DNA of 64,000 bases, taken from Dryococelus australis. Taxonomy: Eukaryota > Arthropoda > Insecta > Phasmatodea > Phasmatidae. Position numbers and translations under genes: made by a program. Where the stretch lies: contig CM057009.1 of the NCBI GenBank assembly GCA_029891345.1, forward strand, positions 307,622,666 through 307,686,665, read 5' to 3'. The notes below the pieces were generated by a model. That model saw only the letters and a program-made list of their open reading frames with translations, had not been told where the DNA came from and searched no databases. Every line of letters starts with the position of its first letter. Positions within the stretch are counted from its first letter, which is position 1. Positions 1 to 64,000 of the stretch are shown piece after piece.

Positions 1-3000
1 TGAGTTTCTTGACCGGAATCTGTTCTGTGGTTCTCATTTTGTTTCAAGGTTATGGACTGAAAATATTTCTCAGTGGCACTCGTTATATTAGCATTACATA
101 TAATTTACCGCGATTAGCTCTTTTTCCCAGAAGAAATATCATTGCAGATAATATGTTTAACTTGGGAGGTCTTATCTGTTGTTTATCTTATTTCTTTGAC
201 GGGATTTCAAATCCCAGAGCAGTTATATATGACGCAGCAGGCTTTTCTATTACAAGTTTGTACAAGCATAACCATCTGCTGTCACGCATTTCAAGAAAGA
301 GACGTACACATGTCCCACTCATGCACCAACCGTCGTATATCCAGCTTCATAATCATTAAGCTCTATATAAACACATGCATATGCGCGAAAGCAAAAAGCA
401 GTGAGTTTGCAATGGCTGACTGCGCATGAAGAGAAACTGACCGTGTCATCCACGCCAGTTTGTTTAAATTTTCTAATTTGTCTTCTGTGATGTCCATCAT
501 AATGAAAAAAAAAACTGATAAGTTACCATGATCTTTATGTTATTGTCACAGCTGCGAGTTAGGCCGTACAGTAGAGGTTGATGCTTTTTGGTGATGGAGC
601 ATGAGATTAGGTGAACAGTTGATAAAAAATTTATCTTTTTACGCCATCTTTAAATGTTAGTTAAATATGCATTCATGAATATAAGACTTTGTTTATTACA
701 GAGAGGATACAAATAAAAACATTGCTAGTGGCAACACGTGAGGATTTATTGCTCGCGTGCTGGTGTAGTTTCGAGATACGCACTTCCACAGCTGCGTATT
801 TTTGCTGGCCCGTGCGTCAGCCCTCTCGACGACCGAAAGCCCGCGAGGCACACACAAACGTAGCGAGGTAAATGTAGCTGAAAATTGTTCCGGGAAGAGG
901 GCTGCAGGCTGCCATATCGGTAACCACATACTTGGCAGACAGCGGACGAATCGTGTATCGAAATTCTGAAGCGGGCTGCGTTACAGGAAACTCTTCCCTT
1001 CTTCTGCGGTGTGATTTTGAGGGTGATAATTCATTCTGCACACTGGTAGATAAATAAAAATAATAACTTATTTAAATCTGACAGAGACAAAACATATATA
1101 AATACAATAACAAACACACAGGTTGAAAAAAAAATAGGGAACAATTTTGTTGATGTAAACATTATCAAAAAGAATAACTATTAGGACATTTCCGCAGAAA
1201 GAGTTATATTTAGTAAGATATATAAAAGTAACTACTTGTGTGTACATAGTAGAATGTATATTTAAATACTATATTCACAAATAAATATTATTTTATTCAT
1301 ATTAAGCGGGAAATAGTAGGCCTTTGACCAGACAGGCATAACATTTTATTTTGACTTTTTTTCGTATATTTATATTAATTTTCGTAAAATGTTACACATT
1401 TTAGTTAGTTTTTAATCTAGTTCGTTTTTTTTTTTTTTTTGTAATAACTTCGCAACATTTGGCTGGTTTTAGTTGTTCCGCACTTTATTTAGCTCATTTC
1501 GAAAAAAAAAAATTTGTTTTGCTTTACTTTGTTGTTCATTATATTTTGTTTGTTTTCATTTAGTTTCAATAAATTTACCTTTCTTAAAATGTTGTTCGCT
1601 AATTTTTTTCGTGTTCACTCTATTATATTATTGTGCTTGAATTAGTTGTATTGTATTCTATCTGGTTAGTTTTTAATCACTTTTTTATAGTGCAGCAAAC
1701 GGTCACGAATAAGGGGTACAAAGCACAAACAAATTAAATCATATATGTTTCAAAATGCCCAAGGTACATAAAATTATATTCAAAATGGACACACAGATTT
1801 TCAACAACTCACAGAGTTCCTGATTACATGCCAAACCTCAAATTAATAAACAATTAATAGCAGCAGGTGCACACTAAATATTATAAAAAGCCATTTCAAA
1901 GTAACCGAATTACAGTTACGATTATCTCAGCTCACAGCTGTCTCCCAATACAATTTCCCTAAAGACTCTTGCAAAAACTTACTAACACACCTTGACACAT
2001 AATATAAAGAGTTCGGTGTAAAACATCACTTCACTTAATACTGAATTCATTAAAACGTACACCCCTGAATAAATAGAAGTTTTTTAAAACCAACATGTAA
2101 TAATGGCATGGGTACTGGTTAACATTTTACCAACATATATTAAAGTGTATACAAATGAATCGGTTTTCTTAAAGCCATTGCATACTGACATTGCAATTTA
2201 ATAGCATTTTAAGCAGTTACAAATAAATGTTAAACAAACTGAGCAACGAGGAAGGGCAGCCTGACACGTGCCCTTAAGGCTTTATTTTAATAAAAGAAAC
2301 TAATAAAAATTTATTAAATTTATAAAATGTAATTAATATGTTGATGATCGGAGTGGCAGTTCAGAAGGAACATTACAAGAGCCTCCAATTCTAAAATTTT
2401 CAACGGCACATAAATAAATATATGAAACCGAGAGAGTCGTGGACGAAGACATACCGGAAAAATACCAGGCTGGGCAAATCAATGGGGCTGCAGACAAAGA
2501 CGATACTACACGTTAAGAAATACACAAACGCGTCACACAGCCACCCGGTTTAGTTAATTGAATGAAAATTAGAATATGCAGAGAAACTGAATTAAAAAAA
2601 AAAAAACTCAAATTACTGCACGCCCGGCAAACACGAACACACGCTACTAAACACAGCATACTAAAAACACTAAACAGCCCAAAATTACAATAAAATTCGG
2701 CCACGGCTCAGCGATTTCAACTCTCCCTTCTCAACTGGCTGTTTGGCCACTATCACTTTATCTTCACTAAAAACTGAACTTCGTTCGACGACTACAGAGA
2801 AAATTCGCTTGTGCGCTGTGCCTTAAGCAAAAAGTTATCAGCTGTTGAAACCCATCACATGCATAGCTTCGATATGCTTTCTGTCAGAAATACCATGTCA
2901 ACAGGAAAGGGTGTGCAAGCATATTTGTTATCATTGAACAACATTAAAAAGTGTGTGACGCACTAGGAGTGTTATCATAGGTAGGGGATCAAGGGCTGGA

Positions 3001-4148
3001 AAGAGGAAGGAATGCGGAACACCTCCGAGGAAGTCACTTAGGGCTGAAGTCGAGGCGTTTGTTAACGAAACTAGGCGACGTCGGCCGTGCCGCCGTCGCA
3101 ACCCCCTTCCCTAAAGAATAGTCACTCTGGAAACCCTGACTCTTAGTCTGGACGAAAACACATAAGAATGTCACTGAAGAGCAGATACAGACAATAGAAA
3201 CTTGAAAAACGAAGAACTGCGAAACATCCGAAAGTACAAGTACAGTAATACGTGTAAAATATTCTTGTCTGACAAATATTTGCACATATTGTCTTCTTCT
3301 CTTGAAGACAGTATCGATGAACAATGAACATCTCCAGGGATGCTGATGGCAGGTAACTGGGTGAAGTTTCACCAAGCTCCAGAGTCGGGTTGCTTCACGA
3401 GTGGTTATGGGTATCCACTACCCAAAGAAGGGGTTTGACGGCGAAAATCCAGGAACTCCGATGCTCTACTTCCAAACAAGCTCGAAGTACTCTTCTTCAC
3501 TCGAAGAGGGCGCAGTGACGTCGGCTCGGCTCGGTGGGATGACGGGGAAAAAATATGTAGGAGAATTAGAACAGGCAAATTGTCAATAACACATATGAGA
3601 GAGCAACCTAGGTAAAAGGAATCAAAGTGAAATCACAGATCATATAAATCAAATCATAAAGCACCATAGCTGCGTACTCATGGTCTCTGCACATACAATT
3701 TAAGTTCGCACACATGTGTCTTCCTATAGGAACGGCCAGAAGAGAGAGAAACTAGACTACAAGAGTTAGGCGTGTGAAATTAATGGATCCTGTAGAGACC
3801 TGCAATTTTTGGAAGCAATTTGCTCGTGAAATCTCTACTCAAGTCCGCAAGAGTGTACTTTTTGCGAAGGACCAGAGAAGAAGGATTATAGGCATTCGGG
3901 CTCACAGGGATCGGGGAGAGGCGTAAGGCACCGGGACGCCATCTTGGAATTTCCCATTTTCCTTTTAAAACTGGTCATTTTCACCTTGAAAACAGTCTTT
4001 TTCCCTTACAATTTCTATTTTTTTTTAAATTTCCTGTTTTTCCCTTTAAAAAAACCATGCCCTGGAATATGCAGTAGCAAGTCACATTTGTAAAAACGAA
4101 CTAATGCGGGCTTTATACTTGTAGGCTATAATTCTGTCTTCTATTTTC
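1..4148. other. No gene recognised (AT-rich intergenic)
   Basis: Open frames here (for example 116 aa at 9-359 and 113 aa on the minus strand at 3034-3375) have no domain, repeat or composition that supports coding. The sequence is AT-rich with poly-A and poly-T runs (T run near 1427-1440). I see no RNA gene or clear transposon end. Confidence 0.6.
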
Positions 4149-4149
4149 A

Positions 4150-4495
4150 TGCTCTGTCATTCCCTCTTGTCTCTCTCATTCCACATCTCTTTCCTTTCTT
4201 TCTCTTATTCAATCTCTTTCTCTCTTTCCTTTCTCTCGTCTCTCATTCCATCTCTTTTTCTTTGGTCTCTCTCATTCCATATATTTCTCTCTTGTCTTTC
4301 TCTCGTTCCTTTTCTTTCTCTCTTGTCTTGCTCTCATTCAATCTCTCTTTTCTCTCTCTTTCTCTCATTCCATCTCTTTCTCTCTTTTCTCTCTCTCATT
4401 CCATCTCTTTCTCTCTTGAATCTCTCATTCCATATCTTGCTTTATTTCCTTTTTTCTCATTCTATTCCTTTCTCTTTCCTTTCTCTTATTGCCTT
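4150..4495. repeat. Pyrimidine-rich minisatellite (CTCTCATTCCATCTCTTT-like)
   Basis: Tandem variants of a unit reading roughly CTCTCATTCCATCTCTTT run for about 340 bp, almost all C and T on the plus strand. The Ser/Leu/Phe-rich frames open across it (4149-4625 and 4262-4561) follow from this composition and are not called as genes. Confidence 0.85.
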
Positions 4496-4499
4496 CTTG

Positions 4500-6560
4500 G
4501 TAGGCTGTTTCTCACAGTCGTTCGACTCCACCATCTATGTAGTTCCTTCATCGCCTACTAGAGTGGGCAAATCGCCAGTGTGTGTATTTATTTACGAATT
4601 AAAAGGTGTAATTTTTCATACATGAGAAGGTATCTAAAAAGTTATTTTAAAGTACATTCCAGGCAGGACTTTATCAAAATATTAGAATTTTAAAACTTTA
4701 TTTTTAAAAAATTAATTCAATCGATATTTTTAATATTTACTTTATTCAATTTGTTTTTATATGGTACAAAAAACAATCTAATTTAAAATTAAGTCGAATA
4801 GCCTTGTAAAGACTCACGCACGCACAGGCAGGCGAGGCAGATGCACCTTTTATGACACACAAAGAGTGCTGGCGACAACATGAGGCAACTGTGAGGAAAC
4901 GATACCCAGAGTAAATTACTCCCTAGACAAGCGCACGTGAACTGATCGTGGTCGCACGTAGCCTTGTCAAATCAATCATACATCTAGGAATCGATGCATT
5001 CATAAATAATTAGAATTATTTTATTTAAATTTATTTTATTTATCATTTTAAAAATGCCTAAATGTTTGACAAATACAGTAAAATATACCAAAAATTAGTT
5101 TTAATGTAAAATCGGTTAAAAAAATTCTAAGTTATGTAAATTTTACACTTTGACATGACAGCTGATAGCATTTAAAAAAAATTAATGCATGACGAGCTTC
5201 GAACCCCACGACCCATTAGATAAGTGTCCAGTATGCTAACCAATTGACCACCACATGCTCAAATGATGGGCGAGTGCTTCAATGTTCTATTAAAAACCCT
5301 TTCGTTACTTTATGAATCATATGTACCTAAGCTCAGATAATTTATTTTATATTCATTAAAAATCATTATTTAGTATGCCTTATTCTCCCAAGTCGGGCTG
5401 TAAACATACTTTTAAGCAGGTGAATAATAATTTCCTATCTCTTAGGGCCAGTCTCGTTAAATCCAGTCTGCAGGCATCATTTCTAGTCCCAGATGTATAG
5501 TTTTAGTATATATTTACATATGTATGCAAAACCCCTTTATAACCATAGTGATTAATACATATATATTTCCTTTACATTGATTTTTTTACAAAAACATTTT
5601 ATAACATACTGATGACATACAGAATTAAAAAAGAAATAAAATATTATATTTAAAATGTTTTAAATTTTATTAAAATATGTTACTACAAAAACAATCAAAA
5701 ATTAACCCGGCTACCTATATACATGTTGATGTTGACTTTTGCCCCCTGCATTCGTTTCTCGTAACAAATTAATTTTCGTAGGCATAGGGGTATGCCAAAT
5801 AAAAATTATATTTTATTCTATTTTAATATTTATTTAATTGAAAATTTTTTAAGTTTTACCTAAATTGTACTTAAAGTACAGCAGAACAAATCAAAAATAT
5901 CAATTTCATCACTGGTCTCCCCTCTTGGAGTCTAATTATTTTACGATGTCGCTATCTGCTAGTTATTTATTATCTCGAATGTTTTGTAGGAATAAAAGTA
6001 TCCTACTCGGCTTTTGTTAAATGTATTTATATGTGTCTAAACCAAGTGCCATCATACTCTCTATAACAGGAAAGTAGGCAGGATACACCACCAGCAAGAA
6101 ATTAAAAACTTTTTTTATGTTATATATATATATACACACACATACCCCAGAGTACAAACATAAAAACAGAACCCTTAAATTTTTCACACCAGTCACATAG
6201 TAACTTTACAGCAGCATGCTCACATTTCATGTACTAATATCATCTATTTATATGCAGCTCAAGGCAGTCTACGCTAGAAAGCGTCCAACGAGAACCATTG
6301 GACATATATTCTTCTTCTTCGCGACAAAGATTTCTTTCAATAACTCTACAGCCCCTAGGATACTATCAACATTTGAGCAGTGCTTGATTCGCAGTCTTGA
6401 ATGCTCGGCGACTGATGGCTTCATCCAATGGCTGAGACTTTTCGTAGGTACATTCCAAGCAAACATTTTATTTTATGAGTCCCTCCTCAACTTCTTCTGT
6501 TAATTCATTAATTATCCTTTGCTTTAGTCCAGATATGTAAATATGTCGTTCGTACCTACA
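4500..6560. other. No gene recognised
   Basis: AT-rich sequence apart from the tRNA relic near 5.2 kb. A short open stretch on the minus strand at 6525-6370 (with a VCLECTYEK segment) lies just downstream of the finger gene at 6587-7036. It could be remains of a neighbouring gene, but no family is recognisable. Confidence 0.5.
5190..5262 (-). repeat. tRNA-derived relic (SINE head or tRNA pseudogene)
   Basis: On the minus strand an A-box-like TGGTCAATTGGTTAGCA is followed about 30 nt later by a B-box-like GGGGTTCGAAGC, the spacing of an internal Pol III promoter. The acceptor arms do not pair, so this is a relic and not a working tRNA. Confidence 0.5.
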
Positions 6561-6586
6561 AAGCTATTTCCAATCACATTATATTT

Positions 6587-7036
6587 TTAAGTACCCTTGA
6601 ATGTGGATTTTTTCAGGTAGAATTCGTTCGGTGTGGTTTCGCCAATAGCTAGTACAGGTCGTTTCGTAGCTGCTGAAACTCGACCTTTACAGTTCTTGCT
6701 ATGTGGCTTCACCTTATCGCCGCGTTTGAACAGTCGCTTGCACTTTATGCTTTGATGCATAGCTCAGGAAGGTCCCTTCACACAAGAAGTTCTTTCATGC
6801 TTCCTTGCACTTAGCCTGTAGTCAGATATTTTGTCACAGTAACAGCAACTAAGCCTTGACGAAGTCATCGATGGCAGTACTGCTGTAACTGTACCATCTG
6901 AAGAAGTCGATGGTGCTGTCTGGGTCACACCTGAAGAAGTCCATGGCGATGCTGCTGCCGCAGGTGTCCCATCCGAAGAAGTCGACCGCACTTTGCGAAC
7001 CTCAGGCGTTGATGTACCAGCAACCTTTGGATCCAT
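6587..7036 (-). pseudogene. Paired C2HC zinc-finger protein, one in-frame stop
   Basis: The ATG at 7036 opens a 149-codon frame broken by a single TGA after residue 90 (6764-6766). Residues 1-65 are Ser/Thr/Pro/Ala-rich with no motif. Finger 1 (about residues 66-86) is C-x2-C-x12-H-x4-C. After a linker containing the stop, finger 2 has C-x12-H-x3-C-K-G but its first cysteine is serine (AGC). A basic tail of about 30 residues follows to the TAA at 6587. The finger-finger spacing matches gene C at 39.6-40.2 kb and the gene at 52.3-52.7 kb. The paired fingers suggest nucleic-acid or protein binding; that is inference. A TATA-type promoter lies about 90 bp upstream. No closer family is recognised. 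Confidence 0.6.
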
Positions 7037-7106
7037 AATATATTCCAGTTACATACACGAGCTGAGACGAAGTGTCTTTTACGACTGCCACTGTGAAAGT
7101 AAGCTT

Positions 7107-7134
7107 CCTAACTGGAACCCAGCTCCTTATATAC
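7107..7134 (-). promoter_or_regulatory. TATA-type promoter of the 7-kb finger gene
   Basis: TATATAAGG at 7126-7134 (minus) is followed 21 nt downstream by CCAGTTAGG, an initiator-like word, and then by the ATG at 7036. The spacing is shorter than the usual ~31 nt, so the start site is uncertain. Confidence 0.5.
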
Positions 7135-7149
7135 TGGAAAGCAGGCACC

Positions 7150-8370
7150 TTGACATTCAATTTTCCACCCACCATAACTCAAGTTTAGAGCAACTATACA
7201 ATTAAGACCAGCCGGAACACAAACATCCCATCTGCTATACCAACCCACACCAGACTAAATATACTCATCGTTCATAACTCTTACTATAACTCAAGCATAC
7301 ACCAACCATTCAGTCCACACTGACCTTACGAAAAATGTGCATATTGCTCATACTTTCTGCTCTACTGGTTGACATCAGACAAACATATAGTAATCAGACA
7401 TACCAACCAACAATCCATTATAACCCAGTTCATACCAGACACCCAACACCCCAATCTCGTATAACTAAAGAAAAATTAAATTGAACTACACCACCCAATA
7501 TACCAAGCATAATTTCCATCATAGTTCAAGTTTTTCAAGCAACTATACAGTTGAGGCCGGCCCATAACATAACACCCATTCTACTTTTTTCTACAAACCA
7601 ACACTGCTTATAAATACCAACCGTACCAATCACTATAACTTAAGCATATTTCAACCATTCACGAACACGTGCCAGAAAAAGAAAACATACAGCAGATACC
7701 AGTGACACAAACAAATTCTTCTCATTCCATCCACAATGCAGACTCACACGAGTCAAAATACACTGACACATCATACCTCTAACTATAACTCATGCATACC
7801 TTAGCATTACAGGACTTACCAACACACACACACACACACACAAACTGTCCACACCATTCTACATACACCAAAAAACACAAGACAGAATATACTGGAAAAC
7901 ATATCACCCAACATACCAAACATACCATCCATGATAACCCAAGTGTATAAAGCAAATTTATAGTCCAGAGCAACCCACAACACAAATATTCTTACCATCT
8001 GTCAAACTAACATAACTCAACCCACTAAAGCCCAAAAAAACCTAACCTACCTTAATCTACCATAGGCCAGAAAAAATTAGAAACAAACTAGCATAAATAA
8101 CCTACCATATTCCAGATAAGAAATATACTTATCCTAAGCACATATATTTCCTACATGGCTAGCATTATTTCAGCCATTTAAGAACATTTTTAAAGTCCAT
8201 GCATCCTAAACACACTTCAAACAGACTGCGGCCAATTAACTCTTGAAGTAACATTCAACTTACAATTACATATCATAAACATTCGAATCAAGAATGGTTA
8301 TATTTAAAATCCAATATAGCCAAATTGGAAGTCAGGCACCCTCGCATCTACACAGGCAACCATACATTCA
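7150..8370. repeat. Diverged ~350-bp tandem repeats
   Basis: Units can be matched by the pairs CAAGTTTAGAGCAACTATAC near 7181 and CAAGCAACTATACAGTTGAG near 7535, and by ACTATAACTCAAGCATACAC near 7290 and ACTATAACTTAAGCATATTT near 7645. A further degenerate unit starts near 7935. The period is about 350 bp. A (CA)n run sits at 7821-7842. No gene is evident. Confidence 0.6.
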
Positions 8371-9348
8371 AGGCCAGAACATTTCACAATATTCCTTACC
8401 ATCTGTTATTGTAACATAATCGATTGATACCAGCCAATGTGTAATTGTCACCCAACTGCCACGTTGGACCCATGGTGACCTTGACCTTTGACCTTGAACC
8501 TGGTGAACTTTGAGCTTCAAACATAAAAAATTATGTAAAACTTGTTTTCCGACACCGTCGCAACTCTTAATGAATCTAAAATTACCCCCAAAATTTTCCG
8601 CACACATCACACACTACAACTCAAGCATTCATCAACCACTCAGACAACACAGGCATTACCAAGATTTTCCTACCACATATACAATATGCTCAACCAACCG
8701 TCATCAGACCAAATATACTCACCACATCCACTAAATTATACCAAAAATCGTAACTCCAACATGATTGTCACAGCAACATTACCATCAGACATCAGCCAAA
8801 TATCATACCACACATAAAATAAACCACCTGATTATAATAAACATCCGTACCAATAAAATTCTGACCACCAGATATACGAAACTAAATATAAAAAACCCTG
8901 CTGACCAGGAGTACTGGGTACTATACCAACCATAACCCCAGCATATTTCAGTCATGCCACATGGTGCACAATGTAGTTATGCAGTGCAACATTAAAACTA
9001 CTCATTTCATACAACCCCACAACATCTATTAAACCCACCAATCATAACATACGAGCTGACAACCCTCCAGCAAACCAGGCATTATTATAAATTACTCTAT
9101 CGACCTACAAACCAGTTAATTATGCCAATCATCCGTAATAATAGCTGCTTCAACAAAACCTACCAGTATACATACCTCCAACATACTTAATAACCATAAT
9201 GATATCTCAATGGTACTGAGTATCAAAACAGATATAATACATTTCACCATGACATCAGTTTGCCTCAGCCATCCGACGTCGAAAGCCATAAAACCCAGCA
9301 TACCAACATACTATACTATCTGAATATATCTACGAACCATCACAACAC
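8370..9348. repeat. Left arm of long imperfect palindrome
   Basis: Read as reverse complement, this segment aligns nearly throughout with 9958-10950. Shared stretches include CCCAGTACTCCTGGTCAGC, TTAAGTATGTTGGAGGTATG and TTGCACTGCATAACTACA in the same order. Divergence is substantial (many substitutions, small indels), so the structure is old. The arm includes a minus-strand AGGTCA cluster at 8476-8508. Confidence 0.85.
8476..8508 (-). promoter_or_regulatory. AGGTCA half-site cluster
   Basis: On the minus strand, TTCAAGGTCAAAGGTCAAGG is followed by TCACC, giving three direct AGGTCA-type half-sites. TCAAGGTCA is the known monomer site of FTZ-F1/SF-1/ERR-type nuclear receptors. Function here is not shown. 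Confidence 0.45.
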
Positions 9349-9957
9349 TCTGAGAAAACCCAAGTACGAATGAATAATCATTTTTAGAACATTAAAAAAA
9401 TTGTGGGGGGAAAAACCAATTATAATAACTTAGCGCTGAAGATGTGGTTAGTTGTCTTTAGCTTCGTCGAATATGAAGCTAAGGTCGACCCTAGCTTCGT
9501 TAGTCTGTTTGATAATATACATTGTATGTTGGCTCATCATTGGTAGAGGTGTTTTAGAATGTTTGTACTGTATAACCTCTCTGCACGGTTGTTATAGGTA
9601 ACTTATTTTGATCATATGTTTTGTTGGTATGTCTGCCTAGTATGTTTTGGTTGGTAGGGTGACTGGGCATGTCTTCATAGTTAGTTGTCTCTTGGAATGA
9701 TTGAAATTGATGGAGTAGCATGATGGTATTGTATGATGATGTAGGCTGCCCGTATGGCTTCTTTACACGTGTAACTGGTGAAGTTAGATGGGCTGAAATG
9801 ATAGTCAATAAATATAGTTTAGTGTTATGATACATCAGTAAGTCTGAGGTCTGGTGGTTGATATGGCTTGTATTGTTAATAGCATGAATACGGTATGCTT
9901 GGGTTAGAGCGAATGATATGTTTTGGGCTGTATGTTTTGGTTGGTAAGTTTATCTGC
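9349..9957. repeat. Palindrome spacer with central stem-loop
   Basis: This is where the satellite changes orientation, near 9400-9450. A small stem-loop (CTTTAGCTTC at 9456-9465 against GAAGCTAAGG at 9475-9484, one mismatch, 9-nt loop) lies near the switch. The rest resembles right-arm satellite sequence. No gene is seen. Confidence 0.6.
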
Positions 9958-10955
9958 TGTTGTGGTTCATTGATATATTCAGATGGTATAGTATGTTGGA
10001 ATGCTCTGTTGTAAGGCTTTCGATGTCGCATGGCTGAGGCAAGCTAATGTCAAGGTGAATGTTATTGTATATGTTTTAGTACTCGGTACCATTGAGTTAT
10101 AAATATGGTTGTTAAGTATGTTGGAGGTATGTTTAATGGAGCAGCTATTAGTATGGATGACTGGCTTCATAGGCTGGTTTGTTGGTTGATAGAGTGATTT
10201 ATAATAACGTCTTGTATGCTGGTGGGTTGTCACCTAGATTGTTATGATTGGTAAGGTTAATGGGTCGTGTGAGGTGGTATAAAATGAGTTGTTGTTAAGT
10301 TGCACTGCATAACTACAAGGTGATCTGTGTGGCAGGTTTGATGTATGCTGGGTTTATGATTGGTATAGTTCCCAGTACTCCTGGTCAGCAGGTTTTCTTG
10401 TATTTTGTTTCGTATGCCTCAGGTGTAGTGGCCAGCATTTTATTGGTATGGATAGTTAGTGCAATCAGGTAGTTTATTTTATGGATGTTATGATATTTGG
10501 CTGGTGTCTGATGGTAATGCTGCTATGACAAACATATTGGAGTAACGATTTTTTGGTACATTATAGTTGATGTTGGCTAAGTTATGCTTGAATTCTAGTG
10601 GACGGCAAGAGAGGTGAGTATATTTAGTTTGATTACAGTTGGTGGAGCAGATGGTACGGGTGTTAGGAAAATTATGTTAAGGCTTGTGTTGCCTGAATAG
10701 TTGATGTATACTTTAATTATAGTGTGTGGTGTATGTGGACCATTTTAGTGTCATTTTGGATTCACTATGAGTGTTGGTGGAAAACAAATATTGAAATTTT
10801 TTTGGGGTTTCAAGGTCAAAGTTTACCAGGGTCAAGTTCAAAGGTCAAGGTCACCTGCATCCAACATGGTGTTTGGGTGACATGCTAACATGGTGGCTGA
10901 TATCAGTCGATTAAACTGTATTGGCAGATAGTAGGTATTATTGTGGTATGGAATT
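9958..10955. repeat. Right arm of long imperfect palindrome
   Basis: Inverse copy of 8370-9348; landmark words occur in mirrored order and the paired coordinates sum to about 19,300 along the whole length. It ends in the AGGTCA cluster at 10811-10854, the mirror of 8476-8508. Short open frames here are not convincing. Confidence 0.85.
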
Positions 10956-11215
10956 TCCTTGAATGTAGGTTGTAGTAGTCTGTGATGAATTATGCTTACT
11001 GACTTTTATTGAATTTTTCTCGAATTTTTGTTTTCAAGGCCATTCAAGGTCACAGGGTCATGGTCATGGTCATTGGCTTCCAATATGGTGGATGGGATAT
11101 GCCTACCAAGATGGTGGTTGCCTACCAAGTTGGTGGTTACCTACCAAGATGGTGGTCGCTTATCAAGATGGCGGCCTCCAGTAACAATAAACAAAGATGG
11201 CTACCTCCAGTAGCA
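10805..11215 (+). promoter_or_regulatory. AGGTCA cluster and ATGGYGG (YY1/Pho-like) array
   Basis: AGGTCA/GGGTCA-type words cluster at 10811-10854 and 11044-11072. From 11078 to 11215 a short unit with CCAANATGGTGG or CAAGATGGCGGCC is repeated five or six times (best match to the YY1/Pho consensus at 11163-11179). The word density is seen directly; binding is inference. Confidence 0.5.
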
Positions 11216-11635
11216 TGCAAACAATTAACGAACGGAAAAATCTATTTGGTGGTCTGAGTATAGGTGAGCTGAGTGGAGGCGAGGGAATCAGTCGCCTGCT
11301 GGAATCGAAGAGAGTTGAGTAATTGGTGGTGTGGGGTGAGACCTAAGGAAATGTAAAATTTTTATTTAAATTTATTGTAAATTTTTAAGGTAATTTTTTA
11401 AAGGGGAAATGGAAATTTCGAGTAGAATGAAGGGGAAGATGGCCGCTGAGGTTAAAGAATTTTAAATTAAGAAATCTTCTAAATAAAATTGTTTGAAATT
11501 AAATTTTAAACTAATTGTTAAAAATATTTTAAAATTTTGAAACGAGTTCTAATTAGATTTCGTAATAATAATTTTTTATTCATTTTAAAATGGATAATTT
11601 AAATGTGTGTGATAGTTTTAAATTTTTTTTGCATA
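11216..11635. other. No gene recognised
   Basis: AT-rich spacer with runs of T and A. It sits between two motif-rich blocks and may belong to the same degenerate repeat unit. Confidence 0.5.
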
Positions 11636-11960
11636 TTGAAGGTCAAGGGTCAAAGGTCACCGGTACTGATTCCTGTCTTCTAGTCACCTGGGTGTGACCG
11701 TGAGTCACTGATCCCTGTCAGCATTTCTGAAGGAAAAAAATGGGTCATTTACAAGGCTATTTTTAATAATTTTTAATAATACATTTTTTCGGAATTTGTG
11801 TAGAATTTTTTAACGTTTTTTAGTGGTTTTTAGGGTCAAAGGTCCCCGGGGTCATGGTCAAGGTCAACGAAAATGTAAAGGTCAAGGTCATATAAAATGG
11901 CGGTCGAGTGACGTAACAAGATGGTGGCGGGGCGAATCCTAATCCTATCCCCGATCCCCT
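11636..11960 (+). promoter_or_regulatory. Second AGGTCA/ATGGCGG block
   Basis: GGTCAAGGGTCAAAGGTCAC starts at 11641. Further GGTCA words occur at 11833-11890, followed by TATAAAATGGCGGTC and a CAAGATGGTGGCGG word near 11920. A very similar order (paired AGGTCA, then a TGACGT word) occurs at 36227-36250. Confidence 0.45.
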
Positions 11961-12385
11961 TGCACCCAAGTCGCCATTTTCCTACTAGTATCATTGCACA
12001 CCTAACCCTTATTACAATGTAACTAATTTGAACTACAGTCTTCATGCAGCCACTTTATACATTTAACACACTGAATCCAGTCTCACTTAGGACCTTATTA
12101 AGCATAGAATTACCTGTTAAATACAGCACAAAAACCATCACCACCAGTCATGTTATCTTGCTCATTGTCACTGTTACTATCCGGTCACGAAGCATCACTA
12201 CACTAAGTCGATGATCTCACTTTCTCATCTTTTGGGGAACATGCCTGGTCGTAGTTTCTGTGTTTTTCTTCCCTTTCTTCTTACTTTTCATCTACATTTC
12301 CTTGACGTATCTAAATTTTTGCATCTCCGTTATTCTTTGTGGTGTGTTCAGGACTATTCCTGTCTGCTTCTTACGGCCTGTTGGC

Positions 12386-13206
12386 TTAGGCAGGCGTTAT
12401 TTCTTCGAAGTAACTCTTACGGCCATCCCCCTCTAGCGAGTGCGTTGACATATCATTGGCAGGATCAGTTGCCTCGTTTCCAGGAGCATATAAACAAGAA
12501 GCTACCATCGATTCAGTTTGCGGCTGGCCATTGTCTGCACGAGTGGCAGATGGTTCACTTGCAACAACATTAGCAACACTCTCCGTTGTAATTTCGGGGT
12601 TCCCAGAAGCATTGTCCGATACAGCGAATGGGTGAGCTGGAATTTTCTGTGGGTTGTAAGGATAGATGCCACAAGCAGCAAATCCTGCACTAGCATTTCC
12701 CACTGTCGCGGCCGCGCTCCAGGCTGTATTCAACAATGTTCCAAACTGGAGTCATGTCAGTTTTATTCCGGGGTCGCTGTGTATCCAAGTGTTCACATCT
12801 TGCTGCCCAAAAGACTCCAAAGGTTTAAAAAAAACGACCGATCCAAGGGTTGCAAGTATTGGGTTGTGTGGCTAGGAAGGCATAGTAGTATTACGTCATT
12901 GTCTGGAGCAAAGTCCAGTACACCAACGTCAGAACAGTGGCAACTGTGGCCGTCTAAAATAAGCAAACACTTACCTGATTCCTTACGAGGTACAGAATTA
13001 ATTTGTAGCCAGTCTAAAAAGGCCTCAGCATTTACATAACTAGACATTCCATTCATTCTTACAATGCAACCCAGTTGGCATACTATCTTCAAAATCGGGC
13101 TTCTTTCGTTTTCCATTAAAAATACTATACGGGGGCAAGAAGTCATCTTCGGCGTTACTGCAAGCAACTACAGAGAATGTCTTTCCTGTGACATTTATGT
13201 TGGCGG
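12386..13206 (-). pseudogene. pogo/Tigger-type DDE transposase remnant
   Basis: Three minus-strand frames join into the C-terminal half of a Tc1/mariner-superfamily DDE_1 transposase of the pogo group. First comes INVTGKTFSVVACSNAEDD with FLPPYSIFNGKRKKPDF (about 13206-13080), the conserved segment after the first catalytic Asp. After a frameshift comes AEAFLDWL, then CLLILDGHSCH carrying the second catalytic Asp, then LPSHTTQYLQPLDRSFF (down to about 12793). After another shift comes FAACGIYPYNPQKIPAHPF, the usual pogo C-terminal segment (from 12736), with a tail to the stop at 12386. The N-terminal DNA-binding domain and first Asp are missing and there are at least two frameshifts, so it is dead. 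Plus-strand open frames opposite it (12518-13039) are shadows. Confidence 0.85.
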
Positions 13207-13309
13207 CTTAAACAACAACATAAGATTTATATATAATAAAGTAAGCTACCAAGTGCCAACACAGTATCTCAAAAGGTTCGTAAATGGCAGCCGAACTATT
13301 CTATGATCC

Positions 13310-14620
13310 CTCTGCCAGTTTCTTTCATATAATTCATAATGGGAATGTTCCATTGCATGTGATTTCCGATACGTAAAATTAAACAAGGTGTAACGTCGTG
13401 GAATTCGAATTTCGGTCGTTGTGAAAATGATATCATTATTCAGTTGCCTGAAGACGTAATATTAATTCTCATGTATCTGTTTTTGCAACAATAATAGTTC
13501 ATTATTTTTTATTAATAAACATAGCTGATACTTTCGTTTACGTAATTTATGAGTATAATACATTTTATACGTCTTTCAAGTTTATGAATGTTGTTAAGTT
13601 TACATAAGCAATAGCCATAGGAGAACGTTATATAATGCTACTATGGCAATAAAGTGGTTCAAGATATGAAAGAGCCTATCGCTTTTGTGATTTGCAGCTA
13701 TTTCAAATATATGTTAATTTTAATATATTTTAAAGTATATTTTCTAAGAGATGTGCCATTTTGAATCCATTAAGCAGGGCAGCTAAGTCAAGTGGGCTAA
13801 GACTGTTAGGTTTCTTTTTAATTTAAAAGTAAATAGGTCGAGTTAGGAGTTCTGAAACAGGCCGTCCGGATAAGACAAAGATGTATGAGCGCGGTTGTAT
13901 AAGAAGGCCTGTCAGGGTCGCTGCCCGCGTGTTTTTCCGTGTTTAAATAGCTCGACTGATCTTACCCTGTAATCCTACACACAAGTTTAAAAGTTAAAAT
14001 GTGATATAACAACGTTAGAGAACTCGCAATATGTACAGACCTACTAGCTGATGAAATTAATGGCGCAACTCTAAATTTTAAAAGTGATGGGGAAGATTAT
14101 TGCATTAAGATGGCGGTATCTTTATCAGCGTATATTTATTTATTTCTATTTATAACTTACAGTTATAATTAAATATTAAAAATGGAACCATAATATTCCT
14201 CACAGACCTACTTTAGAGAATTCCTAAAACCAGAGTAGAAAGATTTGAGGCTGTACTTTCTCACGAGAGACTGGAAAAAAAATGCATATATATATATAAT
14301 GAGTACATTTTTATAAAGGCTATAGAACCAAATAAACAACATGGACAAACTATAGTGAACTCAAAAATATATGATAAGACATGCCCTATGTCCTGACCGC
14401 CGTTGTGTTCATTTATTTGGTCCGAGAAGTAAGCTAAAATTAAATAAAAATAAATTCCATGATGGAATGGATGCCACGCACTTAGCACTTTGCAAAGAGA
14501 ACTCTTGAGTTTCGTCTGTAAGACAGAAATTGGAACAGACACCCAGCCGATTCAGACGAACAACACTTCGCACTCATGATAATCGTACATGATTTAATGC
14601 CATATCGATCGAGAGAAAGG
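13310..14620. other. No gene recognised
   Basis: AT-rich sequence with short uninformative open frames. I see no repeat boundary or RNA gene. Confidence 0.5.
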
Positions 14621-14624
14621 AAAC

Positions 14625-14860
14625 TTAAGTAAGGAGGGTGAAAAGATTGGGTGGCTATGAACATGGAGGGCACGAAAGCCAATGAGAATGAAGTGAATAT
14701 GGAACAGCGCCGAAATGCAAGGACGATAGAAACGCGATATCTGCAAGAAAACCAGCCGACCAGTGACATGTTCCGGCACGATTCCTGCCGGGAATCGAGC
14801 CCTGTTCGCCTGGGTGGGAGGCGAATAGTCTAACCAATACACCACCGAGGCCGCCGATAC
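14625..14860 (-). mobile_element. tRNA-derived SINE copy
   Basis: Reading on the minus strand, a tRNA-like head (A-box-like TTGGTTAGACTATTCGCC, B-box-like GGGCTCGATTCCCGG) is followed by the shared body segment near 14765-14690 and a tail. The same body occurs at 20525-20690, 56690-56875 and 62640-62920. Plus-strand translations such as MEQRRNARTIETRY come from this SINE and are not genes. Confidence 0.75.
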
Positions 14861-15309
14861 TTTCGTAAAGCAGAAGAAATGATCGGTGACATAAGCGTAC
14901 TCTTGCTCTTACAAAGATCCCACAGTTTACACTGATGACTGTAACTGATCAAAAACCGTAATAAATTACACAATGTGTTGAGTTCGTTAAAGTGGTTGTG
15001 GGCTATTCTGAACCATACTAAAACCAGACAAATATTGCATGGGTTAAATAGCACAAACCAGTAAAGTCGACAACAAACGAAATAATCCAAATTATAGCTT
15101 ACCTGGGTGTACAGTTCTTTTAAAACAAAAACAGAATTTGTCAAACACATTAAGACCTACAACGTTTGTTATATTAAGAACTAGCTGACCTACCCTACCT
15201 ACTAGTTGAATTTTTTTGGTTTGGGGTGGGTGGAGATTTCGGACCCATTTGGGGACCAGGGCCAGTTTTGTCCTACCTGGCATTTCCCGGTATCATTATA
15301 TTAGTTGGT
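14861..15309. other. No gene recognised
   Basis: Only short frames and no recognisable repeat. Confidence 0.5.
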
Positions 15310-15750
15310 ATAGAATGTTCACGCTAAACTGAGCAATTTTCAAAGCCCTGCTTAATATCTACTTTTATGCACGTTGTGTAGTCTTTGGCGTTATGTAAAA
15401 TTAACACTGCCATGGGTCTCATTACTTTATTCATACGTCGGTTAAGAGAAATGGTGAAATTATTACAAAAGTAGGGGCCTAAATATATTAAAAATCTGAT
15501 AATTTTTACTCTTAAATGCATTAAAAAATATAGAAAACGAAATAAATATTCTGCGTTATCAGAAATGGTTACCTAACGCTTTTAATTCGACGATAATACA
15601 CGGAACTAATTTTCCTCCATTGTTACCAACTTCACTGGACGCATATCACTTAATGCACTTGTTAAAATATATGCAGGCAGGGGTAGTGATTTTTTCTAAA
15701 CTGTATCTCAAAAGTGCTAACTTTATCGTGAACGGTCTTTATTGTTTGGA
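15310..15750 (-). repeat. Dispersed repeat, inverse copy of 63580-64000
   Basis: The reverse complement matches the window's last 420 bp: GTTCACGATAAAGTTAGCAC at one end, CGACGTATGAATAAAGT and TGTTAATTTTAC in the middle, and GTGAAC at the other end. Divergence is roughly a fifth to a quarter by eye. Transposon type is unknown and no protein is recognised. Confidence 0.7.
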
Positions 15751-17060
15751 ATTATATTTTTTACTCGCAAGGGTTATGATGGTGGAAAAAAAAGGGGGGG
15801 GGGGCAACGGGAGGCCAGAGCTCGTTTTGGCCTACAAATTATTTTAAGTTGGTTACCGAAGAGTATCTCCGCTAAATTCGGTCCAGATCCGTCGAACGGC
15901 GAGGAATTGTTAAGAGAGATTTTTGATTTTTATATATGCAAAGCATTGTACAACACGTCGCCAAACCTAAGTAGAAAATACTCATACGTAAAAATGCATT
16001 AGACGCTTCATTTACGATCAAAACATAACGAAAATCCCAAAAACCATTGTAGCAAACATGTGGTATTTCAATTCGATAAGGGTGAAGTGATGTGGTGATG
16101 CTGCAACTAATGTATCGTCGTAAGACATACGGCAAGAAAAAGAGCCGAACTCAGTAGTGCCAACGAGGTCATCGTGTTCACATGCAGTGAGTACTGGGGC
16201 ATGGAAACGGCCATGGGTGCATCCGGCGGCCAAGCTCCATGCATGCTGCATGCATCCAACATACAGAAAAGTGCACTGCTGTGGGCAGAACAAACTTCGA
16301 ACACATGTTATGACGTTTCGACGTTTTGCATGCTGATGCGCGCTGTGCTTAACGCGGAGTGTAGTTATTTTATCTACTTTAATGTTGTTACAAGCTTATA
16401 TTTAACTTCACTTGTTTATATGTATATACGGTAGGTGTCTGTCCGTCGCACACTGGATCACTAGCGATCACGATGTGATTGGTGGACAAGTTGTCGATTA
16501 CTGGTGGCGTGTGGAGTTTCAGTGCCGGGGAAGTCATCATTTGCACATGACTGAGTGGGCAAGAGGCCATACAAACTTTGAAACACAAGGAACAATTTAA
16601 ATTTATTGACCGCGTGTGTGTATGTGAAATACCCTTTCAAGATTCCGATCTGCGTGAACTCGTATAGAAATGACAAATTTATCGACATACACACGTGTAA
16701 AATGAATACTGAATGTTCAACATGCCGATTCAACTTCCCGCGAAAAGAGAGCACTGAAACTCGCCTGATCGCAAGCGATACCGATGACGGACGAGTCTGT
16801 GAATGTATAAATAATATACCTATATAATAATAATAATAATAATAATAATACAATAGGTGAGGCTTAAAAGTGAAAAATAAATTAACTTTAAAAACCATTT
16901 AAAACCAATCTTTTATGTATAAATGAACTTAAAAGATAAAAATAATTACAGGACAGAATTTTGAGAAATCGTAAGACCTGGTCGAACAGCCGTAATGATC
17001 TTTACTACACTTTAATATTTTTGGAAAACTTTATATTTAGTATACAAAAGTTTGGCGTAC
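15751..17060. other. No gene recognised; G run and (ATA)n microsatellite
   Basis: Contains an 11-G homopolymer (15794-15804) and an (ATA/TAA)n run (16827-16851). The 145-aa minus frame at 16461-16898 reads through the microsatellite (poly-Tyr) and is not supported. Confidence 0.5.
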
Positions 17061-17065
17061 ATAAT

Positions 17066-17115
17066 TAAGAGCCTTACGCAAGATATGTGCCTACTACATT
17101 TAAGAAAATGATGTA
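17066..17115 (+). repeat. Direct repeat left of fold-back element
   Basis: TTAAGAGCCTTACGCAAGAT followed by a GTGCCTACTAC word closely matches 19064-19113 in the same orientation. It is too long for a target-site duplication (Tc1/mariner elements duplicate TA). Confidence 0.6.
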
Positions 17116-17252
17116 TACGTTCTACAAGCTGTTTCTGAATTCCCATTAAACATTGTAAGGGCATGTAGTGGGGACCAAGACGTTTACGTTTTGCATAGGA
17201 ACTTATGTGCGGTAACGTATCGTTTCCCCTCGACAAACAAAACACCACCACA

Positions 17253-17546
17253 TCACATGTTGACCTGCAACATACTGTACGTCGTTTTTCCTCTGGATCC
17301 ACTTACAAGAAGGGCTCGATGTGACGACCAGCGACGTCTTACACAAACACGGCACCTACGTATCATGTTCTGGTACACACGATCACCAATACCTGGAAGT
17401 CCAATATCTCCCGCAGACTTAATCCGCGCCAGCAGGTCCTCCTCTGATTCCACAGGCGTCTTGTAAATCACGCCCTTCATTAGGCCCCACCGGAAGTAAT
17501 CTAGCGGAGTCAAGTCGGGTGAACGTGCAGGCCAAGCAATCGGGCA
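17253..17546 (-). pseudogene. Inverted duplicate of transposase C-terminus
   Basis: Minus-strand frame with IAWPARSPDLTPLDYFRWG, which includes the third catalytic Asp region, then a tail ending QVNM. It is the partner of 18634-18922. Upstream of IAWPARS the sequence is unrelated, which marks the duplication breakpoint near 17546. Confidence 0.85.
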
Positions 17547-17797
17547 CCCATGAGAGTACGTGGAAGCCAATGCGGGTGCCAATGACTAGGGTAGTGCGTG
17601 TGTTACTCTACGATCACATGATGTCCCGTGTCCGTGACCGGTTTCTTTACATGCCATTCACTTGATGTTGTAAACTGCCGGGAGACACGTCAATCAGTTG
17701 ACGTTCGTATCTGCTGTAGTGCTTGTGTTCAATTTGTGATTATCCTCCTTGACGTGAAGCCGAGCTGCAATTCTTTGCCAGTATGTTGCTGTTGAAC

Positions 17798-18922
17798 ATG
17801 GAAAACTACACATTTAGGGAATACGCCGAATGAAGTTATTTTACGGCGAAACTCGGTGCAATGGGAGGGCTGCTCGTAAGCTGTACGAGAAGCGTTTTCC
17901 ACACCGCCAGACACCTTTGCACACCTTTTTTTGCCAAGGTTTACCAGAGGGCCTCGGAGACAGGCAAATTCACCGCCAACAGATCCGACTGTGGTGCTCC
18001 ATGGCGGCGGCGCACCCCCGAGTTCGACGAGGCTGTACGCAATGCAGTCGAAGAGGACTCGACAACAAGTACTCGAAACATAGCGCATTGATTCAATGTG
18101 GATCACAAAACTGTCTGACGTGTTCTGCATGAGCAGCTGCCACACGCCTTCCACCTCCAGAGAGTACAGGTAATGCACCCATAGGATTTTGCGCTACGCG
18201 CCGACTACTGCAGGTGGCTCTTGCACCGTTGTGTTGATGAGCCCGTATTTCCACGGCGCATCATCTTCACTGATGTCGCCAGGTTCACCAGGTAAAAAGG
18301 TGTTTTCAATTCCCGCAACAGCAATACTTGGGCCGATGAAAACCCGCGTGCTACGCGCCCTCATGGTTTTCAACAACGATACGGTATCAACACGTGGGTA
18401 GGACTTTTGGATGGACATGTCGTTGGGCCATACCTTCTTCCACGTAGATTCACAGGTGCCATGTACTTGATTTTCCTTGAACACGTACTGCCTGGGTTTT
18501 GGGAAGATGTGCCACTGCATGTGCGTCAAAACATGCGGTTTTATCACGATGGAGCACCACCTCATTTTTCTCTTGCGGTCCGACATCACCTCGATCAATG
18601 TTTTGACCAACAGTGGATAGGTCGAGGTGGCCTGATTGCTTGGCCTGCACGTTCACCCGACTTGACTCCGTTTGACTACTTCCGGTGGGGCCTAATGAAG
18701 GGCGTGATTTACAAGACTCCTGTGGAATCAGAGGAGGACCTGCTGGCGTGGATTAAATCTGCGGGGGATATTGGACTTCCAGGTATTGGTGATCGTGTGT
18801 ACCAGAACATGATACGTAGGTGCCGTGTTTGTGTAAGACGTCGCTGGTCGTCACATCGAGCCCTTCTTGTAAGTGGATCCAGAGGAAAAACGACGTACAG
18901 TATGTTGCAGGTCAACATGTGA
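17798..18922 (+). pseudogene. Mariner-like (DDE_3) transposase, frameshifted
   Basis: ATG at 17798 starts MENYTFREYAE; a one-base loss shifts the frame into LFYGETRCNGRAARKLYEKRF, a helix-turn-helix region. Another frame continues with RRRTPEFDEAVRNAVEEDS (about 18000). Next comes IIFTDVARFTRKGVFNSRN (about 18255), holding the first catalytic Asp but with Ala where the usual segment has Glu (DEA). Then LLPRRFTGAMYL, FYHDGAPPHF (second Asp) and IAWPARSPDLTPFDYFRWG (third Asp) follow, ending at 18922. Several frameshifts make it non-functional. These motifs and their order are those of an insect IS630/Tc1/mariner transposase. Minus-strand frames over it (17729-18178, 18194-18610) are shadows. 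Confidence 0.88.
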
Positions 18923-19063
18923 TGTGGTGGTGTGTTGTTTGTCGAGGGGAAACGATACGTTTCCGCACATAAGTTCCTATGCGAAACGTAACCGTATTGG
19001 TCCCCACTACATGCCCTTACAATGTGTAATGGGAATTTAGACACAACCTGTATATTTCGAATA

Positions 19064-19113
19064 GTTAAGAGCCTTACGAATGATAGGTGCTTACTACGCT
19101 TACAAGATCTACA
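19064..19113 (+). repeat. Direct repeat right of fold-back element
   Basis: TTAAGAGCCTTACGAATGAT followed by GTGCTTACTAC matches 17066-17115. A weaker third copy appears near 19212, so the element may sit inside, or have recombined across, a short tandem repeat. Confidence 0.55.
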
Positions 19114-19114
19114 A

Positions 19115-20520
19115 ATTCTGTAACTACTACTATATATATTTTTTTTATCTGTTTAGTTTATTTATAAATAAAATAGTGGTTAGAAAGGTTTTTACAGTTA
19201 ATTATTTTCTCGTAAACCAAGGTCCTTACGCATTTTACGCTAGAATATTTTCTACTTAGTTTTAACCATAGATTCGTGTAGTGCAGTCTGTATCCACTAA
19301 TTACCTGACATCGTGTATTTAACGTATTAGTGACCATTTGACAGCGTTTCGTACAGACTTCTTCCCGCCATCCCAATGTACCTATTAAAATACTGTTCGA
19401 AACGCGGTGAGATTTGAATGTTCGTTGGGTAGACGAAACCAAAACACTTTTACTTGCTCTGGACCAGCAGCGCTGGATAAAACATCTGGAAGTTCCCGTG
19501 GGAGATCACGAAGATCGCCGAGCAGAGAACCACATAAAGAGGGAAAAGAAACACGCCCCATTTCCCATAAGCCGGCCCAGAAAATGGCAGAGCTAACTAA
19601 CCCTGCGCGCACGTAAATTTCATTAACTAAACACTGAAAAGTTATGGCTCGTAACAACGCGCTAAACCCCCGGCTTAATGGCAAAAGGCGCCACGTTAAG
19701 GGACTCCGACATAGACAGTTTAATCACCTCTCTCGGCAGTAGAGCACACCATCCCCAACGCTTCATACTCCGTCCGCTATGAAACAACTACCTCCAACTA
19801 GGTCCTAAGGTACGATTTAAAAAAAAAATCGTGTTAATTTACACAAGATACATGTGGCAGCAGTTTATCAGCAAACCTATAATGTCCCCACACTTATTCT
19901 ATATTTTTCAAGAGTAAAAAATTTGTAATCAGTAAAATATGGCAGCGAATGTACTTTGGAATACACAATGTTTTGTTACATAATAAAAAGGAGAAGTTAC
20001 TGTTTTGGTATTGTGTTTAACTATTAATGAAATAAAATGCACACCCGCAACTCAGAGTGATCTTAAATAAGCAGAGTTCATGTAAATTTACACACACAAC
20101 TTTTTTTCCGACTCGGAGACCCATAGGCATATCGCGAATCAAATCCGCGAAGGTTGGAAAATCAGCCTTACGACGAAAACAATAGGCAAAGAGCACTACC
20201 TGCTAACTACAGTATTTTTTGAACAGGATTTCGATACCAGTAGTTACAACCGCCGCAAATTGGCATTACAAGTGAAACTATATTTTTCTGTGATCGACAG
20301 TTAATTAATGTTTCCAAATTCTGTACTTTTTTTTTCAAACAATGACAAAAATAATATTTTTAGTAAGGTGGAACTTAATGAAATAAAATACTGCATTGAT
20401 ATTTAAAGACGAGTATTACCAGAGCTCAGAATTTAACGTAATTTTGTAAATATTTAATCCTGATGTCACTCAAGCAAATTAGTATAAACCCATCCATTAT
20501 CAAGAAAATTACTGTATAAG
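19115..20520. other. No gene recognised
   Basis: Mostly AT-rich. A GC-richer patch at 19400-19620 (with CATAAAGAGGGAAAA) shares a few words with 33800-33880 and may be an unidentified repeat. The overlapping frames there give no recognisable protein. Confidence 0.45.
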
Positions 20521-20524
20521 TTGA

Positions 20525-20690
20525 GTTGAGAGTTTTCGGCGGCTATTAACAAAGAGGTTTTGAAAGCCGATGGGAGTGAAATGTGGCGAGATGAAGCAGC
20601 GCCTGAATGCAAGCGCAGGGGAAACGGGAGATCCCCGAGAAAACCCGCCTGCCATTGATATCGTCAAGCACGTTTCCCAATTACTAAAAT
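20525..20690 (-). mobile_element. SINE copy, head missing
   Basis: Body and tail of the same SINE as 14625-14860 and 62640-62920 (GGGAAACGGGAGATCCCCGA, then GAAAACCCGCCTGCC). The tRNA head, expected to the right, is absent. Confidence 0.75.
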
Positions 20691-21184
20691 TACCGCACGA
20701 ATATCGTGTTGTAAATACAAATGCAATTAGGGAACTATTACCATAAAATGAGAGCTCTAGTAATATTAGAAAACTAAATTTAAAAAAAATTTTTTGTTAA
20801 ATGGCTAGAATATTATTAATTTTTTTTATTCAGAGTAAAATCAATTCAACATTGGTTTTAAGATAATCGCGAAAACATCGAAATATCTTCAGAATCGCTG
20901 GGCGATAAAATAAACCGCAAAAGAGGAAACTGTACTATAGTTCACACGTCCAGAACTTCTGTTTTTTTCCTTGAAAATTGCATAATTTCTAACCTGCTCG
21001 ATCTTAGACGACAATTTATATTAAAAAAATTACAAAAAAAATGTAACTGTATCTAAATATTTATAAAAATTATTTTGATATCATGCATTAGTAGATAATA
21101 TCTGAGAAAACTGAATCACTGCCCCCCCCCCCACCCTCCCCACGCACACAAACACCGACATGTTCACAGCAACAGCCCAAATGT
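20691..21184. other. No gene recognised; C homopolymer
   Basis: AT-rich spacer with an 11-base C run (21122-21132). Confidence 0.5.
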
Positions 21185-21420
21185 TTAAACCTAGCGAGTT
21201 GGCGCAATGAGAAAACACTGGGCTTGCAATCGGGATATTTGGGTTCGATTCCTGTCCTGCCGTGTTTATTTCGGTTCTCCAAGGTTTTCCTATATCACTC
21301 CAGCCTAATGCCAGACCACGGCCGATTCCTGCCTCGTTCCTGCATTTCAGAACGACTTGCTCCGTCTCTAGTGACCTCACTGTTTACGAGATGTTAAACC
21401 CAACTGACCTTACCAACTTA
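21185..21420 (+). mobile_element. tRNA-derived SINE, second family
   Basis: The tRNA-like head has an A-box-like GTTGGCGCAATGAGA and a B-box-like GGGTTCGATTCCTG. It is followed by a body with CCAGACCACGGCCGATTCCT and a tail ending AGATGTTAAACCCAACTGAC. The body words (GGCCGATTCCT, GACGT/GATGTTAAACCC) are those of an arthropod SINE type as I remember it. It differs from the SINE at 14.6 kb. Confidence 0.7.
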
Positions 21421-22780
21421 ACAAAGCTCATTATACCATATCTTTTACAAGATTAAACCAAAGATTTAAGACAAAATATCAAGAAATGTACATATCCCTA
21501 AAATAACTAATTTATACCAGTCGAATCAAGGTAAAATATAATAAAATCATTATATTTTACAAAAAAAGTTCCGTGATGGAATTCAATAAAAAATAGAAAT
21601 AGACATAAAAGTGAACATATATAAATGTTAATATAAAATAATTTTACAGAATTATACAAGTCAGGTACTTCCAGTATCAAGTATTTACATACAATTTTCA
21701 AATTGTTTCGTTCTTTATAAATACAATCATATTTCGTTTAGAAGTGTCAATTCAGACTTTTCCATTATTTTCACATATAATTCTGGTAATTATATTTTAA
21801 AATCATTATTCAAATACAATATAATTTATTATCACAGTTTGTATTGAAAATTAGAAAATTTGACGCTTTATATTTTTGGTTAATATCAAGTTCATTCAAT
21901 TTCATAACTCAACTGAGTTACTCAATATCTTGAGTAAAACTCGCATTATTTAAATAGAAAACATTTTAGGTGAAATAAAAACATACAAAATTCAAAAATC
22001 AAACTGTTGACTTAACAATATTTATCAACAACCTTTAACAGATATAATTCTTCTTTTTTAAATTTTTTAACATCTTGAAAGATAATTTTTGTCATAAATA
22101 GCGAACAAATATATTCTGGAAGGCACAAGCGAGACAACAAAAATAAACCTATATCCGTAGGAACTATTTATTAGAGGACATAAAGGATTAACGTAAATAT
22201 TAATTGTGCAGAATATACTCAATATACATAAAATATTAATTTTATGAGATTTGTTTCTAGAGTATTTAGTGAATGAAAAAGATTATTGTAAATGATCTAC
22301 TACTTTATTATTTAGAAAAATATTCGTATGCTGAATTGAAAACGTTATTAAAGCAAAATAAAAAATATTCTCTTATATTGTCAGCAGAAAATAGTTTCCA
22401 ACGATATAATAGTATAATTCAGAGAGCAAAATCTGTTTACAAAGTTACGTGAAGATAATATAACAAAGAAGTTAAAAAATTTAATGTACAATTATCCAAA
22501 GGTCAATAAAATATATGAAAAAAAAGAAAATTAAAAGGAAGCCAACTGCCTTTCAGTCAAGAATACAAACTTGCAAATAATTAATTAAGACAACTGTAAA
22601 ATGCAGAAAGAATTTGTAGGATCATCTAAAACAGAAATTATTTCAGTCATTACAATTATTTTACAGACTACTTATATTATGAGGGTTCTGAAAATAAATC
22701 TAATGCACTCAACTTGAGAAAAGATATCCATCACTCTGAAGGAGCAATCCCAGGGGCATAAAGTTGGAACACGCAATATA
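21421..22780. other. No gene recognised (very AT-rich)
   Basis: About 1.4 kb of highly AT-rich sequence with no supportable frame or repeat. Confidence 0.55.
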
Positions 22781-22789
22781 TATTTTTAT

Positions 22790-23915
22790 AGAGAAATTAT
22801 CGAAATAATGTACAATACCAAGCACGTATTGCACGGGATCAACACTTGCAGTTTGCCCCAAGTCTGGTGTTGGACCACACGTAGCATGGAAAAAGGTGGC
22901 GATAAGGTCGGCCATGAAGGCATACAGAGGTCGGATATTTTCCTGGGTAAGATCCTGCTCACAGCTGGCGCAACTGCTTTTCAAAAATCACCGCAACTGC
23001 AGCTGGTCTAATTTGCCATCTAGTCTGGTCTCAAACCTTCTCGATGGGCGAGAGACCCCCATCCCCGGGGACCATTCTAGGAACATGTTGACATCACGAA
23101 GGCAGGCCAGAGGCACTCCTGCTGTGTGAGGCCCCGCATTGCCCTCCTGGAGATCGGGGTTGTCAAGCTGCACAAGGAATGGGAGCGCACATTGTCGCAG
23201 AATTTCCTGGACCTATCACCACGCCATCAGGGTTTCTTCAATCTCCAGCAGTGGGGTGCGGGAATCGTAAGAAATTATACCCCACACCATGACACCTCTT
23301 GTTAAGGTGGTTTCCAGCTCCACAATGAAGAATGCTGGCCAGAATGTCTCCAGACTTGAATTCGGCGGTCGCCTGTATCTAGACCGAGCTGTGATTTGTC
23401 GCTGAACACCACCCATCATCAGTCCGCAAGCTGCCACGGTACCCGTTCCCGGCAGAACTTCGCGTGCTCTCCAATGCCCAGGTCGTACTTGTAGACGTCG
23501 TAGGGAAGGCTGCGACGACAGATCTCGCTCTGATAGCATCCTGGATATAGTACTGGCGGACAAGCGCGTATTCCAAGCTCCCGTGACATGTCCCTGGTTG
23601 GTGCGCAGCGAAGCATGTGGTGTGCTCACAGCCTGTCACACAATAAAACTATTCTTCCTGCTGGTCGTCAGCCGGGGTCTACCCGAGCCTTCTAGGCGGA
23701 TGTGTGTACACTTCTGAACTCACTTCGTCCAGCATCGACTCAGTGCAGGCAGAACGGTTCGAGTGGCGAGCAGTGCGCCGAAATTTCCAACCTGCATCTC
23801 GGAGTCCGATGATGCGGCCTCTCTCAAACTTATACAGCTGGACAAAGGACAAATGCTTGTCAAATGCGCCGTCGGGGCATGGTATGTGTTCACTAAACTT
23901 GGCTCCGTTGCTCAC
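22790..23915 (-). pseudogene. Tc1/mariner-type transposase, frameshifted
   Basis: Minus-strand pieces in shifting frames give the order of a DDE_3 transposase. FERGRIIGLRDAGWKFRRTA (N-terminal helix-turn-helix, about 23840) comes first. A paired-like segment follows at about 23600-23450, then GVMVWGIISYDSRTP (about 23290). Then come LPFLVQLDNP and AGPHTAGVPLACLRDVN (about 23180-23090, the region of the second catalytic Asp, where QDNARPH is expected). Then LSPIEKV (about 23040) and LYAFMADLIA (about 22910, the C-terminal helix). Stops and shifts throughout show a dead copy. This family is distinct from the fold-back element at 17-19 kb. Confidence 0.8.
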
Positions 23916-23919
23916 ACAG

Positions 23920-24437
23920 ATACTAGGGCTTTTTTCGGTGTCTTGCAGCTGTGAATGATGGATGGATATTTATGCCCCTAGTGGCACACTCGCTCTAGCA
24001 AACCACATTAAACTCAATTTGTACAGACGCAGGTTATGAAGATACTGCGTGGCAGCCTTCGATCTACACGCGTGATTCATTTATAGTGATAAATTTTTCT
24101 TGCAATTAATGTAATTGGAGCACCATTTGAAAATATGGACATTGTAAAATGAATTTATTTTAGGGCCAGGAATTCAATTATGCATAGATCAAGAATTTTA
24201 ATGACTACTTAAAATTCAACTATTTGATGAAATTTTATAAAAAAAAGTTATTTAATTTGATGCACTGTGCCCAGGCTGGTCACAATATTCAGTAAATAAT
24301 ATCAAATGTTGTGTTAATAAATGTAACCCAATCAATGATTTATCATACATATTTACAACATACTATTAAAGCAAAGAAAGCTTGTGCCAATGAAATAAAA
24401 GATGATTAAAAATATTTCATTTAATCCATAAATCAGC
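23920..24437. other. No gene recognised
   Basis: AT-rich sequence between the transposase relic and the long hairpin. Confidence 0.5.
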
Positions 24438-24868
24438 TTTTTGCTCAAATTAACTTCGTTAAATCTTTGATCCAAAAATATATTATTTTTTCGGTCTCTA
24501 AAACATAATACCTTTATATGCTTCTCTTTTTCTTATTGGTTACTTGCCGTGGGTAAGTTCATAAATTTGATTTCCCAATTTAGTTATGTCTTCAATTTTC
24601 ATTGGTATCTAAGAATTTTTTAAGAGTTTGTCAATTTTTGAGAATTTCAAAGTAAAAGTGTTGCTCAAAAATTGACAAACTCTTAAAAAATTCTTAGATA
24701 CCAATGAAAATTGAAGACATAACTAAATTGGGAAATCAAATTTATGAACTTACTCACGGCAAGTAACCAATAAGAAAAAGAGAAGCATATAAAGGTATTA
24801 TGTTTTAGAGACCGAAAAAATAATATACTTTTGGATCAAAGATTTATCGAAGTTAATTTGAGCAAAAA
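24438..24868. repeat. Near-perfect inverted repeat (205-bp arms, 21-bp loop)
   Basis: The left arm 24438-24642 and right arm 24664-24868 are reverse complements with no indel (paired coordinates always sum to 49,306) and about three mismatches by eye. The loop is 24643-24663. No open frame is present. It could be a recent MITE-like fold-back insertion or a hairpin-RNA source. No TIR or target duplication was established. Confidence 0.92.
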
Positions 24869-25536
24869 AATATTAAACATAACAGGAAAACCTTTCTTTG
24901 TGACAGAGATAAGATTAGAATGCCAGAATTTGAAGAAAAAATATATCTGTAGATTATAAACTTTCTTTTGGAATTCAGTTTGTAATTTATGCAGATTTCA
25001 AATCGTTATAAATATATGGACACTTGTGAACCAAATCCAGAAAAATATTATATGTTGAAATATTAAATGTGTTACATAAAAGAGTAAAAATTTACTATTC
25101 TGTTATTGATAACTAGTATAAATTAAATGAAAAAAATACTTAAACATTGTAAAGCTGCATTAAAAGATACAATCATTTCTTTTCTCGATAATATACAAAA
25201 ATTTTGAGACCACGACCACTTGACACGAAAATACAGAGGTGCAGCCCATTAATATTGTAAGTTAAATATGAAAATACATACATCCTAGCAATAAACCTTC
25301 ACAGTTCCCCTGGATATGAGATGACAGGATGAAATTTTTTATTTATAATTGTGGGGGATTGATAATGAATTTAGAGTAAAGTTTGTTCAAAGTGATAGAG
25401 CATAAGAAATTTGAAAATTTTTATTCATTGAGATATGATTATGTTTAGTTTTTCAAAGGAATAATTCAGACATCTTTTCGAAAGGCGGCTATAATATAAA
25501 TATATTTTTATACATATTCCTTACAACATCTTTGTG

Positions 25537-25578
<42 letters not shown>

Positions 25579-26733
25579 GCAAACAAAAAAAACCCATGAA
25601 TTATTTTGAGAGAGATTATGTAGGTAAAGGTAAGATAATCATTCAAAAGTTATAAATATGTGGCTTATTGTAGAATACGAAGCTAATACAGCTAATGAAA
25701 TAAAATAAATGTTATACAAACATCATCAATTACCAATGAGTTTTAATTATTGACAATTTTTAGAAAGAGTACCTAAGTTTCAAATATACTTAATTATGAT
25801 ATAAAAATTTGTTTAATAATTTGCAGTTCTATATGCCTGACTATGCGATAGTTGGTTTAAAATTAATAGAAAATTCACTGTTAATCGATATGTTCATTCA
25901 ACTATGTATAATCACTGTGATGTAACAACTATTTTGTTAATACAGAAAGGAGTTAACTTTTTCCTGAAGAAAATTGGATATTATTCTGTGACCAAAAATA
26001 TTGTTATAAAATGTATCTGGCATATAATGATTTTAGAAATTGAAATCAAAAACTGACACAGTTTACCGAAATAATGAACTTACAAAAAAACCAGTGTTGA
26101 ATTCTTATTAAAATTATTCTTTCTTTTCTAGGAGAATATTTTATCTTGTTGATTGTTAATACAGAAAAACGATGCCGGACACTGGGAGCATACCACAATC
26201 CCGCGGCCATGGGCGGCGGTGGGTCACCACTACCAGGCGAGAGCGATGACTGACAGCTACCTGGGATGGCGTCAATACCCCCCCCCCCCACCCAGTTCGC
26301 GGTCTAGAGAAATCGGCAGCGGTATATTCAATGAAATTTATAGCAATCTCCTTCCTCGGCGCAACTTGCCATATACCGCAGCTGGACGTTCGACAGTTTA
26401 TGTGGTCGCCATCTGGCTAAAGTGCGACAAACGGGTGAAGTCTTGTGCAGGGAGGAACAACAGCAGAGAGCACGGACTTCTGCAAGACTATGGCAGACAA
26501 CTGCGTGTCTAGCGTGGACGTGCAGGAGGACGAGGTAACCGACGATTAGAGTACTACTGTGCGGGGGGGGGGGGGGGGGGGGGGGTACTAGGAGCACTCT
26601 AGATCGTTCTTGACTGGTGGATAATGGACCTGAATTTAGGTGGGACTGTGTGAACCTGTGATGAGTACTTTATTGTAAATATTAAACCTGTCAAATTTGG
26701 ACATATAATTTATAAAATAATTCAATATCCATT
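24869..26733. other. No gene recognised; microsatellites
   Basis: AT-rich with a (TA)n run at 25539-25570, a C run at 26278-26289 and a 23-base G run at 26563-26585. The region 26160-26530 is GC-richer, but its frames have no recognisable domain. It may be part of the 5' LTR or flank of the Gypsy element. Confidence 0.45.
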
Positions 26734-26984
26734 GATGCACTGTTTGTTGTGACTGATTTTAGTTATTTCATTGCATTCATTTCTGTGAGACGAAGGACGA
26801 TCATAATAATATTAGTTGTAAATAGCACGTGACAGCAATTTATTGTGAGGTATTAAGTCGAGAATATTTCGTGTGTACTGTTTGTAACTAATTAAAAAAA
26901 ATTATGTCAACTCTTATTTAATTATGTTCTCCATCCATTAATGAACATGGCGGAGCCAACTGTGAAAATGAGAAACTGCTAACA
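26734..26984 (+). repeat. 5' LTR remnant (right portion)
   Basis: Shares with 32929-33182 ATTTCTGTGAGAYGA, ACGATC, AATATTAGTTG, the TTAATTA and CTCYATCC words and the end ACAA, all in the same order. The true left boundary was not found. Confidence 0.65.
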
Positions 26985-26985
26985 A

Positions 26986-26999
26986 TGGTATCAGGAGTG
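26986..26999 (+). promoter_or_regulatory. Putative primer binding site
   Basis: TGGTATCAGGAGTG lies one base after the LTR end. It starts with TGG, as expected for a site complementary to a tRNA 3' CCA end. Confidence 0.5.
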
Positions 27000-27374
27000 A
27001 TATGCGGGCATTCATTTAATAATCGAATCGGAAAGTAGGTTAGATATTGGGTTATAAACCATTAGAATAATAAGTAATTATTTATTAATTATAGTACTAG
27101 GCTACATAATTAGGAATGTTTCGCAGAATATATGGAAGCACTCTGTACATTAACTGAAGAACTAAGTTACCATATATGTTGTGTTAATAAATCGGTATAT
27201 ACAGGCTATTCATTGTAAAGCGGGCCTTTTCAAAGCCCTTTCATTCGGAATAATAGTTAATAAATGTATTTTATTTTAGCTTTATGTGTTAACTCCTGAG
27301 TGCAGTAGAATGTTCACACTGTGTTTAATATTTACATGGAAATACCAATTTAAAAAGCTGTTTAATGGATCAAA

Positions 27375-28643
27375 AATGGCTGAAAGGAAAATAACTAGGG
27401 CTTTAAAAATGCTCAATTTACTGTGAATAGCCTATAGTCATATAACTAGGGTAAATGAATCTGTAAACAGCAGGCTAAATAGTATTGTAGATGCTGTTAA
27501 TGAAAATGTAAGTAGACAATTAGTAGTTAAAGTGAATTTAATGACAAAAAAAATACTATTTTAGTGAAGTAGTGGACTGGGGAACAGTATAAATTTAGAT
27601 GTTGACCGAAAGATAGACAGTATTAGTGAGGTTGTTAACAACAAACTATACTATACGAACAAGGAAATTGACGGTATGGGCGAGGGAGTGGACAGTGGGA
27701 ATGAAATGATGGTCAGTGTTAGTAACTGTATGACTAGTGTTAATGAAAGGATGACCAGTGTCATATGTAATGTAGACCAGGAGGTGAGTGCCCTCAAGAA
27801 AGCATGTCAAGAATTCTTACAGCAGCAGGGAAAAAGATGTTGGGGCCAGCAAATGAGGAGGTGCTGAGATAGACTCCCACCGAGACTATGGATGTGGGCA
27901 GCAAGGAGAATGTTAAGATCACCGGGAACACAGCTGTAGCAGGAGAGTCCCAGCATTTCTGCAGTGTGGGTATGTTTAAGGCATAAGGCAGACGTGGGTA
28001 AAGGCGTCCTGGTTAAGCCTGCCCCCTACGATGGACAGCCGCTCTGATGCGAATACCAGCACCAGTGAGAAATAGTTGCTGCCCTGAACAACTGGAAAGA
28101 CGAGCATCTGGTGTACTTGCTGGCGGCTGTACTGAGAGTACTTGCATACTGCAGTCCCTGCCCGAACGAAATCGACTGGAGTACTGCACCCTGGAGTCGG
28201 CCTGCGACCTGCGATTCTGCGACCGATTCCTGTGACATGGCCACCGTGCCCAAATGATAAGCCACATCCAGCGACCATGTGAACCACTGCTGAAACTGTG
28301 GCAGGACCTTATGCTGCTGTCTCAACCGTCTCTGGAAGGGTGCTCCAAGGAGGCATGCGACGTCACTGCAGTCGGCTTCTTCGTCAATAATGTCGCCGAT
28401 ACAGATTTGTGGCAAGATGTAGGTCTGGCAGCGACCCACACCATTCAAGATGCCCTTGTCCAAGCATTGTAGGTGAAACCACAAGACAGGCATCAGTGAT
28501 GTCCAGCGTAAGCAGTGATGCTGAATGAAAACGAGGAAGACAGCATCAAGAAGATTCTGAAGAAATTGCAGACGACCATGCGGGACATCATTTCCAGGGT
28601 CTCTACTGTAGAGATTCACCATCCAATCAATTGGTCTGATTGA
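27375..28643 (+). pseudogene. Gypsy gag remnant
   Basis: The N-terminal part (27375-27860) reads as a likely coiled coil, with short open runs such as VNERMTSVICNVDQEVSALK. The capsid-like part starts at about 28010 with KPAPYDGQ, then IVAALNNWKDEHLVYLLAA, and after a frameshift LQSLPERNRLEYC. It continues with LTLxxRFCDRF-type residues, CSKEACDVTAVGFFVNNVAD and THTIQDALVQAL (to about 28470), then a tail to the stop at 28643. The order PYDG / W..LA / LR..F / L..A / F..A..D / ALE is that of Ty3/Gypsy capsid. At least three stops or shifts are present. The long minus-strand frame 28026-28985 lies antisense to it. Confidence 0.8.
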
Positions 28644-29089
28644 TGGGCATGAGGATAGCCAGGGCACCTGAAAGCCAACTGACATCAGCAGCAGCAACAG
28701 CGGCAACCATGGGGCAGGTAGTGAGGGTAGGTGAGTGTGTAACATATTCGGGAAACATGTAAACAGCGATTTTGAGGGACAAAGGTCGGTGATTGCTGGA
28801 GGTAATGCCCAATGTTCTTGCATGTAATTTCGGTGAAAAAGGATTTGGATACCATATTGGTGGAGGGGTGCCTGAATAATGTTCCTTATCAGTAGGTCGT
28901 TGACATACGGGTGAACAAAATGTTGATAAAGCCAGACATTCTCAAGACTTCCTTCCAGCGATAGTACAATGAGAGCTTGGAACACTGCTATTTAACTACA
29001 GTAATGGGCGAGACCATACCAGTCAGAGATGTAAGAGAAGGTTAATCTTAAAGCTTGGTAACCTTAGCTTAAAGCACGATATTTAAATA

Positions 29090-30960
29090 CCAGAAACAAG
29101 GGATATATGTCTTTTGGGAGTTGATGTGTTACATGAGTCGGAGTGCTGTATCAGTATTTGACGGAAGTTGCTATGGGCAGGCAATACCGAGTAGGTAGTT
29201 AACACAAGATTTATCTTCGTCAATGAGTTGCTTATTAGTGTGTAGTCACTCGACAGTATTTCCTGCTTCTAGTGAAATCAGTAGAGGCAGATGTACGGGA
29301 AAATCTGTCAGGCAATTGGGCATAATCGAACTAGCCCAGAAAAGTGGCATTCTGTCAGAACATGTCACTGTAGTAAGGTCTTCGGTCTCTTCAAACTTTA
29401 AAATTTTTCCAAGTAAGGATGTTTAATTTATCTGACAGTCATTCATCTTGAGTAGGGAGCCATGGTATATGTTTTTGCAAGCAGGTATCACAGGTACTTC
29501 CAAATGTTCCTGAAGCTTCGATGCCACAAATTACCTAATGTCCCCTGTCTTATACTTAGGGGAAACTGCTGAGAGGAACAAGAGAAAACCTCTACTGTTA
29601 ACATGAGAAGTCTGTCGCAGAATTACTACAAATATACAGGATGTTTTCTCCTATGAGACAACTGACCCTGGTAGAATCTTTGCATGCCATCACACCAACA
29701 CAGGGCATGCCATGCCAATAAAGCAGCCATCAATGTTTCTGCCACTAGCTTCAAATTAGGTTGTTGATGAGATTCTCAAAGAGATGAAGCAGTGAGATGT
29801 GATTAGGCCATTAGTGATACTATGGTGTTCTCTCATTGTGTTTGATAAAAAGAAATATAACTCTATGAGAGCTTGTGTTAATTGAAATCTTAATAATGTC
29901 ATAAAGAAGAATTATTTTCCACTCCCATGGACAGACGTCACACTGAATAGCCAAGCAGGTTCACAGTGGTTTTCTACATTGAAAATGAAGAGTGGATACT
30001 AGCAATGTGAAGTGGCTTGAAAATAATAATAAACGACTGCCTTTTGAGGACAATTTAAAGGAAATAGCCATTTCATGGTTATGATCTTTGGACCATGCAA
30101 TGGCCCTGCCACTTTTGAACAACTGATTGAGAAAGTCCTTCCGTTAGACATTTGACAGGCTTACCTAGATGAGAATGTTGCCACAGGGAGAACATTTGTA
30201 TAGCATATAACATGCATAGACTTTGTGCTTCAGAAAGTAGCTACATCCAACCAAAATTTAGTTCCTAAGAAATGCCACCACTTCCAAACAGAAACTAATT
30301 TATTGGGCTATGTATTGTTGGCAGATAGGATTGAGACATGTCCCGAGAAGTCCAGACAAATAACATATTGACCTCCACCAACTGACAAAAGTGAAGTGCA
30401 AAGTTTCCGAAGCTTATGTTCTTACTATTATAGAATTTTGCCTGGGTTCACCACGATCGAAAAACAGCTGTATGAATTGATTGAGGCAAAAAAAAATTTT
30501 TATTATATCCCTGAGTGCAATGTTGCTTTTAATAAACAAAAGGAAATTCTGATATCTTCCAAAGTGCTGGATTTCCCGAGTAAATAGGATGAATTAATTC
30601 TGTATTTTGATATTAGTGATGTAGGCATCGGGGCCAATTAATTTCACATCCATAATGGAAAATAATTGCCACTGGAATACTTCAGTAAGATACTACATAA
30701 GCTTGAGAGAAATAACTGTGACACACAGGGTGCTTCTGGCCACGGTGAGCCAATTGCACATTTTCCCCCATACCATTATGGTAGACACTTCATCTTAAGA
30801 ACTTATCATCCTTAATTATTCTGGTGACTAAATTTCAAGAACAATATAGGTCAACTATTTCGGTGGATACAGCACCTGCAAGAATGACTTTGAAGTACAT
30901 CACAGGTCTGGATGCCTGAACAGAATTGTGGATGCACATTCCAGGAAATGATGCAAATAA
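29090..30960 (+). pseudogene. Gypsy pol remnant (protease end, RT, RNase H)
   Basis: DICLLGVDVLHE near 29105 matches the end of a retropepsin (GLDVL). RT begins at about 29765 (VDEILKEMKQ), then NNVIKKNYFPLPWTDVTLN and AGSQWFSTLKMKSGY at about 29960. At about 30170 the polymerase box reads YLDE where YLDD is expected. The RT/RNase H connection is the open stretch MQSFRSLCSYYYRILPGF (30396-30587). RNase H follows (YFDISDVGIG at 30605, HYGRHFILRTYHP at 30770, then FKNNIGQLFRWIQHLQE to about 30880). Stops occur in most segments and integrase is absent. Confidence 0.82.
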
Positions 30961-31269
30961 TTATGATGTTGTTGTAAACACCTTGAATAAAAGGGGGTGT
31001 ATCGTGGAAGGCAAGGAGAGGACAAGATTTCAATGAACTGTATCTTGTGGTGGGTCACCTACATGGAACAATAAGGACATTAGAAATGATAATCTAACTG
31101 ACCCCACCTTGCATCTAATGTTAGAGTGAAAGGAAGCCAGGTGTTGACCAAGATGAAGGAGATATCCGGTCGTCGAAGTAATATAATAAATTCCACCATA
31201 GCTTTTTATGTGTGGCAGTAAAAATTACAACGATTAACTGTATCTACATGGATCATATTTTCTCTGCCA

Positions 31270-32660
31270 TTTTGTAAGGTAGCACCATGCGAATAAAATT
31301 ATGTGTCTATGTCATATCTCGGGAAATAGTTAATGAATTATTATCAAATTTGGCATATAAGTATTGCTGAGGCAGGTGATGTTAATTAATATGTTTCAAG
31401 CATGCCTGGCACTTATTTTTAAAATGGCAGCCATGTAGCTCTTTTTAGCTTAGAATGCTATATCATTGAAACCATGTAATCAATCAAAACTAAGCTTTCT
31501 ATTATTGCAGTAGATATAACTCTATATATATATACATCTTCTTTTCCCCACAATTTTTTAGTTAGCGCCTTGTGTGTAAATAAAGTTTTTTTTTTCATAT
31601 CACGGGAAACTACTGACAGATTCCTTCTAAATTTGGCAAAAATCTAGTACTGCAGCAGGTGGTGTAAACTGGTATGTTTTATGAATATCATGGACTTGTT
31701 TTAAATACAGTGGCCACATAAAATTTTTAGCTGAATACATTTAACTATCGAAACAAATTCCAACATAAATTTGTAAGCTGGCAGTGTCTCTTACAACCAT
31801 TAAATCTGTCTATGCAGAGCTTAATTTCTATACCATTATGTAAGATAACGCTACCAATAAAAATAATGATTTAATCCCATATCTCGGGAAACAATCAACC
31901 TTAGCTTACAAAATTGACGAAGCTGTTGCGCTGTGGTATGTTATATTAATAAATGTATTTTTTTAAAAGTAAGACACCCTTATTTCCAGAATGGTGCCTA
32001 TACAATTATTTCAGTTTTGTGGGCGATGTCTACGAAACTATATAATACATTTTAGCTTTACTTTGTATTTTGGTAGTATATGATAATCAAAATCGCCACA
32101 ACATTAGTTTTCCATCCTCCATTATGAAGATCGCCAAATGCAAATGATGAGGGTTTTATGCCATATCTCGAGGACCAATTAACTGATTACAACCAAATGG
32201 TACACTGGAACATTTTAAATTATTTTGTAAAAAAAAAAAAATTGTGCATGCCATAATGGCTACAGAAGGTCATGTAAATTTTTATGATTTAAATGGGTCA
32301 GTCAAAGATGTTCAAAATGGCAAATTCATAAATCCTATAGGTAAGTTGGACATACATTAAACAATTTAACCAAAATAAATAAAAAAATGTAAGTAGACAA
32401 TATACATTAGTATATATATATATATATATATATATAATTATATACTCTTTTTGCGGCAATTTTGTACGATATCATCAGGAACGACAATTAATATTATCAT
32501 GTTTTTTCTCAGGGAACTAACTATAGGTTTAATTCGAATTCTTCACACAAGTAATGCTACGGTAGGCCATGTAAACTTACATGTTTTATGTGGCTCAGTC
32601 ACTTATTTTCAAAATAAACGCCTTGTAAATATTTTAGGTAAGTAAACCCTTCCATTCGAA
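31270..32660 (+). repeat. ~283-bp tandem repeat inside the Gypsy element
   Basis: CATATCTCGGGAAA or a close variant recurs at about 31314, 31597, 31878 and 32162 (spacings 283, 281, 284), with a weaker fifth near 32498. Each unit also has an AAATGGCNGCC-like word about 110 bp later. The array lies between RNase H and the 3' LTR. A (TA)n run is at about 32411-32435. Confidence 0.75.
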
Positions 32661-32928
32661 ACATTAGACAGAGTAAATCCGAAGTCGATGATCCGAATAC
32701 GACCTCTGCAATGCAGTGGATTGCACACTATCTTCAAGTACGAGTTTTTCTGAATACAACGTCTTTTGTAAGGCTTGTGTGTATTTGTAATTGTTTAACT
32801 ACTGATGCGTAATTTTGTGGTTTCATTTCTAAAGTGGCTGCTTTCAAATAGAAGTGAAGACATTCCTACCAACGCAGTATTTAAGAAATCATTTAGAAAT
32901 TAACTCCACCCAAATTGAGGAAATTAGG

Positions 32929-33182
32929 CTCATTAGTTGGACTGGTAGCTTCATATTTTATTTATGTTATTGCTATAATTTCTGTGAGATGATGAACGAT
33001 CGTGTAAATATTAGTTGAATATAGCAGGTGCAGTAATTTTTTTTTAAGTTACTCAGTGTTGAGTATATTCTTTGTAGTATTTTAAAATAAATTAGGAAAT
33101 CATTATTATCGTTTATTTAATTAAGACCTCTATCCCTTAAAGAACCTGGCTAAGCTCCACTGGATTTTATGAACAGTAACAA
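32929..33182 (+). repeat. 3' LTR remnant
   Basis: Matches 26734-26984 over its length with substitutions and small indels. Confidence 0.65.
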
Positions 33183-34289
33183 TGCTTTTGGAGAACAGCT
33201 TTCTTGCTTTAACCAACACATTGAGAACACGCCAACTCTAGGGATCTCATTTTAGCCAAACAGGAATCTGTGAAACGGTTTAGTAAAGCCCCGTAGCTGT
33301 CAACTAAAACAGCCGGACTTTGATCAATCGTTGCGAATCCGGTTATTTTTTTCCACTTCAGTTTTTTCCGCAACAACAATGACCCGCTCACACCATAGAC
33401 TAAAGATGGCGCAGGCTGCCTTTAATTTTCTTCACGTGTACCCAACAGTGAAGCGTCAATCGCCAGTTCTACTTTGAAACACACATAATCAACTGTGATA
33501 AACCTGTTTGTTTACATTTTATTTTTCAAAACAACCGGTTTGTTTTACGTAAATAAAATAATTTGACAAACTTGAATATAATCAGGTTACATTAAAATCA
33601 GGTTAGAGGAAGAGAATAAGCTCAACTTACAGTGTGCGAAAATAAATTCATATTCACGTTGCTTTTTGATTGTTTTACTGGCAGTAAATCAGTCCAGTAT
33701 TAGATCAGCGGAGTGGCAAGTGAACTCTACCCTATGTTTGCTCTCCGGCTCAACCACGTAAACGGTACACGCTATGAAGCGGATGAGATTATACCGCCGG
33801 CTTTTCCGAGACGGTAGCGGGAGATCATGCGCCAGGCCTGCTCAGCAAATAAACAAGCAAATAAAGAGGGAAAAAAGTGTCCACCACGGTGGGTGATGCC
33901 GACGCACGTCCAAACCTCAAACAGTCAAATCAATATGGAACTTCAACTCATCTCATTGAAGGAATAAGGTGGAACTGCCGGAAATAAAGACAGATCAAAC
34001 TGTTTTCCTTTTTCGTTTTCGTAATATAATTTATTAAAAAGAACCGTTTCGCAATATTGCTCCTTTTTATATATGTTTCTTATAACGAGTGCATTTTTCT
34101 TTTACACATTTATCACTATGCACTGAAAAATCAGAAATTCACTAGAGTTAAACTGTAAAACCTTATTATATTGTCGTTTTACTAAAATGGTGAATTTTCT
34201 TGCATTAATATTAACAAACAGAGTTTTCAATTTTCCCGATAAAGTTCAAAATGTACAAAATTGTGGCCATAATGACTGTAAGCCTTTGC
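33183..34289. other. No gene recognised
   Basis: A 60-codon minus frame (33209-33391) has no recognised domain. GC-richer sequence at 33690-33910 shares a few words with 19400-19620. The rest is AT-rich flank of the 34-46 kb element. Confidence 0.45.
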
Positions 34290-34800
34290 TAAAGTAGACT
34301 CACGAGTAGTATAAACATGGCGGTTCTGGCGCATCAGACTTCAGGCTGCTGACCCCATGGACGTAATTAGCATAATTTTTTTAGGCGTCGGGCTGCGGAC
34401 CCCAGGAGCGAGAATTTCCCTTTTCCCCTTTTCCCCATCCAAAACGTCCGAGATCTCGTACAAAAAAGTCATTTTTCACTATTTTCTTTCAAAATTGCCC
34501 TAATTTCCCTACTACCACCAGCGGCCATCTTGGCAGCCTGTTTTAATTAGCGTAATGTAGGCAGTTTGCCCTTTGTGGCGGAGGTTAGCACAATGCGGCG
34601 GAATCGGTCGGAAATGGAGAAATTCCTGCCAAATTGAGAAGTCATTCTTGGCGGCCATCTTGGTAGTGATGGCATAGGTCAACCTAGGACAATTAGCGAC
34701 CTGCTAAAGAGTCTACCATTTTGGCTGCCAGCACCTCGCTGGCGGTGGTGGTGGGGCATCAATGCATCGCAAATGGTCGGATCTCGTGTATCACTGCCTC
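34290..34800 (+). repeat. Left terminal inverted region, unique part
   Basis: Inverse match to 45966-46505. Shared words in mirrored order include GAGTAGTATAAA, GCGGACCCCAGGAGCGAGAA, GGCAGTTTGCCCTTTG, AATTCCTGCCAAATTG and GGTGGTGGGGCATC. It carries three CCATCTTGG/CCATTTTGG words. Confidence 0.88.
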
Positions 34801-34825
34801 CTCCTGAAGTCTGTGTGTGTGCATA

Positions 34826-35480
34826 ACACTTATAAGCATAGGTGGCTGTAATTTACGAACTGTTTAAGTAATAATTGTCCAATTCATAAAATAGGCATCA
34901 ACCACGACTAGGAAAAGGGGCCATGGGGTCAAGTATGTCCGATGTCCACTTATAAGCATAGCTTGCTATAGCTTCCGAACCATTTAAGTTATAGTTGTAA
35001 AATTCATAATATAGGTATCCACCCCGACTAGGAGAGGGGTCGTGGAGTCAAGTATGCCCAATGTCAACTTATAAGACTAAATGGCTATAATTTCCTAACT
35101 TTTTAAGTTATAGTTGTCAAATTCATAACATAGGCATCCACCATGACTAGGAGAAGGATCGCAGGGACAAATATGACCCTTATAAACTTATAAGCATTGG
35201 TGGCTGTAATTTCCAAATTGTTTAATTTATACTTGTCAAATTCATAATATAGGCATCCACCGTGGCTAGGAGAGGGGTCGCTGTGACTTGTATGCCACAT
35301 GTCAGTGTATAAGCATATTTGGGTGTAATTTCGAACCATTTGAGTTATAGTTGGCAAATTCATAACACAGGCATCAACCACGACTAGGAGAAGAGTCGCA
35401 GGGTCAAGTATGCCCGATGTCAACTTAGAAGTATGGTTGGGTGTATTTTCCGAACCATTTAAGTCAGCATGGTCCAACTA
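34826..35480 (+). repeat. Left ~120-bp tandem array
   Basis: ACTTATAAGCATA-like landmarks at about 34827, 34948, 35068, 35187, 35307 and 35424 give spacings of 117-121 bp. Each unit also has GTTATAGTTGTCAAATTCAT and GACTAGGAGAGGGGTCG words. The minus-strand open frame 35103-35477 reads through the array and is not called a gene. Confidence 0.9.
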
Positions 35481-35934
35481 TTTTTCAGTCGCAGGTCAGA
35501 AATTTATACATAAGATACACTGTGGGCCAGCTTAACAATTCAAGACTTAACCATATAAGTATTATTAGAATTGTAACTGCAAATATCTCGTTTCTACACA
35601 TTTAAAAATGTTAACTCACATCAAAATTTCAACATCAACAAACTATTTTAAACTTTGTACATTTCTCTTCTATATAAGCATTTAGTAAAGATTATCAACA
35701 TTTCAAAATTAACAAACCAGTTAAACATGAAATTACCATTCTGTTCAGTAGAAAACTTTTTATCAGTGGGAGCACTGGCCAATCTGCTCATTGATGATGG
35801 TAACAATGTCTGCTTCCATTCCTGTTGTCATGACGCAGAGGTTGAACTTCAAAGCCCTGGCCATGGTCTTGCAATATAAAAATGTCCTAAAATTGAAATT
35901 TTTTCTATTAAGCAGTAAAATTTTCTAAGTTCGA
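35481..35934. other. No gene recognised
   Basis: Spacer between the terminal array and the motif array. The only frame (35655-35879) has no support. Confidence 0.5.
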
Positions 35935-36760
35935 AATGGTGACCAAAGGTCAAGGTCAAGGTAAAAGGTGGCATTTAGAATTCCGGTCGCCCACCACCAG
36001 TGCTTGCCATCTTGCAAATGTATGTCATCATTGTACTGCTGCCAACATGGTTGCCAGACCTTCTGGCCACCCACCCCCAATGGCAGTCGCCATTTTGCAC
36101 ATGGCTGCTGACTATCAACATGGCCGCCTGCGAGGTCAGGTCAAGGGTAGCATCTAAACTTCTTGCCCCCAACACTGGTGGCTGCCATTTTGCAAATGAC
36201 TAAGTTCGAAATGGTGGACACAGGCAAAGGTCAAGGTCATATGACGTCATCCAAGGCCAGGTTAAGGCTGCCCACCACAGCACCCACCATTGTGTAAATG
36301 GCTGTAATCATTGTACTGGCCACCAACATGGCTACTGACACTTTTGGCCAACCACCACTAGCAGCAGCTATTTGGCGAATGGCTGCTGGCCGACACAACA
36401 TGACCACCTGCATTCATACTTCTGGACACCAGCCACTGGCAGCCGCTATTTGTGCAAATGGCTGTCGTCGCTGCATTGGTAACCAATATGGCCATGCACT
36501 GGCCAGCCAGCAAGGTCGCCAGTCACTAGCTGCCATTTTATTAGATAATGCGACTTCCAAGATTCGGCATTTACAATTCATTATTACAACAAAACAATGA
36601 CAATCATTGGTGTACTGGCTGCCACCATGGCCACCCACCACCAGCCGACATTTTGCAAATGATGTCGTTGCACAGGCAGCCAATATGGCCACCAGCTGCC
36701 ACCAGCTGCCAATTTGCTAGACAGTGCGACTTCCAAGATGATAGACCATATTGACAGAGC
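35935..36760. promoter_or_regulatory. Dense ATGGC/GCCAT and AGGTCA motif array
   Basis: At least a dozen ATGGC or GCCAT cores occur, typically as CTGCCATTTTGCAAATG or AACATGGCYGCC, in loose repeats of about 60-130 bp. AGGTCA half-sites cluster at 35945-35962 and 36227-36239, the latter running into a TGACGTCA (36242-36249). These cores match YY1/Pho, nuclear-receptor and CREB-type sites respectively. A regulatory role is inference. Frames over it are shadows of the repeats. Confidence 0.55.
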
Positions 36761-37379
36761 AGGAAGTTCTGGTCCAAGCATGCACTTAGGCCTCCAATTA
36801 ACAGTGATCATCCACCGACTTACATTTACTTACTCACAGGCAGTCATACTGTATCTTCATGACCTTCCCACACTTGTGTAACTGGCCTACACACCGAACC
36901 ATCATTGCATGTACTTAGAGTCCATCTCTGCACTCTCGTGTACTGAGCCTACATCCTACCTTGTCTGTAATTATACTCAGCATCACACTTTACCAAATAA
37001 CCTAGCCTTCATAGCCATACTCTGTCCCCCACCACTACCACCACCACCACCATCACCACCACTACTGAGTGGCTGGGTGTCCAAGATCACAGTAGTGTGT
37101 TCAGGCATGACATACACTCGTGGTTCGTCATGTACCGAGACTTTAATGTTTGTAATGAAGGGTAGTCATATGCTCTCTGCACATAGCATACAGCTGTGCT
37201 ACAATGAATACTCAGCCATCACTTCTGTTCCGACGATGTCAGCCTCCTCCAACATAAAGTTGAGTACATAACCTATTGTACCATTTTCAACATTACCATC
37301 GCTCAAATTAGAAAGTAACCACATTACACATTTAGTATATCATCCAGTAAGCCTTGTCATTTCCTTACTAATGCAGATT
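36761..37379. other. No gene recognised; (CCA)n run
   Basis: Contains (CCA/CCN)n at 37030-37066. A 120-aa plus frame (36909-37271) runs through it with no domain. Confidence 0.5.
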
Positions 37380-37461
37380 GTTGGGTTGGCCAAGAGGTCT
37401 AAGGTGCTGTATTTAAGCTCCGGTTTCCTGTGCGGGGAGCGATTCGAATCCTACACCTGAC
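37380..37461 (+). tRNA. tRNA-Leu(UAA)-like pseudogene
   Basis: The acceptor GTTGGGT pairs with ACCTGAC, allowing G-U pairs. The D region GGTTGGCCAAGAGGTCTAAG matches the Leu type, the anticodon loop TTTAAGC gives UAA, and a long variable arm is present. The T loop TTCGAAT is intact but its stem does not pair, so it is probably not functional. Confidence 0.6.
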
Positions 37462-38048
37462 TAATAATAATTTCCTGCCTCCTTGTTGGTGTGTTACCTA
37501 TGTTGGATAAGGCTTTTGTGTGTGTGCATAAAACTATGGTATATACACAGTCACACATGGTCTGACAGACTTGAAGCAATTACTGGTGTGATATATAGTT
37601 CTCATTGCTTGTGCAATACTTGATGATTGGTAGGATGTGTCGCTATGGTATTGGTGGTACTACTGTGATTGGGTACTGTACTACAAAATGACCAACGACT
37701 TACCGTCTGTAACATCGTCATCGATGCCAAGGGTCTCTGAAGAGTCTCTGGAAGCAATACGGTATCGCTGTGTGGAAATGACATTAAGTCAGCGTGAACG
37801 TTGACATTACATGTTCTACTCCCAGCATACAAGACAATCCACTGTGTTTATCTGAGGTGATAAACTGTATATACACCAGTGTTGATCATCATTAGGAAGA
37901 GTGCACAGAAAAACACCTGCTAACACATAGAGGTAGGTACATTTCTTAGATGGTATGATTTAAAATGACAAAAAAAAACAAACCAAATTTATTGTTGATG
38001 TTTATATTTATTATATACATAACCAAATCGCACACACATACACACATA
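37462..38048. other. No gene recognised
   Basis: Spacer downstream of gene D. A 76-codon minus frame (37602-37832) is not supported. Confidence 0.5.
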
Positions 38049-39117
38049 TCATTCAATGAAGCATCCAGCTCTGTTTCCATAAATAATCGAATTTATCTCA
38101 CCGATGACAGATAGATATCCACATCTCTGCAATGAAACCAACCACCATAGTCTATCAACTAGGTCATTGGGATCTTCCGAGTAGCCAGACTTCATGTCAC
38201 TCTTCGCAGAATGTTTACGATATATAGATATGTCTATGTTCTTCTTCTGAGTTGAGTAGATCTCAGTAACATGCTTTTGCTTTGCAGATGTCACATTATA
38301 ATCAGTAAACTTGGAGGGCACATGGTCGATCTCAGCAGACTTGGAAGTCACATTATCATTCTCAGCAGACTTGGAGGTCCCATTATCATTCTCAGAGGAC
38401 TTGGAGGTCACATTGTCGTTCTCAACAACATCCTGGGTACCATCTTTATTTTTCACTTTACGTGATATCTGCACAGGAGTGTCGTTCACAGCTTCTGACG
38501 ATCTGTATGTCCCATGCTCTGCACCACCTGTGGCCCCTTCTTCACACATTGGTTTGGGGCACCATGCAGGTCCATATAATGATATGGGCGATCAAAGTAA
38601 CATTAGAGTACATGACGAATAGCAGGAAGACTTTTACACATACCAGAATGTATCTTTAGATTATCACATCTACCAAATGTCACAGGACATATATTACATG
38701 TTTGTATTCTAGGGGTCGGTGCCTTTGTACAGTCACTCTGTTCGTGATGGCGAGCATTGCAACTTTTACTAAATAATTTGTATCAGTAACTACACTGTTT
38801 ACCACATAGTTGTTAATTGCTCTGGGAAGTTTCACATGTAGGTGTACTCGATTGCATCCTCTTCAAACATATGTATGAACACACACACGCATACTACTAC
38901 ATAGTGCTGTCTCCTCATGGATGACTCCTTGATGCTGACTCCTCACAGATATATCCTTGATGCTGACTCCTCGCCGATGACTCTTTCAAGCATATGTGTG
39001 AACACAAACACACACATATGTACTACTATGTAATACTGACTCTTCAGGATGACTTCTTGATGCTGACTCCTCACGGCTGACTTCTTGATGCTGACTCATC
39101 ATTGATGTCTCCTTCAT
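38049..39117 (-). pseudogene. Gene D: paired C2HC finger protein with Asn/Ser-rich repeats
   Basis: From the ATG at 39117 a short Ser/Glu-rich leader (MKETSMMSQHQEVSREESAS) is encoded by a ~31-bp minisatellite that continues to about 38915. The finger pair lies at 38794-38632: finger 1 is C-x2-[stop]-x12-H-x4-C, with the second cysteine codon changed to TGA (38785-38783). The linker is exactly ten residues and finger 2 is C-x2-C-x12-H-x3-C-K. After a frameshift, a 166-codon frame (38549-38049) follows. It has about four repeats of a ten-residue END-NVTSKSA unit and ends in a Trp/Leu-containing tail. The repeat-bearing frame might be the C-terminus of the same protein or a separate gene. Its own promoter lies at 39175-39213. 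Function unknown; finger-based binding is inferred. Confidence 0.5.
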
Positions 39118-39145
39118 TCTGCTGCCTCCTCACAGATGACTGCTT
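38915..39145 (-). repeat. ~31-bp minisatellite (GATGCTGACTCCTCA)
   Basis: GATGCTGACTCCTCA recurs with variants around an interrupting block of CATATGTGTGAACACA-type sequence. It overlaps the leader of gene D. Confidence 0.65.
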
Positions 39146-39174
39146 GTTGTACCGATGTCGTATAAGTCAGTTTA

Positions 39175-39213
39175 GCAACTGTGTGTGAATGACTGTTGTT
39201 GGAGTAATTTATA
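39175..39213 (-). promoter_or_regulatory. Promoter of gene D (TATA plus CAGTTG)
   Basis: TATAAAT at 39213-39207 (minus) lies 33 nt upstream of the A in CACAGTTGC at 39180. This is the textbook arthropod TATA-initiator distance and the same CAGTTG word as genes B and C. Confidence 0.65.
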
Positions 39214-39599
39214 CCTCTCCTTCTAACATCTGAAGATAAAGCTATGTTGTCATCTTCTCCATAGTGAGGGAAAATCGGTATGCTTCTATTTGTGAAGTGG
39301 ACTGTACCCACTAGTTCTCAACTCTATAGGATTTACCGAAGCCAGGGTCCAACCCGAGCCCTTGGTCACCATTTATTCTTCCTCTTGACATATCTAGCAT
39401 ATACTATCAACAATAGCGTATTCTGCTGCAGATGAATGCGACACAGCTACAGCCGAAGTCTTGAAGGTTCTGGTATGATATTAATCATCGCGAGGCTCTG
39501 GTTTTGTATAGCTACAGTCCAGCCTCATATTATATTTGACAGGAACATTTTGTTCTACCTTGTCGATAAGTTGTTTTATTATATTAGGGCTCATACTTG
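39214..39599. other. Spacer between genes C and D
   Basis: An 86-codon plus frame (39436-39696) overlaps the end of gene C on the other strand and is taken as a shadow. Confidence 0.5.
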
Positions 39600-40155
39600 T
39601 CAGGAAAAAGAATACATTGTGTGGTGTATCCTGAATGCAGTTCGTTTCAGTAAAAAGCCATTAATTCTACGATTAATAGATGGTGAATATTCTTGAGGGT
39701 TTTTATCAGTGGACTCTCCTTTACAAAGTTTCAAATGACTACTTAAATCTGCATAATGTATATACCTTCTTCGACACTTATCACACTGATATGTCCTATG
39801 AATGGCATTCCTCACACAAGTACAATTTTTGTGTCTCCTAGCATTATACACACTTATAAATACCTTGTCACAATTGTTGCATGGATGTGTTGGCTTGAGC
39901 AACAAACTAGCTTAGACATTTGTAGATAAACCTGCATGTTTCTTTGCTAATCTTCACTTGGCAGGCAGTTCACGGCGGCCGTTGTAGGTTACAAGATATC
40001 ATCTCAAGTTGCCATATACTGTGTGATTTATACTGTTCACATGCAAACATAGTACGGTCTGGATTCTAATGACAACCAGTTTCATGTTGTCTGCATCTGG
40101 TTATTGTAGAAAACATCTTCGTACAGTAGCAGCACAAATAACTTTCCTTTCCCAT
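39600..40155 (-). pseudogene. Gene C: paired C2HC finger protein
   Basis: ATG at 40155 begins MGKESYLCCYCTKMFS, a first finger C-x2-C-x12-H-x3-C, then a stop. The homologous second finger of that pair is traceable in another frame (FACEQYKSHS). The downstream frame (39905-39600, no ATG) holds a complete pair: C-x2-C-x12-H-x4-C, ten residues, C-x2-C-x12-H-x3-C-K-G, then a tail of about 40 residues. It is the best-preserved finger pair in the window. Gene B, just upstream, has the same layout, so B and C are tandem duplicates. The broken N-terminal pair suggests a pseudogene, although an intron cannot be ruled out. Confidence 0.6.
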
Positions 40156-40211
40156 AATCGAATACGAACATGTTGCCCACAGCCGATGTTATCTCTTCAA
40201 GGTCTCAACAG

Positions 40212-40248
40212 CAACTGAGCTGACTGACCTATTCCAGCTTGTTTTATA
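40212..40248 (-). promoter_or_regulatory. Promoter of gene C (TATA plus TCAGTTG)
   Basis: GGTATAAAAC with TATAAAA at 40248-40242 is followed 32 nt later by CTCAGTTGC (A at 40216). The fit to TATA-31/TCAGT is very good. The start ATG lies about 60 nt further on. Confidence 0.72.
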
Positions 40249-40601
40249 CCACATTGCCATTACATCCTGGCAAATGTACTATTAGTGTTAGCTTGAGAGC
40301 AAGTGTTTTTTTGTAACTTATACAGTTTCCACAGCAATGATGTTACAGTATTTCATACCTGCATTCGGCAGTCAGAGACAAAACAATGCTGTATTATGGT
40401 GAGGGAAATCGTTTGTTCATATTCGTTAAGCTGATAGTACCCACTTGTTCCCAACTCTAAATGATTTACTAATGGTGGGGTCTATCAGGAAGAAGATATT
40501 AACATTTGGCTTCAGAGGTGTAGAATAACTTTGAGGTTGTTCATCATCAGCAGTCCCCGTATTCTTTCTGTTACAATGTTTTAAATTACTATTTAAATGG
40601 T

Positions 40602-41047
40602 TTATTGATGCTTATACAGATTCAAACGTCTTTTTAAAGTGCCAACATGCACATATGTTCTTCGACACTTATATCGATATGTCTTACAAATGATACTCTT
40701 CTTACATGAACTTTGTGCATGTCCTCTTTCAGCATATGCATATGTAAATGTCTTGTTACAATATTTGCATGGATGGCATGGTGGTACTAAAGAACTGCTA
40801 TCCAATGAACCATTACATGGCGCTGGTAATAGCTTCAGAAACTGCTTCACAGGTTGTGCAGCACGACCCGTACTTGTTGCATGATGTATTTTCAAGCTGC
40901 TATGTCGACCAAACTGAGATGTAGACTTTTTACATGCAAACTTAATATTACCTGCATTCTGATAACAATAAACTTAATGCTGTCTGCAGATGTTATGTAA
41001 GAAAATACCTTTTTACAATAGCGACACGAATAACTTTCCTATTCCAT
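40602..41047 (-). pseudogene. Gene B: paired C2HC finger protein
   Basis: The start region aligns with gene C: ATGGAATAG corresponds to ATGGGAAAG, so codon 3 is a stop. Then comes ESYSCRYCKKVFS, the first half of finger 1, whose His is lost. In another frame FACKKSTSQFGRHSSLKIHH is a finger-2-like segment with three extra residues. A linker and a second pair follow: finger 1 C-x2-C-x12-H-x4-C is intact; finger 2 has lost its first Cys, its His (Arg) and its last Cys (Tyr). It ends at 40602. Two finger pairs in tandem match the 52-kb gene. Clearly decayed. Confidence 0.55.
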
Positions 41048-41103
41048 CGATGAATACGAGCATGTTATCCACTGCTGATGTTCATTCTTCGAAGTCTGGA
41101 TGA

Positions 41104-41134
41104 CAACTGAGCTGGCCAACCCTATACTAAAACC
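41104..41134 (-). promoter_or_regulatory. Promoter of gene B (degraded TATA plus TCAGTTG)
   Basis: TTTTAGTATAGG (41134-41123) stands where TATA is expected and CTCAGTTGTC follows about 25 nt later. The surrounding sequence (GCTCAGTTG, then CTTCGAAGA) aligns with gene C's promoter. Confidence 0.5.
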
Positions 41135-41158
41135 ATCATATCTGTCCTTCATGAGTTC

Positions 41159-41485
41159 CTAAGGGATGGAATCTGTGTTGAATGATCCTTCACCACTCTT
41201 CCGACATACATTACACCAACCTCTGGAATGTGGTGTGCCCATAACAGTAGTACATCCTTGCAAACACTCCGTACATGGGAGACAGTCGCGTATGTCTTCG
41301 TCCTGTTGTAAATATGTGGGTAGGTGATTGTAGACATACTGGATTTCATTACGTGCATATGTCAGAAGGAATTCGTTATGCAAGTATGCGAGCTCAGTTT
41401 CTTTGTCGAGTGCTGATAGTAAATTATGCTTTCCATATGCCACAATACCTGATAGAATATTCTGAACACTAGAACAGGATGCCAT
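41159..41485 (-). CDS. Gene A: 108-aa Cys-rich protein, unknown
   Basis: The ATG at 41485 (MASCSSVQNILSG) opens an uninterrupted frame of 108 residues. Residues 1-65 look helical and polar. The C-terminal part has CLPCTECLQGC followed by a His and then CNVC, spaced like a small zinc-binding domain (C-x2-C-x2-C-x3-C, His, C-x2-C). No family is recognised, and it is not of the paired-finger type. It sits first in a row of four minus-strand genes and has its own promoter about 110 nt upstream. Lack of stops, a proper ATG and a well-placed promoter favour a real gene. An upstream in-frame TTG would add eight residues and is not used. Confidence 0.5.
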   Translation of the reverse strand: MASCSSVQNILSGIVAYGKHNLLSALDKETELAYLHNEFLLTYARNEIQYVYNHLPTYLQQDEDIRDCLPCTECLQGCTTVMGTPHSRGWCNVCRKSGEGSFNTDSIP

Positions 41486-41592
41486 TATTTTCGCTATGTT
41501 CCAAGACAAGTTTGTTTGGTGTAGTTATGGTACAAACTGCTAACATGAAACTATACACTCTCAGGTCTGTCCTAGCCCTAACGACAGACTAA

Positions 41593-41636
41593 CTGCGAAT
41601 GAGCCAGAGAGCTTGTGTGACTGCAAATATATAAAA
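41593..41636 (-). promoter_or_regulatory. Promoter of gene A (TATA plus TCATTC initiator)
   Basis: GGTTTTATATATTT (TATA at about 41634-41627) is followed about 32 nt later by GCTCATTCGCAGTTAGTCTG. The initiator part (TCATTCGCAGTTMGTCTGTC) recurs at about 52903-52884, upstream of the 52-kb finger gene. Confidence 0.68.
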
Positions 41637-41639
41637 CCT

Positions 41640-42540
41640 CGATTTATGCACACATGAAATCCTTATGTAACACGGGTAACACACACACTAACAAGGCAGC
41701 AGAGACTGGAGAGTGAGTGCGAAAACAGCTGTCTGTAGGGAACTGAGTTCGCGACTTGCCACAGTTTATTATTATGGCACAAACACACACACACATAGCA
41801 TCGCAGTTATCACAGTGGAATTGTTGGGCAACTGGATGGAATCTGCCTATACATACTCTAGCATCTCCCCTTCCATAACTCCTATTCTGATCACTGAACC
41901 AATAATATCGCATTCAATCTGTTGTCAATACCAGGATGGGGCAGACATACTTATTCGGGGATATAGCTCTACTAGTTCACTAACAACTTTAGCAAGTTCA
42001 TAACACAACTACTTTATTGAACATTAGAGAATATATATAAATATATAGGAACTTATACAACACATTACAATAAATGATTAAATTAATAAGTATCCAGTTA
42101 ACAATTATTCACAGGCGGCTCAGTGCCATTTAATTCACATTATTCTCAATGCACCTAACCTTGCCAGTTAATATAAATTAGCGCTTAAAGGGGGCAACAT
42201 GGTCTCGAAAGATAATGTTATGCCCTAGCTGCTTACTAGAGTTATTCTCACCAAATAGCACAGAAGAGGGACCCAGAGCTCCTCTAGGCCTCGCTGTCAT
42301 GATGCGTTCGTTGCTACCTCCAGCAACTAATGTCGTGGTACCTCAAGCATCGTCAACTCACTGGGGGGTGGGGAGCGGCGTCTATAGCCGTTTTATATGC
42401 CTCGCCCAGTAGGTCAGCACTGTGTGTTTATAAAACTTCCTCAATCCATATCCCACTGTAGCGTAGGTGGTATATTATCTTGCGGTCGTTGAAGCTTAGG
42501 TGGTATTTTCGCGAGCGGATCTTCCTGGTCGCTACATTAG
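41640..42540. other. No gene recognised; possible plus-strand promoter
   Basis: A plus-strand TTTTATATG at about 42390 followed by AGTAGGTCAGCACTG resembles the gene C promoter (ATAGGTCAG at similar spacing), but no open frame follows. Frames at 41713-42003 and 42215-42412 are unsupported. Confidence 0.4.
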
Positions 42541-43700
42541 GCTCATTGAATGTTCTATCACAGGCAGGGTCAGTGGCGTATGACTGATTTTACTTGGACA
42601 GTTGTGGTACATGCAACGAAGGTTTGAGCATAGGCAGGGTCGACAGAGTTTAACTGTCTGTAATTTCAAGGGCTCGGTCGATCCACGTGTGTTGGTAGGG
42701 TCATGACTGTCTTTAACTGTTAAGGCTGAGTTCATGAGTGTAGGTCAGAGACAGACTATGACTATAATTAGGCACTTGTCATGCTAGTTTGCGATGTCTC
42801 AACTGCTGGCCATGAGGTGGGCCTCTTTACACTCGTACATGTTCAGCTTAGTCTTCATTCGAACTGTTCCTGCTGTGTGCATACAAGGTACACACTTCGC
42901 CTGCATCATATGATTAAGGCTTGTAGATGATGGCTCTTCGTAATGTTTTGGCAGTGGGGCCTTGCTTCCCTCCGACGAACTATTGTCTGCGGGTGAACAT
43001 GTAATCGGTAATGTATTGTGTTTATGGAAAGGCAAGGTGGTCATTGCTTCCAGTGAGTTCAAGATGATGATATGTGCTCACGACCTGCAGGTCTTCTGAA
43101 ACAGCTACACTCATTAAGGTAACATCTCTGCTCTGCATTGTCTAAGAGCAGAGTACATAACATAGTTGACATGTTTAAGTGAGTGTGTGTGTTGCGATAC
43201 CTCCTTACTCGGTTCGTGTCTCGTCTTGTTACAGTGCGTGTGACCAATGATTGTAAGTATTTGTGAATAATATATACATTGCACAATATGCTCGTTACTA
43301 CCCATTGAAACTCGGCTGGGGAGAGCAAGCAGGTCTTTTTAGGGACCTGGGATCAAGACTTGTCATTATGGGAACACACAACATCGTAGTAATCATAGTG
43401 GTACGGCTTAACATGTAATGCTGGATGGAATCTGTCTAAGTGCATACATCAATGGTTCAGGAAGGGTTGACTGCTTGTAATATCAAAGGCTTGGTACATG
43501 ATGTGAGTACATACATTGAAGGTTCGGGCAGTTTCTACAGAGTATGATTCCTTATAAATGCAAAGGCTTGGTATATGCATTGAAGGTTCGGGTAGGGCTG
43601 TGGGGTATGGCTTCCTCTGACTGTAAGAAAAAAAAGTCTCGGTCTGTACACAAATGCAGATAAGGTCGTCAGAGAATGACTGTCTGTAGGTCGGGGACAG
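42541..43700. repeat. Degenerate ~85-bp tandem repeats
   Basis: Units share GGTACATGCATTGAAGGTTC, a GGGCAGGGTC-like word and AGAGTATGACTGTCTGTAAT. They are clearest at 43430-43700 and weaker at 42545-42780. Related words continue at 43915-43960 and 44240-44430. The intervening 42790-43330 has only unsupported minus frames. Confidence 0.55.
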
Positions 43701-43879
43701 GGTATGACTTTCATGGGCGCTACATGTCTGTCATCGTCATGGGCAGTGGGATCAACGTTGAACGAGTGTTTGCAGACGTGTCAGCATACACTCTTAATGT
43801 GAATCGAACCTTTGGAGCCTTAATTTTCAAGGATTATACACCATCGTCATACTTGTCTAGTCATCACTTGTGTAGTACA

Positions 43880-43882
43880 AGT

Positions 43883-43917
<35 letters not shown>
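43880..43917 (+). repeat. (TG)n microsatellite
   Basis: Uninterrupted GT dinucleotides after a GTGTGTAT start. Confidence 0.9.
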
Positions 43918-43918
<1 letters not shown>

Positions 43919-44013
43919 TGGGCTTGGTACATGCATGCAGGTCGGGGACTGACTGTTTTTTTAATTACTGACACTGTTGTAGACAACATGCCGGTTTTTA
44001 TGACAACTTGTAT

Positions 44014-44250
44014 TACCACTCTCTACAAGAATCGAATCTGCGATACTTCGAGGTTGATTCAGGGTATATGCATTGTTTCCTTTCAATTGTATACTGGTAA
44101 GTACATTGACAAGGGGAGGTGGTGGTGCAGATGCAGTACTTGGTCGGTATCGACCGTGCCCAGAAAGGCAGGACTGGTCATTGCGGTCTCTGCTTCAAGC
44201 AAGGTGATCCCTCCCTGACTGCTCCCGGTTATTATTACCTGCTTCGGTAC
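44014..44250 (+). repeat. Direct duplicate, copy 1
   Basis: Matches 44812-45045 at an offset of 798 bp: ACCACTCTCTAC, then AATCGAA, GATACYTCGAGG, GATTCAGGGTA and TACTGGTAAGTACA. Each copy has a perfect splice-donor-like GTAAGT (44097-44102). It then encodes a CGLC knuckle (HCGLCFKQG here, HCGLCFQQG in copy 2). Confidence 0.7.
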
Positions 44251-44536
44251 ACGAGTGCAGGGTGTATCTCAAAGGTTCGGAAATTACAGCGATCTATGTG
44301 GCGTATCACTGTCTATAATTGTAAAACAAAGGCGGATCATAAGTACAGGTCGGCGATAGAGTATGTCTGTAATTGCTAATGGGTCGGTAAATGAGTGCAG
44401 GTCGGAGAGTATAACTGTCATGCTAGTATCTCTTCATGGGCAGTGGGACCGACAATTGACTGGTAGTGCTCTCAATGGGATTCAAACATAAGATACCATA
44501 TTTATTCGAGTAGAATACAGAAACAAAAAAAAAAGT

Positions 44537-44622
44537 GTCAGGTACGTGGATTTGAACACATTCTCCCTTTTACTGGAACCAGAGCTTATATCAGGTGCCT
44601 TAGGCCGCTCTGCCAACCTGTC
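44537..44622 (-). tRNA. tRNA-Leu(UAA)-like pseudogene
   Basis: Minus strand: GACAGGT ... ACCTGAC acceptor with one mismatch, D region GGCAGAGCGGCCTAAGGCAC, anticodon loop TATAAGC (UAA, but U33 is A), variable arm, and a T arm with an eight-base loop. It is followed by a ten-base T run, a Pol III terminator. It looks like a decayed tRNA gene. Confidence 0.6.
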
Positions 44623-44811
44623 AATTTGTATTAGTGGTGGAATTACATGGCTTTTGTTGAGTGTCATACGATGTATGCTCTTGTCTAGCAGTCGCTTGTG
44701 CAATACACACGTGCAGGTTGGTAGGTATTAGTTTCCTTTTGTGCACTATAGTGGACGATGTGAGAAAGCACAGAGAATGATGCATATGACTATGTCTCTA
44801 TTTGTGTGTGT

Positions 44812-45045
44812 GACCACTCTCTACTGGAATCGAAACTGCGATACCTCGAGGATGATTCAGGGTACATGCATTAGTTCCTTTCAATAGTGTACTGGTAAGT
44901 ACAATGATAAGGGGGATGTGGTGGGAATGTAGTACTTGGTTGCTATCTATAATGCACAGAAATGCAGGGCCAGTCATTGTGGTCTCTGCTTCCAGCAAGG
45001 TCACATTGTCGATGAAGACGACGACAATGGTGAGATATGCTAGTG
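44812..45045 (+). repeat. Direct duplicate, copy 2
   Basis: Partner of 44014-44250; GTAAGT at 44895-44900. The long minus frames over 44798-45624 are not supported by any domain. Confidence 0.65.
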
Positions 45046-45569
45046 GCCTATGCGTATGCACTGCTACACAAGTTAAGGTAAGGGATAATTCATTTCGTAA
45101 TAGGAAGTTTATCATTCTAGCATGTGTTGTTGTATGTGTGGGAACTAAGTTGTCAAGCGAAGACTGTGTATCCATTGCGAGTGACATATCATTATATTCA
45201 AATATACATTGAGGTCTCCATACATGGAGCATAGGTGCAAGGCCGGTGGTACTGACCGAATGTCTGGAAGTAAGTAAGCAGTTACACAAGTGTGCAGCAT
45301 GTCGGCGTACTGCGAGTCACTGGCACTTAGTTGGGCAGTGGTGAGCGCTTGAGAATGTATGGTCATAGTTGATGTAGGCAGGTGGAGGGGTGAGGACAAG
45401 GGATAGAGAGCGCGAGGACGAGTGGTAGGTCGCCGGTCAAGTTGCCAAGGGCGGAATGCGTGAGGAAGTGTGTGTTGCCAGGCAGTGGCACTGAGAGGAC
45501 ATGAGAGACAGAGCTGAGTAAGAACAGGGAAACATGCAGGTCGACATATGTCCACATGTCCCTTCTCAT

Positions 45570-45965
45570 CGTCAGGGTTTATGCATGTATTATGATTTTG
45601 GTAATTGTATCTCAAATGCTTCATAACTTACAGCAATGTATCATAGTAGTGGTTTATGTCTATTTTATGAATTTGGAGAGGATAACTCAAATGGTTAGGA
45701 AATTACAGCCACCTATGCTTATAAGTTGGCATAAGGCATACTTGTCCCTGCGACCCCTCTCCTCATTGTAGCAGATGTGTATGTTATGACTTTGCCAACT
45801 ATAACTCATATGTTCGGAAATTACACCCAACTATATTTATACACTGTCATAGGGCATACTTGTCTGTGCGACCCCTCTCCTAGTCATGGTTGATGCCTAT
45901 TTTATGAATTTTACAATTATAACTTAAATGATTCGGAAATAACAGTCAACTATGCCTAAAAGTAT
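45570..45965 (-). repeat. Right ~120-bp tandem array
   Basis: About three units, inverse to the left array (34826-35480): CCCCTCTCCTAGTCATG, ATGAATTT, AACTATAACT and TTATAAGTTG words recur at about 120-bp spacing. Confidence 0.88.
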
Positions 45966-46505
45966 TATGCACAAACACACACAGACTTAATGAGGAGGCA
46001 GCGTTACACGAGATCCGATAGCTCGTGATGCCTCGATGCCCCACCACCGCTGCAACCGAGGTGCTGGCTCCAAAAATGGTCGATATTCTCGCTGGTCTCC
46101 AATTGTCCTGGGTTGACATAGGTAGTGATACCAAGATGGCCACCGGGAATGACTTCCCAATTTGGCAGGAATTTCTTAATTTCCGACCGATTCTGCTCCA
46201 TTGTGCAAACCTCCGCCGCAAAGGGCAAACTGCCTGGATTATGCGAATTAGCACAGGCTGTCAAGATGGCCGCCTGAGGCGGGAGTGAAATAAGGGGAAT
46301 TTTGAAGGAAAAAAGGGAATAATGACGTTTTCATACACGAAATCGGACTTTTTGGACGGAGAAAAAGGGCAAAAAGGGAAATTCTCGCTCCTGGGGTCCG
46401 CATCCCGATGCTTGAAATTATGCTAATTGGGTCCGCGGAGTCCGAAGTCTGAAGCCTGTTGCGCCAGAAACGCCAATTTTATACTACTCTCACATGTGCA
46501 CTATT
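45966..46505 (-). repeat. Right terminal inverted region, unique part
   Basis: Inverse copy of 34290-34800 with mirrored landmarks (TTCTCGCTCCTGGGGTCCGC, GGGCAAACTGCC, CCAAGATGGCCACC, TTTATACTACTC). Substitutions are frequent but there are few indels, so the pair is old. Confidence 0.88.
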
Positions 46506-47306
46506 AAGTTATCAAATGCCTTTTTATGATGTTGGAAATTATATCTTGCACAGTAATATAGCATACATATAATTATAATACAAAAATACATTTTGTAGTT
46601 GTTTGTAGCATGGTGAGTAGTTAACATTCATATATGGGTTACTTTAACGAACCGAAGCTTTACTACAGTCTCCTATTCGTGAAAAATGTTCCACATAATA
46701 CTTTGAACAAATGGCCATGTCCAAAATCAAACTAAGTTGGCGTCCTAATTCGCCGTGAGAGCACTCTATACCCCACTCTTGACGTCACGGTGAGTCCTCT
46801 CTACGGTCCCAACTCGGAGGACAGAGTGCGAGAGAAAGAAGGAACGACGATGTTCACTTGCTACTTACTCTCGCACCCTCTTGTCGCACGCCATGTTGTT
46901 TCCAAATCTAACCTCAATCATTCAGACACGTATTTTTTGTTTCTACAGCACTGTTGAAATATTTTATTGATTTAACTCAATCATTACGATTGTGAATGTG
47001 TATTATCAACAAAATTATATATGATATAGAACATAAGAAATTGCAGTGTGATTATGTTCAGTTTTCTTTTAAGTAAATTGTTCGCATTTTATTATAAAAC
47101 TTCACTTTGCACATAGTAATTAAGTATTTTATCACACACAAATACACAAAATTGAAATAAGGTGATATTTCGAAAATAATGAAGGCCTAAATTTTTATAT
47201 TGTCACTATTTATTACCTTTATTGTCAGAGAAATAATGCCGATGGCTCACAGAGGGCACAAGTCTCAATTCGCTAGAGTGAACCAGAGTATGCCAGAGTG
47301 AGTGAG

Positions 47307-47365
<59 letters not shown>

Positions 47366-48852
47366 CTTTCAAATCGAGACACGGCCTAAGTACCCGGCAG
47401 CAGACTATTGCAATACATGACGGCACGGAAGTAAATACTCGTTTCCGCATAGAAAGACAGCCTAAATGTTGAATAAACATTCATGTTGTAAAATATCGCT
47501 CATAAAAATGTTTCAAGAGTAGATACTCATGTCAACTGCTGCACTAAATACTGCGTATGTTATGTATTTTCTCAAAATCTAACGAATAAAAAAATTTGTG
47601 TCTTGGTATTCAATTTGAACATTATTTATAAGCACATATTAAATAGCTGTGCAGTTTTTTTTTTGCATATGGACTGCTTAGCTCTCATCTGTTAGATTAT
47701 GCAGGTTTAAAAATATTTTCTGTATACTATTTATATCATGAAATATTCTTTTCATTTTAAATGACTTTAAATTTATAATTGTTTCCCAAATTGTGAAATA
47801 AAAATCTGATTTTATATACAGTCTATCGCAGCATAAGTTCATCTGTTCGTTATTACAAAAGCACTGTGAGAAAACCATACAGCTCTATAAATTCCAGTAT
47901 CTCTCTTCTGATATTTACCAATACTCTGTTTTGTCATGAACGATCTGTTTTTGCTATTCAATTAATGTGTTCCATTTCCAATTGAAATGAACAGTCTTTA
48001 CTGAGAACGAAATACAAATAAATTAAACATTTTTAAAGTCAGAAGGATGATGGGAAGAGAGGAAATTTTTGAAAGAACAGTCGACGAGTTGGTTTTCCTA
48101 TTTAACCCTTATTTTATTTTCCTCGATCTTTCTAGATACTAATTATTATAAAATACAACAAATATATTAATAGAATTTGTTTCTTAATTTATGACTATTA
48201 AAATAAAATATTCCCAGTTTTCACTAGCATTAAATTTTCATGTACGTAGAAAGTTAGATTCATAAAGATAAGACAACATTATCCTGTAAAAAGAATGCTC
48301 AAATTTTAACTAGCTAAAAACAAAGTTTCTCAGGTAAGAATATTATTAATATATTTCAAACTATTAAGTTTGTTTTAGAAAATTCTCTATCCCCAGAAAA
48401 ATTATTTTGGTTTTCTCAAGAGTTCATTATCCTAATACGAATTTAAATCTACAGACCTCTGCAATTTAAAAAAAAAAATTTTCTGCCTCACTTAAATATA
48501 ATCGGAATTCAAATACACATACCACATCTGGCTCAAAAACTTCACTTTAACGAACAATGCCTATGTAAGCTACAAACCCTACATAATATCAGGCTGGCCA
48601 TAGTTACCTGATTATTTGGCATTTCAATACCCAGCAAACCTCAGAACTTATTTGCAATTTAATTCCAAACATAAAAAATTTACACATTGGTCATACAAAT
48701 GCACACCGACGAGGGCCAAGAGGTGCAGATAGTCTACTTTGCTTTTTATCCCATCTGCACTGTTCGTCCTTAATCTGCTAAACCAAACTACTCGGGCCTG
48801 AAACGACAACAGGCTGGCTGCGAAAGGTGGAACAGTGTCCAGCAGCATCGCA
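46506..48852. other. No gene recognised; (GA)n
   Basis: AT-rich flank. A GC-richer patch at 46740-46900 contains TGACGTCA (46780-46787). A (GA)n run spans 47309-47356. Confidence 0.5.
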
Positions 48853-49123
48853 AGAACATGTAAAATAGAACAGGAAAATAGAACAGGAAAATAGAACATG
48901 TAAAATAGAACAGGAAAATAGAACATGTAAAATAGAACAGGAAAATAGAACATGTAAAATAGAACAGGAAAATAGAACATGTAAAATAGAACATGTAAAA
49001 TAGAACATGTAAAATAGAACATGTAAAATAGAACAGGAAAAATAGAACAGGAAAATAGAACAGGAAAATAGAACATGTAAAATAGAACAGGAAAATAGAA
49101 CATGTAAAATAGAACAGGAAAAG
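48853..49123 (-). repeat. Two-monomer minisatellite
   Basis: Twenty units of two types, AACAGGAAAATAG (13 bp, a) and AACATGTAAAATAG (14 bp, b), in the order b a a b a b a b a b b b b a a a b a b a. The Phe/Tyr/Leu frames of 151 aa on the minus strand come from this array. Confidence 0.95.
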
Positions 49124-50929
49124 AGCGTAAATTCTATCAGCCGCTCAGGTGAAGACAACTGCAAATCGCTATAAACAGGCAGTGCGACGAACTCTGCCAT
49201 TTCCGTGATACCAGCTGCTGTCCACAAGAGCACGGATATGCAACGGACATGCGTGATGTAGCTGGCACATCATGTGCGCCCATGATCAAAACCGCCAATC
49301 TTGTCTGATGACGCAATCCCCTTGAAACAGAGCAAAGGAAAGCACATCGTAACTTGCCTAGGTAGGTTTAAGCATTTTTCGCAGGAAAAAATTAACACCT
49401 CGTTCAGGTAAAGCAGCATGCAAAGTCATCTCGTCACTTCATCAGCGCCACTTCCGCCAACTTAAGAGTTGTAACAATCCCGACGTCACATCTAAATATA
49501 TTACATGAAGTATTCAAACCTTTATTTCTCTTTTCAGTTTTTATTTAGTAATAGCATACAAAAGAACTACGTTAAGGCAATATTTTATCTGTGAACAATT
49601 TTTTACCTGCCATTGGCCACTCGTCACTCTTTTTAATTCGTATTGAATACGAAATAAATATTACAAGTTATTGAACATACTAAGTTAAAGTTTCATTTAT
49701 TCAAAATTATAATACTTTGAAATTAATCACAGTGTTTGTGGTATAAAATATATTTAAAACCAAATTGTCATGTTACTCCTGGGAAGATTATTCAAAGCTT
49801 TGTTTGAAAATATTCGAAGAAACTGTGATTGAACTATAAAAGTTCTAATTATAAGCTTCTGGTTGCCAATGGTTTATCATCTTTTTTTTAACCTATTGGG
49901 CACTTGTTATAATGTAACAATAGCCAGTTTCTTAATATATGTTAGCATAATTAATTACATCATATTCCAAAATATATCCTTTGCTAACACTGTGTAGTAG
50001 TGGTGTTTGGAGAAATCTGGGCCAATATAATTTTTAATGATTTTGTTTGATGGCTGGGGGGGGGGGGGGGTGTCAGCGCGATTTGACTTGGACGAGCTCG
50101 GCAGTCTCCGACTCGACTCAGGGGGTGCTCGGAAGAAAAATGTACCCGCAGGTGCTCAGCAGTTACGACCACACCTTCAAATATATGGGTATGTTTCTTG
50201 AAGCCGTATTGGTTTTATATATATATATGTATGTCATATATATTTTTACTATACGAATTAAAAATATTTTATATTAAAAATAACTGAAAATTTTTATTTT
50301 GTATTTTTTTTTCGTAATTCATATCAAAATTGTACATAGTGTACTGCAGAAACATGCAAAAGTCTCTCATTAAGTTACTTCATTTCTGCTCTCCTCGCTT
50401 GAAGTCTAATTATTACACTATGTCAGAAACTCCACATTTTGAATGCCTCGAGTGCATGCTACTCAGATGTTTTTCTATTGTCAGTATATATGACCAATCC
50501 AAGCCCATTATACAAGTAGTGACCGTATGTTATAATCATGGTATGGATCAGCATCTAACAACACTTTTATAGAAATACTTGGTTACAATGTAAATACAAA
50601 TACTGTGATGAAATGCTCTTTTATGATAATGTTATGTGTACAAATAAGAATAACATTTTAAAAATGAAATAACTGTGTTTTATTTTATTTTCTCTATCCT
50701 TTCATCCCTCATAGTTTAGTATGGTGCTATGAGCACGGGACAATAAAAGTGAGGATCATCATATTAATATTGATTAAGGGATTAAATATACAAAATGCAT
50801 TGATACTGAACTGCATACAAAATATTAATTCAATTGATAAGTCCAAATTTAAAGACATTTGGCTAATTAATATAATTTGTATATGTATGTGTGGGACATG
50901 CAACAACCCGAAGGATTGCTCGATGGATC
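49124..50929. other. No gene recognised; G run
   Basis: AT-rich with a 15-base G run (50056-50070). No supportable frame. Confidence 0.5.
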
Positions 50930-51435
50930 AATCGAGGGATTGGGATTTATCTGAGTACTGGTGAGCATTAGTGAGGATTATGGAGGATTGTGGAGGAGGA
51001 ATGCGGAGGATGAATGCTGAGGTATAATGAGGGGGATTAATGAAGATTGGTGAGAATTGGCGAGGATTACTGAGGAGGAGTATTGCTAAGGTTTGGCGAG
51101 GAGGATTACTGAGGATTGCTGAGGACTGATGAGGAGGGTTAATGAGTGTTTCTGAGGTTTGGTAAAATTTGCTGAGTTGGGTTGGTGAGGATTTTTAAGG
51201 AGGATTACAGAAAAGGATTGGTTTGGAGGATTACCGAGGACTGCTGAGGATTGGTGAGGAGGATTGCTGAGGATTGGCGAGTAGGATTTCTGAGGATTGC
51301 TGATGATTGGTGAGGATTTCTGTGTATAATGTTTGGAGACGATTGCCGAGAAGGATTGCTGAGGATTGTGGAGGAAGATTACTGAAGATTGCTGAAGACT
51401 GGTGAGTATTGTAGAAGATTGGGATTGATCGAAGT
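50930..51435 (+). repeat. GAGGATTGCTGAGGATTGGT minisatellite
   Basis: Irregular tandem repeats of GAGGATTGCT/GAGGATTGGT with GAGGAG spacers. The Ser/Pro/Gln-rich minus frames (51086-51478, 51231-51473) are repeat-derived. Confidence 0.85.
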
Positions 51436-52257
51436 ATTGATGCCTGAAAAGTGCCTGCATTATCCTCGTACATTTCAAATCTTAAGGGCCTAGCTTTATT
51501 GGTATTTAAATTATAACATATGTATGCCTATAAATGTCTTGGCAGATGTAGTCATACCATCATTATAACATACTTGTGCAGATGGTCGCTGCTCATATGA
51601 TGGGCTTCGATTGGTCACATATAAAATCATTAAACAAATTCTGAGTGGCATATTTATGTCTACAAAACAGTCGAAGCAGTGAATAATATAGCGGAAATCT
51701 CGTGGCGCAGTAGGTTGGTGCGCCGTAGTTCTGGGGTGCAGGAGGTTCTGGGTTAAAATCCTAGGTAATGCATCGGTGTTATTTTTAATTAGGTAATAGG
51801 TTAGTTTGTAAACCATACACTGATGAGCCTGTGCTTAAAATACCAGTGTGAAAAATCTACTTGAGCCTAATTACTCCCCATGCAGTTAACAGCAGGCACA
51901 GATGTTGGTTCCAGCAGATTTAGTGTATGTTAGCAAATTCTGCAACTGGATGCTACACATTTATGCTGAATATGAAAACCTCATAAAGTTACACTTCTTT
52001 ACAGATTAAACCACTTAATTAAGGGTTTGAATCTTTCGATAACTACTGTGACGCATCTTTCATAAAAAGAGAAGTAATCAGTTCCAGTATCTGTGAGATT
52101 TTGAACTGGGATTGTCAGTGACCATGTACTTGCTCCTTGAGCACTTTTTCCGCAGTCATACTGCACTCACTTGTCACTAGAATTGTGCCACTACCCCTTC
52201 TGCCATCCACTGTCGTCGCATACCAATTTTCTTGTCATTTTACTTTATGCATATGAT
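51436..52257. other. No gene recognised apart from a tRNA-like relic
   Basis: Spacer downstream of the finger gene at 52258-52714. Frames here have no support. Confidence 0.5.
51706..51780 (+). repeat. tRNA-like relic
   Basis: TGGCGCAGTAGGTTGGTGCG resembles an A-box/D-arm and CTGGGTTAAAATCCTAG a B-box/T-arm at suitable spacing. The acceptor does not pair and the anticodon is unclear. A SINE head is equally possible. Confidence 0.45.
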
Positions 52258-52714
52258 TTAGTCTAGTGTTAAAGAACAGTTCCTACATTGAGCACTCAAG
52301 GTAGCCCTATTCGCATATACAGCATTGCAGTTTTTACATGTGTAGGTCGTGTAGCTGATGGTAAATGGACAGTTACTATATTCATGTTGTCTGATGTTAT
52401 TCCTAGTCGCAAATGTCTTGGTACAATACTTGCACTCGCTTCCCGATGATTGAAAAAACAGTACCTTTACACTTCTTATGTCTATATAGGATATGACTAC
52501 AAATTAACACAGCATCGCACTTATCAGAGTGGAATGACTGGTATGCTGGAGTGAACAAACAATGACTACGTTCATGTCGACGTGTATGACCACTTGTAGT
52601 AAAAGTATTTCCACAGTAATAACATTGTTTCTGTAATGCTTCTAGAGACTCTTCAGCGATCCTTGCTGATGGTGTTAAAGATGGTACGTCTTCATGCAAT
52701 GTTGCGGTCTTCAT
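52258..52714 (-). pseudogene. Paired C2HC finger protein (four fingers, one frameshift)
   Basis: ATG at 52714 (MKTATLHEDVPSLTPS) opens a leader of about 30 residues. The first pair is finger 1 C-x2-C-x12-H-x4-C and finger 2, whose first Cys is Ser, otherwise C-x12-H-x3-C-K-G. A one-base frameshift near 52440 then leads into a second pair: finger 3 (CKYCTKTFATRNNIRQHE..C) intact, ten residues, and finger 4 with C-x2-C-x12, Gln in place of His, and a final Cys. It ends at the TAA at 52258. Repairing only the reading frame mentally gives about 152 codons, close to the 149 of the 7-kb copy. This is the longest finger layout seen. An initiator word shared with gene A and a tRNA-Leu-like sequence lie just upstream. 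Confidence 0.6.
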
Positions 52715-52883
52715 ATTACAAATGCTTACACTATCGCTAGATGATTACACTGGTGATGATCTGCCTTCCATCACAACCGACGAAGAAGTGAAAACATTCA
52801 TACTGGATGCATGTTTATAAACTGTTATCACAACAGAACAATTGGTTTGTTGGTCACATGAACTGAGTCAGAGGACCAGAGCT

Positions 52884-52903
52884 CTGCTTCGAACGACAGA
52901 CGA
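52884..52903 (-). promoter_or_regulatory. Initiator-like element shared with gene A
   Basis: TCATTCGCAGTTCGTCTGTC matches gene A's initiator region in 19 of 20 positions. No good TATA box is seen upstream; TTTAAGACTCATATTG is the nearest AT-rich word. Confidence 0.5.
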
Positions 52904-52957
52904 ACTGCGAATGACACCATCTCAACTATCTCAATATGAGTCTTAAAAAAATTATTT

Positions 52958-53041
52958 GTCAGGTGTGGGACTTGAACCCACGCTCCCATACAAGGAACCA
53001 GAGCTTAAATCCGATGTCTTACACAGCTCAATCAACCCGAA
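52958..53041 (-). tRNA. tRNA-Leu(UAA)-like gene, best-preserved copy
   Basis: The acceptor pairs in six of seven positions. Anticodon stem TCGGA/TCTGG pairs with wobbles around loop TTTAAGC (UAA). The T arm GTGGG-TTCAAGT-CCCAC is perfect, the variable arm is long as in Leu, and a T7 terminator follows. The D arm (TTGAGCTGTGTAAGACA) deviates from consensus. It may be a working or recently working tRNA; covariance scoring was not possible here. Confidence 0.55.
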
Positions 53042-54786
53042 AATAGCAGAAAACGTTTCATTAAAATGAAAATTGTTTACCTTTTCCTTGGTTGATGTCA
53101 TAGGACGATGTAATAGTATCTTAACCTTAAGTTCAAAATCTACTGTTTAAAACAAAAAACATAAATATCATTTTTAGCTAAATTTTGATTTCGCAGAAAA
53201 GTCATAAGACCTTCACGATTTGGAGTACTCTGAGAAAACCCAATGACATGTTCACCTAGAATAAAAGACATAGGTGTATATATACATATATAAAGATTGT
53301 ATTAAATAATTATCTTAAGTTATGATTGTATATAATTATGTATAAGAAATGATTATGTATAAATATCTATAAGATGTGAGTATACATATTGCATGAGTTG
53401 ACTATAATTATTCGTTTCCCATCAAATGGTATTCTCTGTTAACATTAACTAAACGCTGGTTGCGAACCAAATATGGGTATCTTATATTAAATGTTTGGCT
53501 AGCCTCTCAAGGTTGATGGGTGCATCGTTAATTTTGAGTAAGTGTTACACAATAAATAGTGATGCCAACAAGAGTTTACTTAAAACGAATATATGTGTTC
53601 GTAACTATAAATATTTCTAAAACACAGTTGTGCAAAGAGAATAGCTGTGCATACGATCACGCCTGGAGGGTTCATGAGCGCGGGGAAGTGAGAGAGAGAG
53701 AGAGAGGGAGAGAAACGACTAGCAGCGCTCTCTGCTGGCGGGGCCGTTTACTACTCAGATGCTGCGCTGTATCTGTGCGGGCTGGAGCAGTTCAGGGTGA
53801 AAGAATAACTTGAATATCTGCCCCGCTGAGCTCCTGTTCATAACATAAATGCAGGACACAGGTTAGGTTATAAAGTGTCAAGGAACATTATATGGAAGTA
53901 AATCTGATTGATTCAATATTTAAACATGTAACATTAAAAATAATTATCAAACATTTATGCGAGTACACCCAACTGAGTACTCTAAATAACAGGAGCACGT
54001 TTGAATGGTAGTTAATGATTTTAAACATTAATTTATTTGTTAATTATTTTTTATTGATTTAAAAACAAGGTGTGTAGGGTTGCGATACATGTGTGAAAAT
54101 TAAGTAACAAATTCGTACAGTATATGAAAAAAACCACGTAATTAAATAAATAGTTTTTTTTTTTTGCGTGTGGCATAAAGAACAGGGCGTGCCATAGCGT
54201 GGGGCCAGAACGTGAGAGACGATGAGGGCTGGCAGTCTTGCACACGATGTGCCTGGGTGATGGGATACAGACGTGAGCTGTTGTGTTGTGCTACACAAGT
54301 AGTATATTAGTTTACACTATTGTACATTCAAACTTACATTTTACTGAAGGAATATGTTAAAGATATTTTACTCAATTTAAGTTATGGGAACTCAGTTAAA
54401 CATGATGGGAAGTATTATAAGACACTTTACTGAAACAGACTTATGGCATTCAATTGACTCATATTTTAACAAGTGAAATATATAGAAAGGAACATGGTAG
54501 ACCCTCACATGAAGTGGTGTGCACTTTTATTGAATATTAATTTAATATATTAAATAACAAGTGTTGGGGCTTTTGGGCTGGGCTTGGGATAAAATAAATG
54601 ACAAAATACATTCTGAGTTCAATTAGAAGTGGCGTGGTGTGGATGTGCACTTAGGGTGTAGGTACTCATTGCACATGCTTAGTAACTGATTAATTAATGT
54701 CTCGATGTTTGTGATTGATTTGTTTAATAGTATATTTTTCGAAATATATTTAATGTCTCTCTGTTTGTGATTGATTAATTTTATTT
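53042..54786. other. No gene recognised; (GA)n and CTCF-like word
   Basis: AT-rich except 53640-53830. There a (GA)n run (53689-53716) precedes AGCAGCGCTCTCTGCTGGCG (53721-53740), whose complement resembles a CTCF core (CGCCAGCAGAGAGCGCT). Confidence 0.45.
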
Positions 54787-55464
54787 GTGTTTTTGTTTGT
54801 TTTAATTATATTTAACGTTTCATTGCTACTTTGTTTCTCGGAATATATTTTATGTTTTGGTGCGTGTAATTTGTTCAATATTCCAATTCGTTATTATTCA
54901 TATGCCATATTTTGTTGCGGTCAGAATTTGTTATTTTTTTCAAATGCTGGATTATTACAATTCTCTAATTTCACAATTTTGATCTCACTTTCTATGCGCC
55001 CTTCGGCCCGGCATCACTGCGCTCGAGCTCATTCGCGTGGCGGACAGCGAAGAAGCAGCATCAATTCTCCCTCAGAACTCATTCCCTCGTCGGCCATCGA
55101 CCAGGACAGACGTGCCCGGCTGCTCTCTACCCTCCCACCCCTCAAACACCCTCCCAGCTCATTCCCTCGACATACTCCCAAAAGGACGGACCTACCCTGC
55201 AGCTCTTCTCCCCTCCCTCCACACCCATCATCACAGCTCATTCCCTTACCGACCAGCGACCAGGATGTACCTCTGCCACTATCGCTACCCCTTCCCTCCT
55301 CTCAACATGCCCCAGAGCTCATTCCGTCGCCAAACTCCAAACTGTCAACATCGAAAATGACCCTTATGACATTTTTGCTACAAGGAGGGGTAAGCCCACA
55401 TATGCTGCTGTTTCCGCCCCTCAGAGCTCAGTCGACTAACATACTCAAAACAGGTAACATCTAA
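54787..55464 (+). CDS. Hypothetical 225-aa frame with Pro/Ser-rich repeats (doubtful)
   Basis: An uninterrupted frame from ATG 54787 to a stop at 55462-55464. Residues 1-70 are hydrophobic (translated AT-rich DNA). Residues about 90-190 are Pro/Ser/Leu-rich and come from an ~80-bp tandem repeat whose period gives repeated SSELIP/SSQLIP/APELIP words. A donor-like CAGGTAACA occurs at 55451-55459 near its end. No domain or homologue is recognised. The repeat alone could keep the frame open, so coding status is uncertain; it may be part of an exon. Confidence 0.2.
   Translation: MFLFVLIIFNVSLLLCFSEYILCFGACNLFNIPIRYYSYAIFCCGQNLLFFSNAGLLQFSNFTILISLSMRPSARHHCARAHSRGGQRRSSINSPSELIPSSAIDQDRRARLLSTLPPLKHPPSSFPRHTPKRTDLPCSSSPLPPHPSSQLIPLPTSDQDVPLPLSLPLPSSQHAPELIPSPNSKLSTSKMTLMTFLLQGGVSPHMLLFPPLRAQSTNILKTGNI
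55072..55340 (+). repeat. ~80-bp tandem repeat (AGCTCATTCCCTCG)
   Basis: Starts of AGCTCATTCCSTYG-like words at about 55077, 55157, 55237 and 55316 give spacings close to 80 bp, about 3.4 units. Confidence 0.75.
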
Positions 55465-56689
55465 CCCTTGGGCACCATACATAACCTCACTTAACCCTTG
55501 GAAACTTTTACATTAATTTAACTCTTTTGAATTAAATTTGACATTTTTTAAAAAAAAGATTTAACTCTTTTTTATATATTTAACCCTTTTTAACCCTTTA
55601 CATATAATTAACCATAGTAATTCACCCTTTACCTACAATTAATCAAAGTAGTTAACTCTTTATACACTTAACCCTTTAAACACCAACCGGCACTTGTGAC
55701 CCTCTTGCACGAGTAGTCTGAAACCCTACCGCTTTCACTACTCTTGTCGCCATGTGTCTGCACATAATTTATACAAAACCTTGTGTTTCAAATCCTACAC
55801 TTTTATTTACTAACGCTTTCAAAATGATAGAAATGGTGATGAATAGCACTGATAAAATTGTAGACTTTTTTTAGTCATATGAACTTTTTAAAACATACAT
55901 GGAAGCAGAGGCATAAGGTAAAAACAGTTGATGAGCAAACATTGTTAAGGCGTCTAACCTATCAATGACATGGAAAATATTATAATAGTTACAGTGAATA
56001 AATGTGGAGTTGTAGCAATACTTTTCGGTTAAATCTACATAAAGGTTGAATGAAATATACCCAGACATCTTATTGAGGAACGTAGGTTGCAAGTTTTTTT
56101 ATCGTGTCCGTACTTGCCACTCATTGTGTATTATTTTGCCGCATCGAAATATAACATTTTTCAATGATCAATCTCCCATATTTTTATCACTGAGCAAGTG
56201 ACTTCGCGAAACTGTTCGAAATAAAAATGTTAACTTTGTAACAATTCTCAGCTGTATTCCCAGTAACAATTCTCAATTGTAACAAATCAGCTGCATAAAA
56301 AAATTAATTTCTTACTCATTTTCCGGCTTGGGTCTTTGTTACGACTTTTTAAGTTTTCGCCTGGCTAGGGCACCAAACTGTATACAGAGCTTAAAGAAAC
56401 AAATTCTTATTGAAACGTTTCCACGTGCGTAAAATATGTTCACCTAGGAAGAGCATTAACAAAACTTTCCACTAACATGTTTCCGTTCCTATTTTTGTTT
56501 CTAATTTGTATTTTGCGCGATTAAAAATTACTGGAACGGGCGTTTTCACAATAATTTTTAGGCACTAATATCTTGTGCAGTAAATCTAAGGTGTTTGAGT
56601 GACGCAGAAGATATTTATCTTTAATATTTGCCAATAAAATGATAGTCTTGCCGTTAGGAACTCCAATAGGCTGTTCGTCGACGTAAAGA
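55465..56689. other. No gene recognised; TTAACCCTTT-rich stretch
   Basis: 55470-55690 is full of TTAACCCTTT/TTAACTCTTT words at irregular spacing. It is not the insect TTAGG telomere repeat. The rest is AT-rich. Confidence 0.5.
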
Positions 56690-56875
56690 CTCAGCTCACC
56701 ACCTTGCGGAGTCTAGAGCACTCGAGCTCCACCAAGACAATCCGGGCTCGATTCCCAGCGGGGTCGCTCCCGGATTTTCGCACGTGAGAATCGTGCTGGA
56801 CAATGCAGCTGGTCAGCGTGTTTTCTCGGGGATCTCCCGTTTGCCCGCCCTTGTATTCCTAGTGCATTGAATTAG
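56690..56875 (+). mobile_element. tRNA-derived SINE copy
   Basis: Plus orientation: a head with B-box GGGCTCGATTCCCAGCG, then TTTTCGCACGTGAGAATCGT and TTTTCTCGGGGATCTCCCGT. Same family as 14.6, 20.5 and 62.7 kb. Confidence 0.75.
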
Positions 56876-57397
56876 TGGACTATTTGGCTAATATTGGGAT
56901 ACCAGCATGAAATTTTGTGCAGACTATCTTTAACATGCCCTTGTTAAAACATCGCGACCCAACTCGTATTTTCCCCGAACAGCTTGGTCGACTGAACGGG
57001 AAGTAGGGGAGGGGGAGGCTATTGGAGTATAAAAACCATATTTTCGACCTTTTTTTTACAGAACTGCTTGTTTTAGCGAAAATAATTCAAATCGACAGTT
57101 ATAATAATTAAATATAACAAAATTCATTATCAACGTAAAATGCTTTGTTTGATTTTTTTGAGTGGTGTCCCATTCTTTCATATATTTATTTACTGGCTGA
57201 TAACTTATTTAATTTGTTGTTCAATTAAGTAACTAATGCTGTATTGTCCTATGAAAAAGAAAATATATCTTTCAACTCGGAAATATTCTTTATTGTGGTG
57301 TTTTGTACCTTTATTATTTATTCCTGAAGCTGTCAACTTTAAATAAATAGCGGAATAATACTTGTTTTTTACAGGTTTGTTGAAAACTAAGTTGTAA
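56876..57397. other. No gene recognised; splice-acceptor-like end
   Basis: AT-rich. TACTTGTTTTTTACAG ends at about 57375, just upstream of the relic's first ATG, and looks like a splice acceptor, so a 5' non-coding exon may once have existed. Confidence 0.45.
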
Positions 57398-60300
57398 CAT
57401 GTCCGAATCGAAAAGGAAACTTGTTTTGATAGAGGACTCAAAATCCGTACCTCCTACTAATGCATAACAAGTCAATGATCAAAAACTAGCGAATGCATCA
57501 GAGAATGGGCTAAGGTCGTTAGCTGAAGATCTGAAGGTATTTTGTACTCGCGGAGATCTACCGAAATCGGTAGTTTTCCCACAATTTGATGAAGAAGGTG
57601 GTGTAGCAGAAACATTTATTTCACATAGTGCAAAATTTCTTAAGGTTTGCAGAAATATGTTTGTTAAACAACAGCTTAATCGAGTGAAACACAAAGAAGA
57701 ATCCAATAAAAATTCAAATGTGTAAACTTTCAAACGAGTGAAGAGGTCACAGACACATTCTGTGGATATATACAATATCTCTGTTTTTGACGGCGAAGGA
57801 AGTGAGAAAGAAACACTTGTATCAGCACAAACACTGGACATCGGACCAACAGTTAGGTTTCTGCCGGTGAAACCTGGAGATCACAAAGATATGAAGAAAT
57901 TTATATCCACAGACTTTGTTGCTTTAGAGGCAAAATATCATATACTTCAGAAATCACGTTCGTGTAAAGGAATGTAAGGAAGGAAGAAAGAAAGGGAGTG
58001 GAGGCGGTAGATGAATGCGGTTTGGTACATGGTTATGCCCTGGAACATACTGTTCAGTATATATAATAACTACGACTAACCAGCAGCACTTCACCAGTGA
58101 TAAAGTTGGCCACAATCACAAAAATCATGGAAGAAATGCTGGCACAGCTGGGAATAGGAGGCTATCGTGTCAACAGGACTAGACTACAAGAAGAACTAAT
58201 TTCGTTCGTTCCATGTCTCACAGCCAATATATCACGAAAAGAAATCCTTTTGCACATTGAGACTTCAGATGGAGATGCTATTCTTGACAGTGGTTCTTAT
58301 GATATCATGAATGATGGACTATGCTTGGCACATGCTGATGATATAATTGCATAGATTTACTTAGGGATTTCCCAAAGTTTCATGGATCATTTCCAGAGAA
58401 TTTTGTTCCAGAAAAGTTCACCTGCTAATCTCTGGTTTTAGTTTTGAAAATGCTATTTGAAGGTAAAGGAGTATCTGAGTACTCGACTAGAGCAGAGATT
58501 AGGCCCCGCTTGTCTCTAACTCAACTCATTAGTTTCAATTAATTAAAATACAAAAGACAAAAAGACAGAAATTGAATTTATTTAGTTGAATGTGAAACAC
58601 CTTTATTTCTATATTTTGGATTCATGATTTTTTTTTTCAGAAAAAAGAAATAAGAAAATAACAGACCAGCTGAACCCTCTTGGACTGACTGTATCGTACA
58701 ATCGACTGCAGAAAGTGTTCTCTACTATGACGAATGTTGTTTGTGGGTCATACTCTTCCACAGGCAATGTGATTCCATTATAATGACATCCGAATATATT
58801 CATCATGGCTATCATATATAATGTGGATCATAAAGCATCAAATACAGCAGGATCTCATTTTCATGGCACAAGCATTACCATCATGCAACATCCGGATGCT
58901 GTGCAACCACATAAAATTAACCTGCAAATTGAAGATTCACAATGGAAAAAGAAAGTTGAAAAGGAGCTATCCTCTTCTTATACTACTGTTAATGATTTGG
59001 CTGTTAGCACAAAATACCCTGACATATATATATATACTTTAGTATGGTGAAACGAGGAGTGTGTAGGACTTTCAAGAATTGAAGATTTCTGGCTGATAAA
59101 AGTTGAAGGTATCACTTATCAAGAAGAAAATGATCCTGAAAATAATCGAGTATTATGGTAATTGTTTACATCAGAAATGATAATGAATCCATTACAGCCT
59201 ATATGCAATTAAGTTACGCTCTCACTCTTGAGAAAATATGTAAAGTCTCCACCGCTTATAGCTCACTGCATTCATATTATATTTTCCACAATTAACACTT
59301 AAATATCAATGACAAACACCTTATAATTACAGGTGATAAACCAATAAGCGTCATTGCTAAATTGCTGAAATGGAAACTTCCAGTATTGTTTGGAGATTGT
59401 AAAATTTAAGTTTTATTTAATTGGGGGGGGGGGGGGGGGCTCCACATAAAAATTGCAGTATTGAGCATGATAGGGTCATGGCTAATAGGATCTGGATGGA
59501 CGGACATCTTGGTTGATTCAAGTGTGGCAGCAATTGCTGGTAGAATTGAGTCATTCCTCACTTGTGCTCACATAAAACGAACACTATATGCTCACCAAAT
59601 AACAGTGGCTTCATTGTGTATTTTGAGTAGCATATCCTACAATATGTTCTTAATTTCACAGAAGGAAAGTGATAGTTTTAAAGTCTGGTGTGAAAAATGT
59701 GACGAAGACTCTGCTCAATTTCTTTACTGGTTAACAGTGTGGGAACTTGAGATTTTATTTCTTGCAATTTGTACAAAGTATACGTGAAGTAAAATTCACA
59801 AACTACATAAGCATTCTCGTGAAGCTGTGCCCATGGAAGTTTGCTTCAAACCATATGAATTATGCAAGATGGAATCTAGTTTTTGTAAAATCTATGAATG
59901 AGTTAGAAATCCATCATCCAAACATTCGTGCTAAATTCATGAAAGGAAAGTTTGTTTGTCAATCATCAAGCCGAAAGTTTCCTGCAATAGCTGATGAGCA
60001 CCTTCATGGACAGAATAACAAAGACATCAAGGGAGTGGCTGGTGCAGCAGAAGTGCGCGAATCTCCATATGCACTTCTGAAATGACTGGTCGCTCGGTCA
60101 GATGCGAGTCACATTCTTAACCAATTTTTCAGACTATTCTCACATGATACCGATGACAATGAATTACATGACAAACACAGAGATGACAACAAATCGCGTG
60201 AAAAAAAAATCAAGAAAGATGTTTACAGTTTTGTTAATTTATCTGAAAAGCATGGGAGTCGTTTTGAAGAAAATGTGCTCTCTAAAGCAGTGAGTAAAAT

Positions 60301-61935
60301 TGGGTTCTCAAAAGAAGCTGAAAAATCAGTACGGGAGGGCAAGAAGAAGGGAGTAGTTTATTATAAAGATAATGTAATGGAAATACTTATTGAAGGCAAT
60401 GTGTTTGTTCATGATGCCATAAAAAGGTCCAATTTGATTATGTTTAAAGTAAAAAGTAGAACAGTCAATTTAAAAAAATCTTCAATTGAAGGCTTTATGA
60501 AAATATGAAAATGTGTTTTGCAAGTTCTATGTAGTCAGTCAAATACACGGGGCTGATATAGGTATGCTATTCTCCCAGGGCAAACCAATTGTATTCTCCA
60601 TCAATCAGCGAGTTTGGAAATCTTCAAAACCATCTCAGCAATCCGACACTATGAACGGCATCACATCTGGTCTAAATGAAGGACATCACGAATGCTTGGC
60701 ACATTGTACTGCCTGTGTTGTAGATGGCGCACTCTTTGTGAAGTTGTGGCATCCTTCTTTAACAACGACATCACGCACAAAGATTTATTTCCAACAGTGA
60801 AAGATCGCCTCCAGCATATTGAAAGACTTTACATTATCTTTGATCGATTCATTGAAGGCAGCCTTATATCCGATACAAGATAAAAACGAGGTGGTGGAAC
60901 ATAAAGTGCTTGTGAAGCCTAGAACACCTTTCCCGAACACATACACCAAATTTCTTCTCGATGATAACGAAATAAAAAATCTCTTGTATCTTCTTGCTAC
61001 AGCGATATCAACATGTGAAACAGGTCAGAAACTGCTTGCATGCAGTGACGGAGATCAAGTTACTAGCTCTGGCAGTGGAACTTTCGGCAGTAAAGGTGTT
61101 GCTCCATGCAATCATGACGAAGCTTCTCTTACATATGAAATACTGCATAAAACTGCATAAGAATGGTGCCCTTGTTACAGTGGATTCTGATGTGGTAGTT
61201 GTTGCAGCAGCTGCCTTGTTGAAAATAGAGTTAATGGGCTTGCAAAGCCATTTGTTTAAATTTTACTGCGGTAAGAACGAGACATTTTTCTCACCGAGTA
61301 TATTCTTAGATAATCTTCCAAATATCATCCCAGCAGATATATCGTTCTTCCACGCATTCACAGGGTACGACACTTTCTCACCATTTTATGAGATTGGAAA
61401 ATAGAGGGCCTGGAGTTTTAAGAAAGAAGTGCCAGATAATACATCAGTCTTCAACCACTCTCAATATCTATGGAAACACATGAAGAAAATTTCATCATTA
61501 TCGAATGGTTCACAATTATTCTGTAAGACTGAACAATTACCACGAAAAGTAGAAATGATTGTGGCAGGATTTTGTTCACACAAAAAAAAAAAACAGATTG
61601 ATCCAGAATATCCCACCGTCAGAAGACGCCTTGACGACTACATGTGAAGCGTACGATACTGCAAGCGACGATTTGGAAACAATGTCTAGAACGCCAATTG
61701 GAAAGTCCACAAATTACTTATTTTGAGTGGAAAATAGATTTCTCTTTTGGATACGAAACAATTTGGACAACTATTTCGGAAGTTTAAAAAAATATACATT
61801 CTGAGTTTATTTCCTGCCACTGCAAATCCATGTGCTCAAGGAATTGCAAGTGTGAGAGAAATTGTCTTCCCTGTACTTCATTGTGTGCCTATGACGGACA
61901 ATGTGCAGGATAAAGCAACTTTTATGAAGTGAACT
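57398..61935 (+). pseudogene. Relic of a large uncharacterised invertebrate multicopy gene
   Basis: The first frame starts MSESKRKLVLIEDSK, with a stop at 57464. In order the recognisable segments are: FVALEAKYH (57918); YRVNRTRLQEEL and LLHIETSDGDA (58160-58280); RLSLTQLISFN (58510); LNPLGLTVSYNRLQ (58668); IYNVDHKASNTAGSHFHG (58815, NVDH block); DKPISVIAKLL (59337); GLHIK and GSGWTDILVDSSVAA (59440-59530); KRTLYAHQITVASL (59577); NYARW, EFMKGKFV and QNNKDIKG (59860-60040); VVDGALFVKLWH (60718); CNHDEA (61108); VDSDVVVV (61180); FFHAFTGYD (61350); and a Cys-rich tail in another frame (61814-61905). I know this order from hypothetical proteins abundant in corals, molluscs and arthropods; function is unknown. 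The NHDEA/DSDV/TGYD blocks may be a decayed PIN/XPG-like nuclease core (inference). Many stops and shifts; TGG to TGA at 60082. Acceptor-like pyrimidine tracts before several segments suggest introns. Confidence 0.8.
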
Positions 61936-62639
61936 ATCCACTCTTTCAAATGGAACACTGACTCCATGCTCTGTTCACCTATGAATAGGTGAACAAAATA
62001 TTTGTATTTTTTTTTATTACAAGTAGAAAAATTTTGTCTTGGAACAACGTGCCAATATCTGAAAGAAGAATGACAGAATTTGTGTATAACATAGCCAATA
62101 ATAATTCATTCCTTCTCAATTGAGTATTTAAGAAGTGAAGAAGATGGTGAATTTAATTATCTAAATGATGTTTGATTATGTTCGCTCGTAAAATTTACGA
62201 AGAAGATGTATTATGAGCTTTCTTACAATGCATTGCCACTAATATATTAATTGGTGATTATTTTCATATTCTGCACTTTTTAAATTTGAATCACAATAAT
62301 TTTTGGAAATGAATATTTCTTTTAATTTTTAAATTTTAATAAGATAACCAGTAAAAACTTTTAGGTTAAAAAATATTGTTTCCTTCACTTTTGATGTCAG
62401 ACATTTCATTAACGACTTACAATGTTTAAAATAGTATGAATAATGCATTTCATTGTTCCCAACAGAGCAAAGTTCAATTTTGTGACCAATTGGGGAAATA
62501 AATAATAAAAATGCCAGGGAACTTTCTTAATGAAATTTTTATGATACATATTTTTATCGGAAACTTTTTTTGTTTAAATGTACTACTTCTTATAAATCCT
62601 AAAAACATTATTTTTGATTGAAATTTTTTTCCGCTCTGG
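61936..62639. other. No gene recognised
   Basis: AT-rich 3' flank of the relic. Confidence 0.5.
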
Positions 62640-62920
62640 AGGGACATGCGAGTTGTTAGTGAGTGAGTGAAGAGATTTGGAAGGCTCTTAACATCGAGGT
62701 CTTGAGAGCCGATGTGGGTAATTGAGGTGGGTATGGAGCAGCGCCGAAATGAAAGGGTGGGGGAAACGGGCGATCCCCGAGAAAACCCACCGACCAGCGG
62801 CATCGTCCGGCGCGACTCCCACGTGCGAAAATCCGGAATGTCTCGGCCGGGGATTGAACCCGGATCGCCTTGATGGGATGCGAGCAGACTAACCGCTTAG
62901 ACGCAGTGGCTCGTGCGAGT
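62640..62920 (-). mobile_element. Full-length SINE copy
   Basis: Reading minus: head with A-box-like CTAAGCGGTTAGTCTGC and B-box GGGTTCAATCCCCGG, then GATTTTCGCACGTGGGAGTC, GGTTTTCTCGGGGATCGCCC, and the tail ending in repeated CACTCACTAAC. It is the most complete copy of this family in the window. Confidence 0.8.
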
Positions 62921-63579
62921 TGTGCCTCCGTATTTTTTGCCGGTATCCAAGTATGAACTACCAAAAGACTAACAGAACGCACTAACTGGTTCTGCTCAAT
63001 TCTCAGCCCACTTTACGCTCGTCGGCTATCAAGACCCCGATGCAAGAGCCGCCGAAACCTCCCCACTCTGATCCACTCAGTGCTCGCGCAGGGCCTATTT
63101 GGGGCGTCCGTGAACATTCAGCCGGCGATTTAAGGCATCGGTCACGTAACATTCTTCCGAGACAGAACCCTTCAGACGTGGAACAAGAAACTGCTAACAT
63201 AATTCCATAAATGGCCCTTCTGTGCGCAAATAAGACTGCTTGCATTTTAGACTTTGGGTTTCTTAGAAAGTTTATCTTACAAGAACTCAGCCGCAAAGCT
63301 GCCATATTATTCGTAGTTTCGCACGTGCTGTAATACGGGATCAGTCTTTATTTTCGCATTCAAACTGATTTTCGTGAACATCATATGGGTAATACTAAAA
63401 GTTAATGGAACAATTTTTGAAGAATATGAAAATAAATGTGTTAACTTTGCTGTAGAAAAACTGGCGTAGTTAATTTTATTTTCAATTAAACCACTACGTT
63501 TCAGAAATGGATATTGCTTTTAAGCGGAAGAACTTCGCACTGATGACTTAATTTTTCATTGCTCTCCTGGGAACATATA
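62921..63579. other. No gene recognised
   Basis: A 100-codon minus frame (63003-63305) shows no domain. Confidence 0.5.
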
Positions 63580-64000
63580 GAAAGGCTGTTCACGATAAAG
63601 TTAGCACTTTGGAAATCAACCTTCGAAAAAATTTACTGCCCCAGCCTGTATATATTTTAACGGGCGCCTGAGTGACATGCTCCCAGTAAGGTTGGTAACG
63701 ATGAATAGGAAGTAGTTCCGTATCTTAATGCAGTATAAAAAGTGTTACGTAACCATTTTTATAACTTAAATTTTTTCTTACGTTTTAAGATTTTTTTTTA
63801 ATGCACGGAAGTGTAAAAATAAGCCGATTTGTTAAATATATAATTTTTCCATAATTTCACATTTTCACTTGACCGACGTATGAATAAAGTGATGAGGGCC
63901 ATTGCAATGTTAATTTTACGTAAGGCGGAAGAACACACAACGACGTGCATACAGGTAGATCTCAAGCAGAGCTTTCGAAAGTGCTATTTTCACCGTGAAC
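63580..64000 (+). repeat. Dispersed repeat, copy of 15310-15750 (inverse)
   Basis: Runs into the window's end. Landmarks GTTCACGATAAAGTTAGCAC (start) and CGACGTATGAATAAAGT (63875) are shared with the inverse copy. Confidence 0.7.

What the first reader, a model, noticed from the sequence alone, without database searches (positions are those of the whole stretch)
38632..41047. New-looking paired C2HC zinc-finger family with fixed spacing
Genes B, C and D, and the genes at 6587-7036 and 52258-52714, share a module: C-x2-C-x12-H-x4-C, about ten residues, C-x2-C-x12-H-x3-C, often followed by Lys-Gly. Spacing is kept even where residues have mutated, across five copies at three loci. Finger 1 ends in Cys after x4 and finger 2 in Cys after x3. 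This is not the usual C2H2 array linker and I cannot assign it to a named family.
Basis: seen in the sequence. Interest (0 to 1): 0.85.

Follow-up and report, generated by a model that had tools for sequence, protein, structure and literature searches.

The report
Zinc fingers of a giant transposon
The paired zinc fingers are real, but they are not a new insect gene family: they match the front end of the DNA-copying protein of Maverick/Polinton giant transposons, carried here by a 12,000-base transposon that seems to lack the rest of that protein and is present in this insect genome in at least hundreds of copies.

Summary
The modules exist as described, on the minus strand; one pair (39723-39881) is intact, the others are degenerate. 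They belong to a dispersed repeat: 150 scored copies match genome-wide, of 13,926 first-look candidates. The 38-41 kb cluster lies inside a 12,184-bp element (34305-46488) with long terminal inverted repeats and a 6-bp target duplication: 5/6 identical here, 6/6 in a second copy. These are Maverick/Polinton features. The domain beside the fingers is homologous to the region just before the polymerase in Polinton PolB genes of this genome (E 3.9e-27, fingers excluded), and those genes begin with the same four C2HC fingers in two pairs. I found no PolB or integrase in the 12-kb element, and 23 of 26 readable copies stop right after the shared domain. I read it as a non-autonomous Polinton derivative carrying a truncated PolB N-terminus. 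The 6.8 kb module carries the same domain; the 52.5 kb modules are repeats of unproven origin. New variant of a known kind.

The parts
34305..46488 (-). whole transposon (12,184 bp), genes read on the minus strand
   Evidence: inverted termini AGTAGTATAAA...; colinear copies elsewhere
34305..35152 (+). terminal inverted repeat, low-coordinate end
   Evidence: 78% identical over 855 columns to 45641-46489 inverted
45641..46488 (-). terminal inverted repeat, high-coordinate end
   Evidence: similarity to both ends of the C2 copy runs on to about 45281
34828..35464 (.). 119-bp tandem repeats, 5.4 copies, in the low end; a 118-bp array of 2.5 copies lies at 45656-45953
34299..34304 (+). target site duplication CTCACG
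46489..46494 (+). target site duplication CTCACA (5 of 6 identical to the other side)
40608..41029 (-). ORF1 remnant: finger remnant of pair A0 (41029-40988) and pair B0 (40775-40608), a diverged tandem copy of ORF2
   Evidence: 64% DNA identity of 40612-41121 to 39721-40229; HMM
40036..40134 (-). ORF2 pair A, finger 1 then stop
39717..39887 (-). ORF2 pair B, both C2HC fingers intact (open frame 39603-39911)
39256..39618 (-). domain homologous to the region preceding the polymerase in Polinton PolB (another frame than pair B, so broken)
   Evidence: tblastn with L060, E 1.9e-19
38630..38800 (-). pair C (finger 1 broken by a stop, finger 2 intact)
38049..38549 (-). 166-aa ORF with the C-terminal block ...DPNDLVDRL... 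(38052-38288)
   Evidence: copies elsewhere lie downstream of pair B (55 of 150 listed hits, 53 of them at 0.9-1.8 kb)
6683..6850 (-). separate degenerate finger pair outside the element
6243..6539 (-). same PolB-N-terminal domain following the 6.8 kb pair
   Evidence: tblastn E 3e-14
52463..52630 (-). finger pair outside the element, member of another abundant repeat
52273..52440 (-). second finger pair in tandem

Best explanation
The paired C2HC fingers come from the N-terminus of the protein-primed DNA polymerase (PolB) gene of Polinton/Maverick giant transposons. In this window they sit on a 12-kb PolB-less derivative of such an element. Shown: the element has long inverted termini and a 6-bp target duplication; it carries tandem ORFs with C2HC pairs, one followed by the PolB-type N-terminal domain; in most readable copies a stop follows directly after that domain; PolB genes in this genome start with the same four fingers and domain. 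Inferred: PolB and integrase of full-length Polintons act in trans on similar ends to copy and insert the element; in the full-length protein the fingers steer the polymerase to element DNA; in the derivative the truncated protein is a leftover or weak accessory factor, and the copies seen are mostly decayed.
For: Genome-wide copies: 150 scored, 150 matches at E <= 3.7e-28. Shared colinear DNA runs beyond the fingers by 1.5 kb or more on at least one side in each of the 14 ten-kb copies (L042 and L045-L049 are cut short on one or both sides). Inverted termini and TSD. The 25-bp terminal motif occurs 162+167 times at <=1 mismatch, against 1+0 for the reversed control. The element is one unit: 55 of 150 C-terminal-block hits lie 0.9-4.4 kb downstream of a pair-B hit, 0 in the wrong order, 2 on the opposite strand. 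Homology outside the fingers: a profile from 14 copies hits the PolB genes L060 (3.9e-27), L057 (7.6e-24) and L059 (4.5e-9); reciprocal tblastn to the window 1.9e-19. PolB genes start with paired C2HC fingers: L058/L057, L059, L060; 29 of 150 such finger hits lie 1.0-2.7 kb upstream of a PolB hit on the same strand, 15 of the top 20, with 0 in the wrong order and 0 on the opposite strand. PolB identity: PF03175 over cut-off. Shared stop after the domain: 23 of the 26 copies in which the place can be read, the window included (12 of 38 distinct copies not readable).
Against: Two PolB loci of another lineage (L055, L056) show no finger pair or domain in the 1.5 kb upstream that I hold (best E 0.23). 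TSD was read in only two copies. Absence of integrase rests on Pfam scans of ORF pieces: 12 of the 14 pieces of 100 aa or more in L044 (10 kb of an 11.7-kb copy) and 3 pieces of L051. 12 kb is below the 15-40 kb given for Mavericks.
Confidence: 0.87

Rival explanations
1. A host zinc-finger gene family, amplified by ordinary duplication, encoding DNA-binding regulators.
For: Intact, correctly spaced fingers; beta-beta-alpha folds resembling Kaiso and tramtrack finger pairs, though no match reaches E 0.001; dN/dS slightly below the flank.
Against: The two copies whose ends I read have TIRs and TSDs; copies are dispersed over many contigs and often broken (14 of 30 with in-frame stops in the pair-B block, which starts 5 residues before the query; 3 of 38 distinct copies open across ORF2, the 7 doubly fetched copies counted once), and carry a PolB-associated domain.
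Confidence: 0.03
2. An array of alternative 3' exons of a lola-type BTB gene, whose isoforms carry C2HC-C2H2 finger pairs.
For: Finger 1 spacing C-x2-C-x12-H-x4-C recalls lola (recalled); lola L and T are described as C2HC-C2H2 (passage in PMC1947980); all modules lie on one strand.
Against: Finger 2 here is C2HC, not C2H2; the adjacent domain is PolB-type; the copies are dispersed transposons.
Confidence: 0.01
3. The truncated finger+domain protein is a working gene of a Polinton satellite: it binds element ends and recruits, or competes with, the PolB of full-length Polintons, and was kept by selection.
For: ORF1 and ORF2 are tandem paralogues of one architecture with a Met just before pair A; the stop right after the shared domain is present in 23 of 26 readable copies, so it looks ancestral and not a late accident; 3 of 38 distinct copies are still open across most of ORF2; ligand columns average 0.94 major residue against 0.83 in other columns.
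Against: dN/dS is only slightly below the flank value (0.64 vs 0.70-0.81); the domain alone (0.73, 0.65-0.83) is not distinguishable from the flank. Of the 3 open copies only L044 runs to the shared stop.
Confidence: 0.2
4. The element is self-sufficient through an unrecognised protein encoded elsewhere in its 12 kb.
For: Several ORF blocks (for example the 144-aa block near -1600 and the C-terminal block) match no Pfam family.
Against: The ends and 6-bp duplications are of Polinton type; at least 132 PolB matches are listed elsewhere in the genome to act in trans.
Confidence: 0.05

Closest known systems
Polinton/Maverick PolB gene, N-terminal region (own-genome loci L057/L058, L059, L060)
   Same: four C2HC fingers in two pairs, then the TAFRG...KGSGWTL domain
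   Different: here the frame stops before the polymerase; pair B finger 1 ends H-x4-C instead of H-x3-C
Polinton/Maverick giant transposons
   Same: long TIRs, 6-bp target duplication (criteria from PMC8969392, passage)
   Different: 12 kb; no PolB or integrase found
Zinc-finger 'Ziftr' genes and N-terminal OTU-like domain of PolB in adintoviruses (PMC11071296, passages)
   Same: zinc-finger genes and an N-terminal PolB extension in the same virus/transposon consortium
   Different: homology to those genes was not tested
Classical C2H2 fingers, PF00096
   Same: fold and C-x2-C-x12-H core; the two best modules score 25.0 and 27.1 against a 25.2-bit cut-off, the other three submitted 14.7-19.9
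   Different: last ligand is Cys; 10-residue linker between paired fingers

Membership tests
Polinton/Maverick transposon | 6-bp target site duplication | tested here: met
   CACAGA/CACAGA in the C2 copy, CTCACG/CTCACA in the window; 2 copies read
Polinton/Maverick transposon | terminal inverted repeats of hundreds of bases | tested here: met
   about 0.85-1.2 kb
Polinton/Maverick transposon | 15-40 kb length | tested here: not met
   12.2 kb and 11.7 kb; nine noted terminus pairs 4.1-20.4 kb apart
Polinton/Maverick transposon | protein-primed DNA polymerase B | tested here: not met
   polymerase-domain pieces (60 aa and more) of L055-L060 have no tblastn match at 1e-3 in the window, the 14 ten-kb copies or the two C2 flanks
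Polinton/Maverick transposon | retrovirus-like integrase, capsid, ATPase, protease | tested here: inconclusive
   no Pfam match in the ORF pieces submitted (12 of 14 pieces of 100 aa or more of L044, 3 of L051); shorter or broken pieces not scanned
Polinton PolB N-terminal region | paired C2HC fingers followed by the same domain | tested here: met
lola-type alternative exons | C2HC finger followed by C2H2 finger | tested here: not met
   finger 2 ends in Cys in the intact pair and in 28 of 30 copies
lola-type alternative exons | shared BTB-domain first exons | not tested
   no BTB search run

The most novel reading that the evidence does not exclude
A PolB-less Polinton satellite has turned the finger-plus-domain front end of the polymerase gene into stand-alone proteins (two tandem paralogues) that bind the element's ends and hijack or damp the full-length Polintons, which would explain how a 12-kb passenger reached hundreds of copies or more in one insect genome.
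Probability: 0.2. Interest if true: 0.65.

Novelty: new variant of a known kind. Interest (0 to 1): 0.42.

Why it matters
It takes a supposed new zinc-finger gene family off the list and gives it an origin. It points to a C2HC-pair plus domain architecture at the start of Polinton polymerase genes for which my scans found no dedicated Pfam family, to a large Polinton load in this genome, and to a high-copy non-autonomous derivative. Such fingers can be mistaken for host transcription factors in gene annotation of large insect genomes. If the truncated protein works, it offers a way to study how Polintons recognise their ends.

Tried and rejected
Lola-type exon array: my first guess, dropped after the genome-wide repeat and the PolB-type domain. 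Splice donor after the domain: I wrote in notes 3 and 8 that a GTAAGT donor follows GPLR; that was wrong, the sequence is a TAG stop in the copies read. In one search my script's own tally of that stop was off by one letter and printed 0; the figure 23 of 26 is counted from the 26 strings it printed (L024, L025 and L042 have none). Relatives in viral contigs: two scans, 1 and 37 pattern matches, none confirmed. Pfam and PHROGs for the domain: nothing convincing. Selection test: weak; no codon-phase signal worth claiming. Autonomous partner sharing the ends: not found among the listed hits. A capture-recapture figure of about 409 copies comes from two lists of best hits, so it covers well-kept copies only. 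Species: the 3.415-Gb assembly resembles Periplaneta americana (17 chromosomes, 3.2 Gb; PMC12774602, abstract and other passages and its repeat section); this is inference. That section names Tc1-Mariner and hAT as the main DNA elements; the words Polinton and Maverick occur 0 times in its main text. Searches for prior reports: seen as listings and abstract starts only (15 of 22 papers listed, 15 of 41), except the passages cited; none of the listed titles or abstract starts describes this element. Passages of PMC2836005 and PMC5718144 were also seen and are not relied on.
Full report
Observation. One pair, 39723-39881, has all eight ligands, the ten-residue linker and the following Lys-Gly. 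The others have lost one or more ligands or carry stops, but largely keep the spacing. Pairs missing at most two ligands number 5 in the window, against 0.04 per dinucleotide shuffle in 25 shuffles.

A repeat, not a gene family. The intact module was searched in the window's own genome (3.415 Gb, 646 contigs). Of 13,926 first-look candidates 150 were scored and gave 150 matches at E <= 3.7e-28; apart from the window itself identities are 54-74%, and the hits lie on contigs C1-C15, C17, C173 and C219. The 52.6 kb module gives a second such list (150 scored of 11,335). Among 30 fetched copies, which are the best-scoring and not random, and include the window copy itself, 14 have an in-frame stop in the pair-B block, which begins 5 residues before the query. 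All eight ligands are in place in 17 of 30.

The element. Fourteen copies fetched at 10 kb share colinear DNA with others for 1.5 kb or more on at least one side of the fingers; L042 and L045-L049 are cut short on one or both sides. Comparing the window with one contiguous 22-kb stretch on C2 shows similarity ending in long inverted repeats. In the window these are 34305-35152 and 45641-46488, 78% identical over 855 columns, with 119-bp tandem repeats inside. Both ends start AGTAGTATAAA. The C2 copy is flanked by CACAGA on both sides; the window copy by CTCACG and CTCACA. A 25-bp terminal motif occurs 162 plus 167 times at one mismatch or less, against 1 plus 0 for the reversed pattern. Among the places listed I noted nine pairs facing each other 4.1 to 20.4 kb apart; in four copies the motif lies 6.2-6.8 kb from pair B. 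Six-bp duplications and inverted repeats of hundreds of bases are the stated marks of Mavericks/Polintons (PMC8969392, passage).

Genes on the element. In gene orientation there are: ORF1 with finger pairs A0 and B0; ORF2 with pairs A and B followed by a domain of some 150 residues; pair C; and a block ending ...DPNDLVDRL.... ORF1 and ORF2 are 64% identical in DNA in the window. In the copies I looked at (L040, L044, L051) a Met stands just before pair A or A0. A stop follows the end of the domain (GPLRK or similar) in 23 of the 26 distinct copies in which the place can be read, in whatever frame, the window among them; in 12 of 38 it cannot be read. By my count the L044 protein is about 305 aa. 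Fifty-five of 150 C-terminal-block hits lie 0.9-4.4 kb downstream of a pair-B hit on the same strand, none in the wrong order and 2 on the opposite strand. ORF2 is open from before pair A to beyond +560 in 3 of 38 distinct copies (4 of 45 rows, in which 7 copies appear twice, one of the open ones among them); of these three only L044 runs to the shared stop.

What the fingers belong to. The genome holds many PolB genes: 54 PF03175 matches from 91 scored of 6,288 candidates, and 132 matches from 131 scored of 15,662 candidates to a PolB piece. In L057/L058, L060 and L059 the PolB gene, itself broken by stops or frame changes in these copies, is preceded by four C2HC-type fingers in two pairs and then a domain reading TAFRG...KGSGWTL; some of these fingers have lost ligands, in L059 three of the four. 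A profile built only from the post-finger domain of 14 element copies (14 of 30 had an open piece of at least 100 aa) hits that region in L060 at 3.9e-27, L057 at 7.6e-24 and L059 at 4.5e-9, but not L055 or L056, which are another PolB lineage. Going the other way, the L060 region matches window 39618-39256 at 1.9e-19 and window 6539-6243 at 3e-14, so the 6.8 kb module has the same companion domain. Genome-wide, 29 of 150 PolB-type finger hits lie 1.0-2.7 kb upstream of a PolB hit on the same strand, 15 of the top 20, with none in the wrong order or on the opposite strand. The polymerase pieces themselves have no match at 1e-3 in the window, the 14 ten-kb copies or the two C2 flanks; L046 has a separate fragment related to the region upstream of PolB in L055/L056. 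No Pfam polymerase, integrase or capsid family was found in the ORF pieces that I submitted.

Mechanism. Shown: homology, element ends, truncation. Inferred: the element is copied and inserted by PolB and integrase of full-length Polintons acting on similar ends, and the fingers, which fold like classical DNA-binding pairs (modest confidence, no match below E 0.001), help the polymerase protein find element DNA. Whether the truncated protein still acts is open. dN/dS over pair B plus domain is 0.64 (0.58-0.71); wrong frames of the same block give 0.81-0.82, and a flank without a claimed gene gives 0.70-0.81; the domain alone gives 0.73 (0.65-0.83). That is at most a weak sign of selection.

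Comparison with what is known. [quoted passage not shown] I did not test homology to them. Paper searches for Polintons with zinc fingers, in cockroaches, or non-autonomous gave no listed title or abstract start that describes this element (listings partly cut).

Limits. Target duplications were read in two copies only. The autonomous partner with these ends was not found. The 52.5 kb modules are repeats of the same general kind but no element ends were mapped for them. The 6.8 kb module was not searched genome-wide (one search did not complete).

Noticed in passing
17123-19052: Nearly identical inverted repeats (17123-17545 and 18630-19052, 95.7%) flank ORFs that recall a mariner-type transposase: a younger DNA transposon (transposase identity recalled, not tested).
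   Followed up: no
12211-13167: ORF pieces that recall a pogo/jerky-type DDE transposase (recalled, not tested).
   Followed up: no
8357-10972: An inverted repeat of about 1 kb, 75% identical (8357-9347 and 9955-10972), not assigned to an element.
   Followed up: no
52463-52630 and genome-wide: Copies of the 52.6 kb module occur at five listed places in back-to-back inverted pairs 1.3-2.5 kb apart, for example C17:30945869-/30947211+, C4:253985607-/253987955+, C2:147332580-/147335019+; one further pair (C8:81492742+/81494029-) faces inward.
   Followed up: no
37697-37846: Inside the element, on the opposite strand, a 150-bp stretch resembles the 52.5-52.7 kb module (64%), so the two repeat families may have met before.
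   Followed up: partly
own genome, not in the window: Heavy Polinton load: a PolB piece gave 132 matches from 131 scored candidates, out of 15,662 first-look candidates.
   Followed up: partly
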